Source: Stieleria magnilauensis
Lineage (GTDB): Bacteria > Planctomycetota > Planctomycetia > Pirellulales > Pirellulaceae
DNA length: 64,000 nt
NCBI GenBank assembly: GCA_007753675.1
Contig: CP036432.1
Coordinates: 7,256,233 to 7,320,232 of the forward strand
Direction: 5' to 3'
Shown here: piece after piece, positions 1 through 64,000 of the stretch
How the letters are laid out: every line of letters starts with the position of its first letter
Position numbering within the stretch: the first letter of the stretch is position 1
Notes under the pieces: generated by a model
The model's input: the letters and a program-made list of their open reading frames with translations, nothing else
What the model was told of the DNA's origin: nothing
Databases searched by the model: none
Made by a program: the position numbers and the translations under genes

Positions 1-3000
1 TCCCTTTCGGTGGAAGCCCATCTGGACGGCACGACGACGATCAGCGTCCCGGTCAATCCTGACGGCTCGTTCTCCTTCGATCCCAAGACGATCCCGGGGT
101 TTGCCGATGGCGGCCATCAGGTTCGCATCGTCGCCCGCGACGGTTTTGGCAATCCGACCTCCCTGAATCTCGATTTCATCCTCGACACCTTGCCTCCCGC
201 AGCACCCGCGCTCGATCTTTCCGCGGGCTCTGGCGCTGTCGGGCCGCGAACCACCAACGCATCACGCGTCACCTTGGTGGGCAGTACCGACCCCAACGTC
301 TCGGTCGCACTCGCCCCGGTTGCTGCGACATCGCTTAGCTCTAATACCGGTGCCGTTCAGTTCGCGTCCGTTGAACTTCAGGTTGGCTCGAATCCATTCA
401 CAGCAATTGCCACCGACGCGGCCGGCAACTCGACTGTCGCCAATTTTAATCTCGAGCGAGTGATTCAGACCGGCTCGCAGGATCCGGTCTTGCGTTGGAA
501 TCAAGTCACCCTCGATGCGATTACCTTTGATGCATCGTCACCGACCTACGCGTCACGGGCAATAGCGATCGTTCATGCGGCGATCTATGACGCGGTGGCT
601 TCGTTGGAGGGACGTCCCGGATACTACGTTTCGTTGCTGCCGCCGCCGGGCGCCTCTTTGGAAGCGGCCGTCTCCGGCGCCGCCTACCACGTTTTGAATG
701 ACTTATATCCGGGGCAACAATCCTTCCTGGATGCCAACCTGCAGGCGGCACTGGCGGTCGTTCCCGAGGGCTCTGGCAAGACTGCCGGCGTGACGTTCGG
801 CCGGTCCGTCGCCGATGCGATCCTCGCCATGCGGGCGGGTGACGGCTGGAATGCGTTCGTGGACTACGTTCCCGGCACCGTTCCCGGTGCCTGGCTTCCC
901 ACCGGCCCGACCTATGCCCAGGCACTGCATCCCCAATGGGCAAACTTGACGCCGTTTGCGATGACGACTGCCGACCAGTTCTTACCGGCCGGGCCGCCGG
1001 ACCTTTCCAGCCAAGCGTGGGCGAACGCTTACAACGAAGTCAAGTCACTCGGTCAACTGAACAGTCCCTCTCGAACCGCCGATCAAACCGAGATCGCCCG
1101 GTTCTGGGCTGACGGCGCGGGAACCTCAACCCCCGTCGGTCACTGGAACGTGATCGCCGGCGACGCCGCACTCACGGCGGGCAACAGCATTTCTGAAAAC
1201 GCGAGACTGTTCGCTGCGCTCAATCTCTCCCTCGGTGATGCCGCGATCGTCGCTTGGAACGCGAAATACCGGTATGACTTTTGGCGCCCCGAGACGGCGA
1301 TCCGCGCGGGCTCCAGCGACGGCAACGCCGCAACGCTCGCGGATCCGTCGTGGACGCCGCTTGTGATTTCACCACCGTTTCCCGAATACGTTTCCGGACA
1401 CAGCACCTACAGCGGCGCAGCAGCAGCGATTCTGACGGCGACGTTCGGCCCCGGCTTTTCCTTCGTCGCCACCTCGGCGAGCCTGCCCGGCGTCAGCCGC
1501 GCGTTCAACAACTTCGACGAGGCGGCTGAGGAAGCGGGCCGTAGCCGCGTTTACGGCGGGATTCACTACGACTTCTCCAATCGAGACGGGCTGGAGGCGG
1601 GCCGGTCCCTGGCTTCTTATGTGCTCGGCACCTTCACGACGTCGGTCGATCAAATCGCTCCGACGGTCATTCTTGTTTCGCCTAACACGGCGATCGCGAC
1701 CCAACAAAACGTGACCGTGACCGGCCGGGTGCTCGACAACCTCTCGGGCGTCGCGACGTTGGAGGCACAACTGGACAACGGTGCGTTTGGCCCCTTGAGT
1801 TTCGATGCCGATGGAAACTTTTCCGTCCAAACCACCTTGCCATTGGACGGCACGGCAGACGGCGCGCACGCGTTGAAGTTGCGCGCGACCGACTACGCGG
1901 GCAACACGTCCGGCATCAAACAGTTGGACTTTGTGCTGGACACCATCGCCCCGGCCTTGACGGTTGACCTGCCGCCGGCCGGCGCAACCCTGGCCGCCGG
2001 GGCAAGGCTAACCGGCAGCGTTTCGGGTACCGGCGCGGCACTCGTGTCGCTGACCTACAACTTCAACGGCGGAGCCGCCCGCTCGTTCCTGACATCGAAG
2101 GCGGGTGGTGCGTTCAACACGGCACTTGATTTATCGACGTTGACCGCCGGGACGCACACGTTGAACGTGGTCGCGCGCGACGCGGCAGGCAATGTCACCA
2201 CCGTTTCTCGTTCGGTGACGCTGCCCGAGCTGATTCCGCTAACCATCACACACGTCACCCCCGCAGCGGGCTCCAGTGATGTGGGGTCGACCTATCGACC
2301 ACAAGTCTTCTTTTCGCGGCCCGTGAACGTTGGCTCGCTCAATGCGACGAACTTCTATGCCACCGACACCACCGGAACCAAGATCCCAGCGAGGATCGTT
2401 CCCGCCGCCGATGGTCGTTTCGCGTGGCTGTTCTTCAACCAACCCCTACCGAGTGCATCGACGGTCACCGTGCACGTCGTCGGTGACACGATCTTGGCGG
2501 CCGATGGTGGTCAACCGCTTGATGCCGACGGAAACGGAACAGCCGGAGGAACGTTTTCTTATCGCTTCACGACAGTCAGTCTGGTTCCGCTGGCGGGCAC
2601 CAGTCTGTCCGGGCGGGTCTATGATCCGGGCGTCGATTTAAAACCGATGACCTTTGACGATTTCCGTGCCGGACCCGATGGTGCCTTGCACACCGCGGAC
2701 GACATCTTTTTGAATCCGCTCGCGGGTGTCAAAGTCTTCATTCTCGGTCTCGAGAACCAATCCGTGACGACCGATGCTCAAGGCTATTTCAGCTTTGCCT
2801 CGGTGCCGGCGGGAAACATCAAATTGGCGATCGACGGCCGCACGGCGACCAATGCCCCGGCAGGATTCTATTTCCCTGAAATGGTGATGGACCTGGAAAT
2901 CCTGGTCGGACAGGCGAACACCGTGATGGGCACCATGGGAACGCGGGCACAGCGCGAAGCGAACCTGGATCGGTTAGAAACCTACCTGCCGAGAATCAAG

Positions 3001-6000
3001 TCTTCGATCCTGCAGTCGGTCAGCGATTCGGCCGCCACCACGATCGGTGTCGACGCTGAATCCGCACCGAATCTGACACCACAGCAACGGCAGTACTTGC
3101 AACTGGAAATCCAACCGGCAAGTCTGATCGGACCAGACGGTCAACCGATCACAGGTGGACAGGTGGGGATCAGCGCCGTCCCGCCGGAACTGGTCCGCGA
3201 CATGTTGCCCGCGGGGCTGTTGCAGCACACCTTTGACATCACGATTCAAGCACCGGATGCGGCGGCCTTCGCGACGCCGCTGCAGATCACGTTTCCCAAC
3301 GTGTTCAACGCGGCTCCCGGCACGAAGCTGAATTTCTTGAGTTTCGATCACACCACGGGACGACTGGTGATCGAAGGCACGGCGACGGTTTCCGAAGACG
3401 GTCTGTCGGTCACCTCGGATCCCGGAACGGGAATCACCAAACCGGGTTGGCATGGACTAACACCGCCAATCACGCAACCAAAAAAGCCTGATGATTGCAC
3501 ACCATTTCGAGGATACAACGCATATATCGTTTGCGCGAAGGCCTACTTCTCAACGTTCGTTTCAAATTTCAAGAACACCTTCAACTACGCATCGTCAAAA
3601 CGCGCGGCGGAGGCAGCGAGGGATGCCTGTGTCAAGGTTGCTGAATTGTGTGCTGGCGGTGGTTCTAGTGGCGGCACGGACGGGAATGCCCCTCCGCCAT
3701 TTGAACTGAACACGGAATCGCAATCGAATCTTCCGATCAGCGATCCTCTGTTGCAATTGATTGCGAATATGAGGGCAATCCAAGACTCAATCCAAACAGA
3801 TCTTGATCTGTCGCAGGACATTGCAAATCAGATTGAGCAATTGATAGGAAACGCCCAAAGCGAAGCGGAACTAACCCAACAGCAGCGTGATCAATTGGCA
3901 ACGCTGGAGTCAAATCTGATCGCTCTGTTTGAGGGGCAAACTCCGGCAGAGAGATTCGCAGCCAGAATGGCTGAATACGAAGACCTGTTGTTCGATGCGG
4001 ACCTGGAACTTCAACATTTTGTCAGTGAAAAGTACTTTTACTATTTGGAGAACTTGGATAACGGATTTGTGATCCGAGGCACTACGGAACGCGACGGATC
4101 GATAACTGACATCGCCCTGCAGCCAAACTCGCATTATCTCCTGCGTCTGGTTGGTGCATCCAGTTTTCAAGTCCGTGAAACGATCGTCATTACAGCCTCT
4201 TCGGGTGAGTCAACTTCGATCTGCTTCCGACCGATCGTTGTTGACTCAAGCGTTGATTCTGATTTTGATGGCTTGACCGACCTAGTCGAATCGATCATCG
4301 GCACCAATCCGACGAATGCAGATAGTGACCTCGATGGTATCTCTGACCGAGCCGAGATCGAGCAAGGTCTTGACCCGCTCTCCGGTTTGGCGTTTCCAAC
4401 CGGCGTGGTTGCGTCTCTGCTGATTCAGGGGGAAGCCACTGAGATCAGACTGGTGGGTTCAGTTCTTGACACCGGTGACCAAATGGCATACGTCGCCACC
4501 GGTAGCTATGGCCTTGCGATCATTGACGTCAGTCAACTGCAAATGCCGGTCGTAGTCAGTCAGCTCATGCTCAACGGCAATGCCCTTGATTTAGACATCT
4601 CGCCATCACAGAATCTTGCCGCGGTCGCGACTGGGATCTACGGGATACAAATCGTCGATGTCGCCGCTGCGACTTCGCCGACGTTGCTGCAGTCGGTGCC
4701 ATTGCCGGGCGGCGCCACTCGCGTCGAAATCTATGACGGCCTCATCTATGCAGGGTCGCCGCAAAGCGACCGACTGCACATCATCGATTTAGCTACCGGC
4801 GAGTTGCTCGAATCGATCACCATCGGCGGCGGCATCGTCGACCTGGCCCGCGAAGGTTCCCTCCTGTACGCGCTGACCGGCAACCAACAACTTCGTGCCA
4901 TCGACATCAGCCATTTCAGCGCGGTCGTGCGCGGCTCTCTGACGTTGCCGCAAGCCGGCCGCAAAGTGTTCGTCGGCAACGGGGTCGCCTACATCGGCGC
5001 CGACCCGGGTTTCGGACAAGGGTTCATGACGGCCAATGTGGCCGATCCCGACAACCTGATTCTGCTGAGCGATGTCGACGCCAATAATATCGCCGGCACC
5101 GCAATCGTCGCCAACGGTTCCGGTTTGGGCATCTCCGTCGGCGATCTGGGCTTCGGCGTCGACAGCGTGCTGCACGTCGTGGATGTCTCCGATCCGACCA
5201 ATACAAGTGCTTTCGTAACACAGTATTCGTTGCCGTCCGATCCACGAAGTGTCGCCTTGGGCGCCGGCATCGCCTTTGTCGCCAACGGTGTCAACGGATT
5301 GCAAGTCGTGAACTATCGTTCGTTCGATAATCTCGGCCAAGCTCCCGTCATTTCGATCTCAAGCCCGGTTCAGGATATTGATGGGGGCGCTGCCGGCATT
5401 CAGATCGTCGAAGGAACTTCGATTCCGATTCAAGTCTCGATCACCGACGATGTCCAGGTTCGAAACGTCGAACTCTTGGTCAACGGACAAGTCGTGCAAA
5501 ACGACGTGGCGTTCCCCTTTGACTTCATCGCCATCGCCCCCGCATTAGCCGGCGGCCCCTCCTCGGTCTCCATCCAAGTTCGGGCAATCGACACCGGTGG
5601 CAATACCTCGCTCTCGAACATCTTGTCCTATGACTTGGTCGCCGACTCCATCGCACCATCGGTGGTCGGCACGACCCCGCAATCCGGTCAGAAGGTTTTC
5701 TTCACCCCGTCGATTGATGTTCGCTTTGACGAACCGTTGAACACAGCCCTTGTCAACGCGGGCGGTGTCTCACTGATTTTCCTCGGCGCCGACGGAGTGG
5801 TTGGCGGTGGCGATGACCAGACGGTCCCGCTGCGATCCGTCGAATCCCGAGTGCTGGGACGTCGCCTTTCGATCTATCCGGCCAATCTGCTGGACACCGG
5901 AAACTATCAGGTCACCCTCGACCCGTCGATCGTCGCCGATCGCGCCGGGAACCACCTTGCCGCCCCCTTCAGTTTCGAATTCACAATCCGTCCGGCCAGT

Positions 6001-9000
6001 GATTTGAAGGCCCAGAGCGGGTTCCCAAGGGTCGGGCGTGCACCGTCGGCCAATGCCGGTCAAGAAATCGGATTCCATTTTCCCGGCGGTGTCGATGAGA
6101 ACTTGCGAGTGACCTTTCCCACAATCGATGTCAATGGCAACCTCGGATCAATTGAGGTAGCCCCGTCACGATTCGACGGCATCGTCAACAACGCCTTCTT
6201 TGTCGTCCCGATGAACGCCACAACGGGAGACATCAACAGCACCGCGTTTGTCGACGGGCCATTGCCATTGCAGATCGTGCCGACGCTTAACGACGTGCGG
6301 CAGGATTCGACGCCTTACCACAACGGACAGCTTGTGTTGTTCGGCAGCGGTTTCGCCGAAGGCGGGGTGACGATCCACTTCGGTGCCCAGTCGTTGATCG
6401 ACGGCAGTACCTTCAGCGGACCGGATGTGTATTACAGCGCCGACTTCAGCTTCGAAAACGGCAGCATCTACTTGACCGTTCCAACCGCAGTGCCCTTCGG
6501 TCCGATCAGCGTCAGCACCCTCGGTGGCACCAGCGCCGCGTTCCCGTTGACCTTCAGCGGCATCACTTCGACCGCCGACAGCGGCACGCCCGCCGACGCG
6601 TTGGCGGCTTCCGCCAACCCCGGGCAGGCCATCACACTCTCCGGCAGCGGCTTCGATGCGTCCAGTGACGTCGTGTTCCAAGTCATCGACATCAACGGCA
6701 TCGTCAGCCAACAAGTCGTTCGCCCGCTGGCCGTTGAACCCGATGGATCGCAACTGACCGTCGTCGTCCCGATGAACGCCTTCACCGGAACCGTCGGCGT
6801 CGTCGGCGACCAGAACAACACCCAAGCACGCTTGCAGATCGTGCCGGTGCTCGACAACGTCGACTTCACCTCGATCGCCGCCGACCGATCCAGCGGACAA
6901 GTCATCCTGTCCGGACGCGGATTCGTCGAAGGCAACAACAGTGTTTACACGTTCGGTGGCATACAGTTGACCGATACGGGTGTCAGTGAGGGTCCCGACG
7001 TGTACTACAGCGTCGATTTCGGCTTCCACAACGGCACTGTGCACCTGGCTTTACCGACCGACGGCAACTTCCACGGCGCCGTCACCGTCATGACCGCCGG
7101 GGGAACCAGTGCGGCCTTTGCGGTCGGTTACAACGATCTGATCGCTCTGGCTGCCAGCGGAACGCCCGCCAACGCGGCAGATGCTTCCGCCAACCCCGGA
7201 CAGACCTTCACGGTCAGCGGAACCGGACTGAGCATGACGACCGATCTGCTGGCCCAGTACCTTGACCTCGGCGGAACACTGCAAACGCAGTTGCTCAATC
7301 CGCACTTCGTCAACGTTGCGGGAACCGAAGCCACCTTCCTGGTGCCGAAGTATTTCAACGGTGCGTTCTCCGTCCATGTCATCGGTTCGGCTGCCGAGCA
7401 CCTGCTGCAGATCGTGCCGATCGTCACCGGCCTGAACGTCAACGGCAACGGCGCAGTCGAAGTGTTGGGCAGCGGTTTTGTCGAAGGCAACAACAGCCTG
7501 TACGTCTTCGGAAGTTCACAGCTGACCGACATCGACGTCAACGCCGGACCGGACGTCTACTACAGCAGCGACTTCAGCTTCCAGAACGGACGCGTGCTGT
7601 TGAGTCTGCCCAGACACGGCTTTGAATCCTTCACCGCAACAACTACAGGCGGCAGCAGCGTCGCGATCTCGACCCACTTCCTGCATCCCGCCGCAGGCAT
7701 TCTTTATGACGTGGCCGTCGATCCGACCAACGGCAAGGTGTTCGTCGTCACCATCTCACAAATCCTGCAAATCGATCCGGCCAACGGCCAGACCCTGGCG
7801 GCGTTCAGTCTGCCCGGCGGCAACAGCGGCAACACGGGGCTGCAGGTTCTGCCGACCGCGATGACGCTCTCCGGAGTCGCGATACCGGCCGGAAGCCTGC
7901 TGGTCACCAACGGCGGCGCAAGCACTGACAAGGTCTATGCGGTCAACCCCAACACCGGCGTCATCCTGGCCACACGCGACCTGGGACTCAACCATGATCC
8001 GGTCGCCGGAGTGTATCACCCGACCAGCGGCAGCCTGTTCCTGCTCGACGGCAGCCCCGATCAGTTGCTGCAGATCGATCCGACCAGCGGCGCTGTGTTG
8101 AACAGTTTTGCACTGCCGATCGACGTCAACTACGGCGGACTGGCCATCGATCCGGTCACCGGCAACCTCTGGATCGGATCCAGCCAAACGACCTCGGTCA
8201 GCGAATACACCACCGCCGGCGTGCTGGTCCGCTCCGTCAACCTGTCCGCTCAAGGACTCGGCAACGAACTTTCCGGACTGGCCTTCGATGCGGCCGGTCG
8301 ACTGTTCGTCAGTTCCAACAACGGCGTCGTGTACCGTCTGGACCTCGCGCCGATCGCCGCTCCCGCTCCCGTTTTGTCGTCGATCAGCGCGACCGCCAAG
8401 GACGGGAATCCGGCAAGCGGTGCCACCGCATCGGCCAACGTGGCCCAGTCGATCGAACTGATCGGAACGAACTTCACCGCCGCCACACGCGTCGTCTTTT
8501 CGACCCGTGACAACCACGGTGTCGTCGGCAGCGTGGAAGTGCTACCGACGGCGGTCCGTGGTGACGGCACGCGATTGGAAGTGATCGTTCCGGATCTGGC
8601 GCAGACCGGATCGGTGTCGCTTCTCGGTGGCAGCGGCGGTGTCGACTTGCACATCGTCCCGGTGCTCAGCGGCATCAGCGGTCGCGCCGGAGTGGACGCC
8701 TTCTTCAGCCTGTTCGGTTCGGGATTCATGGAAGGTGCCAGCACGGTCACGATCGGAGGCGTCACGCTCACCGATCAGTACACCAACGCGGTCGACGGCG
8801 ATGTCTCGGGCAGCCGCAACAGCCAGTTCGATTTATTGGCCCGGTTTGCCGTCGAAGGCACGATCACGGTGGCGACCGCCGGTGGTTCGTTCAGCTTTGT
8901 CGGTCCCGTGGACGCCTTGCCGCCGTTCGTTGAATTTGGCGGCATCAGCGCCAATCCCCAGAGCGGTGTCGCGGTCAATGCGTCGGTCGCGTCGGCCAAC

Positions 9001-12000
9001 ACCGGTCAGCCGATCACGCTGATCGGCCGCGGTTTTACCAGCAACACGCTGGTCCAGTTTGAAGCGGTCGATGCGAGCGGCGTGGCCGGACGCTTGGTCC
9101 GCAGCGGCACGATCAACAGTGACGGCACACGGTTGACCGTCACCGTCCCCGCGCTGGCCCGCAGCGGGATGGTGAAAGTCATCGGCAGCACTGCCGAATT
9201 CCCCCTCCAGATCGTGCCGACGCTGCGTTCGGTCGGTGGATCGGTAACAGCGGGCAACTCGATTTTGTTGGAAGGTACCGGACTGGTCGAAGGCGGCTTG
9301 ACGGTCACGATCGATGGTCAGGTTGTCAGCGGCCTTGATGTCTTGGTGATTTCCGATCAGGGACTCGACCAACAAGTCGTCGACCTGACCGTGCCCGCCG
9401 GAGTCTCGGCCGGAGTGGTCGTGGTCAGCACGGCCGGAGGCAGTTTCACGCTCCGTCCGGCCGCGACGATCGTGACCGAGTCCGACCTGTTCCTCGGCCC
9501 GGACACCGGCGACACGCTGGCGACCGCGGAGGTGCTCGTCGACCTTTTGATCAACCGTCGGCTGAACGTCCACTCGCAGAGCATCGGTGACAATGATTTC
9601 ATTGCCCAAGACGTGGACCTGTATCGATTCACGGCCAATGCGGGCGATGTGATCGGCATCGATGTGATCCGGCAGGCCCCCTTCAGCCTGGTCAACTCCT
9701 ACGTTCGCCTGTTCGATGCCACGGGCAACGAATTGGCATCCGACGTCAATAGCGGACCGGACGGCAATTCGCGTTTGACCGATGTCCGCTTGCCCGCCGC
9801 CGGCGATTACTACATCGGCATCAGCAGCTGGGTGAACAACGGCTACGATCCCTCAGTCGCTAATAGCGGCGCAAACGCCTTCTACACCGGCCCCTATCAG
9901 TTGACCGTCCAACGCGTCGACGGCGGCAGCACGTCGCTGACGGGCATCGTCGCTGCGGCAGACAGCGGCACGGCGGCACGGTCGGGCATCGCCGCGGCCA
10001 ATGTGGGTCAAACCATCACGATCCAAGGTGCCGGGCTGCAGGACGGAGACCGGGTCGTGTTCACCACCATCGACCTCAGCGGCAATCTCACCACGTCAGT
10101 CGTGACGCCGACGTCGGTCGCCGCTGATGGCCTGAGTCTGGAAGTCCAGGTCCCTTTCAACGCGGCCAGCGGCATGGTCCGTTTGGAACGTGAAAACGTC
10201 GGCCAGTTCTTGCAGATCGTGCCGACGCTTCACGACGTGCGTCAAGATTCGACGCTTTACCACAACGGGCAGCTTGTGTTGTTCGGCAGCGGTTTCGCCG
10301 AGGGTGGCGTGACGATCCACTTCGGCGCCCAGTCGCTGATCGACGGCAGCACCTCCAGCGGACCGGATGTGTATTACAGCGCCGACTTCAGCTTCGAAAA
10401 CGGCAGCATCTACTTGACGGTTCCAACCGCAGTGCCCTTCGGTCCGATCAGCGTCAGCACCCTCGGTGGCACCAGCGCCGCGTTCCCGTTGACCTTCAGC
10501 GGCATCACTTCGACCGCCGACAGCGGCACGCCCGCCGACGCGTTGGCGGCTTCCGCCAACCCCGGGCAGGCCATCACACTCTCCGGCAGCGGCTTCGATG
10601 CGTCCAGTGACGTCGTGTTCCAAGTCATCGACATCAACGGCATCGTCAGCCAACAAGTCGTTCGCCCGCTGGCCGTTGAACCCGATGGATCGCAACTAAC
10701 CGTCGTCGTCCCGATGAACGCCTTCACCGGAACCGTCGGCGTCGTCGGCGACCAGAACAACACCCAAGCACGCTTGCAGATCGTGCCGGTGCTCGACAAC
10801 GTCGACTTCACCTCGATCGCCGCCGACCGATCCAGCGGACAAGTCATCCTGTCCGGACGCGGATTCGTCGAAGGCAACAACAGTGTTTACACGTTCGGTG
10901 GCATACAGTTGACCGATACGGGTGTCAGTGAGGGTCCCGACGTGTACTACAGCGTCGACTTCGGCTTCCACAACGGCACTGTGCATCTGGCTTTACCGAC
11001 CGACGGCAACTTCCACGGCGCCGTCACCGTCATGACCGCCGGGGGAACCAGTGCGGCCTTTGCGGTCGGTTACAACGATCTGATCGCTCTGGCTGCCAGC
11101 GGAACGCCCGCCAACGCGGCAGATGCTTCCGCCAACCCCGGACAGACCTTCACGGTCAGCGGAACCGGACTGAGCATGACGACCGATCTGCTGGCCCAGT
11201 ACCGTGACCTCGGCGGAACACTGCAAACGCAGTTGCTCAATCCGCACTTCGTCAACGTTGCCGGAACCGAAGCCACCTTCCTGGTGCCGAAGTATTTCAA
11301 CGGCGCGTTCTCCGTCCATGTCATCGGTTCGGCTGCCGAGCACCTGCTGCAGATCGTGCCGATCGTCACCGGCCTGAACGTCAACGGCAACGGCGCAGTC
11401 GAAGTGTTGGGCAGCGGTTTTGTCGAAGGCAACAACAGCCTGTACGTCTTCGGAAGTTCACAGCTGACCGACATCGACGTCAACGCCGGACCGGACGTCT
11501 ACTACAGCAGCGACTTCAGCTTCCAGAACGGACGCGTGCTGTTGAGTCTGCCCAGACACGGCTTTGAATCCTTCACCGCAACAACTACAGGCGGCAGCAG
11601 CGTCGCGATCTCGACCCACTTCCTGCATCCCGCCGCAGGCATTCTTTATGACGTGGCCGTCGATCCGACCAACGGCAAGGTGTTCGTCGTCACCATCTCA
11701 CAAATCCTGCAAATCGATCCGGCCAACGGCCAGACCCTGGCGGCGTTCAGTCTGCCCGGCGGCAACAGCGGCAACACGGGGCTGCAGGTTCTGCCGACCG
11801 CGATGACGCTCTCCGGAGTCGCGATACCGGCCGGAAGCCTGCTGGTCACCAACGGCGGCGCAAGCACTGACAAGGTCTATGCGGTCAACCCCAACACCGG
11901 CGTCATCCTGGCCACACGCGACCTGGGACTCAACCATGATCCGGTCGCCGGAGTGTATCACCCGACCAGCGGCAGCCTGTTCCTGCTCGACGGCAGCCCC

Positions 12001-15000
12001 GATCAGTTGCTGCAGATCGATCCGACCAGCGGCGCTGTGTTGAACAGTTTTGCACTGCCGATCGACGTCAACTACGGCGGACTGGCCATCGATCCGGTCA
12101 CCGGCAACCTCTGGATCGGATCCAGCCAAACGACCTCGGTCAGCGAATACACCACCGCCGGCGTGCTGGTCCGCTCCGTCAACCTGTCCGCTCAAGGACT
12201 CGGCAACGAACTTTCCGGACTGGCCTTCGATGCGGCCGGTCGACTGTTCGTCAGTTCCAACAACGGCGTCGTGTACCGTCTGGACCTCGCGCCGATCGCC
12301 GCTCCCGCTCCCGTTTTGTCGTCGATCAGCGCGACCGCCAAGGACGGGAATCCGGCAAGCGGTGCCACCGCATCGGCCAACGTGGCCCAGTCGATCGAAC
12401 TGATCGGAACGAACTTCACCGCCGCCACACGCGTCGTCTTTTCGACCCGTGACAACCACGGTGTCGTCGGCAGCGTGGAAGTGCTACCGACGGCGGTCCG
12501 TGGTGACGGCACGCGATTGGAAGTGATCGTTCCGGATCTGGCGCAGACCGGATCGGTGTCGCTTCTCGGTGGCAGCGGCGGTGTCGACTTGCACATCGTC
12601 CCGGTGCTCAGCGGCATCAGCGGTCGCGCCGGAGTGGACGCCTTCTTCAGCCTGTTCGGTTCGGGATTCATGGAAGGTGCCAGCACGGTCACGATCGGAG
12701 GCGTCACGCTCACCGATCAGTACACCAACGCGGTCGACGGCGATGTCTCGGGCAGCCGCAACAACCAGTTCGATTTATTGGCCCGGTTTGCCGTCGAAGG
12801 CACGATCACGGTGGCGACCGCCGGTGGTTCGTTCAGCTTTGTCGGTCCCGTGGACGCCTTGCCGCCGTTCGTTGAATTTGGCGGCATCAGCGCCAATCCC
12901 CAGAGCGGTGTCGCGGTCAATGCGTCGGTCGCGTCGGCCAACACCGGTCAGCCGATCACGCTGATCGGCCGCGGTTTTACCAGCAACACGCTGGTCCAGT
13001 TTGAAGCGGTCGATGCGAGCGGCGTGGCCGGACGCTTGGTCCGCAGCGGCACGATCAACAGTGACGGCACACGGTTGACCGTCACCGTCCCCGCGCTGGC
13101 CCGCAGCGGGATGGTGAAAGTCATCGGCAGCACTGCCGAATTCCCCCTCCAGATCGTGCCGACGCTGCGTTCGGTCGGTGGATCGGTAACAGCGGGCAAC
13201 TCGATTTTGTTGGAAGGTACCGGACTGGTCGAAGGCGGCTTGACGGTCACGATCGATGGTCAGGTTGTCAGCGGCCTTGATGTCTTGGTGATTTCCGATC
13301 AGGGTCTCGACCAACAAGTCGTCGACCTGACCGTGCCCGCCGGGGTTTCTGACGGAGTGGTCGTGGTCAGCACGGCCGGAGGCAGTTTCACGCTCCGTCC
13401 GGCGGCGACGATCGTGACCGAGTCCGACCTGTTCCTCGGCCCGGATACCGGCGACACGCTGGCGACCGCGGAGGTGCTCGTCAACCTTTTGATCAACCGT
13501 CGGCTGAACGTCCACTCGCAGAGCATCGGTGACAATGATTTCATTGCCCAAGACGTGGACCTGTATCGATTCACGGCCAATGCGGGCGATGTGATCGGCA
13601 TCGATGTGATCCGGCAGGCCCCCTTCAGCCTGGTCAACTCCTACGTTCGCCTGTTCGATGCCACGGGCAACGAATTGGCATCCGACGTCAATAGCGGACC
13701 GGACGGCAATTCGCGTTTGACCGATGTCCGCTTGCCCGCCGCCGGCGATTACTACATCGGCATCAGCAGCTGGGTGAACACAAGCTACGATCCCTCAGTC
13801 GCTAATAGCGGCACGAGCGCATTTTACACCGGCCCCTATCAGTTGACCGTCCAGCGCGTCGACGGCGGCAGCACGTCGCTGACGGGCATCGTCGCTGCGG
13901 CAGACAGCGGCACGGCGGCACGGTCGGGCATCGCCGCGGCCAATGTGGGTCAAACCATCACGATTCAAGGTGCCGGGCTGCAGGACGGAGACCGGGTCGT
14001 GTTCACCACCATCGACCTCAACGGTAATCTCACCACGTCAGTCGTGACGCCGGCTTCGGTCGCCGCTGATGGCCTGAGTCTGGAAGTCCAGGTCCCTTTC
14101 AACGCGGCCAGCGGCATGGTCCGTTTGGAACGTGAAAACGTCGGCCAGTTCTTGCAGATCGTGCCGACGCTTCACGACGTGCGTCAAGATTCGACGCTTT
14201 ACCACAACGGGCAGCTTGTGTTGTTCGGCAGCGGTTTCGCCGAGGGTGGCGTGACGATCCACTTCGGTGCCCAGCCGTTGATCGACGGCAGTACCTTCAG
14301 CGGACCGGATGTGTATTACAGCGCCGACTTCAGCTTCGAAAACGGCAGCATCTACTTGACCGTTCCAAACGGAGTGCCCTTCGGTCCGATCAGCGTCAGC
14401 ACCCTCGGCGGCACCAGCGCCGCGTTCCCGTTGACCTTCAGCGGCATCACTTCGACTGCCGACAGCGGCACGCCCGCCAACGCCCTCGAGGCTTCCGCCA
14501 ACCCCGGTCAGGCCATCACGCTCTCCGGTAGCGGGTTCGATGCGTCCAGTGACGTCGTGTTCCAAGTCATCGACATCAACGGAATCGTCAGCCAACAAGT
14601 CGTTCGCCCGCTGGCCGTTGAACCCGATGGTTCACAACTGACCGTCGTTGTCCCGATGAACGCCTTCACCGGAACCGTCGGCGTTGTCGGCGACCAGAAC
14701 AACACCCAAGCACGCTTGCAGATCGTGCCGGTGGTGACGTCATTCGACCTAACGGGAGGCAACGGGTCCGTCACGATCTTTGGCAGTGGATTGATCGAGG
14801 GTAACGATAGCGTGTACACCTTTGGAACGACGCAGTTGACCGATAGCAGCGTCAGCGGCGGTCCCGACGTGTACTACAGCGCTGACTTCAGCTTCCAAAA
14901 CGGACGTGTGTTCTTGAACCTGCCACCGCACGGCTTTGGGGAACTCATCGTGACGACCGCTGGCGGCAGCAGTGTGCCGATCGCGATGGGTTTTGCGTTC

Positions 15001-15669
15001 CCGGCTGTGGGTACGATTTACGATGTGGCGTTGGATTCGGTCAGCGGCGACCTGTTTGTAGCGACGTCTTCGCAGATTTTGCGTGTCGACGCGGTCAGCG
15101 GCCAAACGTTAGCGGCGTTCAACCTGCCCGGCGGCAACAGCACCAACACGGGGCTGCAAGTTTTGCCGACCGCGATGACCCTCGGCGGAGTCGGTGTTTC
15201 CGCCGGAAGCCTGCTGGTCACCAACGGCAGCGTCAGCTTTGACAAACTGTACGCAGTCGATCCCACGACGGGTGTGATCCTGGCGACACTCGATCTGGGA
15301 CAAAACATCGATCCGGTGGCCGGTGTCTACGATCCAACCAGCGGCAGCCTGTTTCTGCTTGACCGCAACGCGAACCTGCTCTGGCAGATCGATCCATCGA
15401 CCGGCGCCGTCCAAAACAGCTTTGCATTGGCAATCGACGTCTTCCACGGCGGGCTCGCACTTGATCCGGTCAGTGGCAACCTGTGGATCGGTACTAGCCA
15501 AAGCACAACGGTCAGCGAGTACACCCTGACCGGATCGCTGGTTCGCACGGTCGATCTGGCGGCGCAAGGACTCGGCAACGAGCTCACCGGTCTGGTCTTC
15601 GATTTGGCCGGCCAGCTACTGGCGGCGTCCACGCTGGGCGTCGTCTATCGATTCGATTTAAACGTCTAA
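1..15669 (+). CDS. Giant secreted multidomain protein with vanadium-haloperoxidase-like domain (5' end outside window)
   Basis: The frame is open from the first base, so the N-terminus, including any signal or LEPR motif, lies upstream. Numbering below takes the codon at nt 10 as residue 1. A PAP2/vanadium-haloperoxidase domain spans about residues 158-545. Its ligand set has family spacing: K419 and R426, S462-G463-H464, R513 and H519. Then come bacterial Ig-like modules, an SbsA-type Ig domain (nt 2230-2580), a carboxypeptidase-regulatory-like module (2590-2960), a lower-G+C helical segment (3480-4250), thrombospondin-3-like Ca-binding repeats (4255-4380), an LVIVD-like propeller (4400-5330) and Ig modules. 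From about 6000, IPT-like modules ending in LQIVP alternate with NHL-like propellers and a PPC domain. Most of this part is a tandem duplication. The protein ends in a propeller at GVVYRFDLNV with no sorting tail. Likely a surface or matrix protein carrying an oxidase or phosphatase; the substrate is unknown. Confidence 0.9.
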   Translation, partial: SLSVEAHLDGTTTISVPVNPDGSFSFDPKTIPGFADGGHQVRIVARDGFGNPTSLNLDFILDTLPPAAPALDLSAGSGAVGPRTTNASRVTLVGSTDPNVSVALAPVAATSLSSNTGAVQFASVELQVGSNPFTAIATDAAGNSTVANFNLERVIQTGSQDPVLRWNQVTLDAITFDASSPTYASRAIAIVHAAIYDAVASLEGRPGYYVSLLPPPGASLEAAVSGAAYHVLNDLYPGQQSFLDANLQAALAVVPEGSGKTAGVTFGRSVADAILAMRAGDGWNAFVDYVPGTVPGAWLPTGPTYAQALHPQWANLTPFAMTTADQFLPAGPPDLSSQAWANAYNEVKSLGQLNSPSRTADQTEIARFWADGAGTSTPVGHWNVIAGDAALTAGNSISENARLFAALNLSLGDAAIVAWNAKYRYDFWRPETAIRAGSSDGNAATLADPSWTPLVISPPFPEYVSGHSTYSGAAAAILTATFGPGFSFVATSASLPGVSRAFNNFDEAAEEAGRSRVYGGIHYDFSNRDGLEAGRSLASYVLGTFTTSVDQIAPTVILVSPNTAIATQQNVTVTGRVLDNLSGVATLEAQLDNGAFGPLSFDADGNFSVQTTLPLDGTADGAHALKLRATDYAGNTSGIKQLDFVLDTIAPALTVDLPPAGATLAAGARLTGSVSGTGAALVSLTYNFNGGAARSFLTSKAGGAFNTALDLSTLTAGTHTLNVVARDAAGNVTTVSRSVTLPELIPLTITHVTPAAGSSDVGSTYRPQVFFSRPVNVGSLNATNFYATDTTGTKIPARIVPAADGRFAWLFFNQPLPSASTVTVHVVGDTILAADGGQPLDADGNGTAGGTFSYRFTTVSLVPLAGTSLSGRVYDPGVDLKPMTFDDFRAGPDGALHTADDIFLNPLAGVKVFILGLENQSVTTDAQGYFSFASVPAGNIKLAIDGRTATNAPAGFYFPEMVMDLEILVGQANTVMGTMGTRAQREANLDRLETYLPRIKSSILQSVSDSAATTIGVDAESAPNLTPQQRQYLQLEIQPASLIGPDGQPITGGQVGISAVPPELVRDMLPAGLLQHTFDITIQAPDAAAFATPLQITFPNVFNAAPGTKLNFLSFDHTTGRLVIEGTATVSEDGLSVTSDPGTGITKPGWHGLTPPITQPKKPDDCTPFRGYNAYIVCAKAYFSTFVSNFKNTFNYASSKRAAEAARDACVKVAELCAGGGSSGGTDGNAPPPFELNTESQSNLPISDPLLQLIANMRAIQDSIQTDLDLSQDIANQIEQLIGNAQSEAELTQQQRDQLATLESNLIALFEGQTPAERFAARMAEYEDLLFDADLELQHFVSEKYFYYLENLDNGFVIRGTTERDGSITDIALQPNSHYLLRLVGASSFQVRETIVITASSGESTSICFRPIVVDSSVDSDFDGLTDLVESIIGTNPTNADSDLDGISDRAEIEQGLDPLSGLAFPTGVVASLLIQGEATEIRLVGSVLDTGDQMAYVATGSYGLAIIDVSQLQMPVVVSQLMLNGNALDLDISPSQNLAAVATGIYGIQIVDVAAATSPTLLQSVPLPGGATRVEIYDGLIYAGSPQSDRLHIIDLATGELLESITIGGGIVDLAREGSLLYALTGNQQLRAIDISHFSAVVRGSLTLPQAGRKVFVGNGVAYIGADPGFGQGFMTANVADPDNLILLSDVDANNIAGTAIVANGSGLGISVGDLGFGVDSVLHVVDVSDPTNTSAFVTQYSLPSDPRSVALGAGIAFVANGVNGLQVVNYRSFDNLGQAPVISISSPVQDIDGGAAGIQIVEGTSIPIQVSITDDVQVRNVELLVNGQVVQNDVAFPFDFIAIAPALAGGPSSVSIQVRAIDTGGNTSLSNILSYDLVADSIAPSVVGTTPQSGQKVFFTPSIDVRFDEPLNTALVNAGGVSLIFLGADGVVGGGDDQTVPLRSVESRVLGRRLSIYPANLLDTGNYQVTLDPSIVADRAGNHLAAPFSFEFTIRPASDLKAQSGFPRVGRAPSANAGQEIGFHFPGGVDENLRVTFPTIDVNGNLGSIEVAPSRFDGIVNNAFFVVPMNATTGDINSTAFVDGPLPLQIVPTLNDVRQDSTPYHNGQLVLFGSGFAEGGVTIHFGAQSLIDGSTFSGPDVYYSADFSFENGSIYLTVPTAVPFGPISVSTLGGTSAAFPLTFSGITSTADSGTPADALAASANPGQAITLSGSGFDASSDVVFQVIDINGIVSQQVVRPLAVEPDGSQLTVVVPMNAFTGTVGVVGDQNNTQARLQIVPVLDNVDFTSIAADRSSGQVILSGRGFVEGNNSVYTFGGIQLTDTGVSEGPDVYYSVDFGFHNGTVHLALPTDGNFHGAVTVMTAGGTSAAFAVGYNDLIALAASGTPANAADASANPGQTFTVSGTGLSMTTDLLAQYLDLGGTLQTQLLNPHFVNVAGTEATFLVPKYFNGAFSVHVIGSAAEHLLQIVPIVTGLNVNGNGAVEVLGSGFVEGNNSLYVFGSSQLTDIDVNAGPDVYYSSDFSFQNGRVLLSLPRHGFESFTATTTGGSSVAISTHFLHPAAGILYDVAVDPTNGKVFVVTISQILQIDPANGQTLAAFSLPGGNSGNTGLQVLPTAMTLSGVAIPAGSLLVTNGGASTDKVYAVNPNTGVILATRDLGLNHDPVAGVYHPTSGSLFLLDGSPDQLLQIDPTSGAVLNSFALPIDVNYGGLAIDPVTGNLWIGSSQTTSVSEYTTAGVLVRSVNLSAQGLGNELSGLAFDAAGRLFVSSNNGVVYRLDLAPIAAPAPVLSSISATAKDGNPASGATASANVAQSIELIGTNFTAATRVVFSTRDNHGVVGSVEVLPTAVRGDGTRLEVIVPDLAQTGSVSLLGGSGGVDLHIVPVLSGISGRAGVDAFFSLFGSGFMEGASTVTIGGVTLTDQYTNAVDGDVSGSRNSQFDLLARFAVEGTITVATAGGSFSFVGPVDALPPFVEFGGISANPQSGVAVNASVASANTGQPITLIGRGFTSNTLVQFEAVDASGVAGRLVRSGTINSDGTRLTVTVPALARSGMVKVIGSTAEFPLQIVPTLRSVGGSVTAGNSILLEGTGLVEGGLTVTIDGQVVSGLDVLVISDQGLDQQVVDLTVPAGVSAGVVVVSTAGGSFTLRPAATIVTESDLFLGPDTGDTLATAEVLVDLLINRRLNVHSQSIGDNDFIAQDVDLYRFTANAGDVIGIDVIRQAPFSLVNSYVRLFDATGNELASDVNSGPDGNSRLTDVRLPAAGDYYIGISSWVNNGYDPSVANSGANAFYTGPYQLTVQRVDGGSTSLTGIVAAADSGTAARSGIAAANVGQTITIQGAGLQDGDRVVFTTIDLSGNLTTSVVTPTSVAADGLSLEVQVPFNAASGMVRLERENVGQFLQIVPTLHDVRQDSTLYHNGQLVLFGSGFAEGGVTIHFGAQSLIDGSTSSGPDVYYSADFSFENGSIYLTVPTAVPFGPISVSTLGGTSAAFPLTFSGITSTADSGTPADALAASANPGQAITLSGSGFDASSDVVFQVIDINGIVSQQVVRPLAVEPDGSQLTVVVPMNAFTGTVGVVGDQNNTQARLQIVPVLDNVDFTSIAADRSSGQVILSGRGFVEGNNSVYTFGGIQLTDTGVSEGPDVYYSVDFGFHNGTVHLALPTDGNFHGAVTVMTAGGTSAAFAVGYNDLIALAASGTPANAADASANPGQTFTVSGTGLSMTTDLLAQYRDLGGTLQTQLLNPHFVNVAGTEATFLVPKYFNGAFSVHVIGSAAEHLLQIVPIVTGLNVNGNGAVEVLGSGFVEGNNSLYVFGSSQLTDIDVNAGPDVYYSSDFSFQNGRVLLSLPRHGFESFTATTTGGSSVAISTHFLHPAAGILYDVAVDPTNGKVFVVTISQILQIDPANGQTLAAFSLPGGNSGNTGLQVLPTAMTLSGVAIPAGSLLVTNGGASTDKVYAVNPNTGVILATRDLGLNHDPVAGVYHPTSGSLFLLDGSPDQLLQIDPTSGAVLNSFALPIDVNYGGLAIDPVTGNLWIGSSQTTSVSEYTTAGVLVRSVNLSAQGLGNELSGLAFDAAGRLFVSSNNGVVYRLDLAPIAAPAPVLSSISATAKDGNPASGATASANVAQSIELIGTNFTAATRVVFSTRDNHGVVGSVEVLPTAVRGDGTRLEVIVPDLAQTGSVSLLGGSGGVDLHIVPVLSGISGRAGVDAFFSLFGSGFMEGASTVTIGGVTLTDQYTNAVDGDVSGSRNNQFDLLARFAVEGTITVATAGGSFSFVGPVDALPPFVEFGGISANPQSGVAVNASVASANTGQPITLIGRGFTSNTLVQFEAVDASGVAGRLVRSGTINSDGTRLTVTVPALARSGMVKVIGSTAEFPLQIVPTLRSVGGSVTAGNSILLEGTGLVEGGLTVTIDGQVVSGLDVLVISDQGLDQQVVDLTVPAGVSDGVVVVSTAGGSFTLRPAATIVTESDLFLGPDTGDTLATAEVLVNLLINRRLNVHSQSIGDNDFIAQDVDLYRFTANAGDVIGIDVIRQAPFSLVNSYVRLFDATGNELASDVNSGPDGNSRLTDVRLPAAGDYYIGISSWVNTSYDPSVANSGTSAFYTGPYQLTVQRVDGGSTSLTGIVAAADSGTAARSGIAAANVGQTITIQGAGLQDGDRVVFTTIDLNGNLTTSVVTPASVAADGLSLEVQVPFNAASGMVRLERENVGQFLQIVPTLHDVRQDSTLYHNGQLVLFGSGFAEGGVTIHFGAQPLIDGSTFSGPDVYYSADFSFENGSIYLTVPNGVPFGPISVSTLGGTSAAFPLTFSGITSTADSGTPANALEASANPGQAITLSGSGFDASSDVVFQVIDINGIVSQQVVRPLAVEPDGSQLTVVVPMNAFTGTVGVVGDQNNTQARLQIVPVVTSFDLTGGNGSVTIFGSGLIEGNDSVYTFGTTQLTDSSVSGGPDVYYSADFSFQNGRVFLNLPPHGFGELIVTTAGGSSVPIAMGFAFPAVGTIYDVALDSVSGDLFVATSSQILRVDAVSGQTLAAFNLPGGNSTNTGLQVLPTAMTLGGVGVSAGSLLVTNGSVSFDKLYAVDPTTGVILATLDLGQNIDPVAGVYDPTSGSLFLLDRNANLLWQIDPSTGAVQNSFALAIDVFHGGLALDPVSGNLWIGTSQSTTVSEYTLTGSLVRTVDLAAQGLGNELTGLVFDLAGQLLAASTLGVVYRFDLNV
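6268..10209 (+). repeat. Tandem repeat copy 1 (3,942 bp, in frame)
   Basis: This is the first copy of a 1,314-codon unit inside the giant gene. Copy and spacing were fixed by matching both edges: TTGCAGATCGTGCCGACG occurs at 6268, 10210 and 14152. The unit encodes three GPDVYYS-type IPT modules, an NHL-like propeller (about 7690-8350), several further IPT-like modules and a PPC domain (about 9500-9920). From about 7363 to 8821 I saw no difference from copy 2; scattered substitutions occur elsewhere. Confidence 0.93.
10210..14151 (+). repeat. Tandem repeat copy 2 (3,942 bp, in frame)
   Basis: The second copy abuts copy 1 with no spacer and keeps the frame. Sample differences from copy 1 are 7362 T versus 11304 C (silent), 8822 G versus 12764 A (Ser to Asn), the Leu/Arg change in AQY(L/R)DLGG and the Ala/Asp change in GVS(A/D)GVVVV. 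Changes cluster towards the ends. That pattern fits a recent duplication or gene conversion and shows that the copies are not one sequence assembled twice. Confidence 0.93.
14152..14733 (+). repeat. Tandem repeat copy 3, truncated
   Basis: The third copy matches copies 1 and 2 closely for 582 bp, up to QARLQIVPV. It then skips the second IPT pair of the unit and continues in a clearly diverged version of the third IPT module and the NHL-like propeller (14734-15660), ending at the stop codon. The C-terminus is therefore an older, shortened unit partly overwritten by the newer repeat sequence. Confidence 0.85.
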
Positions 15670-15699
15670 CCCCTTACTCATGAAGCAACGATAGAGTCC

Positions 15700-16323
15700 A
15701 TGTCCTCAACATTCTGGTCAAAAACATCGCGTTATGCGATTTGCGTTTTTTTGGCGTTCAGTTGGACGGAGTCCCGTGCGGCGATCGTCACCATCGGGGA
15801 TTTCAGCACAACACCTTCTGGCGTTGCGCAGTCGGGCAGCGTCGATATCTTCATCGAAGATGATGGATCGTTGCCGATTGAAGTCGCGGCATTCCAGCTC
15901 AAGGTCACCGTCGTCGGCGGAGACGCGGGCGCCGTTCTGACCGGTTTTGGAGCTCCATCGAGTCGCCCTTACGTCTTTTCCGGTGCGTCCTCCATGCCGG
16001 CCGGTCTGATCTCGAATGATTTCAAAATCGTCGAACTCGGTGACTTTTTGCTGTCCGGAAGCAGAAATGTCCTCGGTGGCGAAGGGCTCGGAAGTCTGCA
16101 ATTTTCGATCCCAGCCAACGCAACGAAGAATTTCAAACTGGACCTCAGCCTGAATCCGCAAGACACGTTCCTTGCCAACGGTGCCGGTCAAAACCAGCCG
16201 TTCACCATTCGAGGAGGATCCATTTCTGTCACGGCCATTCCCGAACCGAGTGTCGCCGCGCTGCTGCTTTGCGTCCCCGCAATGTACGTTTGCATGACGA
16301 GGCGACGGAGGAGAAGTGCCTGA
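15700..16323 (+). CDS. PEP-CTERM sorted secreted protein
   Basis: 207 aa, starting 30 bp after the giant gene, so possibly co-transcribed with it. It has an N-terminal signal peptide (hydrophobic about residues 10-27), a beta-rich body of about 150 residues and a C-terminal PEP-CTERM signal: PEPSVAA, a hydrophobic stretch (LLLCVPAMYV) and an Arg-rich end (RRRRRS). In the family such tails are recognised and cleaved by an exosortase, which links export to the outer envelope or extracellular matrix. The body shows a cohesin-like run (GDFLLSG, then GLGSLQF), but I cannot name its ligand. No exosortase is encoded in this window. Confidence 0.85.
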   Translation: MSSTFWSKTSRYAICVFLAFSWTESRAAIVTIGDFSTTPSGVAQSGSVDIFIEDDGSLPIEVAAFQLKVTVVGGDAGAVLTGFGAPSSRPYVFSGASSMPAGLISNDFKIVELGDFLLSGSRNVLGGEGLGSLQFSIPANATKNFKLDLSLNPQDTFLANGAGQNQPFTIRGGSISVTAIPEPSVAALLLCVPAMYVCMTRRRRRSA

Positions 16324-16427
16324 GACCGGCGAGACGCGTCGGCCAACGGCGTCCCCGGGCGACGCATCGGGAGGATTTAGGAGGAGGAAATTAAGATTGC
16401 TGCAGGGAAACGGACGACGGGTTTAGA

Positions 16428-16447
16428 ATTGACATGCAAATGTCAAT
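16428..16447. promoter_or_regulatory. Operator-like inverted repeat overlapping a possible -35 box
   Basis: A perfect inverted repeat with arms ATTGACAT and ATGTCAAT and a 4-nt centre (GCAA) lies about 85-100 bp upstream of the GH43-like gene. The left arm contains TTGACA (16429-16434), a consensus -35 hexamer. The best -10 is poor (CTATGG or TATGGG, spacing 18-19). It could be a repressor site on the promoter of the GH43-like gene, but no cognate regulator lies nearby. Confidence 0.4.
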
Positions 16448-16531
16448 CTGGGCTATGGGAATCTGCTTCGCCCATACGACGATGTTTGCCCCTCCAAGTT
16501 GCCGCCAACCTGTTTCCCCGTGAGTCCGGTG

Positions 16532-18880
16532 ATGTTCCCGAGAAGGCCTCCAAGCGCCGCGGTCGCGCTATCCGCGTTCGTTCAGTCCGCGTTGCTACGT
16601 TCATCGATTCTGCTAGTCGTCTCGCTCGTCTCTGTTGCGTCGGCACAGGACTTGAAGATCGAATTTGCCAAGGTGCTGCGGCAGTCAACCTTCAAGAGCG
16701 AATCCCATAGCATCTGGGGCGGTTCGCTGGTCAAGGGTGACGACGGCTGGTACCACTTGTTTTACAGCCGCTGGCCCAAACACCTCGGCTGGGCCTGGGT
16801 CACCGATTCTGAAGTCGCCCACGCGGTCTCCGACAGCCCCTTCGGGCCCTTCCAATTCAAAGACGTGGCGCTGCCCCGTCGCGGACGTGAGTTCTGGGAC
16901 GGCTGGTGCACCCACAACCCGACGGTCCACCGTTTCGGTGACAAGTATTACCTGTATTACATGGGCAATACCGGCGACGGAATGGTCACGGGCACTCCCG
17001 GCAAAGAGAAACTGAATTGGAATCATCGCAACAACCAACGCATCGGCGTCGCGGTGGCCGACAGCCCCAATGGCCCCTGGGTTCGCAGTGACAAACCGCT
17101 GCTGGATGTCAGCCGCGACGAGGCCGCAATCGACTCATTGATGACGTCGAATCCGTCAGTCTGCCAACGCCCCGACGGCGGATTCTTGATGGTCTACAAA
17201 GCGGTCGGAAAAGAATACCCGATGCCCAACGGCGGCCCGGTGGTCCACGGTGTGGCAACGTCGGATCACCCCACCGGACCGTTTAAAAAACACGACCGTC
17301 CGATCTTTACGTTCCAAGGCGAACGTTTTCCGGCGGAAGACCCGTACATTTGGCACCAAAACGGAAAGTACCGGGCGATCGTTAAACGGATCAAACACGA
17401 AGGCAAACAACGCGTGTTCTCGTTGGTGCACTACGATTCGGTTGACGGTTTCGATTGGAAACCCGCTAAACACCACGAGATCTCCGAACGCATCGTTCAA
17501 TGGGAAGACGGAACGGTCGAGCAGTTTGAACACCTGGAACGGCCGCAGGTGTATTTGGAAAACGGCGTCCCGATCGCCTTGCTGTGTGCCGCCGATACCC
17601 GCGACGCCAATCGCGTCCGGCATTCCTTCAACATCCAGATTCCGCTGCGTGTTTCATTGATGCCGGCAGCGGCCGATGAGCCTGCGGCCAATGATGCAGC
17701 GGCGGGATTCCCCTATGTGTTGCCAAAGCAGAAACCGGACCGCCCACTGAGCGAGGCGATGCGGCGCAACTACGACGCCTATCCCGCGCCCCGACCCGAA
17801 GACAACGAGTTGTACACACGATTCAAATACACGCCGCTGAAGGGCTTGGATGATCACGGCGGCGATGGAACCGTCTCACGTCGTGATCCATCCAAAGTGA
17901 TTTTCGAAAACGGCAAGTACTACGTTTGGTACACCAAACGCAACACCCCCACTCCGCCCCAAGGGCCCGACGGGTTCACCGACACGATTCCCTCAAGCGA
18001 CTGGGATCTGGCCGACATCTGGTACGCCACCAGCGAAGATGGATTCAGCTGGGACGAACAAGGCGTCGCCGTCGCGCGGCCCGAAAAGCCGTTGCTCGGA
18101 TGGCGATCGGTCAGCACACCCGACATCCTGGTTTGGAAAGGCAAGTACTACCTGTATTACCAAGGGTTCAGCGAGGCCAGCGGGACGCGTGGCGATGACT
18201 GTCCCGTTGCAGTCTCCTACGCTGATTCGCCCGACGGACCGTGGACTGCCCATCATCAAGTCGTCCTCCCCAACGGCGCCGCGGGACAGTGGGACCAGTA
18301 TTCAGTCCATGATCCCTACCCGTTGGTCTATCGCGGAAAGATCTACCTGTATTACAAGTCCGACTTCGACGGCGACCCAAACCTGGTCCGGATGCAGGGG
18401 CTTGCCATCGCCGACGATCCGTTGGGCCCATTTAAAAAACATCCGCTCAACCCCGTGATCAACTCCGGGCACGAAACGACGTTGTTTCCGTTTCGCAATG
18501 GGATCGCCGCGTTTGTCATCCGCGACGGTCTAGAGCACTCCACCATCCAATACGCCCCCGACGGCGTCCATTTCAAAATCGCATCGATCGTTTCGCTGAT
18601 GCCCAACGCGGGCGGACCGTTCATCCCCGACGCGTTTACCGACACGCAAAACGGCCGCGGAATCACCTGGGGACTGTCACACTTCACCAACGTCTCCACC
18701 TGGGACAAGAACCACGCCATTCTTGCCAGATTTGATTGCGATCTCTCGCTCGATGTCAATGATCCGGAGATGAAACGCACCGGCGATTATCACAAACCGG
18801 ACGTGTTTTTTGAACAACGTTTAAGCAGCAAACAAAAGGCACGGATCGAGGACGAGAACAAGACGCTGATGAAACCGTAG
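16532..18880 (+). CDS. Secreted GH43-like glycoside hydrolase with two propeller lobes
   Basis: 782 aa from the ATG at 16532. The frame also opens with TTG at 16499 and GTG at 16520, but the ATG start places the signal peptide (hydrophobic about residues 20-37, ending SVASAQ) normally. Two halves of about 370 residues each carry the GH43/GH32/GH117-type five-bladed propeller pattern, with blades of the form DGKYYLYY. Lobe 1 includes SIWGGSLV, GWCTHNPTV and AEDPYIWH; lobe 2 includes GGDGTVSRRDPSKV, VSTPDILVW and YSVHDPYPLVY. Acidic residues in these strands are candidate catalytic residues, but I cannot assign a triad. The likely role is extracellular or periplasmic hydrolysis of a complex glycan. 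A sulfatase lies downstream, separated by a hairpin repeat. Substrate unknown. Confidence 0.75.
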   Translation: MFPRRPPSAAVALSAFVQSALLRSSILLVVSLVSVASAQDLKIEFAKVLRQSTFKSESHSIWGGSLVKGDDGWYHLFYSRWPKHLGWAWVTDSEVAHAVSDSPFGPFQFKDVALPRRGREFWDGWCTHNPTVHRFGDKYYLYYMGNTGDGMVTGTPGKEKLNWNHRNNQRIGVAVADSPNGPWVRSDKPLLDVSRDEAAIDSLMTSNPSVCQRPDGGFLMVYKAVGKEYPMPNGGPVVHGVATSDHPTGPFKKHDRPIFTFQGERFPAEDPYIWHQNGKYRAIVKRIKHEGKQRVFSLVHYDSVDGFDWKPAKHHEISERIVQWEDGTVEQFEHLERPQVYLENGVPIALLCAADTRDANRVRHSFNIQIPLRVSLMPAAADEPAANDAAAGFPYVLPKQKPDRPLSEAMRRNYDAYPAPRPEDNELYTRFKYTPLKGLDDHGGDGTVSRRDPSKVIFENGKYYVWYTKRNTPTPPQGPDGFTDTIPSSDWDLADIWYATSEDGFSWDEQGVAVARPEKPLLGWRSVSTPDILVWKGKYYLYYQGFSEASGTRGDDCPVAVSYADSPDGPWTAHHQVVLPNGAAGQWDQYSVHDPYPLVYRGKIYLYYKSDFDGDPNLVRMQGLAIADDPLGPFKKHPLNPVINSGHETTLFPFRNGIAAFVIRDGLEHSTIQYAPDGVHFKIASIVSLMPNAGGPFIPDAFTDTQNGRGITWGLSHFTNVSTWDKNHAILARFDCDLSLDVNDPEMKRTGDYHKPDVFFEQRLSSKQKARIEDENKTLMKP

Positions 18881-19184
18881 TGCTCTGTTCAGATTTGAAT
18901 TGAGGGTTGTGCTTTTGGAGCAGAAAAAAGTCAGGCTGTAATTTGAAGTCAGGCTGTAATCTGCGGAGTGATGAAATTGTACTGTGTCCTCGGATGCACT
19001 TTGCCCACGGATGGCAGCGCGAACCCACGGATGACAGGGTGCCAAAAATCCGTGGGTTCGCGCTGCCATCGGTGGGTATTCTTTTCGATAGTTAGCCTGG
19101 CAAAATTACTGGAGTGCTTCGTCGCGATGGAGTCTCTACAATGGCTGCACTCCACTCAACCTTCCACCCACGACTCTCCCACTG
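18881..19184. other. Intergenic region rich in small repeats
   Basis: 304 bp with no credible gene. It holds two direct copies of AAGTCAGGCTGTAAT (18928-18942 and 18946-18960, period 18) followed by a long near-perfect hairpin listed separately. Short reading frames here come from the repeats and have no coding character. Confidence 0.7.
19004..19076. repeat. Long hairpin (28-bp arms), REP-like
   Basis: Left arm 19004-19031 and right arm 19049-19076 pair over 28 bp with one mismatch, around a 17-nt loop. The arm core is GGCAGCGCGAACCCACGG. There is no T-tract after the right arm, so an intrinsic terminator is less likely than a REP or MITE-like element, though it could still protect or end the GH43-like transcript. 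Confidence 0.85.
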
Positions 19185-20660
19185 ATGTTCCGCACCTTTT
19201 TGCTCGCTTGCCTGCTGACAGCTTCGCCTCTGCTCTTTGCCGACGATCGGCCCAACATCGTTTGGATCATTCCCGATGATATGTCGGCGAATTTCTCGTG
19301 CTACGGCGAGACCGCGATCCAGACGCCCAACGTCGACCGACTCGCCCAGCGCGGTGTGAAATTCAATAACGCCTTCGTTACCGCGCCGGTCTGTTCGACC
19401 TGTCGATCGGCGTTCATCACGGGCATGTATCAAACCAGCATCGGTGCGCATCATCACCGCAGCGGTCGTGGGGAACTCAAGATCAATCTTCCCGACGGCA
19501 TCGAATTGGTGCCCAAGTTGTTTCAACAGGCCGGTTACCACACGTCGATCACCGGTTGGCCGCTCAACGGAAAACTCGGCAAAACGGATTACAACTTCCA
19601 GTGGGATGAATCCGTCTACGACTCCAACGATTGGGCCACACGAAACGAAGGGCAACCCTTCTTCGCGCAGATCCAAACACAAGGCGGAAAACTGCGTGGC
19701 AAGGACGCCGAGGGCTGGAAAAAAGTTTCCGCGGCGGCGGAGAAAACACTCGGCAGCCGCACACCGAACAGCGCCGTCAAGTTGCCGCCCTACTACCCCG
19801 ATCATCCGGACGTCGTCCGCGACTGGGCGGCTTATCTGGATTCCGTTCGCATGACCGACGTGATGGTCGGCGAAGTGCTGGCCCGCTTGGAAAAAGAAGG
19901 CGTGCTTGAAAACACGATCGTGTTGTTCATGACCGACCACGGGATCAGTCACGCGCGTGGCAAACAATTTCTGTACGACGAAGGGCTGCACGTCCCACTG
20001 GTGATCGCCGGCCCCGGCATTCCAGCCGGCACCGTTCGAGAGGATGTCGTCGAGCACATTGACATCGCCGCGTTGTCGCTCGCCGCCGCAGACATCGCGC
20101 TCCCCAACTCGATGCAGGCCCGCGACATTTTGGCCGATGACTACGCCCCGCGCGAAGCCGTTTTTGCCGCCCGAGATCGTTGTGACGAAACCGTCGACCA
20201 TATTCGCAGCGTCCGCACCAACGATTTCAAGTACATCCGCAATTTCCTGCCCGAGCGGCCTTACTTGCAACCCTGTGCCTACAAGGACGCCAAAGCAATC
20301 TTGATCGCACTGCGCGCAGATCACGCGGCCGGCAAACTGAACGACACCCAGGCGTTGCTGTTCCGCCAGACCCGGCCGACCGAAGAGTTGTACGACCTGA
20401 AAAACGATCCGCATGAAATTCACAATCTGGCGGGCGATCCGCTGTTTGCCGCAAAGTTGACAGAGATGCGTCAACGGCTGGACGTCTGGATGCAAGAAAC
20501 CGACGATCAAGGGCGACAGGCCGAATCGGAACAGATGTACGACAGCGACATGAAGGTCTACACCGACCGCCTGAGCTTGCCAAAATTTGATCCCAAGCAG
20601 CTGACAACCGTCCAGAAAAACATCGCCCTGATGAAGCAATGGGCCTCCGAAGGAAAATAA
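19185..20660 (+). CDS. Secreted sulfatase with atypical C-S-T-C-R active-site motif
   Basis: 491 aa with a signal peptide (residues 1-19) and a formylglycine-dependent sulfatase (S1) fold. PNIVWIIPDD supplies the metal-binding Asp pair at 31-32, and MTDHGISH is the later metal site. The active-site block is C70-S-T-C-R74: Cys at the formylglycine position and the Arg are present, but the usual Pro (or Ala) at position 3 is Thr. GMYQTSIGAHHHRSG follows. The C-terminal TEELYDLKNDPHE box is typical. It abuts the next gene with no gap (stop 20658-20660, ATG 20661), so the two are probably translationally coupled. The likely role is removing sulfate from extracellular polysaccharide or glycosaminoglycan-like substrates. 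Confidence 0.92.
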   Translation: MFRTFLLACLLTASPLLFADDRPNIVWIIPDDMSANFSCYGETAIQTPNVDRLAQRGVKFNNAFVTAPVCSTCRSAFITGMYQTSIGAHHHRSGRGELKINLPDGIELVPKLFQQAGYHTSITGWPLNGKLGKTDYNFQWDESVYDSNDWATRNEGQPFFAQIQTQGGKLRGKDAEGWKKVSAAAEKTLGSRTPNSAVKLPPYYPDHPDVVRDWAAYLDSVRMTDVMVGEVLARLEKEGVLENTIVLFMTDHGISHARGKQFLYDEGLHVPLVIAGPGIPAGTVREDVVEHIDIAALSLAAADIALPNSMQARDILADDYAPREAVFAARDRCDETVDHIRSVRTNDFKYIRNFLPERPYLQPCAYKDAKAILIALRADHAAGKLNDTQALLFRQTRPTEELYDLKNDPHEIHNLAGDPLFAAKLTEMRQRLDVWMQETDDQGRQAESEQMYDSDMKVYTDRLSLPKFDPKQLTTVQKNIALMKQWASEGK

Positions 20661-23387
20661 ATGACTGACTCATCGATTGATCGGCGTCAATTTGTCAAGC
20701 GATCCGCCGCGCTGGCTTCGGCGGGAATGACCCTCGCGCACGCCGGCTTGGCGACCGCCGCATCCAAGTCTGGCGTGACCGAGATCACCTTCCCCCGGCA
20801 AGACTCACTGGTTCATCCGCCCGAGTGGGAATCGTTGAACCCGGGTTATTGGAAAGTCGAAAACGGTCGCTTACGTCGCCGGTTGTCGAACGTCGGTGAT
20901 CGCGCCCGCCGCACCGGATTTCCGTTTCACGCTGAATCCAAGGGCGGTGTGATGGAGACGGAGTACGATCCCTCACTGCCGGCGGGGATTCTGTATCGGC
21001 GCGATCAGTTTTTGAGCGGCCGGTATTCGATCGACGCCCAATTCGTCTACCACGCCGACGCTGCCGATCCGGCCCCAGGGGACGACCCTGCGTGGAAGAT
21101 GTACCAGCGCGGTAATGGACTGATGGGGATTGCGATCGGAGCGAAGAATCTGCTGGAAAGTTTCAACAAAGTCACCAATGCGACCCAAATTGCTTGGTCG
21201 GACGACGGAAAACTCCATGTGATCTCTCGTGGAAAGGCGAAGAAGGGGGCCGGGCGGCAACAAGCCGGTGCCGAACACGATGCGTTTGATTTGTCGCCAG
21301 GCGATGTCGTCCACTTGCGAGTCGACGTGGTCCCCGCCGGCCAACACGCCCAGTTGTCTGTCGTCCTGTCTCGTGGCAGCGACACGGTTCGATTGACTCA
21401 AAAGGTTCCCGTCGGCCAAACCGAAGGCTATGTCGGAGTGCTGGCGCGTGGGCTGATCGACTTTAGTGTCAGCGCGCTGACGATCGAAGCGGAGGAAGCG
21501 CCACCGCTCGCCGTGCAAACCAGCCCTTGCCTGGCCTGCTACGCACTCGGTGACACGCTGCAGAAAAACGACGCCGGCGAGTGGACGGTTCGCTTCGTCG
21601 GGATCTTCGAAAGCGATGGGGAACAAGCGGAACTTCGAATCGCAACGTCCGAACGCCCGGCCGGCGGATGGAAGTCGGTGACCGTGGCGGGTCAGGCAAA
21701 AATCATCAACAACGACTTTCGTCGCAACACCGCCGTGATGGAAGCCGTCTTGCCTGAGAACCCCGGCGCGACCGACCTCTACTACACCGTTTGGAAGGAT
21801 GGGGTCGACGTGACGGCGGATCCACGCATCGGCACGGCCGCCGTCGGCCCGGGGACGGGATTGGTCGGCGATGTACCGGACAGTGGAAGCTATGTCGGAC
21901 GCCTGCCCCGACTCGTCGCACCGTATCGGCTGTGTGGTCTGTCCTGCCATGCCATCACCAGCGGTCTGCAACAGAAGACCGACAACGGGTACACGATCAC
22001 CGGCGGCAACAACGTTTGGCAATTTCGCGACCAACCGACCGAAGGCGCCTACTCCCATTTGGAAGCGTACGATTTCCAAGTGATGGTCTGGGAGGACGAC
22101 GTTTGGTACATGGAACTGGTGTTGTATCCGCCCAGCACCGATGACGCCTACAAGATCGTCACCCAATCGATTTGTGGCCCGACCAGCCGTTGGCAATTGA
22201 TGCGCCACTGGAACGTGATCAATCCCGGTGACCATGATTACGGCATGGACGACGTCAAAGGTCCCGAACAGATCATCATTCGGCGACAAGATGGACTGGG
22301 GCAAGACGCGTCGTACATGCGACGCAACTTCCAAATCGTCCACCACCTGATCACCGGCGACGAAGAGGTTGATCCGTTGGCCAATCCGAAGAAGTGGCGG
22401 GCTTGGAAAATGCCAAATCGCGACTTCACGTTCGTGATCACGGATTCACGATTGTGGCGAAGCAGCCAGAACGTCGACGTCTGGCGCGAGCAGGGCTGGG
22501 GTGCCTTCAAGAGCCTTTATGACCGCACCGACCCGACACGCAGCCTGCTGGGCGAAGAACAATTCGCCTGGTTACAAGAACTGCTCGCCACCGATTCGTC
22601 TCGATTGATTTGCTTGACCGGAATCAACGGCTTGCACACGATTTGGACCGGCGGACGGGGCGATTTCGAAAGCGGCAAACATCCGATGAAGTTCAGCCAA
22701 CGCGATCGGGTGACCGCCGACTATGCCGGCTGGGTCAAAGCCGGTGCCGATCGCGTGCTGGAATTGCTGGGCGGGCGCGACGGCGTCGTGACCGTTTACG
22801 GCGACGTCCACAACGGTTCGATCATGACCAACCAGACCCATCGCGTGATCGAATCCAGTTTTGGTCCGATCGGTCGCAGCGGGGGTCGCGGCGTGATTCC
22901 GGGGTTCGGACCCCAGATGAAAGACGTCGATGGACGCGATCTGACGATTCATTGCCTGTATCACAAAGAGTTTTCCGATCCGAACCTGTCGCCGCACGCC
23001 GACGGTGAACCGTTCTACTGGAACTTCCTGGAAATGGAGTTCGATCCTGGAAAAGAAGATCCGTCGATCGACCTGCGGATCCGCAACTTGGTGGATCCGC
23101 CTCAGCAAACGCCGCGCGGAGGAGGATCGCTGCAAACGACCGCGTCGCAAACGGGGCGTCATCCTGCCAGCCGGCTGCCTGAAATCAAAACGATTCCCGG
23201 TGCCGAAGTTCAGATCCTGGACCTGAACGGATGCCCGATCCGGGGCACCACCAGCCTGGATGATGGCAGGATCGTGGTCGGCGGATTGGTCGACATCGAT
23301 CCGGGCGCAGAAGTCCTGGTCCTCGCCCATCGCGGCGAACTGTCAGAGGTCAAAAAAGTTCAGACCCTGCCCGTTGACGCGGGATAA
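20661..23387 (+). CDS. Tat-exported PhoD-like metallophosphoesterase-family protein
   Basis: 908 aa. The N-terminus has a twin-arginine signal (R8-R-Q-F-V-K13, then a hydrophobic stretch to about residue 34). Residues 35-280 look like a lectin/laminin-G-like beta sandwich (ENGRLRRR, GRYSIDAQFVYH). Residues about 290-400 resemble the beta domain in front of PhoD-type phosphatases. The C-terminal half carries DHDYGMDD, LICLTGINGLH and TVYGDVHNGSI (about residue 712), the last matching the G-D-x-H metal-ligand block of PhoD. Some PhoD metal ligands are not obvious, so activity may differ. Coupled to the upstream sulfatase, it may handle a sulfated or phosphorylated glycan. The superfamily call is moderate and the function is inferred. 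Confidence 0.6.
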   Translation: MTDSSIDRRQFVKRSAALASAGMTLAHAGLATAASKSGVTEITFPRQDSLVHPPEWESLNPGYWKVENGRLRRRLSNVGDRARRTGFPFHAESKGGVMETEYDPSLPAGILYRRDQFLSGRYSIDAQFVYHADAADPAPGDDPAWKMYQRGNGLMGIAIGAKNLLESFNKVTNATQIAWSDDGKLHVISRGKAKKGAGRQQAGAEHDAFDLSPGDVVHLRVDVVPAGQHAQLSVVLSRGSDTVRLTQKVPVGQTEGYVGVLARGLIDFSVSALTIEAEEAPPLAVQTSPCLACYALGDTLQKNDAGEWTVRFVGIFESDGEQAELRIATSERPAGGWKSVTVAGQAKIINNDFRRNTAVMEAVLPENPGATDLYYTVWKDGVDVTADPRIGTAAVGPGTGLVGDVPDSGSYVGRLPRLVAPYRLCGLSCHAITSGLQQKTDNGYTITGGNNVWQFRDQPTEGAYSHLEAYDFQVMVWEDDVWYMELVLYPPSTDDAYKIVTQSICGPTSRWQLMRHWNVINPGDHDYGMDDVKGPEQIIIRRQDGLGQDASYMRRNFQIVHHLITGDEEVDPLANPKKWRAWKMPNRDFTFVITDSRLWRSSQNVDVWREQGWGAFKSLYDRTDPTRSLLGEEQFAWLQELLATDSSRLICLTGINGLHTIWTGGRGDFESGKHPMKFSQRDRVTADYAGWVKAGADRVLELLGGRDGVVTVYGDVHNGSIMTNQTHRVIESSFGPIGRSGGRGVIPGFGPQMKDVDGRDLTIHCLYHKEFSDPNLSPHADGEPFYWNFLEMEFDPGKEDPSIDLRIRNLVDPPQQTPRGGGSLQTTASQTGRHPASRLPEIKTIPGAEVQILDLNGCPIRGTTSLDDGRIVVGGLVDIDPGAEVLVLAHRGELSEVKKVQTLPVDAG

Positions 23388-23624
23388 GCCGCCAGCCCGC
23401 CATCCGCACCAGCCTCTTCAACACGAACTCGCACGGGCAGGTGCGACCGATCGCAGTACATGGATGCGCAGTGCATGAAGGATCGATCCGTGACACGCTT
23501 GGAACCGGTACCGCGCAGCTGTCTCATCGGTCCTGTTGGACTTGACGAGCGTTCTTCAGAATTGCGTCGGGGAACGTCAAAACAAAGTCGATTCGTGATC
23601 GTCTCCGTCTTAAACGCTCTCGTT

Positions 23625-23654
23625 TTGTTGCAGCGGACTCTCCAAGGGTACATA
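23625..23654 (+). promoter_or_regulatory. Weak sigma70-like promoter candidate
   Basis: TTGTTG (23625-23630) and TACATA (23649-23654) are separated by 18 nt and end about 80 bp before the start of the receiver-GDH gene. The -35 box is fair and the -10 box poor, so this is only a positional guess. Confidence 0.25.
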
Positions 23655-23722
23655 CTCAACGAGTGACCCCAGCGCGTCGTCATGCGAAACGCAGGTGGTC
23701 GGCTCCCGTGCCTGTTTTCGAC

Positions 23723-23728
23723 AAGGAG
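23723..23728 (+). promoter_or_regulatory. Ribosome-binding site fixing the start at 23736
   Basis: AAGGAG ends 7 nt before the ATG at 23736. It selects that codon over the frame's upstream in-frame start at 23682, which would add 18 residues lacking receiver-domain character. Confidence 0.75.
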
Positions 23729-23735
23729 TGCTCCG

Positions 23736-25379
23736 ATGGCGTCTGCCAAGGTTTTGCTAATAGAAGACAGCCAAGTCGACCGCATGGTGATCAAGGGGCT
23801 GTTGTCCAAGGCCGTCGGCGTCCCGTTTCATGTGGAGACGGTCGAAACGCTGGCCGAGGCCCTTTCCGCCATTTCACGCGGTTCGTTTGACGTGATCCTC
23901 TCGGATCTAACGCTGCCGGATAGCCAGGGACTGGACACGTTCATCCGAGTGTCCCTGGCCGCCGGCGATGTTCCCGTGGTCGTGTTGACCAGCAGCGATG
24001 ACCTGACCCTGGCCGCCAAAGCGGTGGAAGAGGGTGCGGAGGCTTATCTGGTCAAAGGAAAAATTGATGCCAATCGACTCGGGCGCTCGCTTCGCTATGC
24101 CATTCAACGCACCGCGGCGGAGCAGGCCGAGTGGCAATCTCCCATGTATCACTTGGCCAAACAGCAGTTCTTGAAGGCCGCACAGATCGTCGGACTCGAT
24201 GACAATTTGCGCGAGCGGCTGCTGTTTCCGCAGCGAACCCTGACCGTCACGTTTCCCTTCCGACGCGATGATTATCAGGAAGTTGAAACGGTGTTTGGTT
24301 ATCGCGTGCAACATCTGCTGACCATGGGCCCGACCAAGGGAGGCATCCGATATCACGAAGACGTCAACTTGGGCGAGGTCTCGGCGTTGGCGATGTGGAT
24401 GACCTGGAAGTGCGCCCTGATGCGTTTGCCGTTCGGCGGGGCCAAGGGAGGTGTCCGCATCGACCCGACGATTTTGACCGGCCACGAACTGCAACGATTG
24501 ACGCGTCGCTTCACCACCGAAATCCTGGACATGATCGGCCCGGACAAAGACATTCCGGCCCCCGACATGGGCACCAGCGAGCGTGAGATGGCGTGGATGA
24601 TGGACACGTATAGCCAGCAGATCGGCTACACCGTCCCCACCGTCGTGACCGGCAAACCGGTTGTCCTCGGTGGATCGCAAGGTCGCAGCGAAGCAACCGG
24701 GCGCGGACTGGTGTACTTGATCGCTGCAGCGGCCGAGCACCTGGAGCTGAATCTCAATGGCAGCACGGTCGTCGTGCAGGGATTCGGCAACGTCGGCAGC
24801 AACGCCGCGCGGTTCTTGGAAGAATTGGGGGCTCGGGTGATCGCGGTCAGCGATGTCACCGGCGGAATCTACAATCCACACGGCCTGTCCGTGTCGTCGC
24901 TGCTCGCCTACACACGCGAGAACCGTGTGTTGGCCGGCTACCCGGATGGTGAAGCGATCAGCAATGAAGCGATGCTCGAGTTGCCCTGTGACATTCTGGC
25001 TCCGGCGGCAATGCAGAACCAGATCACGCAGGCCAATGCCGATCGCGTCAAGTGCAAGATCCTTGCCGAGGGCGCCAACGGACCGACCACGTTGGAGGCC
25101 GATGAAATCTTGCACGACCGAGACATCTTTGTGCTGCCGGACATTGTCGGCAACGCCGGCGGCGTCACCGTGTCGTACTTTGAATGGGTGCAGGGGACGC
25201 AGAACTACACATGGACGCTGGACGAGATCAACAGCCGGTTGCACACGATCCTGGTCGACGCGTTCCGCCGCGCGCTCGACCGCTCGGCACGCCAGAGCAT
25301 CGACTTGAGGACCGCCGCACTGATCGAAGGCATCCAGCGTGTCGAGCAAGCCAAATTAGCCCGCGGCCTGTTTCCCTAG
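23736..25379 (+). CDS. Response-regulator receiver domain fused to glutamate dehydrogenase
   Basis: 547 aa. Residues 1-125 are a complete CheY-like receiver: acidic pair E10-D11, phospho-acceptor D57 in VILSDLTLPD, T85 and K107. After a short linker (about 126-145), the rest is a Glu/Leu/Phe/Val dehydrogenase. MGPTKGGIRYHEDV and LPFGGAKGGVRIDP hold the substrate and catalytic lysines, VVQGFGNVGSNAARF is the Rossmann dinucleotide site, and ANGPTT and NAGGVTVSYFEW are typical late motifs. The GDH part is about 410 residues, the usual length. It would interconvert glutamate with 2-oxoglutarate and ammonia; the Asp after the Rossmann strand (AVSD) slightly favours NAD. Phosphorylation at D57 could tune activity or oligomerisation. 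No histidine kinase is adjacent. The domain calls are firm; control by phosphorylation is inference. Confidence 0.93.
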   Translation: MASAKVLLIEDSQVDRMVIKGLLSKAVGVPFHVETVETLAEALSAISRGSFDVILSDLTLPDSQGLDTFIRVSLAAGDVPVVVLTSSDDLTLAAKAVEEGAEAYLVKGKIDANRLGRSLRYAIQRTAAEQAEWQSPMYHLAKQQFLKAAQIVGLDDNLRERLLFPQRTLTVTFPFRRDDYQEVETVFGYRVQHLLTMGPTKGGIRYHEDVNLGEVSALAMWMTWKCALMRLPFGGAKGGVRIDPTILTGHELQRLTRRFTTEILDMIGPDKDIPAPDMGTSEREMAWMMDTYSQQIGYTVPTVVTGKPVVLGGSQGRSEATGRGLVYLIAAAAEHLELNLNGSTVVVQGFGNVGSNAARFLEELGARVIAVSDVTGGIYNPHGLSVSSLLAYTRENRVLAGYPDGEAISNEAMLELPCDILAPAAMQNQITQANADRVKCKILAEGANGPTTLEADEILHDRDIFVLPDIVGNAGGVTVSYFEWVQGTQNYTWTLDEINSRLHTILVDAFRRALDRSARQSIDLRTAALIEGIQRVEQAKLARGLFP

Positions 25380-25752
25380 CGGTCGCGTCGCCGTTCGACG
25401 ATGGCTCCACTCCATTCGCCACCAACCGCACGCATCTGAGTGTTGGTGTCTAGGCTTTAGCCGATTCTCCTTGACACGCCGGACGCCCAAGGCGTCACGG
25501 GGATGCGCCTAACGGCTGTACACCAACACGTCTGCCCGTGCCATCAGACGTGAGCGGCTCCTCCATTGTTCCTACCACCAAAATCTCGCGTCTCATTTCT
25601 ATTCCCCCACATCTTGCCCAACATGGCGCATTGCAGCAATCTTGCAATTCCACGCAAATTCGGAAGTCTACTTTCGGAGGTGCTGTGGCTATATTCGGTA
25701 GAGTGAACAGCGTCCTGTTGTCTGTTCTCACTGCCCGCAATACGCCGGAGCA
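25380..25752. other. Intergenic region upstream of the ECF sigma gene
   Basis: 373 bp without a credible gene. It holds an imperfect inverted pair: TGTTGGTGTCTAGG (25441-25454) faces a CTGTACACCAACAC segment near 25515-25528. The core GTTGGTGTCTA recurs near 50890 and 59032. A TATATT hexamer at 25690-25695 could be a -10 box, but I found no matching -35 box. Confidence 0.5.
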
Positions 25753-26394
25753 ATGTCGACCGTGTCTGATTCAAGTGTCACCAGCCTTCTTCACAGAGCC
25801 AGCGCGGGCGAACGTCGTGCGGTCGAACGGCTTCTGTCGAAGTACCGAGACCGGCTGAATTTGATGGTGAAGGTGCGTTTGGACAGCCGATTGGCGGGAC
25901 GACTGGACGCCTCGGACGTGGTTCAAGACACGCTGTTGCGCGCCGCACAGCGATTGTCGGAATTCGAAACATCACACGTTCCGTTTTATGTCTGGCTTCG
26001 ACAGATTGCCAGAGACCGTCTGTCGGAACTCTACGAACGGCATGTCACTACGAAAAAACGTTCGGTGTTGCAGGAGCAAGTTTGGGGTCTGTCCCAAGAT
26101 TCGATGGCCCGCATGACGCAGCTGCTTGGCGGGACAACCGGCGGCCTGATCGACGGTGCGATCAAGAAAGAAATGCTGCTGCGTCTCGATCGAGCCCTCG
26201 ACCAATTGCCCGATCAGCAACGTGAGATTTTGGTCATGCGATACCTCGAACACATGAAAGTGGCGGAAATCGCGGTCGCCTGCGGTCTGAGCGAAAGCGC
26301 GGTAAAAATGCGTCAATTACGCGGCGTGGAGCGTTTACGAAGCCTGCTTCGCCGCGACGATTCTGGGTCGGCCGCATCCGTTCGAGGAACTTAG
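25753..26394 (+). CDS. ECF-type RNA polymerase sigma factor
   Basis: 213 aa. The region-2-like block covers about residues 15-95 (YRDRLNLMVKVRLDSRL, DASDVVQDTLLRA, FYVWLRQIARDRL). Region 4 covers about 150-200 (LDRALDQLPDQQREILVMRYLEHMKVAEIA, then the helix-turn-helix ACGLSESAVKMRQLRGVERL). The central insert of about 40 residues (TTKKRSVLQEQVW to GAIKKEM) is typical of sigma factors expanded in planctomycetes. The start is preceded closely by GGAG (25747-25750). There is no anti-sigma gene; instead a Ser/Thr kinase starts 19 bp after the stop. In planctomycetes such sigma-kinase pairs are common and the kinase is thought to signal to the sigma factor. That link is family knowledge, not shown here. 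Confidence 0.93.
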   Translation: MSTVSDSSVTSLLHRASAGERRAVERLLSKYRDRLNLMVKVRLDSRLAGRLDASDVVQDTLLRAAQRLSEFETSHVPFYVWLRQIARDRLSELYERHVTTKKRSVLQEQVWGLSQDSMARMTQLLGGTTGGLIDGAIKKEMLLRLDRALDQLPDQQREILVMRYLEHMKVAEIAVACGLSESAVKMRQLRGVERLRSLLRRDDSGSAASVRGT

Positions 26395-26413
26395 GGGAGT
26401 TTCAAATTTACCC

Positions 26414-29400
26414 ATGGGTTCATCGGCCGACGCATCGGAATCCGAATCGGATCTCGCGGATCTTGTTGACGAAATCATCGATCAACTGCGATCCGGGGAG
26501 AACATTGACACCGCTGAGTACGTTCGACGCTTTCCCGGGCATGCCGACCGGATCGAACGATTGATCCCCACGCTGCGGTATCTCGGTGAAGTCAAGGACA
26601 TCACGATCGGTGATTCCTTGACGAACGATGCCGACCTCAGTGCGAATCTTGGCGGCTCGGACGACGCGCTGCTGTTCGAGCAACTGGGCGACTTCCAGAT
26701 CGTTCGTGAAATCGGCCGTGGCGGGATGGGGATCGTTTACGAAGCGAACGAGGTCTCTCTGGATCGACGGGTCGCGCTCAAGGTGCTTCCGTTCGCGTCG
26801 ATTTCGAGCGAACGTCAGCTGGCCCGATTCAAGGTCGAAGCTCAAGCGGCCGCCGGATTGCACCACTCGGGAATCGTTCCCGTCTATTCGGTCGGGTGTG
26901 ATCGTGGCGTGCACTACTACGCGATGCAGTACATCGATGGCACCAGTCTGGCCCTGGTCCTGAAGGAGTTTCGGCTCGCGTCGACGCGGCATTCCGTTTC
27001 GATCGGCGACCCGGGATCCGCCGAACGAACCGAACCGTCGACTCATTCGCCCGCCGAACAGCCCTCCGGTCCGTCAAACCGAGCCGGCAGCGGAGACGTG
27101 AGTGGTTCAGAATCTGCAAGTGAAGCTCGGCAACACTTTCGATCGATGGCGAATCTAGCGATCCAGGCCGCCGAGGCGCTTGAGCATGCCCATCAAAGTG
27201 GAGTGATTCATCGGGACATCAAACCGGGTAACTTGCTATTGGACGGCGAGGGCAAGTTGTGGATCACCGATTTCGGGCTGGCTCGTATCGAGCAAGATTC
27301 CGAGTTGACGATGACAGGCGACCTGGTCGGCACACTTCGGTACATGAGTCCCGAGCAGGCGACATCAAAGAGTTCTGCGGTCGACCACCGCTGTGACGTG
27401 TATTCGCTCGGCGCGACGCTCTATGAATTGCTGACGCGTCGACCTGCCTTTGCCGGAGACGACCGACAGGATCTGCTTCGCAAGATCATCAGTGTCGATC
27501 CCGTCCCGCCATCCAAATGGAACCCTCGCATTCCGGGCGACCTGGAAACGATCGTGATGAAGGCGATGGAAAAAGATCGCGATGCCCGATATGTCGACGC
27601 GCAAGCGATGGCGGACGACTTGCGCTGTTATTTGGAAGATCGACCGATCGCCGCACGACGCCCCACCAGCCTCGCCCGCATCCGTAAATGGGGGCGACGG
27701 CATCCGGCAATCGTCAGATCCTCGTTGGCAATGTTGTCCGTGATCGCGCTGGCATGGATGATCGGCAGCGTGCTGATCGTTCGGCAGTCGGCAAAGACTC
27801 AGGCCGCTTTGTCTCGGGCCACCGAAAACTTCAAACAGTCCGAGTCGAACCGAGCCAGAGCGGAAAAAGCGATCGACCGCCGCGAGCGACTACTGTATGT
27901 CCGTGGTCTCGGGCTGGCTGCCAAAGCCTGGCGTGATGGTGACGGAGCGGGTGCGGCGGCCTTGATGCGTTCCAACCCGGCCTATCAATCGCAGCCGGGA
28001 TTGCGAGGGTTCGAGTGGCACTTTCTGGACTCGTTGTTGTTGCCGCCCGACAACGTTGTGTTCCAGTCCGATCAAGAACTGACCGCATCGGCCGTTTCCC
28101 GCGACGGTAATCTGATCGCGATCGGTGACGCCGAAGGGACAATTCGCTTGATCCGTGCATCCGGGAAACCGTTGAGTCTCGATGGACACCGTGGCCCCGT
28201 TCAGTCGCTGGATCTGGATAGCAACGACCAGCGGTTGGCAAGTTGCGGCGAAGACGGCACCATCCGCATTTGGGACGTGGCAAACGGACAAGCAATCGAC
28301 GTGATCCAATCGGGGCATGAAGGAAAACCCGTGTTTGCCGTCCGCTATTCGAACGACGGAACGTCGTTGGCAAGCGGCGGTGGCGATGGCAACGTTCGCC
28401 TTTGGGAAGTCGTCACGATGGCGGTGCTGGTCGGGCACCGTCGCGATGTCCGCACGGTCGAGTTTGCTCCCGATGATGCGACGATCGCGTCGGGAAGCAA
28501 CGACCGCGACGTTCGAATCTGGCGTGTCGCGACCGAAAAGTCGATTCGAAGGCTGCGCGGCCACACCGGGATGGTACTTTGCACCACGTTCACCGCTGAC
28601 GGCCGCTACCTGATCAGCGGAAGCAACGACCACACGATTCGGTTTTGGAATCATGCCACCGGCGAGGAAGTCTGCGTCGTCCGCGAACACCGCGACGGCG
28701 TTCAAACGCTCGCGATCCTCGCCGATGGAGGAATCGTTGCCGGTGATCGAGGCGGGAATCTGCGGATTTGGCGGATTCGCGGCAGAAAACCCGTTGATCG
28801 ATTCCAGAACGATGGATTCTGGAGATTCTTGTCGGTCCAACTGTCGCCCGATGGAAAATCATGGGCTGGGCTGACCGAGGATGGCAATTTGATCCTACGT
28901 GATCTGGCGTCCCGACGAACCCGCGTCTTGCTGAACGACATCGCGGTTCAGATCCCGATTGCCGAACGTGAACAATTGGCGTTTTCGCCGGACGGATCGC
29001 GACTGTTCTGCGTGGATCGAATCGTGACACTCCCGTTCAATTGGGGCGACGAACTGCAACCGCCGCTCAAGCTGCAGATCCCCGTGGGTGCCCCCGGTTG
29101 TTTTGCGCCGGAGGAAAAGGCTATCGCCGTGGGCAGAGACGGATCGATCCAATCGTATGATGTTGAAACAGGGAAACGACTGCGAGAATTTGATTCGCCG
29201 ATCGGAGCGATCACGGGTCTGCGTTTCTCCGATGACGGCAATCAGTTGTTCGGCTGGGCACTCAAGGGGCCGATCGTCCGTTGGGATTGGCCGGGCGGGG
29301 AGATCGCCGAGACGATCGATCATCCCCACGATCAAATCATCGACCTGGAACCCTCGCCCGACGGAAACTCGATCGTGGCGTGCGGAACAGATGGTGCTGT

Positions 29401-30724
29401 CACCGTTCGGGACGAGGACAGTTTGCGGTGGCGGGAACTGGACCTTGGCGAGCGTCACTGCAGCAGCGTCAACTGGTACGACCGGGGAACCACACTCGCG
29501 TTGACCGCACCGGGGCTGCAAGATTTCCTTTACCGATTGGGGCCGGACGGCTTCATCGAAACGCTTGCGGACAATCAGGACGCAACGCAAACGGAAGTCT
29601 CCCGGAAACGCCGTCTGTTCCTCAGCAACGTTCGAGGCGTCCGAGTTGAAGTGCTGGACCTCGACCGGCTCGATGTCACCTCCGACACGAACGAACTGCT
29701 GCAGGGTCACAGCGATCAGATTTGGTCGCTCTCGGTCACGGGTGACGGAGAGCACACGCTGACCGCCAGCCGCGACGGAACGCTCCGCCGCTGGTCCCAA
29801 CCGGTCGACCGCTGGGGATGGCTTTCGCGACGCCGTCACGTCGACTTTCGCGTCGATGACTTCGCCTGGTCAGACGGTCAGAAGACGCTGGGAATCGCAG
29901 AGATCGGCCGCGGCCTGATCTATCAATGGCCCGGTGGGAAGCTGCGGCACCATTATCGATGGTGGGGAAACTCCGGGCCCAACGCCATGGGATTTGCGTT
30001 TGAATCGGTCGCAATGGCGCCCACAGGCGGTCGACTTGTCACCGGGCACCGTGACGGTTCCCTCCGCTTTTGGTGGCCTTCGCCGGGGCCGCCGACTCAC
30101 ATCATCCAGGCGATGGAAATCGATTCGGGCGTGACGGCGATCACGTTATCGCCGGACGGACGATGGCTGGCCGCCTGCAGTCGGCGGGGAAACGTCGTCA
30201 AGCTCGTTGACACGGCAACGTGGCAATCGACATGGTCCGCGCCGGCGGATGATTGCGATGACTTCGCGTTTTCGTCCGACGGGCGATGGCTGGCGTACTG
30301 CGACGGAACAGACGCGGTGTTGGTCTCGGTCTATCCTTTTCGCGAAGTCCAACGATTCAGCGGCCATTCGCTGACGGTGAACGGGTTGGCGTTTTCGCCC
30401 GACGACCGCCTGTTGGTGACGGCATGTGAAGATCGCAAATTGCGGATCTGGAATCCGGAAACGGGGGAATTGCAGACGACGCTCCGGGGGCACGCCGCAC
30501 CGATCGGCCGTGTCACGTTCACGCCCGACGGCACGACCATGGTGTCCGGTGACGCCGATGGCGTGATCAAGTTGTGGCACTTGGCGACGGGCCAGGAACT
30601 CTACACGCTTGCCGATCTCGATTTCGGGATCGACAAACTCTCCTTCGATGCCGGCGGCCGCGTCCTGGTCGCCCTCTCCTCCGACGGTCACATCCACGTG
30701 TTCGATGCGGAATCGCGGCAGTAG
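26414..30724 (+). CDS. Membrane Ser/Thr protein kinase with C-terminal WD40 repeats
   Basis: 1,436 aa. Residues 1-90 form the acidic helical N-terminus seen in planctomycete kinases (DTAEYVRRFPGHADRIERL). The kinase domain (about 94-415) has glycine loop G101-RGGMG, lysine K123, catalytic H266-R-D268 with N273, and D286-F-G. A single transmembrane helix lies about 436-457, followed by a coiled coil (about 460-500). From about 545 to the end there are roughly a dozen WD40-like blades (LASCGEDGTIRIWDVANG, LAFSPDDRLLVTACEDRKLRIW), probably one or two propellers on the far side of the membrane. An insert of about 55 residues rich in Ser, Glu and Pro interrupts the kinase domain near 185-240. It probably shares a transcript with the sigma gene. 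Confidence 0.94.
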   Translation: MGSSADASESESDLADLVDEIIDQLRSGENIDTAEYVRRFPGHADRIERLIPTLRYLGEVKDITIGDSLTNDADLSANLGGSDDALLFEQLGDFQIVREIGRGGMGIVYEANEVSLDRRVALKVLPFASISSERQLARFKVEAQAAAGLHHSGIVPVYSVGCDRGVHYYAMQYIDGTSLALVLKEFRLASTRHSVSIGDPGSAERTEPSTHSPAEQPSGPSNRAGSGDVSGSESASEARQHFRSMANLAIQAAEALEHAHQSGVIHRDIKPGNLLLDGEGKLWITDFGLARIEQDSELTMTGDLVGTLRYMSPEQATSKSSAVDHRCDVYSLGATLYELLTRRPAFAGDDRQDLLRKIISVDPVPPSKWNPRIPGDLETIVMKAMEKDRDARYVDAQAMADDLRCYLEDRPIAARRPTSLARIRKWGRRHPAIVRSSLAMLSVIALAWMIGSVLIVRQSAKTQAALSRATENFKQSESNRARAEKAIDRRERLLYVRGLGLAAKAWRDGDGAGAAALMRSNPAYQSQPGLRGFEWHFLDSLLLPPDNVVFQSDQELTASAVSRDGNLIAIGDAEGTIRLIRASGKPLSLDGHRGPVQSLDLDSNDQRLASCGEDGTIRIWDVANGQAIDVIQSGHEGKPVFAVRYSNDGTSLASGGGDGNVRLWEVVTMAVLVGHRRDVRTVEFAPDDATIASGSNDRDVRIWRVATEKSIRRLRGHTGMVLCTTFTADGRYLISGSNDHTIRFWNHATGEEVCVVREHRDGVQTLAILADGGIVAGDRGGNLRIWRIRGRKPVDRFQNDGFWRFLSVQLSPDGKSWAGLTEDGNLILRDLASRRTRVLLNDIAVQIPIAEREQLAFSPDGSRLFCVDRIVTLPFNWGDELQPPLKLQIPVGAPGCFAPEEKAIAVGRDGSIQSYDVETGKRLREFDSPIGAITGLRFSDDGNQLFGWALKGPIVRWDWPGGEIAETIDHPHDQIIDLEPSPDGNSIVACGTDGAVTVRDEDSLRWRELDLGERHCSSVNWYDRGTTLALTAPGLQDFLYRLGPDGFIETLADNQDATQTEVSRKRRLFLSNVRGVRVEVLDLDRLDVTSDTNELLQGHSDQIWSLSVTGDGEHTLTASRDGTLRRWSQPVDRWGWLSRRRHVDFRVDDFAWSDGQKTLGIAEIGRGLIYQWPGGKLRHHYRWWGNSGPNAMGFAFESVAMAPTGGRLVTGHRDGSLRFWWPSPGPPTHIIQAMEIDSGVTAITLSPDGRWLAACSRRGNVVKLVDTATWQSTWSAPADDCDDFAFSSDGRWLAYCDGTDAVLVSVYPFREVQRFSGHSLTVNGLAFSPDDRLLVTACEDRKLRIWNPETGELQTTLRGHAAPIGRVTFTPDGTTMVSGDADGVIKLWHLATGQELYTLADLDFGIDKLSFDAGGRVLVALSSDGHIHVFDAESRQ

Positions 30725-30750
30725 CGTCTGTCACAGCGCGACTTGGACCG

Positions 30751-30806
30751 TGGGATCGGCTTCCAGCCAGGCGTGTCCGGAAATGACAGGCTGGAAGCCT
30801 ATCCCA
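30751..30806. repeat. Hairpin repeat (18-bp arms)
   Basis: Arms TGGGATCGGCTTCCAGCC (30751-30768) and GGCTGGAAGCCTATCCCA (30789-30806) pair with one mismatch around a 20-nt loop. It sits just after the kinase stop codon. With no T-run it looks like a REP-type element, though it could also stabilise the 3' end of the kinase mRNA. Confidence 0.8.
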
Positions 30807-30953
30807 CTGATTTTCGCGTCATCTGACAAAACGCGACATTTTTCCGGTGACGTTCTGGTTTGCTTTTCCCGGATCAGTCTTGGGGCCATTCCATTCGAAC
30901 GATCCGGTGTGCCGCGGCATCTCGGAATTGTCGACCTTCGAGACTCCTGATCG

Positions 30954-33900
30954 ATGACACAAGAAACTCTCCCACGCAAACCGAATCGACTCGTTTTGCG
31001 ACGTAGTCGGCATGGCAACCGAAGACGAAAGACGCGGCGATCGTTGATGCAGGCGCTGGAGCCCCGGATCGTTCTCGATGCGGATCCCGGCAATGTGTTT
31101 GCTCACCTGTACGGCGAGATCGAACGGCCATCCGGAAGTTATGAAATCCCGTTCCAGATCAACTCCGATACCTTTCTCAGTGCCCGGGGAACTCAGGTAT
31201 TGGGATTCAAGGTGGATTCGGGCGAGAGCGGAAGCCTTGATCCTGCGTCGGCAAAGATCCGCCATTCCAATGGCACGTACCTCGCACTGAACTTTTCCGA
31301 CGATGATCTTTCACCAGGCACATCCAGTCTGGTCGTTGCCGAACTCGTCCCTGGCGACTACACACTTGAGATCAGATCCCAAAACGAGACATCTGGAGCG
31401 TTCGACGTCTCAGTTTTCTTGGCGGGAGACTTGAATGGTGACGGTGCGGTTCAAATCAGTGACCGCTACGATCTGATTCGACTGCTGCGATCTCGATCGT
31501 ATCGGGTAGAAGCCGATGTCAATCTGGACGGATTGCTGACATCGTTTGACACCGCTCATCTACTTCGCAACTACGGCGTAAGCACTTCGATTGAGCCGCT
31601 GGCGTTGGCGGCGGGACTCGATCCCGGGGCTCAGCAGACGCTTCCCGATGGAACGCCTGTGACGGCACTTGACGCTCAGCGCGTCTCGGGACTGACGAAC
31701 CCGGGAGCCAACATTGGCGTCGACTTTGACGCTGATCCAACGATCGACGTGAATCTGTTAGTCGACGCGACCGGTGAATTCTCGACTCCGGTCACCTTGA
31801 CCGAAGGCCCCAATCGGATCAGCGTCTACGCCACGGACAGCTTCGGGCAATCCGCTTCGGTCGTGCTTGATGTGGTCCTGGACACCACCGCTCCGGCTTT
31901 ATCACTCTCCCTTGCGGCCGACTCGGATAGCGATCCGATCGGTGATCTGCAAACAACCGCCGAATCGGTCACCCTCGAGGGTAGGACGGAAGCGGGGCAG
32001 CCGGTGCAATTATTTCGCAACGGCGACTTGATCAACGTTGTCGCTTCGATGACCGCGGACGCCGATGGAGTTATCCAGTTCGGCGGGCAACCACTACAGC
32101 TTGGAGGCAATCTCTTTACTGCGATCGCAGTCGACTTGGTTGGAAACTCCGCCCAAACCAATCTGGAAGTCACGCGAATATCTGGCGATACCACTGCACC
32201 GTCGATCGATCTGTCATTGGTTGACGACACGGGCGTCAGCCGTACCGACCACATCACCCGCGATGCGCGGGTCATCGGGCAAATCAATGACGATAGTGAC
32301 CTCGCAACCGTTCAAGCAACTGTTGACGGCGTGATTTCTGGTTCGCTGGTGGATGTCACGTCGTACCTGCAAAGCGACGGCAGCATCTCGTTTGATTCGA
32401 CGCTGCTTTCAACGTTGAATGGTGGTCCGATTCCCGACGGCGACTTCAGTCTTCGCGTCGTTGCGGCCGACGAGTTTGGCAATGAAAGCAGCCATTCGAT
32501 CGCGATCACGCTCGATACGGTCGCTCCCAATGTGGACATCGCGTCCCCGATCGATGGAACGATCACAAACACAAGCGTAACGGTTTCCGGGCAGGCCACC
32601 GATGACGGATCCGCGATCGTCTCTTTGGAAGGCAAGTTGGACCAACGTGATCTGTTCTCGATCGGTTTGGACGCGACGGGTCAATTCAGTTTCAATAGCG
32701 CAATTGTCGGCGGCGCGACCGATGATGGTCCGCACACCTATGCGTTGCGGGCGACGGACTTGGCCGGGAACGTGTCCGGCTTTCAAGCCGTCAACTTCAC
32801 ACTCGACACGCTTGTACCCGTTGTCGCCATCACCGCGCCTGTCGACGGATTGCTGACGGCCACCAACGTTTCGGTAACGGGGCAGGCGTCGGATGTGGGC
32901 GTGGGACTGCAATCGGCACGGGCGAGGATTGACCAAGGAGAGTTCTTTGCAGTGTCGCTCGATGGTGCGGGGAACTTCAATTTCCCGACGACGTTTCAGG
33001 TCGATGGCAGCAACGACGGTACGCACACGGTCGAAGTTCAGGTGAGCGACCGGGCGGGGAATGGGTCGGAACTTGCCAGTGTTTCTGTCCTGCTGGACTC
33101 CACGGCTCCGGGTGCCATTTTGTCTTTGGCCGAGACATCCGATACCGGTGTTCTCGGTGACGGTTCGACTCATTTGGATGTTGTCACCATCGAAGGCCAA
33201 ACCGAACCGGACGTCACCGCCGTGTTGTTGGCTGACGGTCGGACGACCCAAGCTGACACGATCGGAAAGTTCACTTTTGCCGATGTCCCGCTGGGGCATG
33301 GCGAAAACCGTGTGGAGGTTCGACTAACGGATGCGGCTGGGAATTCTGCAATCGTGGCGGAAGAATTCGTGCGAACTGTGGAAGTCACAGAGTTGGTCGA
33401 ACGCACGGATTTCACGGTCTCCAAGGAGTTTGCGATCACCGTTCCCGCCGAACCGTCTTATGTCCAACTGACCTACAGCGACCTGCACTTCGATCAAGCA
33501 GACGACTTCATCAACGACGCTTTTGAGATCGCTCTGGTCGATGAAGCGGGAAACTCGCTCGTTCATGCGATCACTGGATCCGCCGACGCGGCTTTCAATT
33601 GGACCGAAGGCGAATCCCCCGCGCTCGGTGCCAACACCTTGCATGCAGGTCAAACCGTCAAGATCGACTTGACGCACATTGCCGCCGGCACGAGCGCGAC
33701 ATTGATCGCCAGGCTTGTCAACAATGACAACGACACGATGACGTCGGTCACCGTCCGGTCGGACGGGATCTTTAGCGGATCACTGGGAACACCCGTTGGG
33801 ACGAATGTGGTCGAGTCGATTGGTGGAGGTGCTTCGGGAGGTTTCGCTGCGGAGCAGACAACCGCCGCCAACCTCACAACACGGAGCGGACCAGCGCAAT

Positions 33901-36900
33901 CGTTCACCGGTTCCTTTGACGTCAGTGTCGATGCCGCTGGCAGTGAAATTGGAAGCGGCGAGCCGTCGCAACCGATCGAGATCGTGGGCTCGCCGGCGTT
34001 CGCAACGAACGTGGTTGCTGGAACGTCGAATCCATTGAACTATTCCGGAACCGATTTCTGGTTCGCGACGGAGAGCTCCGATTGGGGAACGTTCTTGATC
34101 ACCAGCGATACCGCAGTGACGGGAACGTTCGAGGAGGATTCTATCTTCGGGTCTGATGGCACCGTCCTCGTACCGGGCTACACCGAAACATTCTCGGCTT
34201 CTCCCGGGAATCCAGCAAAAATTGTAGCGCGGTCCAGCGGACATGCTCGGATCACGGCGTCCGGTGACGTCTCCGTTGTTGCACTTGATGCGATTTTCGG
34301 CAAAGCGACGGCGGTCATTCCGACCGAAGCACTCGGCACGGACTACATGGTTCTCGGCTGGCCCAATGAGGACAACTGCCCTTGCATGTCGTATAGCCAA
34401 TTCGAAATCAACGCAATCGAGGATGACACTTCGGTCACCATCACAACACGTGAAACACTCGCAGACACCTCCGGTCATACGGCATTCAATGGGTCACTCC
34501 GGCACGAAGTTCCCAACCGAACGTTGCCCACCGGAGTCCCTGTCACAATGACCTTTAACAAGGGTGACAACCTCTCTGCACTCGTTAATTATGACGTCAA
34601 CTCCACGATTGTCACGTTGGATGATCTGACAGGCACGACGATTCAATCAGACAAACCGATCTTCGTCACAGCGGGAAGCTCTGGGGAGCTCATGGAGCAG
34701 ATGCCTTCGGTCAACACTTGGGGAAGTCATTATTTCACGCAGCCAATTCCGGCGTTCGATGCACCCTATACGATCCGGGTGCTCGCTGCGGAAGATGAGA
34801 CCGATGTTTTTATCGATGGGCAACAAGTTGCCACGCTTGACTCCGGTGAACTGCACCAGCAACAACTTTCGGAGACTGTCGAAATCACCTCGACGAACCC
34901 AGTGCTGGTCGGACAATTAACTCACGTCCCGCCAAACGAACCATTTTCGGGTGCAGTCTCGACGCTCGTTCTGACGCCGGTTGAGCAATACGTCGACACG
35001 CACCGCATTGTGATGCCGACTCACGAATGGAACTCGATCCCCATTCAGAATTTGGGCATCGTCGCCCCGTCGGCGGCGATCGGAACACTGACGATTGACG
35101 GTGAACCGGTGCCGGCAGGACTCTTCGAACCGATCGGAGACAGCGGATTTGTTTCGGTTCCCCTGGAGGTAGAATCAGGGGATCACTTTCTGACGGCGGC
35201 TGTGCCATTTTCCGCAGCCGTCTATTTTTTCGGCACGTTTGATTCAGAACGTCGAGTTACCGCCTATTTCTACGGATCAGGCGGCGGGCTAGCTCCGATC
35301 GCTTCGGTGGATTCTGTGCTGCTATCCACCGACACCGCTCTCAACTCCGTTGGTCGCGAGGCGACGTTGCGATCGGTCGTGTTGGACGAAATTCAGAATC
35401 CATTGCCCGGTGTGCGCGTCGACCTGGTCATCGAGGGTAGCAATGAATCAGTCGGACATGGCTACACGGACGAGAACGGAATCGCGACGTTTACCTACAC
35501 CGGAGGGTTGCCCGGACTGGATCAAATCCGGGCATCCGTCGGGCAAGTCCATGACTCGCTCGAGTTGGAGTGGGCGTTTCTCGCTCCTCCGACGATCACG
35601 ATCGACAGTCCCGCATCGGGAGGAACGGTCACCGCAGGCAATTCCGTCCTGGTCACGGGAACGGCTTTATCGCACGCTGACGGAGGACCGATCACGCACG
35701 TTACGGTCAATGATGGACCGGTTGATGTACTGGACCCGAGCGGAAACTTCTTTGCAGCCTTGGCGATCGAACCCGGACTCAACACGTTTGCATTCACGGC
35801 CTACGACACTTTCGGTCAATCGGATACCGAAACACTTCACCTGTTGGGCGTCTCATCGGGGCAACCTGACCCGATCTTTGACGTCGTGTCCGACGTCTCT
35901 GGTAGCTTGGTCGGCCGTTATGGAAAGACAACCTATAACGCCCGGGCGAAATTGTTGTACACCGAATTGGCCATCGAAAACGACGGCGACTATCCGGTCG
36001 ATGTCCCGCTGGTCGTCGGAATCACCAACCTGAGCGATCCATCCGTCCGAGTGCGTGGATTCGACGGTCGGACGGCCGACGGCGTTCCGTTTTTCGATCT
36101 CTCCTCGCGAGTTTCCGATGGCACGCTCGAACCGGGTGAATCCTCTGCCGGGCGAATGATTTCGTTCTTTGATCCCAACCAGACGCCTTTTACCTATGAC
36201 GTGGTCGTCCTGGGCAAACCGAACGAGGCTCCGGAAATCCTGACGACCCCAATCGTGCAAGCAACACTCGATCGACCCTACCGCTACGACGTGGACGCGA
36301 TCGACCCGGAGGGCAGCGCGATTGCGTATCGGTTGCGGTCGGGGCCGTCTACTGCGGCAATCGATGCGCAAACGGGCGTCGTCACCTGGACGCCGCAAAC
36401 CGGCGATGCAGGGACACATGTCATGATTGTCGGCGCCGAAGACGGACGCGGCGGATCAACGGAGCAGCGATTCTTGTTGTCGGCCGTTGCCGCACCTCCG
36501 AATCGACCACCGCAAATCCTGTCATCGCCCGTCGTCGACGCCTACGTGGGTGAGACCTATCGCTATCAAGTCAATGCGGCCGATCCCGACAACGATTCGT
36601 TGACCTATCGATTGCAACCGATTCCGCCCACCGATGTGTCTGTACTTAATCCGGGCTTCGAAGACGATGTGCTCATTTCAGGCGGCTTCCGCCAAGGGAG
36701 CTTTTCGGGTTGGGAAGTCGTCGGACGGGGTGGCGTGTACAATCCGACGAGCAGCGATTTCCCCAATGGCAATGCGTCTGAGGGCAACAACGTTGCGTAT
36801 CACTTCGGCGGAACGCTTTCGCAAACGCTCACATCGCCACTGGAGGCAGGCAAGCTTTACACCCTTGAAGTGGATGTCGGCAGGCGAATTCGGTACGAAT

Positions 36901-39900
36901 TTCCTGGCTATTCGGTTCAATTATGGGCAGGGGACAACCTGCTCGCAGAGGACCGTTCTCTCTCGCCTAGTGAGGGAACCTACGAAACTTCAACGGTCCA
37001 GTATCACGCCGCCCGCGACGATGCCGACGCTGGGGCACTTCTCAAGATTGTGCTGGTCTCGGAGGGTTCCCTGGCAATCTTTGACAACGTCCGATTGACG
37101 GCGAGACCGCCGTTTCCGACCGGAATGGAGATTGATCCGATCAGCGGACAGATTGAGTGGACGCCAACGCTTGATCAACTCGGCGCCGTTGAAGTGTCCC
37201 TCATCGTCGACGATGGCAATGATGGCGTGATCAATCAAAACTTCGCCATCAATGTCCGCCCGAGTCCAGGAACCTTTGCGCCCTTCATTTTATCCACTCC
37301 CGTTGTACAGGCAGCCAGTGGTAGGTCCTATCTCTACGACGTGGACGCGATTGACCCAGACGGCGGCGGTGTTTCTTATCAGTTGATTCAATCGCCGAAC
37401 GGGATGATGATCGACCCAAGCAGCGGCGTGATCACGTGGAGCGCTTCATCGTTGACCGGGGGTGATCACACCGTGGTCGTTCATGCAACCGATGAGTTCG
37501 GAGCGTTCGACAGGCAGGAATACGTTTTGTCGGTGATCGACGGAGGTTCGATTTCGGGTTTGAAGTTCCATGACCTCGATGGTGACGGTCTGCGTGACTT
37601 GTCCACCCATCATGAACCCGGTCTGATCGGTTGGACGATCTATCTGGACGACAACGACAATGGAATCTTAGACGGCCAAGAACGATTCACGACAACGGAT
37701 GCGACAGGACGATACCAGTTCGCCGGCCTTCCGGCAGGGGACTACGTCGTCCGCGAAACGCATCGGACTGGGTGGCAACAAACCGCTCCCATTGAAAGTG
37801 TCTATCGTGTCCAGGTCGCCGCATCAGGCCCAGTGGAAGGAGTCGATTTCGGGAACGTTCATGTCCCCTACGGAGCAAATCTGCCGCCACAGTTCACGAG
37901 CACGCCGGTCGACTCGGTCCGCCTGGGCGACGATTGGCTCTATCAGGCCACCGCCGATGACCCGACCAACGACCCGCTGACGTATCGTTTGTCGGTCCGC
38001 CCAGCGGGCATGGTGATTTCAGAATCGACCGGCTTGATCAGCTGGACGCCGGACGCACAGCAAATCGGGTTGCATCAGGTGATCGTCGGGGTATCTGACG
38101 GACGTGGAGGCGTTGATCTCCAGAAATTCCAGCTCAACGTCACGGGCAATACGCCGCCAGTGATTTCCAGCTCGGCGCCTCTGCAAGCCGTCGCCGGACT
38201 TCCCTATCGGTATTCCGTCTCGGCTCAAGACGCTGACGAGGAAACCATCGCCTATCAGCTCCAATCCACGATCCCCGGGATGACGATCAACTTGGGCACC
38301 GGTGTGCTGGATTGGTCTGCGCCGACACTGGGAACACACGAGGTCACGCTGACGGCAGCCGACGGACGTGGAGGCATCGCGACACAGAGCTTCACCTTAG
38401 ACGTCGTCGCGGATGCTCCCAATGTGCCACCGGAAATCCGATCCACGCCGCGCGAAATCGCCGTGATCGGACAGAACTATCGCTATCGGGTCGCGGCGGA
38501 AGACGCGAACGCGGATCCACTGGAATACCTGCTTGAAACGGCTCCGGCAGGGATGAGTGTCAGCGAGAATGGATTGGTGCAGTGGGTGCCTGCGCGAACA
38601 CAGTTCGGACTTCACGACGTCGTTTTACGTGTCGACGACGGTCGGGGCGGAGTCGCCCGCCAAGAATTTGTGATCAACGTCCAGACTGATTTAGTCAACG
38701 ACCCGCCCGAGATCATCTCCAATCCCAGGCAACTGCTGACACTCGGCGACGACTATGTCTATGATCCGCGCGGCTTTGATCCCGACGGCGACGGGCTTGT
38801 CTGGTCGCTTACGACCGCACCGCGCGGCATGTCGATCGATACCGAATCGGGGTCCATCCGCTGGACACCTGACGATGATCAGCTCGGTTTTTTTCCCGTC
38901 ACCGTCGTCGGCGAGGACGGGCAAGGCGGTATCGGGGAGCAGTCCTACTCGATCCGGGTTCAATCGAACAACCTTCCGCCGTTGATCACCTCGACGCCGC
39001 CGACGATCGCCTACGTCGGCCACCCGTTGACCTACCACGTGGATGCGGACGATCCCGACGGATGGGTCTTGAGTGTCTTTGAGTATAAAGTCAACGGACC
39101 GGATGGGATGAAGATTTCGAACAGGGGTGTCCTGCAGTGGACACCGACGGCGGATCAAGTCGGCAGGCAGAACTTCATCGTCGTCGAAGTCTCCGATGGC
39201 ACGTCCGCTTCGCTTCAACCTTTCATCATTGAAGTTCTCAATGAAGCTCCGAACGCATGGCCGGTGATTACGTCGACACCACCGCCGCTCGCGACGATCG
39301 ATCAGCCCTACCGCTACGAACTGGCGGCTTCGGATGCGGACGGCGACGCCACCGTGTTTGAACTGATCGACGGACCGACGGGCATGCAACTGGTCGGTGG
39401 CGATGAACTGCAGTGGACGCCCACCGAAACCCTGCTCGGTTCACACTGGGTCACGGTTGCCGTCAGCGACTCCAAAGGAGGAGTCGGCCGACAGCGATTC
39501 AGCGTCGAGGCTGCACGAAATGAGCCGCCGGAGATCACCTCAACTGCGGTGACCACGGTGTCCGCCGGAGCACGCTATCGATATGACGTTCAAGTCGATG
39601 ATCCGGACGAGGATCTGATCAGCTTTCGTCTCGCCTCAGCTCCAGAGGGAATGACGGTCGATCCACTCGGCCGTATCCAATGGAATCCTACCAACGCTCA
39701 GATCGGGTCTCATCCGATCGAACTTGTGGTGACCGATGGTCGCGGAGGAGAAGACCGCAGCACGTACACGATCGATGTCACCGCCGACTCCAATGCTCCG
39801 ACCGTACGGATCACGCTCAGCGACAATCCGGTCAACCTTGGCGGACAAGTGGATCTGATCGTCACGGCGGTGGATGACGTCGGCGTTGATTCAATCAACG

Positions 39901-42900
39901 TGACCGCTGGCGGATTGCCGATCGTGCTGGACAGAAACGGAAGGGCGACTTTACCGGCAGACGTGGCCGGATCGCTTGATCTTGTGGCGACCGCAACCGA
40001 CGCCGCGGGCAACATCGGCCAAGCAACGGAGACCTTGCTGGTCGTCGATCCGAACGACACGGATGCCCCCGTGGTCAGCATTGATTCACCAGACTACGGA
40101 GGCCTGCTCACCGGACCGATCGATGTGGTAGGCACCGTCGCGGATGATTCACTGCTCGGATGGACGTTGTCCTTCGCACCGTTTGTCGGTGGACCGTTTG
40201 TCGAAATCGCCAACGGAGACCAACCGGTCGTGGGCGGCGTCCTGGGCCAATTCGATCCGACTCTGTTGAGCAACGACAGCTACGTGCTGCAGTTGTACGC
40301 AGAGGACGCCAGTGGGAAATCATCCCTCGAACAAATTCTGGTCGAGGTGACCAGCGATCTGAAAGTCGGCAACTTCACGCTTTCCTTTACAGACTTGTCG
40401 ATACCGGTCTCCGGCATTCCGATCGTTTTGGCGCGCACCTATGACTCGCTCAATGCCCAAACCAACGATGACTTTGGGTTTGGCTGGAGAATGGAGTTTC
40501 GCGATACGGACCTCCGATCCAGCGTCGCCAAGACCGGTGCCGAAGAGGACCTGATCTACAATCCGTACTACGACGGCGCGCGGGTGTACGTCACCGTCCC
40601 CGGCGGACGACGCGAAGGGTTCACGTTCCGCATGACGCCCGCGCCCGGCATCGGCGCGGCGCTGCTGGGGATCTTTCGCGGCGAATTCGTGCCCGACCCC
40701 GGTGTCGACAGTGCACTGACGTCCGGCAATTATCAATTGCGTGCGGGCACGTTCGGCGAAGCGATCGACTATACCAGCGGATTGCCATTCAACCCGGCCT
40801 CGCCGCTCTTCCATGGCGGATTCACCCTGACCAGCAAAGAAGGTATCGAGTACGAAATCGCCGGCGACAGCGGCGACCTCTCATCCGTCAAAGATCGCAA
40901 CGGCAACACGCTAACTTTCACCGACCAAGGCGTCTTCAGTTCGACGGGGCAAGAGATCGCCTTTGAACGGAACGCCGCCGGTCTGATCAGCGCCGTGACC
41001 GATCCGGCAGGTGGCCGCATCGAGTATCAGTACAGTGCGGCCGGTGACCTAACATCCGTCACCGATCGCGAAAACAACACGACAACGTTCAAGTACGAAC
41101 AACCCGGTCGGCCGCACTACCTGACCGAGATCATCGACCCACTCGGACGGACCGGGATCCGCAGCGAGTACGACAATGCAGGCCGTTTGATCAAAATGAT
41201 TGACGCCGACGACGAAGCGATCGAGTTGATTCATGATCCCGCCAATTTCGTCGACACCGTTCAGAACCAACTCGGTCACCAAACGACCTACGAGTATGAC
41301 ATTCGCGGCAATGTGGTCACGGAAATTGACGGCGAAGGCGGCATCACTCGCTATACCTACGACGACCCCAACGATCCGACTCTCGAAACGTCGATCACAA
41401 AAGTGCTCGCAGACGGCACCCAATTGACGACAACGATGCAGTACGACGCGGATGGAAACCTGATTGTCGAGACCGATCCGCTGGGTCGCCGAACGTTCAG
41501 CACCTTCGACAGTTTCGGCAACGTGCTGACCACCACCGACGCGCTGGGCAACACGACGGCCAACGCCTACGACGCCCGCGGCAACCTGCTTTCGATCACC
41601 GATCCGGTGGGCCAGGTCACGAGTTTCACCTACGACGCTTCCGGCAACCCACTGACGATGTCACTGCCCGGCGGAAACACACAGAGCTTCACCTACCATG
41701 GCACGGGATATGTGCTGACGCAAACCGATGCGTTGGGGCACAGCACAACGTTTTCCTACGACGCTCTTGGCAATCAGTTGACCGAAACGCGTACACAAAC
41801 CACACCGACCGGGACGCGGACGATCGTGACGGCGTCCGAGTATGACTCCGAAAGTCGCGTGCGATTCCGTCGCCTGTACGAAGACGGTCAACTGCAGTGG
41901 CAGACCGAAACGCAATACGACGTTGTCGGAAACCGAGTCGGTGAGATCGATGCACTCGGACGCTTCACCCGGTCGGTTTACGACGATCGTGGATTGTTAG
42001 TGGCGATGGTTTATCCCGATGCCACACCCGGCGACGACAGTGACAATCCGCGAACGATGACGGAATACGACGCGGCGGGCCAAAAGATCGCCGAGATCGA
42101 TGAACTCGACCGTCGCACAGAGTACGTCTACGACAAGGCTGGTCGTCAGATCGCGATGATCTATCCCGATGGCACACCTGGCGATCCCACAGACAACCCG
42201 CGCACCTCGACGGCATACGATGCGGCGGGCAGGACGATCGCTCAAGTGGACGCGCGTGGAAATCGCACCGAGTTTGTGCTCGACGCAGCGGGACAGCAGG
42301 TCGAAGTCATCTTTCCCGACGGGACTCCCGGTGACTTGAATGACAATCCGCGCTCACTGACGGAGTACGACATTGCTGGACGAAGCATCGCGCAGACTGA
42401 CCCGCTTGGCAACGTCACGCGATTTGAATACGACGACGCTGGCCGCCCCTTGCAAACTTTCTTCGTCTATAGCAGCAGCACGAAAAGCGTCTTTGACGAT
42501 GCCGGACGCCTTACCAGGCGAATCGATCAAGCCGGACGGGGCACCGAATACGAATACGATGCAGCAGGCCGATTGACCGCGGTGATTCTGCCGGAGGTTG
42601 ATGATCCGATCACCGGCACCCGCGTTCGTCCGCGAACGGAGTATGAATACGACGAACTCGGCAATTTGGTTGTCCAGCGAGACGCGCGAGGCCGAGAGAC
42701 CTTGTTCGAGTATGACGGCCAAGGCCGACGGACCGCGACGGTGCTGCCGCTGGGTCAACGATCAACAACGACCTACGACGCGGTCGGAAACGCGATCAGC
42801 ACGACCGACTTCAACGGCGACACGATCGGATTCGAATACGACGCCCGTGATCGCCTGGCCATGAAAGACTTGCCGGGAACGTTCCCCGATGTCGCGTACA

Positions 42901-44651
42901 GCTACACGATGACCAGCCAACTAGCGACGGTGACGGACGGCCGCGGCAGCACCACCTATTCGTATGACGCACAAGATCGATTGATCTCGCGTACCGATCC
43001 GGACGGAGCCGCGATCGGGTACTCCTACGACTTGGCGGGCAACCGCACATCGGTCACGACGCGAGTCGGATTGAATCCGCCCCGCGTGACCGGATACACG
43101 TTCGACGAACAGAATCGCATGGCGACGGTGACGGATCCCGAGAGCCTGGTCACGACGTACCGCTACGACGCGGCGAGTCGCTTGGTCCAGACAGCGTTTC
43201 CCAACAACACGGTCGAAAACCGTAGCTATGACGACCTTCACCGATTGAAGTTGGTGGAGACCCGCAACGCGACGACCGATGAGGTCTTGGCGAGTTTCGG
43301 CTATGAGCTTGACGAGGTCGGAAACCGCATGGCGATGATCGAACATGACGGCCGCCGAGTCGAGTACGAATACGATGAACTGTATCGCTTGACCGGCGAG
43401 ACGATCTTTGACGCCGGCAGCGCAACGGCCAACCGTGACGTGGACTACGTCTACGACATCGTCGGGAACCGAATGGAGCGAGACGATTCCGCCGAAGGAG
43501 CAACGACCTACACCTACGATGACAACGATCGGTTGTTGACCGAAACCCTCGCCGGCGACGAGACCCGTTACGCCTACGACGACAACGGCAACACGCTTTC
43601 CAAAACATCTCCGACCGACACCGTCTTCTACAGCTGGGATCCCGAGAACCGTCTGATCGCCGCCGACACCGACGGCGATGGCAGCGACGATGTGACGTAT
43701 CAGTACGATCACGAAGGCATGCGAGTCAGCAAGACGGCAGACGGCGAAGAGACCCGATTCCTACTCGACAAGAACCGCCCCTACGCCCAAGTCCTGGAGG
43801 AATACACGCCCGGCGGCATCGTTTTGAAAGTCTCCTACGTCCACGGCCACGACCTGATCTCCCAAAACCGCCACCCCGACACCGGTAAGTCCTTCTACCA
43901 CGTCGATGGGATCGGGAGCACGAGGGCATTGAGCGATGCGTTAGGCATCATCACCGATTGGTATACCTACGATGCGTACGGGCAGATGGCTGGGCAGGCG
44001 GGGACGACAAAGAATGAGTTTCTGTTTACTGGCGAGCAACGAGACTCGGAGATCACATTCGACTACCTAAGAGCTCGGTTCCTCGACCCCAGTCTCGGGC
44101 GATTCATGAGTCGCGATCCGTTTCCTCCGATAGTGAGTCTTGCAGCCAGCATTCATCGTTTCGCCTATGGATATGGAGATCCGATTAATCGAATTGATCC
44201 GAGTGGCAAATTCCCTAGTTTGCTTAACACAACAATCGCTACAAACCTGCGTGCATTCTCATTCGGCGACCTGCAAAAAGTCGCGGTTGGAGTTGTGAAA
44301 GTTGCCGCTGTGCGTGTCATCGGAACAGGGATCATCGAACCTGCCAATTCGCTTCGCAATCTAGCACTTCTTGAAATCGCGAATGGGAATGATTGGTTTG
44401 CTCTTTTCAATGAGGCATCCGCAATCCGATCGTTCGGCTTTGCACTTGTGCATTCAGTTTTGGAAGCGGCGTCTCTTGGCGAAGGATTGATGGGGGGGAT
44501 TCGTTCACTTACAGGGTCCGTTCACAACCTTGTGAAGCTCTCTCAAACACCCGGAGCTTTGATCGGCGACTTGGTCAATGATGCGCGGGCCGCGGCAGAT
44601 GCGATCAACTCCCTCCTGGATCACGCGGGCCCGCAGAAACCCGGGGAGTAG
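30954..44651 (+). CDS. Giant LEPR-motif RHS/YD-repeat surface protein with toxin-like C-terminal tip
   Basis: 4,565 aa. A basic N-terminus precedes L35-EPRIVLDA43, the planctomycete LEPR-type motif. In order: a dockerin-like EF-hand pair (about 155-205, DLNGDGAVQ and DVNLDGLL), bacterial Ig-like modules (about 240-810), an IgGFc-binding-like domain (about 1030-1440, TDFWFATES, ATAVIPTEALGTDY), an invasin-like Ig module (1445-1540), ten putative-Ig/cadherin-like modules (about 1759-2945) interrupted by a carbohydrate-binding-like insert (about 1895-2055) and an SdrD-B-like module (about 2196-2302), then an RHS/YD region (about 3136-4410). The RHS core ends with YHVDGIGSTRALSD, RARFLDPSLGRFMSRDP and DPSGKFP. 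The last ~147 residues match nothing I know and are visibly lower in G+C. RHS shells typically enclose a C-terminal toxin. Function here is adhesion, contact or toxin delivery, by inference. Confidence 0.93.
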   Translation: MTQETLPRKPNRLVLRRSRHGNRRRKTRRSLMQALEPRIVLDADPGNVFAHLYGEIERPSGSYEIPFQINSDTFLSARGTQVLGFKVDSGESGSLDPASAKIRHSNGTYLALNFSDDDLSPGTSSLVVAELVPGDYTLEIRSQNETSGAFDVSVFLAGDLNGDGAVQISDRYDLIRLLRSRSYRVEADVNLDGLLTSFDTAHLLRNYGVSTSIEPLALAAGLDPGAQQTLPDGTPVTALDAQRVSGLTNPGANIGVDFDADPTIDVNLLVDATGEFSTPVTLTEGPNRISVYATDSFGQSASVVLDVVLDTTAPALSLSLAADSDSDPIGDLQTTAESVTLEGRTEAGQPVQLFRNGDLINVVASMTADADGVIQFGGQPLQLGGNLFTAIAVDLVGNSAQTNLEVTRISGDTTAPSIDLSLVDDTGVSRTDHITRDARVIGQINDDSDLATVQATVDGVISGSLVDVTSYLQSDGSISFDSTLLSTLNGGPIPDGDFSLRVVAADEFGNESSHSIAITLDTVAPNVDIASPIDGTITNTSVTVSGQATDDGSAIVSLEGKLDQRDLFSIGLDATGQFSFNSAIVGGATDDGPHTYALRATDLAGNVSGFQAVNFTLDTLVPVVAITAPVDGLLTATNVSVTGQASDVGVGLQSARARIDQGEFFAVSLDGAGNFNFPTTFQVDGSNDGTHTVEVQVSDRAGNGSELASVSVLLDSTAPGAILSLAETSDTGVLGDGSTHLDVVTIEGQTEPDVTAVLLADGRTTQADTIGKFTFADVPLGHGENRVEVRLTDAAGNSAIVAEEFVRTVEVTELVERTDFTVSKEFAITVPAEPSYVQLTYSDLHFDQADDFINDAFEIALVDEAGNSLVHAITGSADAAFNWTEGESPALGANTLHAGQTVKIDLTHIAAGTSATLIARLVNNDNDTMTSVTVRSDGIFSGSLGTPVGTNVVESIGGGASGGFAAEQTTAANLTTRSGPAQSFTGSFDVSVDAAGSEIGSGEPSQPIEIVGSPAFATNVVAGTSNPLNYSGTDFWFATESSDWGTFLITSDTAVTGTFEEDSIFGSDGTVLVPGYTETFSASPGNPAKIVARSSGHARITASGDVSVVALDAIFGKATAVIPTEALGTDYMVLGWPNEDNCPCMSYSQFEINAIEDDTSVTITTRETLADTSGHTAFNGSLRHEVPNRTLPTGVPVTMTFNKGDNLSALVNYDVNSTIVTLDDLTGTTIQSDKPIFVTAGSSGELMEQMPSVNTWGSHYFTQPIPAFDAPYTIRVLAAEDETDVFIDGQQVATLDSGELHQQQLSETVEITSTNPVLVGQLTHVPPNEPFSGAVSTLVLTPVEQYVDTHRIVMPTHEWNSIPIQNLGIVAPSAAIGTLTIDGEPVPAGLFEPIGDSGFVSVPLEVESGDHFLTAAVPFSAAVYFFGTFDSERRVTAYFYGSGGGLAPIASVDSVLLSTDTALNSVGREATLRSVVLDEIQNPLPGVRVDLVIEGSNESVGHGYTDENGIATFTYTGGLPGLDQIRASVGQVHDSLELEWAFLAPPTITIDSPASGGTVTAGNSVLVTGTALSHADGGPITHVTVNDGPVDVLDPSGNFFAALAIEPGLNTFAFTAYDTFGQSDTETLHLLGVSSGQPDPIFDVVSDVSGSLVGRYGKTTYNARAKLLYTELAIENDGDYPVDVPLVVGITNLSDPSVRVRGFDGRTADGVPFFDLSSRVSDGTLEPGESSAGRMISFFDPNQTPFTYDVVVLGKPNEAPEILTTPIVQATLDRPYRYDVDAIDPEGSAIAYRLRSGPSTAAIDAQTGVVTWTPQTGDAGTHVMIVGAEDGRGGSTEQRFLLSAVAAPPNRPPQILSSPVVDAYVGETYRYQVNAADPDNDSLTYRLQPIPPTDVSVLNPGFEDDVLISGGFRQGSFSGWEVVGRGGVYNPTSSDFPNGNASEGNNVAYHFGGTLSQTLTSPLEAGKLYTLEVDVGRRIRYEFPGYSVQLWAGDNLLAEDRSLSPSEGTYETSTVQYHAARDDADAGALLKIVLVSEGSLAIFDNVRLTARPPFPTGMEIDPISGQIEWTPTLDQLGAVEVSLIVDDGNDGVINQNFAINVRPSPGTFAPFILSTPVVQAASGRSYLYDVDAIDPDGGGVSYQLIQSPNGMMIDPSSGVITWSASSLTGGDHTVVVHATDEFGAFDRQEYVLSVIDGGSISGLKFHDLDGDGLRDLSTHHEPGLIGWTIYLDDNDNGILDGQERFTTTDATGRYQFAGLPAGDYVVRETHRTGWQQTAPIESVYRVQVAASGPVEGVDFGNVHVPYGANLPPQFTSTPVDSVRLGDDWLYQATADDPTNDPLTYRLSVRPAGMVISESTGLISWTPDAQQIGLHQVIVGVSDGRGGVDLQKFQLNVTGNTPPVISSSAPLQAVAGLPYRYSVSAQDADEETIAYQLQSTIPGMTINLGTGVLDWSAPTLGTHEVTLTAADGRGGIATQSFTLDVVADAPNVPPEIRSTPREIAVIGQNYRYRVAAEDANADPLEYLLETAPAGMSVSENGLVQWVPARTQFGLHDVVLRVDDGRGGVARQEFVINVQTDLVNDPPEIISNPRQLLTLGDDYVYDPRGFDPDGDGLVWSLTTAPRGMSIDTESGSIRWTPDDDQLGFFPVTVVGEDGQGGIGEQSYSIRVQSNNLPPLITSTPPTIAYVGHPLTYHVDADDPDGWVLSVFEYKVNGPDGMKISNRGVLQWTPTADQVGRQNFIVVEVSDGTSASLQPFIIEVLNEAPNAWPVITSTPPPLATIDQPYRYELAASDADGDATVFELIDGPTGMQLVGGDELQWTPTETLLGSHWVTVAVSDSKGGVGRQRFSVEAARNEPPEITSTAVTTVSAGARYRYDVQVDDPDEDLISFRLASAPEGMTVDPLGRIQWNPTNAQIGSHPIELVVTDGRGGEDRSTYTIDVTADSNAPTVRITLSDNPVNLGGQVDLIVTAVDDVGVDSINVTAGGLPIVLDRNGRATLPADVAGSLDLVATATDAAGNIGQATETLLVVDPNDTDAPVVSIDSPDYGGLLTGPIDVVGTVADDSLLGWTLSFAPFVGGPFVEIANGDQPVVGGVLGQFDPTLLSNDSYVLQLYAEDASGKSSLEQILVEVTSDLKVGNFTLSFTDLSIPVSGIPIVLARTYDSLNAQTNDDFGFGWRMEFRDTDLRSSVAKTGAEEDLIYNPYYDGARVYVTVPGGRREGFTFRMTPAPGIGAALLGIFRGEFVPDPGVDSALTSGNYQLRAGTFGEAIDYTSGLPFNPASPLFHGGFTLTSKEGIEYEIAGDSGDLSSVKDRNGNTLTFTDQGVFSSTGQEIAFERNAAGLISAVTDPAGGRIEYQYSAAGDLTSVTDRENNTTTFKYEQPGRPHYLTEIIDPLGRTGIRSEYDNAGRLIKMIDADDEAIELIHDPANFVDTVQNQLGHQTTYEYDIRGNVVTEIDGEGGITRYTYDDPNDPTLETSITKVLADGTQLTTTMQYDADGNLIVETDPLGRRTFSTFDSFGNVLTTTDALGNTTANAYDARGNLLSITDPVGQVTSFTYDASGNPLTMSLPGGNTQSFTYHGTGYVLTQTDALGHSTTFSYDALGNQLTETRTQTTPTGTRTIVTASEYDSESRVRFRRLYEDGQLQWQTETQYDVVGNRVGEIDALGRFTRSVYDDRGLLVAMVYPDATPGDDSDNPRTMTEYDAAGQKIAEIDELDRRTEYVYDKAGRQIAMIYPDGTPGDPTDNPRTSTAYDAAGRTIAQVDARGNRTEFVLDAAGQQVEVIFPDGTPGDLNDNPRSLTEYDIAGRSIAQTDPLGNVTRFEYDDAGRPLQTFFVYSSSTKSVFDDAGRLTRRIDQAGRGTEYEYDAAGRLTAVILPEVDDPITGTRVRPRTEYEYDELGNLVVQRDARGRETLFEYDGQGRRTATVLPLGQRSTTTYDAVGNAISTTDFNGDTIGFEYDARDRLAMKDLPGTFPDVAYSYTMTSQLATVTDGRGSTTYSYDAQDRLISRTDPDGAAIGYSYDLAGNRTSVTTRVGLNPPRVTGYTFDEQNRMATVTDPESLVTTYRYDAASRLVQTAFPNNTVENRSYDDLHRLKLVETRNATTDEVLASFGYELDEVGNRMAMIEHDGRRVEYEYDELYRLTGETIFDAGSATANRDVDYVYDIVGNRMERDDSAEGATTYTYDDNDRLLTETLAGDETRYAYDDNGNTLSKTSPTDTVFYSWDPENRLIAADTDGDGSDDVTYQYDHEGMRVSKTADGEETRFLLDKNRPYAQVLEEYTPGGIVLKVSYVHGHDLISQNRHPDTGKSFYHVDGIGSTRALSDALGIITDWYTYDAYGQMAGQAGTTKNEFLFTGEQRDSEITFDYLRARFLDPSLGRFMSRDPFPPIVSLAASIHRFAYGYGDPINRIDPSGKFPSLLNTTIATNLRAFSFGDLQKVAVGVVKVAAVRVIGTGIIEPANSLRNLALLEIANGNDWFALFNEASAIRSFGFALVHSVLEAASLGEGLMGGIRSLTGSVHNLVKLSQTPGALIGDLVNDARAAADAINSLLDHAGPQKPGE

Positions 44652-44871
44652 AAAAGAGGGGGCAGTAAGTTGAAATCAAAGCGGTCAGAAGATTCAAAGG
44701 GGCCAGAAGATTCAAAGGGGCCAGGCCTCTTTGTTGAGGCGAGGGTGGCGTTCTTTCCGTAGCCGACCGCGTTGACTGAGGAGAGAGAGATAAATGGCAG
44801 GCGGAGCACGCCGTGCCGGGGTTATCAGGATTGAGAGTTTTGGTTCGTACTTCACTGTTGGGATTTGCATC
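44652..44871. other. Intergenic region with tandem repeat
   Basis: 220 bp between the RHS gene and a PEP-CTERM gene. It contains a tandem repeat (listed separately) flanked by AAAGAGG near 44654 and CCTCTTT near 44725, which could pair across it. There is no open gene that could serve as an immunity partner for the RHS tip. Confidence 0.6.
44686..44721. repeat. Two tandem 18-bp repeats
   Basis: CAGAAGATTCAAAGGGGC occurs at 44686-44703 and again at 44704-44721, with a further partial GGTCAGAAG edge upstream. It has the same 18-nt period as the direct repeat near 18928, but a different sequence. Confidence 0.9.
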
Positions 44872-45501
44872 ATGAATTGTTTTCGTTTGATGGTTTGTTT
44901 GGTTCTGGGGGCGTATGTTTCAACGAGTGCGAGTGCCGGGGTGATGTCGCTGACCCTGGACTCACGTGGTGTGGATTTGAACGCACTGGAGCTTGGTGAT
45001 TCCGTCACCATCGATGTGTTACTTGACCGCTTGGGGATTGGCAAACTGACGGACTTAGGCGCGACGGTGACCTTGTCCTCGACAAGTCATCTGAGTGATC
45101 CTGCGGTCAACCCGATCGCCGGCGACATCGTTCCCGATCCGTTGGACGTCCTTTTTTCCGGAGGTTTTTTCAATGACTCGGTCGATGCCCAGTTCACGAC
45201 GTTCTTTAGTTTCGTGCCGGACCCTGAGATCAATTCCGATGGCGTGTTCTTCTCCTTCGATTTGACCGCCATCGCGGCCGGCAGCGGCAGTATCGGGTTC
45301 GACCTCTTCAGTCCTTTCGCGATTGCCGCTGACGATCCGCTGAATCCGATTTTTGACATCGATACGAGTGAATTGAACTACACGGTCACAGCCAGCAACG
45401 CCGTCCCCGAGCCGGCTTCGTTGCTCTGTTTCGGTTGCATCGCAGTGGCAAGTCTGACGCAACGGCGGCGATGCCGCAGTCGACGGTCACGCCCCGCATG
45501 A
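44872..45501 (+). CDS. PEP-CTERM sorted secreted protein
   Basis: 209 aa from the ATG at 44872, which is preceded by GGGA (44860-44863) and begins a normal signal peptide (MNCFRLMVCLVLGAYVS, cleavage near SASAG). An in-frame ATG at 44794 would add 26 residues with no signal character. The body is cohesin-like (VDLNALELGDSVTIDVLL, GFFNDSV, IAAGSGSIGFDLFS). The tail VPEPASLLCFGCIAVAS then Arg-rich is a PEP-CTERM signal. A cohesin-like fold next to a gene with dockerin-like repeats hints at a binding pair, but that is inference. The next gene starts 7 bp downstream. Confidence 0.85.
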   Translation: MNCFRLMVCLVLGAYVSTSASAGVMSLTLDSRGVDLNALELGDSVTIDVLLDRLGIGKLTDLGATVTLSSTSHLSDPAVNPIAGDIVPDPLDVLFSGGFFNDSVDAQFTTFFSFVPDPEINSDGVFFSFDLTAIAAGSGSIGFDLFSPFAIAADDPLNPIFDIDTSELNYTVTASNAVPEPASLLCFGCIAVASLTQRRRCRSRRSRPA

Positions 45502-45508
45502 GATCGCC

Positions 45509-46824
45509 ATGAGTACGCGTGTTGGAGAACAGGGGCGTGAACAACATGCCCTAACGGGAACGAGCCACATGAGATTTGAAACGCTTGAATCACGGCGACT
45601 GCTTGCCAGTTGGATGAGCGTGTTGCCCAGCGAGCTCCGCTTCGCATCGGTTGCGCAAGCGTCAAGCGGCGGCAACCTTTGCCTCGCGTACGTGAGCGCC
45701 GACGTTATCGGTACCGCAAAAATCACCCCATCATCGACTTCGGAAGTCGACCTGATTCCGATCGAGCCGCAACCCGAATTCCGCTCTCCCTTCGACGTGA
45801 CCGATGCCGTTTTCCGCGAAGACGGCCTATTCGAAATGGTCGGCTCTGCTGTCACTGATCGATCTCTTCGCGGCGGCAACGGAGAACCGACCTCGTGGAC
45901 CGAGGAAGTTCCCAACGCATTGGGGCTCGATTCGACCATTGCCGGGAATGCCGGTGCGTTCCACGCAGTCCATCGTGATGGTCGGTCGGTGAAGACGATC
46001 TGCAACCGATCATTCACGAGTCGGGGCAAACCTCGCCGCTACCGCTGGGTGAACACCACGCCATCGGCGCCGCGCTGGACCTGAATGATCACCGTGTCGT
46101 CGGATTTGCTGATGATGTAGCGGTCGTTTGGAATCGATCGGCCGAAGGTTGGACGCTGCATCTTTTGGATCAACCTGACGATTCGACATTCGGATCGGCC
46201 AATACAATCTCAGACTATGGAATCTCCGGAGGATCGTATCAGCGAAATGGGGACGGGCGAACGGTCGGCGTGTTGTGGAATCGCGATGGCAGCATCTTGC
46301 GAGAATTCCCCTCTGACGACGACACGGCGGTGACGCACGTGATCGATTCGCTCGCCGCGGTCCGAACCGAACACGGCAGCCAGATCTATCACCCGACAGA
46401 CGGATCGCTGACGGACGTCGATGACTTCCTGAGAGAACTTGGTCAACTGAATGTCCCTGACGGGCCGCTGATCTTGATCGACCTGGAACTCAGCGGTGAT
46501 CGGGAACAGATCTTGGTACTATTGGAATCAGCGTCAGAATCGAGCCGCCAGCAATACGTGGCGAGCCTCGATGTGAATCGACTCGCCGTCAGTTGGCAAC
46601 ACCCTTGGAACCGCTACGACGTCAACAGCGACGGCGTTGTGAGCCCAAGGGACGCACTGACGGTCATCAACCGTTTGGCTCGTGACCCATCCAGCGAATT
46701 ACCCAGCGGTGGGACTCGTGAAAGTCCCTACTACGACGTTACCGGCGATGCCATGGTCAGCCCACGCGACGCGCTCGTTGTCATTAACAATTTGGAGGCC
46801 ACGTCTTATCCAGTGACAAGTTGA
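45509..46824 (+). pseudogene. LESRRLLA/dockerin-like secreted protein gene with frameshift
   Basis: Two frames together make one gene. The first (45509-46084) begins before MRFETLESRRLLAS, the planctomycete LEPR-type N-terminal motif; an alternative start is the ATG at 45569. The second frame (to 46824) ends with two dockerin-like Ca-binding repeats, DVNSDGVVSPRDALTVINRL and DVTGDAMVSPRDALVVINNL. Good coding sense crosses from one frame to the other at about 45980-45990, in GGTCGGTCGGT. Adding one GGTC unit gives a clean reading, DGRSVGEDDLQP, so loss of one tetranucleotide explains the break. An ATG at 46165 could give a 219-residue C-terminal fragment without a signal. Probably inactive, or switched off by repeat slippage. 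Confidence 0.8.
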
Positions 46825-46987
46825 TCACATCGTGCTCGATCGTGATGTCGATGGACAAGACGACGGACGATTCGGCCTACGGTTCCTGAAGCAGATCTGA
46901 GACGGGAAATGAGAAACGAACGTGGATTCGCAGACCAAAATTCAACCCAAGGTCAACGCACCTTCAAAAACATAAAGAGGTTTCGTC

Positions 46988-47215
46988 ATGAATGAGATTC
47001 CCAGTCGGGGTTCGTATTGGATGTTTCAAAAAGTTGCATTGGCGATTGGAGTCGCAGTTGCATTACTCGGCTTCTTGATCCAGAACTCCATCGTTTTGGG
47101 GGCCGGCCTGTTGACGCTGGTTCATGCCTTGGTCGCGACTGCCATCATTGCCGTCGAAGATCGACGTTCGCTCGCGGCTGCGACGCGAAACCAGACGGAA
47201 TCTGAAACCATGTGA
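46988..47215 (+). CDS. Small two-helix membrane protein
   Basis: 75 aa. Start supported by AAGAGG (46975-46980) 7 nt upstream. Two hydrophobic helices (about residues 15-33 and 38-57) are joined by a short QNS turn, followed by a charged tail (EDRRSLAAATRNQTESE). No family recognised; the sequence suggests a small inner-membrane protein. Confidence 0.6.
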   Translation: MNEIPSRGSYWMFQKVALAIGVAVALLGFLIQNSIVLGAGLLTLVHALVATAIIAVEDRRSLAAATRNQTESETM

Positions 47216-47493
47216 GTTCGGACAGTGCGACTCACGCGGCGAGTCAGATCCACTGTGGCGGCAACGGAATTTGCCGGCAACCTGGATCTGTCCAGACGGA
47301 GTGAGCCGGGGCTTCACTCGCAAATTGGCGGGTTTCACGTCGTTTGGCTCGATCGGGCGACTCGATCGGTTCGTGCGATCCGTCGTAGATCTTGCCGAGA
47401 ATTCTCGAGAAGTGTGTCGGGTCGCGGCAGACGTGATGATGATCGAATATGATGATTCGGTTCGTTGTTTCAACATCTTTCGGTTGCCGCCCC

Positions 47494-48981
47494 ATGCTCC
47501 CACGTCATCTGCTTCACCGAATCGCTCGTCTCGCGTTGCCAGCCGCGGCATGTCTGTTGATGCAAAGTCTAGTTCCCACGATCCTGAAGGCCGAATCGGC
47601 GAATCGACCCAACATCGTCTACATCATGGCGGATGACCTGGGTTGGTCGGACGTCGGCTACAACGGCGCGGAGTTTTACGAAACGCCGAACATCGACGCG
47701 TTGTGTGCATCCGGCATGGAGTTCACGTCCGCTTATCCCGGGGCAGCCAATTGCATGCCATCACGCGCCTGCATCATGTCGGGCATGTACGTGTCCCGCA
47801 CCCAGATGTGGACACCCGGGATGAGGGCCAAGGGAGACTCTTCGAAGATGAAGTTTCTGGTCCCACGCAACAAGGACAAGAAGGGTGATGGCGTCTTCCC
47901 CTCCAAGGGCGCCCTCCCGCCGAGCGTGATTTCGATCGCAGAAGTACTCCATGACGCCGGCTACAAAACCGCCCATTTCGGCAAATGGCACCTGGGCCCC
48001 GATGGACAAGGGTTTGACGTCAACGACACCAATGGGTTGGGCGCCGGGCTTGGCCAAAAATTCTACGGCAACATCGACGTCGCCGAAAACCTGACCGATG
48101 CCGCCTGCGAGTTCATCGACCAGAATCGCTCGAATCCGTTCTTTATTTATCTATGCCATTGGGACGTGCATTCGCCGATCCGGGCACGCAAAGAGGTTGT
48201 CGCGAAGTACAAGAAAAAACTGGAAAGTCGCGATTGGGATCGCAAGTGGAACCCGACCTATGCGGCGATGATCGAAGCGGTCGACACCAGCGTCGGCCGT
48301 GTCCGCGAGAAGCTCCAACAACAGGGGCTGACAGAAAACACGGTGTTCATGTTCACGTCCGACAATGGCGGTGCTTCCGGGGTCACCTGGTGTGAACCGC
48401 TCAAGGGAGCCAAGGGTGCATTTTACGAAGGCGGGATACGCGTTCCGGCTTGCGTCAGTTGGCCCGGCGTGGTCAAACCGGGCAGCACGTGCGACACGCC
48501 GAACACGGGTGTCGATTTGATGCCGACGTTCGCGAAGTTGGCCGGTGCGATACTGCCCACCACCCAGAGCGTCGATGGCAGATCCTGGGTGCCACTCTTG
48601 TCGGGTCGATCCCTTCCCGAGCGCAACATTTTCTGGCACTATCCGCTGTACCTGTCCGGTGCCGGATACAACCAGGTCATCCCGGTCTTCGGAACGGAGC
48701 AGATGCATTGGCGGGCGACGCCTTGCAGCGTGATCCGTCGCGGCGACTGGAAATTGATCCAGTTCTTCGAGGACGATTCGGTCCAGCTTTACAATCTCCG
48801 TTCCGATCTCGGCGAGCAAAACGACCTTTCCAAGTCCGAGCCCGAAAAAGCGGCCCAGATGCTGGAAGAGCTTCGGCAATGGCAGAAAGACACCCAGGCG
48901 GTCATCCCGACCAAGCTGAATCCCGATTTCGGCAAGTCCAGCGGCGGTCAACGCTCAGCCCCAAACAAGAAGCGATCATGA
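47494..48981 (+). CDS. Secreted sulfatase (canonical C-M-P-S-R motif)
   Basis: 495 aa from the ATG at 47494, which places the signal peptide normally (hydrophobic about 12-32); an ATG at 47449 would add 15 residues. Sulfatase motifs: NIVYIMADD with D47-D48, formylglycine block C87-M-P-S-R91, HFGKWHLG, and FTSDNGG at the second metal site. The C-terminal part has VQLYNLRSDLGEQNDLS, the usual closing box. Length is normal for S1 sulfatases of the arylsulfatase A type. The ThuA-like gene follows after 91 bp. The role is desulfation of extracellular glycans; the substrate cannot be read from sequence. Confidence 0.93.
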   Translation: MLPRHLLHRIARLALPAAACLLMQSLVPTILKAESANRPNIVYIMADDLGWSDVGYNGAEFYETPNIDALCASGMEFTSAYPGAANCMPSRACIMSGMYVSRTQMWTPGMRAKGDSSKMKFLVPRNKDKKGDGVFPSKGALPPSVISIAEVLHDAGYKTAHFGKWHLGPDGQGFDVNDTNGLGAGLGQKFYGNIDVAENLTDAACEFIDQNRSNPFFIYLCHWDVHSPIRARKEVVAKYKKKLESRDWDRKWNPTYAAMIEAVDTSVGRVREKLQQQGLTENTVFMFTSDNGGASGVTWCEPLKGAKGAFYEGGIRVPACVSWPGVVKPGSTCDTPNTGVDLMPTFAKLAGAILPTTQSVDGRSWVPLLSGRSLPERNIFWHYPLYLSGAGYNQVIPVFGTEQMHWRATPCSVIRRGDWKLIQFFEDDSVQLYNLRSDLGEQNDLSKSEPEKAAQMLEELRQWQKDTQAVIPTKLNPDFGKSSGGQRSAPNKKRS

Positions 48982-49072
48982 TTGGTCAGCCTCACGATTT
49001 GAGTAGCGCAATCTGTCAACGTTCAATACAACATTCCCATTTTACAATCCACTCACTGGAGCGACATCACCG

Positions 49073-50257
49073 ATGAAAGCTTGGATCTTATCACTCGTCA
49101 CTTTGCTGGCCGTCTCCCCGACGATGGCCGAATCGCTCGTCTATGAAGGAACCGAGGGGATCGGCAAAGGCAAGCACCTTGTGTTTATCGCCAACGACCA
49201 CGAGTATCGTTCGGAGCAGACGTGCCCGGCGCTGGCAAAGACGTTGGCCAAACACCACGGATTCCGCTGCACGGTTCTGTTCGGCGTGGATGACCAGGGG
49301 GCGATCAAGCCGGGTGCCCGATCCGTGCCCGGCATGGAAGCACTCAAGGACGCCGACATGCTGTTCTTTTTCACGCGGTTCATGAACCTGCCCGACCAAC
49401 AAGCGGATCTGCTGGTCGATTACTTTGAACGTGGCGGACCGGTCGTCGGGGTGCGGACCTCGACGCATTGCTTCAACGGCCAGAAAGGGAAATGGGCGAA
49501 ACTGAACTTCAACTATTCCGGCGATGACTATCACGGCGGCCTGGGCGAACAGGTCTTTGGAAACACCTGGGAGAAGGAACGTGGGCAAAGCCATTATGGA
49601 ACCAACCATCAAATGGGCAGCCGCATCACACCGGCGGCTGGCGCGGCGGACCATCCCATCCTGAGGGGCGTCGAGCAGATCCACGCCTACTCCGGCGCCT
49701 ACAAGTCGCACCCGCCCGCCGATGCCGTCCCGCTGCTGGAGGTTCAGGTGCTCAATACGTTCGGCCCCAGCGATGACATCAACACCGAAAAGCCGTTGGT
49801 CAACGCGGGCTGGGCGCGCGATTGGTATACCGCTCCGTCGGGAACGAAGCAGGACGCCCGTGTCGTCTACGCCTCCTTCGGCGCCTCGGAAGATCTGCTC
49901 AGCGAAGACGGGCGTCGATTTTTCGTCAACGCATGCCTGTGGGCGTGCGGGATGGAAGACGCCATCAAACCGAACCTGGACGTCAGCATCGTCGGCCCCT
50001 ACGCACCGACCCCGTATTCCAACGGCGCCTTTTATTACGAAGGCGTCAAACCGGCGGACCTGGCCGGTTGGGACTCGCGCGTGATGCCCGCTTCGGCTCC
50101 GCTGGCGGGAGTGGATGACGCCAACAACGCTCGCCGACGCATGGGCGCGCTGGCCAATCGTCCCGAACTGAAAGCGCAACTTGCCGAGAAGTATCCCAAC
50201 CTTTACGGCCCCGACGCCAAATTGCCACAGGCACCACCGCGAAAGAAAAAGAAATAG
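49073..50257 (+). CDS. Secreted ThuA-like domain protein
   Basis: 394 aa with a signal peptide (residues 1-19, ending PTMA). The body is a ThuA-like, class I amidotransferase-type fold: HLVFIANDHEYRSEQTCPALAKTL, DADMLFFFTRFMNLP, DYFERGGPVVGVRTSTH, then HPILRGV and ARVVYASFGASEDL. ThuA relatives are linked to sugar metabolism and are numerous in planctomycetes, but the reaction is not settled. The C-terminus ends in a Lys-rich tail (PPRKKKK). GGAG at 49058-49061 supports the start. The next gene begins 4 bp after the stop, so the two are probably one transcript. Confidence 0.85.
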   Translation: MKAWILSLVTLLAVSPTMAESLVYEGTEGIGKGKHLVFIANDHEYRSEQTCPALAKTLAKHHGFRCTVLFGVDDQGAIKPGARSVPGMEALKDADMLFFFTRFMNLPDQQADLLVDYFERGGPVVGVRTSTHCFNGQKGKWAKLNFNYSGDDYHGGLGEQVFGNTWEKERGQSHYGTNHQMGSRITPAAGAADHPILRGVEQIHAYSGAYKSHPPADAVPLLEVQVLNTFGPSDDINTEKPLVNAGWARDWYTAPSGTKQDARVVYASFGASEDLLSEDGRRFFVNACLWACGMEDAIKPNLDVSIVGPYAPTPYSNGAFYYEGVKPADLAGWDSRVMPASAPLAGVDDANNARRRMGALANRPELKAQLAEKYPNLYGPDAKLPQAPPRKKKK

Positions 50258-50261
50258 CGAC

Positions 50262-50855
50262 ATGAAACGCTTCAAGACCGTCGATGACTTCATCGCCGGA
50301 TCTGAGAACTGGCAAGATGAATTGAAACGACTTCGCGAGATCTTGCTGTCGACCGAACTCGACGAGACGGTGAAGTGGGGCGCGCCCTGCTACACCTTCC
50401 AGGGAAAGAATGTGGTCGGGATCGGCGCGTTCAAATCCTATTTCGGGTTGTGGTTCTTTCAAGGCGGCTTGCTAACGGATCCGGCCGGCGTCTTGATGAA
50501 TGCTCAAGACGGCAAAACGAAAGCCATGCGTCAGTGGCGTTTCCAGACCAAGCAGCAGATCAAACCTCGCACCATCAAGGCCTACGTCAAGGAGGCGATC
50601 CAACTGCAGCTTGCCGGGCACGAGATCAAACCCGTCCGCGGGCGACCGCTGATGATTCCACCGGAGTTGCAGACCGCGTTCGCCGACGACCAAGCCGCGC
50701 GAGCCGCCTTCGACGCACTGACCCCAGGCAAGCAGCGTGAGTACGCCGACTACATCGCCGACGCCAAGCGCGACGCGACGAAAGCATCACGCATCGCGAA
50801 GATTTTGCCGATGATCACCCAAGGACAGGGGCTCAACGACAAGTACCGATCATGA
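50262..50855 (+). CDS. DUF1801 / YdeI-OmdA family protein
   Basis: 197 aa from the ATG at 50262; the open frame extends upstream inside the ThuA gene but is a shadow there. The N-terminal DUF1801-like fold (LREILLSTELDETVKWGAPCYTF, GLWFFQGGLL) is followed by a C-terminal OmdA-like helix region (LTPGKQREYADYIADAKRDATKASRIAKILPMI). It is cytoplasmic, with no signal. YdeI-family proteins are linked to stress or peptide resistance in enterobacteria; the biochemical role is unknown. Tight spacing behind the ThuA-like gene may reflect transcription rather than shared function. Confidence 0.85.
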   Translation: MKRFKTVDDFIAGSENWQDELKRLREILLSTELDETVKWGAPCYTFQGKNVVGIGAFKSYFGLWFFQGGLLTDPAGVLMNAQDGKTKAMRQWRFQTKQQIKPRTIKAYVKEAIQLQLAGHEIKPVRGRPLMIPPELQTAFADDQAARAAFDALTPGKQREYADYIADAKRDATKASRIAKILPMITQGQGLNDKYRS

Positions 50856-50975
50856 AACGTGGACGAGGGTGAATGGCACTGGGATGCGTGTTGGTGTCTA
50901 GGCGTTTGGGATGTCGATTCAATTATCGCGGATATGGCAGTAATAAAATCGACTTCCGTAATCCATGCTCCAATA

Positions 50976-52025
50976 TCAACGCGACTGCATCAGGGCTCCC
51001 ATCAAATCGCTTCGCCACTGTTTCTTGTCCGGATCGTAGAGTCCGAATCCGGCAGCGAATTCCCAGTACGCCCAACTCATCTGATGACGCTCGGCTTCTT
51101 CGACGACCGCCCGGGTCCAGCGCACACGGCTTTCTTGCGGTGCGGCACCGTAGGCTCCGAACTCGCCCAGGAAAATCGGCCGGGAGTGTGACTTGCCCCA
51201 CTCGGAGGCTTGTCGAATTTCTTTCGCCAGCGCCGCCCGCTCTTCTTCGCTGCCCCATGTTCGTCCGCGAATCGCCCGCACCCTCGGTCCGGCCCAGGAC
51301 GCTCCCTGATGGGTAAACTCGTGCGGGTTGTACATGTGAACGGTAACGATCAAGTTGGGATCGGCGGGAAGATCCAGCTGCGGTAAGGTGGCGATGTTAT
51401 TCCACCGAGTTGGGCCGACGATCACCGGTCGTGTCGGATTGCTCGCCCGCACGGCGGCCAAACCTTGACGCAAGATGTCGTTCCAATGGTCATTCAATTC
51501 GTCGTGCGGTTCGTTGTGCAATTCAAAGTACAGCCAATCGCCCCGCGACCGATATCGCTCGGCGATCTGCTTCCAAATCGCGCTGAACCGTTCCGCATGC
51601 GATTGAGGCTGACTGTCCAGTCCATCGTAGTGATGAATGTTGAGGACCACGTTCAGCGTTTCCTGTTCGGCCCGATCGAGCCAACGGTCGACGCGAGCGA
51701 AGAAAGCGGGTTCGATGGTGTAGGGTGCTTCGGTGGCGGCGTAGTCCGACCATTTGACCGGGATCCGAATGCTGTCGAATCCTGCCTGACGGATCAGCTT
51801 CAGATGCGATTCCACGATTTCGACGCCCCAGTTATCGTTGCGTGGCACTTCCAGAAAGTTGCCAAGATTGACCCCGCGACCCAACCGGCGGTTGGCCTCA
51901 AAAATGTCGTCCCGTTGAGTCTCCTCGTTGGGGCTCTCATTGGGCTCCACGGCGGCCAGCGTGGATCCCGCCAACGCAACGAGCAGGACCGTGAATCGGA
52001 TCCATCGACCAAGTGTGTTCATCAT
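50976..52025 (-). CDS. Secreted glycoside hydrolase family 5 (cellulase-like)
   Basis: 349 aa with a signal peptide (hydrophobic about 9-25). GH5 motifs: RGVNLGNFLE near the start, SIRIPVKWSDY, VVLNIHHYDG, acid/base E172 in ELHNEPHD, HMYNP, and nucleophile E288 in FLGEFGAYG. The family hydrolyses beta-1,4-glucans or mannans; the nearest textbook activity is endoglucanase, but the substrate is not certain. It is the only minus-strand gene in this stretch, convergent with the DUF1801 gene and divergent from the beta-roll sulfatase. The region 52026-52236 between the divergent starts must hold both promoters. Confidence 0.92.
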   Translation of the reverse strand: MMNTLGRWIRFTVLLVALAGSTLAAVEPNESPNEETQRDDIFEANRRLGRGVNLGNFLEVPRNDNWGVEIVESHLKLIRQAGFDSIRIPVKWSDYAATEAPYTIEPAFFARVDRWLDRAEQETLNVVLNIHHYDGLDSQPQSHAERFSAIWKQIAERYRSRGDWLYFELHNEPHDELNDHWNDILRQGLAAVRASNPTRPVIVGPTRWNNIATLPQLDLPADPNLIVTVHMYNPHEFTHQGASWAGPRVRAIRGRTWGSEEERAALAKEIRQASEWGKSHSRPIFLGEFGAYGAAPQESRVRWTRAVVEEAERHQMSWAYWEFAAGFGLYDPDKKQWRSDLMGALMQSR

Positions 52026-52236
52026 TTCGACCTCGAAACGGTCACGAAGGCGTCGTCTTGGCGGCCAGTGTGCTGGCCGACGTCACCGGAATCGGTTCAG
52101 TATAACCATCGTCCCCACCGTTTTTCTGGGGGAGTGGTTCATCAGGCAAAACGGCTGGGCAAATTGATTTACAATCGTGATCGGACTCCAATCGCGGATC
52201 GAACTCGTTACGAACGCCGACCACCAAGATGCACCG
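52026..52236. promoter_or_regulatory. Divergent promoter region between GH5 and sulfatase genes
   Basis: 211 bp between oppositely oriented starts. The only clear structure is a perfect 7-bp stem with a 4-nt loop, CGGCCAG-TGTG-CTGGCCG (52063-52080), close to the GH5 start. I saw no convincing -35/-10 pair. Confidence 0.35.
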
Positions 52237-54504
52237 ATGAAACTCTTTCCCTTGTTCCTTGCGTTGACCGCGATTTCCAGCCTGTGGTGTGGTCCTGGCG
52301 TTTCGAGCTTGATCGCCGATGCCCCGCGGCCCAACATTCTTTACTTCTATGTCGATGACATGGGTTGGGGGTCGATCGGACCGAACGGCCAAGCCGATCG
52401 CCGCGCAAAGGATCTGCCTTCGGTGCGAACACCCAACCTGGATCAACTCGCCGCGCAAGGATTGAACTTCACACGCGGCTATGGATGCCACGTGTGTTCG
52501 CCTGCCCGATCGTCACAGCAATCGGGTTTCCACCAAGGGCACACGTTCGCCGATCGCAATGACCCCGATAACGCCAAGAAGGCGATGCGGGCGGATGACA
52601 TTTTGATGGGCGATGCGTTGTCGGCGGCCGGTTACGTGACGGGATACTGGGGAAAATGGGGATACGGAGGCTCGAAGGATCAGGCCAACCCCGTCATCGA
52701 CAATGTGCAAACGCTGCCGACCTCGCATGGATACCGACACGTCTTGGCCGAACTGCATCACGTTCGGGCGCACACGTTCTTTCAGCCCACGTTGTGGAGC
52801 GCGCCTGCGTCAGCCGGTGCCGTCGGCGGCATCGAACTGGTCCCCAACTCGATGGCTCGCTACCAAGGTCGCCCGGACTATCCGGCCGTCCCGGCGTTGC
52901 AGGATCACGCCGGCTATCCCAAAACGGCATACTGCGATGACTGCTACGCCTTCGCCGCATTAGACTTCGTTCGCGACCAGGGACAAAACTACAACCGATC
53001 CGGTCAACCGTTCTTCGGCCTGCTTGCCGTGCAAATCCCCCACGCCCCGTTCGGTGAAATCGAGCGTCTGCCTGAGTGGGACAAAGCCTACGCCGACGAC
53101 CCGCACTATGCGAATCTTGCCGACCAGACACGTCAATGGGCCGCGATGGTCACGCGCATCGACGCCCACTTCGGCAATATTTTGGCGGCGTTGGAAGACC
53201 CGAACAACGACGGCGACAAATCCGACTCCCTTGCCGACAACACGCTGGTGATCTTTCAAAGCGACAACGGCGGTCCGGGCGGCAAAAACCTCATCGAGCT
53301 GGACGCCAACGGCGGACTCCGCGGGACCAAGGGCAGTATTCAGGAAGGCGGCATCCGCGTGCCGCTGCTGATGCGTTGGCCCGCCATGATCCATGACCAA
53401 TCGCCTTTGAAAGCCGGCACCGATGTTGATCGCGTCGTCGACGTGACCGACTTGCTGCCGACGTTCTGTGAACTCGCCGGCGTCGAGGCGCCGCTGAGCA
53501 TCGATGGCGTGTCCCTGGCACCGACGCTGACCGGCAGCGGCCGACAACGCACACGCGACTTCATCATCCACGAAGCCGGCAACGGTCAATCGATCATCCG
53601 TGGCACTCAGAAACTAGTGCGGACCAAGAAAGGTCTGGAACTCTATGACCTCCAATCCGACCACGCCGAAGCCAATGACATTGCCGCCGCGCATCCCGAA
53701 CTGGTCAAAGAACTTGAAACGCTGCTGTTGGGCGAGCGGGTCGATGAGCCACGTGGATTCGCCAACACCTATCATCATTGGACGGGGAAAGACGGTGCGT
53801 CGACCTCTGACCCGGCCAACTGGTCGGACTACCGTTATGCCAACGCGGGCATCACGTACATGACCGACGACGGTGCCCCGCAATTGTCCTGGACCGCTCG
53901 CATCGACAACAAGGGCGATCATCCCAACACCGCCCACGCCGACCGCGACGTGGAATTCCTGGGTCTGGCAATCCGCGGTGGGGCTTCAAAAAACGCTGCC
54001 CAGTCGTTGGCGCTCGGACCAAACGTGAACCTGACCGGACGCAACGAAATTCGAATCGGGCCGAATGGGGCGGTGAAGTTGAACGGGGGAACGATCTCGA
54101 CGCTGCGCTGGATCGAAGTTCAAGCGGAAGGCGCGGTCGAGGGCACCGGCACGATCGAGGGCACGGTGTACAACGAGGGAACGGTCAGCGTGGCCGGAAC
54201 CGACCGGCCGCGATTGAACATCCAAGGCGACTATCACCAACCCGATCAAGGCACACTAAGCCTCGCCGGTGTCGGCCAAACGCAACCGGCAGTTCAAATC
54301 GCCGGCACTGCGTCACTGGCGGGCGAGCTGGTCGTGGCGACCGGCGACAGGTTCAAGCCGATCCCCGGTCGTTCCTATGTGGTCATCACGGCCGACCGAA
54401 TCAAGGGATCGTTCAGCAATCCTGAAAACGAAGTCGTTTGCGCCGACGGAACACGATTCACGATCGAATACTCTGACGATCACGTCTCGCTACGGTCTCG
54501 ATGA
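52237..54504 (+). CDS. Secreted sulfatase with C-terminal beta-roll domain
   Basis: 755 aa from the ATG at 52237 (signal peptide MKLFPLFLALTAISS); the frame opens at 52177 but the extra 20 residues are uninformative. The sulfatase domain (about 30-530) has NILYFYVDD, C87-S-P-A-R91, GYWGKWGYGG and IFQSDNGGPGG. Residues about 540-755 are an added beta-rich region with repeats of the form LTGRNEIRIGPNGAVKL, GTGTIEGTVYNEGTVS and LNIQGDYHQPDQGTLSLAG, like those of autotransporter passengers and PEP-CTERM-associated repeats. This tail probably anchors the enzyme to the cell surface or a glycan matrix. The fusion is unusual in length compared with the ~500-residue sulfatases nearby. Confidence 0.9.
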   Translation: MKLFPLFLALTAISSLWCGPGVSSLIADAPRPNILYFYVDDMGWGSIGPNGQADRRAKDLPSVRTPNLDQLAAQGLNFTRGYGCHVCSPARSSQQSGFHQGHTFADRNDPDNAKKAMRADDILMGDALSAAGYVTGYWGKWGYGGSKDQANPVIDNVQTLPTSHGYRHVLAELHHVRAHTFFQPTLWSAPASAGAVGGIELVPNSMARYQGRPDYPAVPALQDHAGYPKTAYCDDCYAFAALDFVRDQGQNYNRSGQPFFGLLAVQIPHAPFGEIERLPEWDKAYADDPHYANLADQTRQWAAMVTRIDAHFGNILAALEDPNNDGDKSDSLADNTLVIFQSDNGGPGGKNLIELDANGGLRGTKGSIQEGGIRVPLLMRWPAMIHDQSPLKAGTDVDRVVDVTDLLPTFCELAGVEAPLSIDGVSLAPTLTGSGRQRTRDFIIHEAGNGQSIIRGTQKLVRTKKGLELYDLQSDHAEANDIAAAHPELVKELETLLLGERVDEPRGFANTYHHWTGKDGASTSDPANWSDYRYANAGITYMTDDGAPQLSWTARIDNKGDHPNTAHADRDVEFLGLAIRGGASKNAAQSLALGPNVNLTGRNEIRIGPNGAVKLNGGTISTLRWIEVQAEGAVEGTGTIEGTVYNEGTVSVAGTDRPRLNIQGDYHQPDQGTLSLAGVGQTQPAVQIAGTASLAGELVVATGDRFKPIPGRSYVVITADRIKGSFSNPENEVVCADGTRFTIEYSDDHVSLRSR

Positions 54505-54519
54505 ACGCCTGAGCACAAC

Positions 54520-54525
54520 GGGAGG
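54520..54525 (+). promoter_or_regulatory. Ribosome-binding site fixing the PLD start
   Basis: GGGAGG lies 10 nt before the ATG at 54536. It selects this codon over the long upstream extension, which overlaps the sulfatase gene out of frame. Confidence 0.7.
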
Positions 54526-54535
54526 ACTCTGTTTC

Positions 54536-55228
54536 ATGTCGAATGGCTCGATCGAAGACGCTTTAAGAATCACGCTGGCGGACTACCGTTTGACGCGTGG
54601 CGAGAAACAATCGCTCGCCAAAGTCGTCGAAAAGGTCGGTGGCGATGAACGGCAATTGGCGTTCGCCCGCAACTTCGCATTCAAGCTGGTACGAGAACAG
54701 CTCGGCGGTCCAAACGATGCCGAACTGATCGACTGGTTGGAAAACGTCCTGAAGGTGCTGGTGCCGAAAGACGCCCCGGATACCAGCAAGGTTCGATCCG
54801 AAGCGTTTTTCAGTCCCAACGACGAATGCGTCGCTCGAATCAATCGTTTGTTCCGGTCATCACGCAAGTCGGTGGATGTCTGTGTTTTTACAATCACCGA
54901 CGACCGGATCAAAGACGCGATCCTGGCGGCACACCGCCGACGCGTCGCCATTCGAATCATCTCCGACAACGACAAGTCCACGGACCTGGGTTCCGACATC
55001 GACCAGCTGGCACGGCTGGGCGTCCCGGTCCGCGTCGATCGTACCGACTATCACATGCACCACAAATTTGCAATCTTCGACAGACGACAGCTGCTGACCG
55101 GAAGCTACAACTGGACACGAAGCGCGGCGAAGTACAACGAGGAGAACTTTATCGTCACAGGCGACGCGGCGCTGCTGGGGTCGTTTCGCAAAGCATTCGA
55201 CAAGCTTTGGCAGGAGCTGGGGAGTTAG
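54536..55228 (+). CDS. Single-HKD phospholipase D-like nuclease
   Basis: 230 aa, no signal peptide. Residues about 90-230 form one PLD half-domain with H175-x-K177-x4-D182 followed by GSYNWT and KYNEEN, as in Nuc/Zucchini-type nucleases that work as dimers. The middle shows DVCVFTITDDRIKDAIL and VAIRIISDND, typical strands. An N-terminal helical region of about 85 residues (LTRGEKQSLAKVVEKVGGD) is not part of the PLD fold and may be regulatory or bind a partner. Substrate could be DNA, RNA or phospholipid; context gives no clue. Convergent with the esterase gene downstream. Confidence 0.88.
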   Translation: MSNGSIEDALRITLADYRLTRGEKQSLAKVVEKVGGDERQLAFARNFAFKLVREQLGGPNDAELIDWLENVLKVLVPKDAPDTSKVRSEAFFSPNDECVARINRLFRSSRKSVDVCVFTITDDRIKDAILAAHRRRVAIRIISDNDKSTDLGSDIDQLARLGVPVRVDRTDYHMHHKFAIFDRRQLLTGSYNWTRSAAKYNEENFIVTGDAALLGSFRKAFDKLWQELGS

Positions 55229-55254
55229 GGACGCGGTCAGCGGGGGAAGGAGAT

Positions 55255-55433
55255 GGCAGAATGATACGGGGCAGAATGATGAAGGCAGGGAGGTGGGGAA
55301 GCAGGGAGACTGGGAGATCGGGAGATTGGGCCGCGCGATAGATTGGAAGAAGAACCGCGGAGTCCCTACTGTCTTCCCATCATTCTGCCCCCATCATTCT
55401 GCCCCCATCATTCTGCCCCCATCGTTTTGCCCT
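55255..55433. repeat. Tandem 14-bp repeats with an inverted counterpart
   Basis: CATTCTGCCCCCAT recurs with a 14-bp period at 55381, 55395 and 55409, with a degenerate fourth copy at 55423. Upstream, GGCAGAATGAT at 55255-55265 and GGGGCAGAATGATG at 55268-55281 are its reverse complement, so the region can form a large hairpin. It lies between the convergent PLD and esterase genes and could end both transcripts. Confidence 0.88.
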
Positions 55434-55443
55434 GCTCCAACCG

Positions 55444-56511
55444 TCAATCCCCTTCGTACCCGCGCCACATCCAGACCAACGTATCGGCGAGGGTGTGTTC
55501 GAAGACGCGGCGGTCGCAGTGTCGTGAGGCGCGGCTGAAGACGAATCGATAGTCATAGCCTTTGGCCTTCAGCGCCGCGGCGGTCCGTCGATTAGCCATC
55601 ACCCAGTTGTGATACGTCTCTTCAGGGTCGTTGGCCCGATTATCGTTTTCGGCCACGTGGGTGAAAATTCGCAGCGGTTTCTTCTCACTGTTCTCAATCA
55701 ACTTCAAGCCCGAATGGTATTCCCAGGCACCCAGCGGGTACGCGGCCTCTTCGGCCGCGTCATCATCTTGCTGGTCGACAAAGGTGCCCGAATACGTGAT
55801 CAGACGACGAAAGAGATCGGGACGGAACCAGCCCATCGTCAGCGCCGCGGCGCCACCGCTGCTGCATCCCATCACCGCCTTGCCCCAGGGGTTCTCCGTG
55901 AAGGCGATGTTCGGGTAGGCGGCTTTGATTTCAGGGTTGTTGAGCACCGCCGGCAAGACTTCGTCGTTGATGAAACGGGCCAGACGATCCGACATCGTGT
56001 CATACTCCAGCCCTCGTTGGCTGCCGTAACTATCGTTGCCACCGTTTTGCACGGCGATCGTGATGAAGGCGGGAAGTCGACGCTTCGGATCCTTGGAAAT
56101 CGTCAGGTTGTCCAGAGCATTGCGGACCAGATCCAATCGACTGGGGCCGTCATGCGTCACCAGGATCGGGGCTTTGGTGCCGTCCCGATAGGCAGCCGGA
56201 ACGTAGACCCAAATCTTCCGCTCGGTTCGGACCGGCTTCTTCGGGTCCAGGGTTTTGTCGTCACCGCGGAAGATCTTGCTGTCGGCCAATCGCATCGAGA
56301 ACTCGAACAGCTTGCCCTTGGGGTTGCCGCGATCGGTCAAGTCGGGATCGAGTTTGTAGTCGGGGCCGATGGTGTAATCGCCGTTGCCTTCGCTACCCGG
56401 TGTCTCGCGATCATCGTCGGCGACGCCGGACAAGGGGAACGTGGTCGATGCAAGCAAGATCAAGAGGAAAACGTGGAACGGTGCGAGGCGAAGACGTGTG
56501 GGACGGTTCAT
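55444..56511 (-). CDS. Secreted esterase, Fes/EsteraseD-like alpha/beta hydrolase
   Basis: 355 aa from the ATG at 56511 (complement), which begins a good signal peptide (PFHVFLLILLASTTFPLSGVA); the ATG at 56571 would add 20 residues. Alpha/beta-hydrolase features: RKIWVYVPAAYRDGTKAPILVTHDG, nucleophile elbow G215-C-S217-S-G219, and a late His region (SRASRHCDRRVFEHTL). This pattern fits putative esterases of the enterochelin-esterase or feruloyl-esterase type found in polysaccharide-degrading bacteria. Its place among sulfatases and glycosidases suggests removal of acyl groups from glycans, by inference. Confidence 0.85.
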   Translation of the reverse strand: MNRPTRLRLAPFHVFLLILLASTTFPLSGVADDDRETPGSEGNGDYTIGPDYKLDPDLTDRGNPKGKLFEFSMRLADSKIFRGDDKTLDPKKPVRTERKIWVYVPAAYRDGTKAPILVTHDGPSRLDLVRNALDNLTISKDPKRRLPAFITIAVQNGGNDSYGSQRGLEYDTMSDRLARFINDEVLPAVLNNPEIKAAYPNIAFTENPWGKAVMGCSSGGAAALTMGWFRPDLFRRLITYSGTFVDQQDDDAAEEAAYPLGAWEYHSGLKLIENSEKKPLRIFTHVAENDNRANDPEETYHNWVMANRRTAAALKAKGYDYRFVFSRASRHCDRRVFEHTLADTLVWMWRGYEGD

Positions 56512-56830
56512 GTTGCAGGACGTGGGTTCACAAAGGCGGGAAGGGGACGGGAATGCTTCCGTGCGGAACAAATGTAGCGTCGATCCAACGGCCCGTTTGG
56601 TTCGGAGGAAGCGAGGGTTTAGGTTTTTGGAGATTTGCGACGGGGGGGATTGGAGGTGGCAGAATGTTCCAGTGGTCCAGGTGGGTGACTCGTTCCATTT
56701 CCTCTATCCTCTGAGAGTCTCCGTCGAACCGGAGATTGATCTTTTACGTAATTCCGTCTGTAATACCGTTTCAGGCCGCCCGGTCAGGATGCCGGCCGAA
56801 TTGACACGCACCGTTTTCATCGCGGAGACC
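56512..56830. promoter_or_regulatory. Divergent intergenic region (esterase / MoxR cluster)
   Basis: 319 bp with no credible gene. It must hold the promoter of the minus-strand esterase and of the MoxR-Bat cluster. I could not identify a convincing promoter by eye. Confidence 0.35.
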
Positions 56831-57817
56831 ATGAACGCACCCCAAATAGACGAACAGATTGCCAAGTACTCGCAAATGTGCAACCGGCTGGCGGACGAGG
56901 TCGGGCGACTGCTGGTCGGGCAGGAAACGATGGTTTCACGTCTATTGATCGGATTGTTGACCGGAGGGCACGTGCTGCTCGAAGGCGTCCCCGGATTGGC
57001 AAAAACGCTGACCGTCAGCAGTCTGGCCCAGGCGATTCGGACCGACTTTTCACGCATCCAGTTTACCCCGGATATGCTGCCGGCGGACGTCATCGGCACC
57101 GAAGTCTTCAACCCCAAAGAAGCGACGTACAGCGTCAAACGCGGACCGATTTTCGCCAATTTAATTCTGGCCGACGAAATCAACCGCGCCCCGGCCAAGG
57201 TCCAGAGCGCCTTGCTGGAGGCGATGCAGGAGCGACAGGTCACCATCGGCACCGAGACCTTCAAGTTCCCCCATCCGTTCTTGGTGATGGCGACACAGAA
57301 CCCGATCGAGCAAGAGGGGACGTACCCGTTGCCCGAGGCTCAGGTCGACCGGTTCATGCTCAAAACCAAGATCGATTATCCGTCCCGTGAGGACGAGCGA
57401 AAGATCGTCGACCGGATGGCCGGCGGCAAAGCGATCCCCGAAATCTCGGCCGTCACATCGCCCGACGAAATCATGGAAGCCCGCGCGGTGGTCGAGAAGA
57501 TTTGGTGCGACGACAAAGTCCGCGATTACGGCATCGACGTGGTCCGTGCGACACGTGATGCCGTCGGATCCGGAGTCGCGGCGCTAGAAAACATGATCGA
57601 AATGGGGGCCAGCCCACGCGCGTCGATCTTTCTGCTCAAAGCCGGCAAGGCGCACGCGTTCTTGGAAGGACGCAGCTATGTGACGCCGCACGACATCAAA
57701 TCGTTGGCCCCGGACGTGTTGCGGCACCGCGTCGTGTTGACATACGAGGCGGAAGCCGAAGGCAAATCGGTCGACGACGTGATTCGCCAGATTCTGGACA
57801 ACGTCCCGGTGCCCTGA
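56831..57817 (+). CDS. MoxR-family AAA+ ATPase
   Basis: 328 aa from the ATG at 56831, the usual family length; the frame extends upstream to 56384 without homology-like content. Walker A G52-VPGLAKT59, Walker B LILADE (111-116), sensor motif MATQNP, and GTYPLPEAQVDRFM. MoxR ATPases act as chaperone-like partners of VWA proteins and usually head an operon with DUF58 and Bat genes, as here. GGAG lies only 3 nt before the ATG, so an alternative start cannot be excluded. Confidence 0.94.
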   Translation: MNAPQIDEQIAKYSQMCNRLADEVGRLLVGQETMVSRLLIGLLTGGHVLLEGVPGLAKTLTVSSLAQAIRTDFSRIQFTPDMLPADVIGTEVFNPKEATYSVKRGPIFANLILADEINRAPAKVQSALLEAMQERQVTIGTETFKFPHPFLVMATQNPIEQEGTYPLPEAQVDRFMLKTKIDYPSREDERKIVDRMAGGKAIPEISAVTSPDEIMEARAVVEKIWCDDKVRDYGIDVVRATRDAVGSGVAALENMIEMGASPRASIFLLKAGKAHAFLEGRSYVTPHDIKSLAPDVLRHRVVLTYEAEAEGKSVDDVIRQILDNVPVP

Positions 57818-57908
57818 CCGGCACGCGTTCGTCACGGCAGTGGGAGGAAATTACTTTACGCGAAATCATCGCTGATTCTCGCAATTCTGGAAGCTGACGC
57901 CACCGATC

Positions 57909-58859
57909 ATGTTGCCTCGCGAAGTCATTCGAAGAGTCCGAGAGATCCAAGTTCGAACCGGTCGCCAAGTGGCCGATGTTCTCGCCGGCCAATACGTCTC
58001 GGTGTTCAAAGGCCGCGGCATCGAGTTCGACGAAGTTCGACCGTACATCCCCGGCGACGACGTACGCACGATTGACTGGAACGTGACCGCTCGAATCGGT
58101 GAACCGTTCGTCAAGCGATACGTGGAAGACCGACAATTGACGCTGATGGTCATGGCCGACGTGTCCGCGTCCCAGGATTTCGGTTCGGGCCAGCGGAGCA
58201 AACGTGACGCGACGGCGGAACTGAGCGCGCTATTGGCGTTTTCTGCCACACTCAACGACGACAAGATCGGACTGACGCTGTTCCACGGCGCGATCGAACA
58301 ATACATTCCGGCTCGTAAAGGCCAGCGGCATTCGCTGCGGGTCATCCGCGAAGTCCTGGCGCACGGAAAGGTGGAAACGCAGGCTCCGCGAAAACGCCGC
58401 CGTTGGCTGCCGATGGGACGCCGCCGCGCCTGGTGGCGAACCGGACGCCAAGCGACCAACATCGCCGGGGCGATGCAGTTTCTGATGTCCGTCACCTCGC
58501 GGAAATCGATCTGCTTTGTCATCAGCGACTTCCTGGGTGATGGATATCTGGAAGCCATGCAAAGTGCCAATCGCAAACACGACGTGATCGCGGTGTTGGT
58601 CACGGACCCCAAAGAACTGGAGTTTCCCAGTGTCGGCTTGGTCAATTTGGAAGACGCAGAAACGGGGCATATGGTTCAATGCGACGCAGGATCGAAAACG
58701 TTTCGCGATCATGTGGCCGCGGCCGCCGAAAAGCGAGTCGACGACCTGCGCCGCAGTTTCGGTCGTTCCGGAATCGATTTCATCCACATCGACGCGCAAG
58801 GCGACGTCGTCGATCCGCTGGTGAAGTTTTTCCGCATGCGTCAACGGAGGATGCGATGA
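57909..58859 (+). CDS. DUF58 domain protein
   Basis: 316 aa, 91 bp after MoxR. It shows the DUF58 hallmark G35-RGIEFDEVRPYIPGDDVRTIDW followed by a VWA-like fold with a MIDAS-type DVSAS in LMVMADVSASQDFGSG, and a late KSICFVISDFLGDG strand. A basic stretch (PRKRRRWLPMGRRRAWWR, about 158-175) interrupts the fold. It lacks the N-terminal membrane helices found in some members. The gene overlaps the next by ATGA (58856-58859), so the two are translationally coupled. It probably works with MoxR on an envelope-stress complex. Confidence 0.92.
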   Translation: MLPREVIRRVREIQVRTGRQVADVLAGQYVSVFKGRGIEFDEVRPYIPGDDVRTIDWNVTARIGEPFVKRYVEDRQLTLMVMADVSASQDFGSGQRSKRDATAELSALLAFSATLNDDKIGLTLFHGAIEQYIPARKGQRHSLRVIREVLAHGKVETQAPRKRRRWLPMGRRRAWWRTGRQATNIAGAMQFLMSVTSRKSICFVISDFLGDGYLEAMQSANRKHDVIAVLVTDPKELEFPSVGLVNLEDAETGHMVQCDAGSKTFRDHVAAAAEKRVDDLRRSFGRSGIDFIHIDAQGDVVDPLVKFFRMRQRRMR

Positions 58860-60163
58860 TGAACGTCAAGGGAGAAGATTGTGCATGGCCATTGGCCAAA
58901 TCCGACCGTGTTGGGATTTTTCCCCTGGGGCGACGCAACCTCGCAAAAGCTCGGTTGGCTTGCCCCAGGCTATGGATGTGCATGCCCGTTGGGCAAAAGG
59001 CGACTCGCGTCGACACCAGTGCCTGCCAGGCGTTGGTGTCTACACCTCTATCACGCGTCCGAGCTGATCTGAGCGAAGCGTTTCGGCCAACGGCCATAAA
59101 CAAATGCTTTCGATTTGCACTGCTCCTCGTCATCCTCGCGACCCTGACGCCGTCCGCCGCTGCCGAATCGATTCAGCAGCAGCGGCAATCGGGACCGGTG
59201 TCCATCGAGGTGACGCTGGAACCGAAAGAGCCGGTGATCGGGGACACTCTCACGCTCTCGATCCAAGTGACGGCTGAGAAGGACGTCGAAGTCTTGATGC
59301 CAGATTTCGGTGACGCGTTGGACCGTTTTTCCATCGTCGATTTTGCGCCTCGCGAAACGATCGATGATGCGGGGCGAACGGTAGCCAAACAAACCTATCG
59401 ACTCGATCCGCCCTCCTCGGGCCGGCACGTGATTCCGCCGATCTTGATCGAATACGTCGACCGCCGCCCCGGCCAGCAACAGGCCCCCGAGGGTTTGGAC
59501 GCCTACGAAGTCCTGACCGATCGCATTCCATTCGAGGTCGCATCCGTGCTGCCCGACGATGCGGCGGTTGATCTGAAGCCGCCGATGGAGCGGTTGGCCC
59601 CAATCCAACCACCGGCGCCATCACGATGGCCGCTCTTCGTTGCGATTTTGGTACTTGTGCTGGTGTCGCTACCGTTTGTCTGGCGAGCCATCGCGGCGGC
59701 ACGGCGACGCAAGCGCCGGCGATCGGCCTACGACGTCGCAACGGCGCGACTCGAAAAGCTGTTGCGGGAACCACGATCGACGGGACCACAAATCGATGAG
59801 TTCTATGTCGGGTTGTCCTACATCATTCGCAAGTACATCGAAGACCGATTCGAAATGCGCGCGCCCGAGTTGACGACCGAAGAATTCCTCGCGTCGATCG
59901 GACAGTCACCGGATTTCTCGGCCGACCACCAAAGCCTGTTGCGCGAGTTTCTTCGCCAAGCCGACTTGGTGAAGTTTGCCCGCGCCCAACCGTCGGGCGA
60001 CGAGATCGAACGAGCGATCGGCAACGTCCAGCGTTTCCTGGAAGACACACGCGAAAACGCCCCAATGATCAGCGACGAGTCTGCCGAGTCGGACTCCGAG
60101 GACGACACGCCGCCGGAAGGTGCAGGGCCGGAACGCCAGATCGAGGAGGCCGCACATGGGTGA
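58856..60163 (+). CDS. BatD-like membrane protein with odd N-terminal extension
   Basis: 435 aa from the ATG at 58856, preceded by GGAGG (58846-58850); the ATG at 58859 is an alternative. A signal-like helix lies at about residues 83-103 (CFRFALLLVILATLTPSAAA), far from the start. The ~80 residues before it (rich in Arg, Cys, Pro) lie where the DNA holds repeat-like sequence (nt 58870-59060). Then come a BatD-type Ig-like region (PVSIEVTLEPKEPVIGDTLTL), a transmembrane helix (about 256-275), a basic stretch, and a cytoplasmic helical domain (about 290-400, DEFYVGLSYIIRKYIEDRF). Coupled to DUF58 upstream and overlapping BatA downstream. Probably functional, with a rebuilt 5' end. Confidence 0.8.
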   Translation: MMNVKGEDCAWPLAKSDRVGIFPLGRRNLAKARLACPRLWMCMPVGQKATRVDTSACQALVSTPLSRVRADLSEAFRPTAINKCFRFALLLVILATLTPSAAAESIQQQRQSGPVSIEVTLEPKEPVIGDTLTLSIQVTAEKDVEVLMPDFGDALDRFSIVDFAPRETIDDAGRTVAKQTYRLDPPSSGRHVIPPILIEYVDRRPGQQQAPEGLDAYEVLTDRIPFEVASVLPDDAAVDLKPPMERLAPIQPPAPSRWPLFVAILVLVLVSLPFVWRAIAAARRRKRRRSAYDVATARLEKLLREPRSTGPQIDEFYVGLSYIIRKYIEDRFEMRAPELTTEEFLASIGQSPDFSADHQSLLREFLRQADLVKFARAQPSGDEIERAIGNVQRFLEDTRENAPMISDESAESDSEDDTPPEGAGPERQIEEAAHG

Positions 60164-61187
60164 GATCGAACTGCGTGACCCCGCGTTCCTGCTGCTCGCA
60201 CTGCTGGCCCCCTTCGTGTTTTGGCTGGCCCGCCACAACCCGTCGCGGATTCGTTACTCCTCGGTCGCGATCGTTGAGGCCGCACCACGATCGCTGCGGG
60301 CGAGACTGGCGGGACTGCCCGCGCTGCTGATGGCGCTGGCGGTGTTGCTGATATCCGTGGCGATGGCGGGACCGCGGACGCCTGACGCGGAAACGAAGGT
60401 CAGCCGCGAAGGCATCGCGATCATGATGGTGCTGGACCGCTCGGGATCGATGCAAGCCCGCGATCTGGTGCAAGACGATTACAGCGTCGATCGGTTGAGC
60501 GTGGTCAAGGATGTCGTTCGCGGTTTTGTCTTGGGCGAAGGCGAGTCGGCCGGAGAAGGGCGTCCCGATGACACGATCGGATTGATCGCTTTTGCGGGCT
60601 ACGCCGACAGCCTGTGTCCGCTGACGTTGGACCACGGCAATCTGACGACGATGGTCAATGATCTGGAAATCGTTTCGACGCGTGAAGAAGACGGCACGGC
60701 GATCGGAGACGGGTTGGCGCTGGCGGTCGAGCGGCTGCGGCGGAGCGACGCCAAGTCGAAGGTGGTGATCATGCTGACCGACGGGTCTCACAACGCCGGG
60801 GTCGTCGATCCAAAACAGGCGGCGGAGGTCGCTGCGGCGAGCGACGTGAAAGTCTATTGCATCGGTGCGGGAACCCAGGGGCGGGCGCCGTTTCCCGTAC
60901 AAGATCCCTTCACCGGTCGGACCGAATTACGGCTTTTCGAGGTCGATCTGGATGAAGACACGTTAAAAATGATTGCCGAGACCACGGGCGGTCGCTATTT
61001 CCGCGCGACCGACCGCGAATCGCTCGGCGAAGTGTACGCGGAGATCGACGCATTGGAGCGAACCAAGGTGACCGAGTTTCGCTACTTGCAATACAACGAA
61101 CACTACCGATCCTTCTTGCTTGCCGGGCTGTTGTTGGTCGGCGTCGCGGCAACTTCCAAGGCCAGTTTGTTCAGGACGCTTCCGTAA
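60156..61187 (+). CDS. BatA-like VWA-domain membrane protein
   Basis: 343 aa, overlapping the BatD gene by 8 bp and preceded by GAGGAGG (60143-60149). Membrane helices lie at about 9-24 and 53-72. The VWA domain (about 86-300) has MIDAS D94-R-S-G-S98, a conserved DGTAIGDGLALAVERL (Thr site) and VVIMLTDGSHNAG. A C-terminal helix (about 315-335) closes the protein. BatA and BatB form membrane complexes with MoxR and DUF58 proteins in bacteria. Placement and domains agree. Confidence 0.93.
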   Translation: MGEIELRDPAFLLLALLAPFVFWLARHNPSRIRYSSVAIVEAAPRSLRARLAGLPALLMALAVLLISVAMAGPRTPDAETKVSREGIAIMMVLDRSGSMQARDLVQDDYSVDRLSVVKDVVRGFVLGEGESAGEGRPDDTIGLIAFAGYADSLCPLTLDHGNLTTMVNDLEIVSTREEDGTAIGDGLALAVERLRRSDAKSKVVIMLTDGSHNAGVVDPKQAAEVAAASDVKVYCIGAGTQGRAPFPVQDPFTGRTELRLFEVDLDEDTLKMIAETTGGRYFRATDRESLGEVYAEIDALERTKVTEFRYLQYNEHYRSFLLAGLLLVGVAATSKASLFRTLP

Positions 61188-61188
61188 G

Positions 61189-64000
61189 ATGTCGGATTTT
61201 CGATTCGCAACGCCAGGTTGGTCGGCGGCCCTGTGGGTCGTCTTGGCAACCTTCATCACGCTGCTCTACCTGGAGCAGCGACGTGGTGATGCGCTGGCGA
61301 GATTCCTGTCGCCTGTCATGCAACCGCGACTGGTCTCACGTTCGTCGTTGATGCGTCGCTCGATGACGACATTGCTGTTGGGACTCGCATCGGTTTGTTT
61401 TGTCCTGGCACTGATGCGACCGCAATACGGATTGACCTACGTCAAAGCGCCACGCGTCGGTGCGCAGATCATGTTTTGCCTGGACGTCAGCAAGTCGATG
61501 CTGGCCGAAGACGTCGCGCCGAACCGACTGGAACGCGCCAAAGCCGACATCACCGACTTGCTGACGTTCTTGGATGGGGATCAAGTCGGATTGATCGGGT
61601 TTGCCGGACGGGCGAGTGTGCTGTGCCCACTGACACCAGACTACGGCTTCTTCAAATTGGTGCTCGACGGCGCCGGTCCCAACAGCGTCGGACGCGGCGG
61701 CACCCGATTGGAAGAACCTCTCCGCAAAGCCTTGGACGGATTCCGTTCCGAAAGCGATGTCTCGCGCGTCGTGTTTCTGATCACCGATGGCGAAGACCAC
61801 GATTCGCACCCGTTGGATGTGGCCAAGGACGCGATCGAACGCGGAATCAAAATCGTCGCCGTCGGCCTGGGCGATGAAGCGGGCAGCGAGATTCGCATCA
61901 CCGATCCACGAACGGGCGTGCAACAGCAGGTGCTCGATGCGGACAACCGTCCCGTCGTCACGCGTTTGGACGGAGAAACACTTCGCGAACTCGCCTTGGC
62001 GACCGAAGGCGTTTATATCCCCGCGGGAACGGGAACCCTGGATCTGAAATCGATCTACGACGCCCACATCCAGCCGCTGGTCCGCGGAGAATTGTCCACC
62101 GAAGGTCGCGCGATCCGGCGCGATGCGTTCCAGTGGCTGATCCTGGCCGGGCTGATCCTGCTGGTCGCCGCCGTCGTCCTGGGCCACCGCCGTGCTGCCG
62201 ATGCGATCGTACAGCCAGACGGACTGCCGGATGGAAAGCGGGAAGTACCGCAGCAAGCAACGCCGAACGATGCGGCCGCGAAAGTCGCGTTGGTGCTGCT
62301 GATCACAGCGACGCTGTCTCCCGGTACCGCGATCGCCGACCAAACCGCAACCGATCAATCCGCACCGGCGATCGCTCCAGCGGACAACGCGTTAGACAAC
62401 GAGGCGACCGACGCAGTCGCGATCGTCGACGCCGACGAACCGATGGACGCTCGGGAAAGCTACAACCGAGGACTCGATCGGCTGAGTGGCGATTTGGATG
62501 AAGCCGAACGTTTGCTCAGCCAAGCCCGTCGAGACGCCGGCAGCGACGGTGAAGTTCGGTTTCGGGCGACGTACAACCTGGGCTGGGTCGAAATCAACCG
62601 CGCCGATGCAATCATCGAAGAAGAACCCGAACAGGCGCTCCAACATCTGCAACGAGCCGCGGGGTGGTTCCGAGACGCGATCCGATTGCGCAGCGACGCC
62701 GACGACGCACGTCACAATCTGGAAGTCGTTCTACTGCGAATCACGCAACTCCGCGATCAACTGATGAAACAGGACGATCAAGACCTGACGGCCCAATTGG
62801 ACGCCTTGATCGCCGCTCAACGCCAGACCATCAGCAATCTCCGCGCGCTCGTCCAACAGATTGCCGAGAGCGACGATCCAAACATCGCTGATCAGCACCG
62901 AACATCGTTCCAACGATTGGCCATCGATCAACGCGTCGCACTGTCGGACCTGCAGGGTTTGGTCGAACAGGCTGCCGGCGAATTGGAAACATTGGAATCC
63001 AAAGCAGAATCCGAACGAACACCGGAAGAAAACATCCGTATCGCACAACTGGCCAGTTTATTGAGCTACCTGAACCAGGGCAGCCAACGGATCGGTCAAT
63101 CTCGCAGCCAACTTCGTCGCCGTCAGGCATCACGCGGGTTTCGCCGCGCCGCGACGGCATTGAACCAATTGAAACGCGCCCGCGATCAACTGCGCCAGCC
63201 GTTGGAAATCTTGGACGCTCTTTCGAGAGACATCACCGAGACGGCACAGCACACCGCACTCAAGGCGATGGAAAGCCGAGGGATCGGCGGACAAGACGAT
63301 TCACCTGTGATCCCCCGATGGATCGATCAGGAGTTCTTAGCCGACTCCCAAGCCGATCTGACCGGCCGCACCGAAGAGCTGACCAACCGGCTTGCGGCCG
63401 GCCTGGACAGCACCTCCCAAGACGATGCAGCAGCCGACATCGACGCCGAGCAACAAGCGTTTTTTGAGAAACTCAGCCGGGCAATGCCGCACCTGAACGC
63501 GGCCACCGATGCGTTGAAGACCGCGGACGAGAAACTTGCCTTCCCCGATTACGCCGCCGCAAGCGAACAGCAGGTCAATGCGCTCAAAGAATTGCAACGG
63601 GCACGGGAACAGTTTGCGGACTTGAAAACCCTGATCGAATTGGCCTACGCCGGTGAACAGGAAATCGGTGCTGCGTTGGCGGAACTGATCGGTCAACCGG
63701 AGACGGCTGAATCACCGGCTTCCGAATCAGCAGCTTCCGAATCACCGTCCGCCGAGGCACTGCCCGCCGACGCCGTGAAACAGCTCGTCGATTTCATCAG
63801 CGAGCGTCAGGCGGAAAACCTGCGACGCATGCAACGGTTGCGAGACGAGATTGTCGCCGAGACCGCCAAAGCTCAAGCCTCGCAAGACGAATCCGCCGAA
63901 CAAGAATCGGCCGATCCAGCAAGCGATGAACCGTCTCAGGAGATGCAACGACTCACCCTTGCCATGCAACTGGCCGAACGCGCGAGCGAACAGATGAACG
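61189..64000 (+). CDS. BatB-BatC fusion: VWA membrane protein joined to TPR/coiled-coil protein (3' end outside window)
   Basis: At least 937 aa, open to the last base, starting 1 nt after the BatA stop. Residues 1-330 are BatB-like: membrane helices (about 8-27 and 60-76), VWA MIDAS D99-V-S-K-S103, a GDQVGLIGFAGRA strand, VVFLITDGEDHD, and a closing helix (about 311-333). Residues 365-383 (KVALVLLITATLSPGTAIAD) look like a leftover signal peptide. After it come a TPR-like region (about 410-520, YNRGLDRLSGDLDEAERLL, ATYNLGWVEINRAD) and a long Gln/Ala/Glu-rich coiled coil. Separate BatC proteins have a signal and TPR, so this looks like a gene fusion. The remaining length is unknown. Confidence 0.9.
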   Translation, partial: MSDFRFATPGWSAALWVVLATFITLLYLEQRRGDALARFLSPVMQPRLVSRSSLMRRSMTTLLLGLASVCFVLALMRPQYGLTYVKAPRVGAQIMFCLDVSKSMLAEDVAPNRLERAKADITDLLTFLDGDQVGLIGFAGRASVLCPLTPDYGFFKLVLDGAGPNSVGRGGTRLEEPLRKALDGFRSESDVSRVVFLITDGEDHDSHPLDVAKDAIERGIKIVAVGLGDEAGSEIRITDPRTGVQQQVLDADNRPVVTRLDGETLRELALATEGVYIPAGTGTLDLKSIYDAHIQPLVRGELSTEGRAIRRDAFQWLILAGLILLVAAVVLGHRRAADAIVQPDGLPDGKREVPQQATPNDAAAKVALVLLITATLSPGTAIADQTATDQSAPAIAPADNALDNEATDAVAIVDADEPMDARESYNRGLDRLSGDLDEAERLLSQARRDAGSDGEVRFRATYNLGWVEINRADAIIEEEPEQALQHLQRAAGWFRDAIRLRSDADDARHNLEVVLLRITQLRDQLMKQDDQDLTAQLDALIAAQRQTISNLRALVQQIAESDDPNIADQHRTSFQRLAIDQRVALSDLQGLVEQAAGELETLESKAESERTPEENIRIAQLASLLSYLNQGSQRIGQSRSQLRRRQASRGFRRAATALNQLKRARDQLRQPLEILDALSRDITETAQHTALKAMESRGIGGQDDSPVIPRWIDQEFLADSQADLTGRTEELTNRLAAGLDSTSQDDAAADIDAEQQAFFEKLSRAMPHLNAATDALKTADEKLAFPDYAAASEQQVNALKELQRAREQFADLKTLIELAYAGEQEIGAALAELIGQPETAESPASESAASESPSAEALPADAVKQLVDFISERQAENLRRMQRLRDEIVAETAKAQASQDESAEQESADPASDEPSQEMQRLTLAMQLAERASEQMN

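Follow-up and report, generated by a model that had tools for sequence, protein, structure and literature searches.

The site at positions 16428-16447 of the analysed window, a 64,000-nt stretch of the Stieleria magnilauensis genome, probably belongs to an operator at which an activator of the AraC/XylS family would control fucose-type genes. This operator would consist of tandem half-sites 21 bp apart, the second of which overlaps a predicted weak -35 region, with a -10-like box further downstream; the copy in the window would have arrived with a 143-bp module. The sequences themselves support the conserved block and its 21-bp direct repeat, the kinds of gene nearby, the linkage to an AraC-family gene and the duplication; binding, activation and the role of L-fucose or a derivative as inducer are what we infer from them. 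With somewhat less confidence, we favour a wider reading, that of a fucose regulon common to several genera of the family, in which both the AraC-type regulator and its operator would be new. The regulator, encoded by an orphan gene, would act in trans on two promoters, the second of them copied by means of the 143-bp module, which would keep the GH43-sulfatase unit in the regulon despite the 16-kb gene that separates it from the GH29 gene.

The 20-mer ATTGACATGCAAATGTCAAT, with arms of 8 nt and a spacer of 4 nt, is present exactly at 16428-16447 and is, as originally predicted, a perfect palindrome ahead of a GH43-like gene. From base composition only, 1.28 perfect dyads with 8-nt arms and a 4-nt spacer are expected in the window, and one is observed; for 8-nt arms with spacers of 0-10, 14 are observed versus ~14 expected. 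The perfect symmetry is no evidence by itself, because the dyad count matches the chance expectation. What is above chance is the presence of two exact copies of the 20-mer, the 143-bp block with 87% identity, and the preservation of the surrounding block in other genera. Although chance alone would give roughly one such perfect dyad per window, a functionless chance palindrome within a duplicated stretch is an extremely improbable explanation: the block is conserved across genera before the same kinds of gene, and the similarity of the two S. magnilauensis copies begins at the element. The exact 20-mer occurs in the genome (one contig, 10,769,056 bases) twice and no more (C1:7253154 and C1:7272660), on the same strand and 19.5 kb apart, the first copy being 3.1 kb before the window. 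The suggestion that further copies might lie near glycan genes was borne out by the exact copy outside the window, which heads a GH29 fucosidase gene. With up to 3 mismatches, the genome contains 19 copies versus 4 of a reversed control pattern that differs in composition, and no inference is drawn from this comparison. A 3-mismatch copy at G000:C1:7834948-7834967, 32 bp past the end of the orphan AraC gene, was not found at the corresponding place in G004, G005 and G006, and is probably due to chance.

The layout around the palindrome is as follows:

16421..16437, + strand: half-site 1 (distal), GTTTAGAATTGACATGC, of the 21-bp direct repeat
16428..16447, no strand: palindrome, running from the last part of half-site 1 into the first part of half-site 2
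16442..16458, + strand: half-site 2 (promoter-proximal), GTCAATCTGGGCTATGG, of the 21-bp direct repeat, overlapping the predicted -35 region
16455..16460, + strand: predicted weak -35, ATGGGA, 17 nt before the -10-like box, in the conserved GGCTATGGG block
16478..16483, + strand: predicted -10-like box, GACGAT (GACAAT or CACAAT in six genus GH29 promoters)

Taking GACGAT, the weakest of the -10-like boxes, as the -10 of the GH43 copy, the transcription start is predicted near 16490, and the half-sites would span roughly -69 to -53 and -48 to -32. Judging by the conserved -10-like box, the proximal half-site would overlap or abut the -35 region. The original prediction had the palindrome overlap a consensus -35 hexamer. 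The string TTGACA is indeed inside the palindrome, but its use as a -35 is not supported: the promoter scan, at its thresholds, returned no -10 paired with TTGACA, the hexamer is altered in four of the six orthologous GH29 promoters (TAGACA in G004 and G005, TTGACG in G006 and G008), and the conserved -10-like box is ~40 nt downstream. A palindromic repressor operator would be expected to cover the -35 hexamer of a promoter of the sigma-70 type, and no such arrangement was found. A single strand of the palindrome folds to an 8-bp hairpin, and an RNA hairpin with a GCAA tetraloop in the 5' leader is another conceivable function, although a very unlikely one: the palindrome lies before the predicted start, no covariation was seen between its arms, there is no Rfam match in 16200-16700, and the folding of the leader is unremarkable for two of three sequences. 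RNAalifold produced weak long-range pairing of the leader with the coding start, and neither a covarying stem nor a known RNA family was detected.

The palindrome is contained in a longer conserved block, GGTTWAnAATnGACATGCAAAnGTCAAnCTnGGCTATGG, at 16420-16458, with the -10-like box 19 nt further on. The leader precedes the GH29 gene in 6 of the 14 genus genomes searched (G000, which is S. magnilauensis, G004, G005, G006, G008 and G009); a BLAST search with the leader in the genus (E ≤ 0.1) missed G006 and G004, which were recovered through protein position and the palindrome pattern. Among these GH29 leaders, the palindrome is perfect in G000 only; one pair is broken in G004 and G005, and 5/8, 3/8 and 2/8 pairs are kept in G009, G006 and G008, respectively. 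The check proposed with the original prediction, whether orthologous promoters lack the palindrome, thus has a mixed outcome: none of the five GH29 promoters with the leader in the other genus genomes has the exact palindrome, whereas the element that contains it is conserved. The GGCTMTGGG motif and the NACAAT -10-like box, ~40 nt past the palindrome centre, are well conserved in the genus leaders. Other genera of the family were searched with a sequence-only model built from seven leaders (R1), which gave weak matches, in many cases to the palindrome-GGCTATGGG stretch. Apart from the seven leaders of the genus, 15 matched loci were inspected and 11 were kept; L085, L086, L093 and L100 bear no resemblance to the element and were dropped from training of the next model. 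The 11 kept loci mostly share the upstream GGTT and the downstream -10-like box, both largely outside the part matched by R1. The second sequence-only model (R2), trained on 18 sites, was searched in 241 family genomes; at E ≤ 2.4e-5 it returned 25 sites, spread over 23 genomes, and 18 of these sites are the training sites. Five further matches at E 0.007-0.009, including an AraC-adjacent one in G025, were excluded from the gene-context count.

The first gene downstream of the 25 R2 sites encodes GH29 in 13 cases, a UxaE-like protein in 8, an aldo/keto reductase in 3 (one by eye) and GH43 in 1; without the seven starting leaders (n = 18), the numbers are 7, 8, 3 and 0. It should be noted that genes were called by the longest ORF, and the called start overlaps the site in, e.g., G006, G008, G156, G164, G165, G171 and G186, where the true start must be further in. 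Many element operons continue with aldo/keto reductases and a permease family, and the permeases tested from two of these operons both scored above the cut-off of NCBIfam TIGR00885 (L-fucose permease). The presence of GH29 and FucP suggests that the element operons serve fucose. The fucP gene of S. magnilauensis lies outside the cluster, a point against the proposed control. The site before the GH43-like gene does look regulatory, as the original prediction expected, and substrate-dependent control, also expected, is plausible.

The symmetry of the element was analyzed using 31 sites (set A6), i.e., the 18 R2 training sites, 7 new R2 sites and 6 sites from neighbourhoods of genes of protein family F4, the AraC-family regulators described below. 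Among shifts of 8-29, a shift of 21 gave the best direct repeat in the block (z 3.2, 0 of 3000 column shuffles), with z 1.4 for the next best shift. The 13 sites outside R2 training also have their best shift at 21 (among 10-29; z 3.1, p 0.0013), followed by 20 (z 2.2), and the same holds for the 18 sites used in training (z 2.4, p 0.012). We read the half-site consensus as a putative GTYAA-N5-G-N-Y-ATG, asymmetric and in tandem, 21 bp apart. Tandem asymmetric half-sites ~20-22 bp apart were thus found, together with an overlapping dyad signal of similar or greater strength: for the dyad centred on the palindrome, z is 3.6 (p 0.002) in the 31 sites, above that of the direct repeat, 3.7 in the training sites, and 2.7 (p 0.006) in the 13 new sites, below the direct repeat there.

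This dyad signal could be produced by a dimeric TetR-, GntR- or LacI-type repressor that binds the palindrome and blocks a promoter with TTGACA as its -35, and such a protein would be well served by a dyad that is perfect in both S. magnilauensis copies and retains seven of eight pairs in four other sites. We nevertheless consider it unlikely. The dyad is perfect in no more than 2 of the 31 sites (those of S. magnilauensis) and has 2-6 pairs in 25 sites, with a mean of ~5/8; no covariation between the arms was detected (paired cells 66.5% versus 65.3% in shuffles, 53 of 500 shuffles being as high); the scan, at its thresholds, gave no -10 for the TTGACA hexamer, which is altered in four relatives, as shown above; and the adjacent regulator is AraC-type. 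Two-fold symmetry that is both conserved and covarying was not found in spite of the profile signal, and we discounted the symmetric dyad on the grounds that few sites have it in full and that its arms show no covariation. In our reading, the partial dyad exists because half-site 1 ends with TTGACAT and half-site 2 begins with ATGTCAA, a junction at which the symmetry may by chance be perfect. Most likely, then, the palindrome merely accompanies the longer conserved tandem-repeat element. The repressor blocking RNA polymerase in the original prediction is not sustained, since the linked regulator family is AraC-type and the site is predicted to lie where an activator would bind.

A divergent gene of family F4 adjoins 8 of the 25 R2 sites. 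The domains HTH_18, HTH_AraC and AraC_binding are above cut-off in all four F4 proteins tested, the S. magnilauensis orphan included; the linked regulator thus combines an AraC-family HTH with a sensor domain. One F4 protein compared to the AraC equivalog cut-off was far below it (53 of 208 bits). The family is present in 37 of the 241 genomes, namely, in 22 of the 26 genomes that have an R2 match at E ≤ 0.01 versus 15 of the 215 others (Fisher p 1.3e-17, a statistic that ignores phylogeny); the element genomes without F4 are G008, G009 and two with borderline R2 matches. S. magnilauensis has one F4 gene, an orphan at C1:7834028-7834912, ~561 kb from the palindrome. The orphan protein is ~54% identical to the operon-adjacent F4 proteins, and its recognition-helix segments look, by eye, close to those of the adjacent type.

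The neighbourhood of F4 was covered for 24 of the 37 F4 genomes, and 8 of these neighbourhoods were scanned using a two-half-site matrix with free spacing, built without any orphan-regulator site. At the S. magnilauensis orphan, there is one strong match in 19 kb (30.4 bits), ~60 bp upstream of the gene start, the next independent match having 3.0 bits. In four other genomes, one outstanding match is likewise found upstream of F4, with 31.2 bits (G006), 31.5 bits (G004), 28.6 bits (G005) and 23.8 bits (G204). The element is therefore found upstream of F4, with 20-bp spacing, in five of the eight neighbourhoods (G000, G004, G005, G006 and G204); the matrix is weak or negative at F4 in G172 (17.1 bits), G165 (1.1 bits) and G163 (0.7 bits). 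For the palindrome-region site in the window, the score is 53.0 bits, and that of the next independent window match is 5.4 bits. With R2, the site upstream of the orphan F4 was matched only in part, at 3-4 bits, in G000, G004 and G005, and not at all in G006 and G204; these values fall below chance matches elsewhere (up to 7.7 bits). Since R2 matched the orphan-F4 sites only in part, this link rests on the free-spacing matrix. The element copy upstream of the orphan AraC gene, at L179:7929-7966 (G000:C1:7833928-7833965; 20-bp spacing), faces a divergent gene whose DUF1559 product has an N-terminal methylation motif, and may control the AraC gene, the DUF1559 gene or both.

Loss of the regulator is tied to decay of the element partially at best. 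At E ≤ 1e-40, F4 was not found in G008 and G009 among the 14 genus genomes, five more of which were without F4 at this threshold and without a close GH29 homologue (E ≤ 1e-60). The F4-bearing stretch is missing from G009 with a clean junction (positions 3169-8989 of L179), and a longer stretch is missing around F4 in G008; the junctions are in L231 around 9625-9634 (G009) and in L232 around 10304-10351 (G008). The half-sites are decayed in G008, with 5/10 and 6/10 positions kept; in G009, which is also without F4, they keep 8/10 and 8/10 positions, with a 1-nt insertion. G006 keeps F4 and the site of F4, and its GH29 half-sites have 6/10 and 6/10 positions. A natural knock-out, in which the regulator is lost together with the element, is clear in G008 only, the element being mostly intact in G009 and decayed in G006 despite F4.

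Both palindrome copies head a 143-bp block with 124 of 143 positions identical (87%). The similarity begins one base before the palindrome, the first 23 positions are identical in both copies (hypergeometric p 0.028), and the leader after the palindrome is ~70 nt long. The surroundings of the copy in the window are as follows:

10..15669, + strand: giant repetitive ORF, beginning ~0.9 kb before the window and lying between the two element copies
15700..16323, + strand: small upstream gene with a PEP-CTERM-like end and no Pfam match
16427..16569, + strand: duplicated module spanning operator, promoter and leader as well as the beginning of the coding region (start codon, first 16-17 codons); its identity to the GH29 copy, located 19.5 kb upstream, is 87%
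16520..18880, + strand: GH43-like gene, a two-part gene with a GTG start assigned by homology to the GH29 leader
19185..20660, + strand: sulfatase, after a 304-nt gap following the GH43-like gene
20661..23387, + strand: PhoD-like protein gene after the sulfatase (weak Pfam match, below cut-off)

Copy 1 of the block precedes the alpha-L-fucosidase GH29 gene (Pfam Alpha_L_fucos), and copy 2 precedes the GH43-like gene. Because the GH29 and GH43-like proteins are of different Pfam families, the promoter and the signal-peptide start look copied as a module. The C-terminal half of the GH43-like gene matches the GH43 gene adjoining GH29 in G006, G008 and G009, whereas homologues of its N-terminal half occur on their own, at other places in G004, G006 and G009. 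The gene order in G006, G008 and G009 is GH29, the C-terminal GH43 half and the sulfatase; in G009, a giant gene and a homologue of the small PEP-CTERM-like gene stand before the GH29 leader. In S. magnilauensis, the order is GH29, giant gene, small gene, second leader, two-part GH43 gene and sulfatase, and the orders in the relatives may represent steps toward this arrangement. The giant repetitive ORF, which was not present at the corresponding place in G006 and G008, has ~5.5 thousand residues, including the part before the window, and an internal repeat of 3,942 bases. The sulfatase gene possibly continues the transcription unit of the GH43-like gene. Further along the window (23682-25379), a response-regulator receiver domain is fused to a Glu/Leu/Phe/Val dehydrogenase, with syntenic homologues of 95-98% identity in G006, G008 and G009.

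In the mechanism that we propose, the orphan AraC-family protein (G000:C1:7834028-7834912) would sense L-fucose or a derivative, a dimer would bind both half-sites (16421-16437 and 16442-16458), and the bound dimer would recruit RNA polymerase to a promoter with a weak -35. The GH43-sulfatase unit would have joined fucose control through the 143-bp promoter and signal-peptide module that it has in common with the GH29 gene. AraC-family proteins are able to both activate and repress, and the overlap of a half-site with the predicted -35 region is what would be expected if the same operator were used by an AraC-type protein that, when the sugar is absent, chiefly represses or switches in both directions. 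This variant appears improbable, as the -35 region is without a good hexamer, suggesting dependence on an activator.

If the operator is indeed that of a fucose-responsive AraC-type activator, one regulator-operator pair would account for how the genes for the fucosidase, the fucose permease and their associates are controlled in several genera, the site is a candidate sugar-switchable promoter, and the regulon would have grown by copying of a promoter and signal-peptide module. A methodological caution would also follow, namely that a perfect palindrome may be an accident of two tandem half-sites. No description of this regulon was found among the matches listed for open papers, and the transcription factors and operators of algal-polysaccharide-degrading planctomycetes seem to be little charted.

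The operator type is well known, and this regulator-operator pair would be a new member. The activator of fucose genes in E. coli, FucR, is a DeoR-family protein with a different operator, and the inducer of XylS is aromatic, not a sugar. The half-sites of E. coli AraC (TAGC-N7-TCCATA) resemble the S. magnilauensis site in being ~17 bp long and in tandem. E. coli AraC and F4 both have AraC_binding and HTH_18 domains; F4 differs from E. coli AraC in that the one F4 protein compared reached 53 bits against the AraC equivalog cut-off of 208. According to PMC4514859, the XylS/Pm operator, TGCA-N6-GGNTA-N6-TGCA-N6-GGNTA, is, like the S. magnilauensis site, a set of asymmetric direct repeats with a 21-bp period, served by an AraC/XylS-family activator; the half-site letters and the phylum are different. 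By our count from the same paper, the operator consensuses of XylS, MekR and MtlR repeat every 21-22 bp. CphR has its sites, according to PMC6205950, at -35 to -49 and -55 to -69, compared to about -32 to -48 and -53 to -69 predicted in S. magnilauensis. The operators of MtlR/PmtlE and CphR/cphA2A1 differ from the S. magnilauensis site in half-site letters and inducers, and resemble it in that their direct-repeat half-sites are just upstream of the -35 region; mtlR is apart from its own operon, as is the orphan AraC gene of S. magnilauensis.
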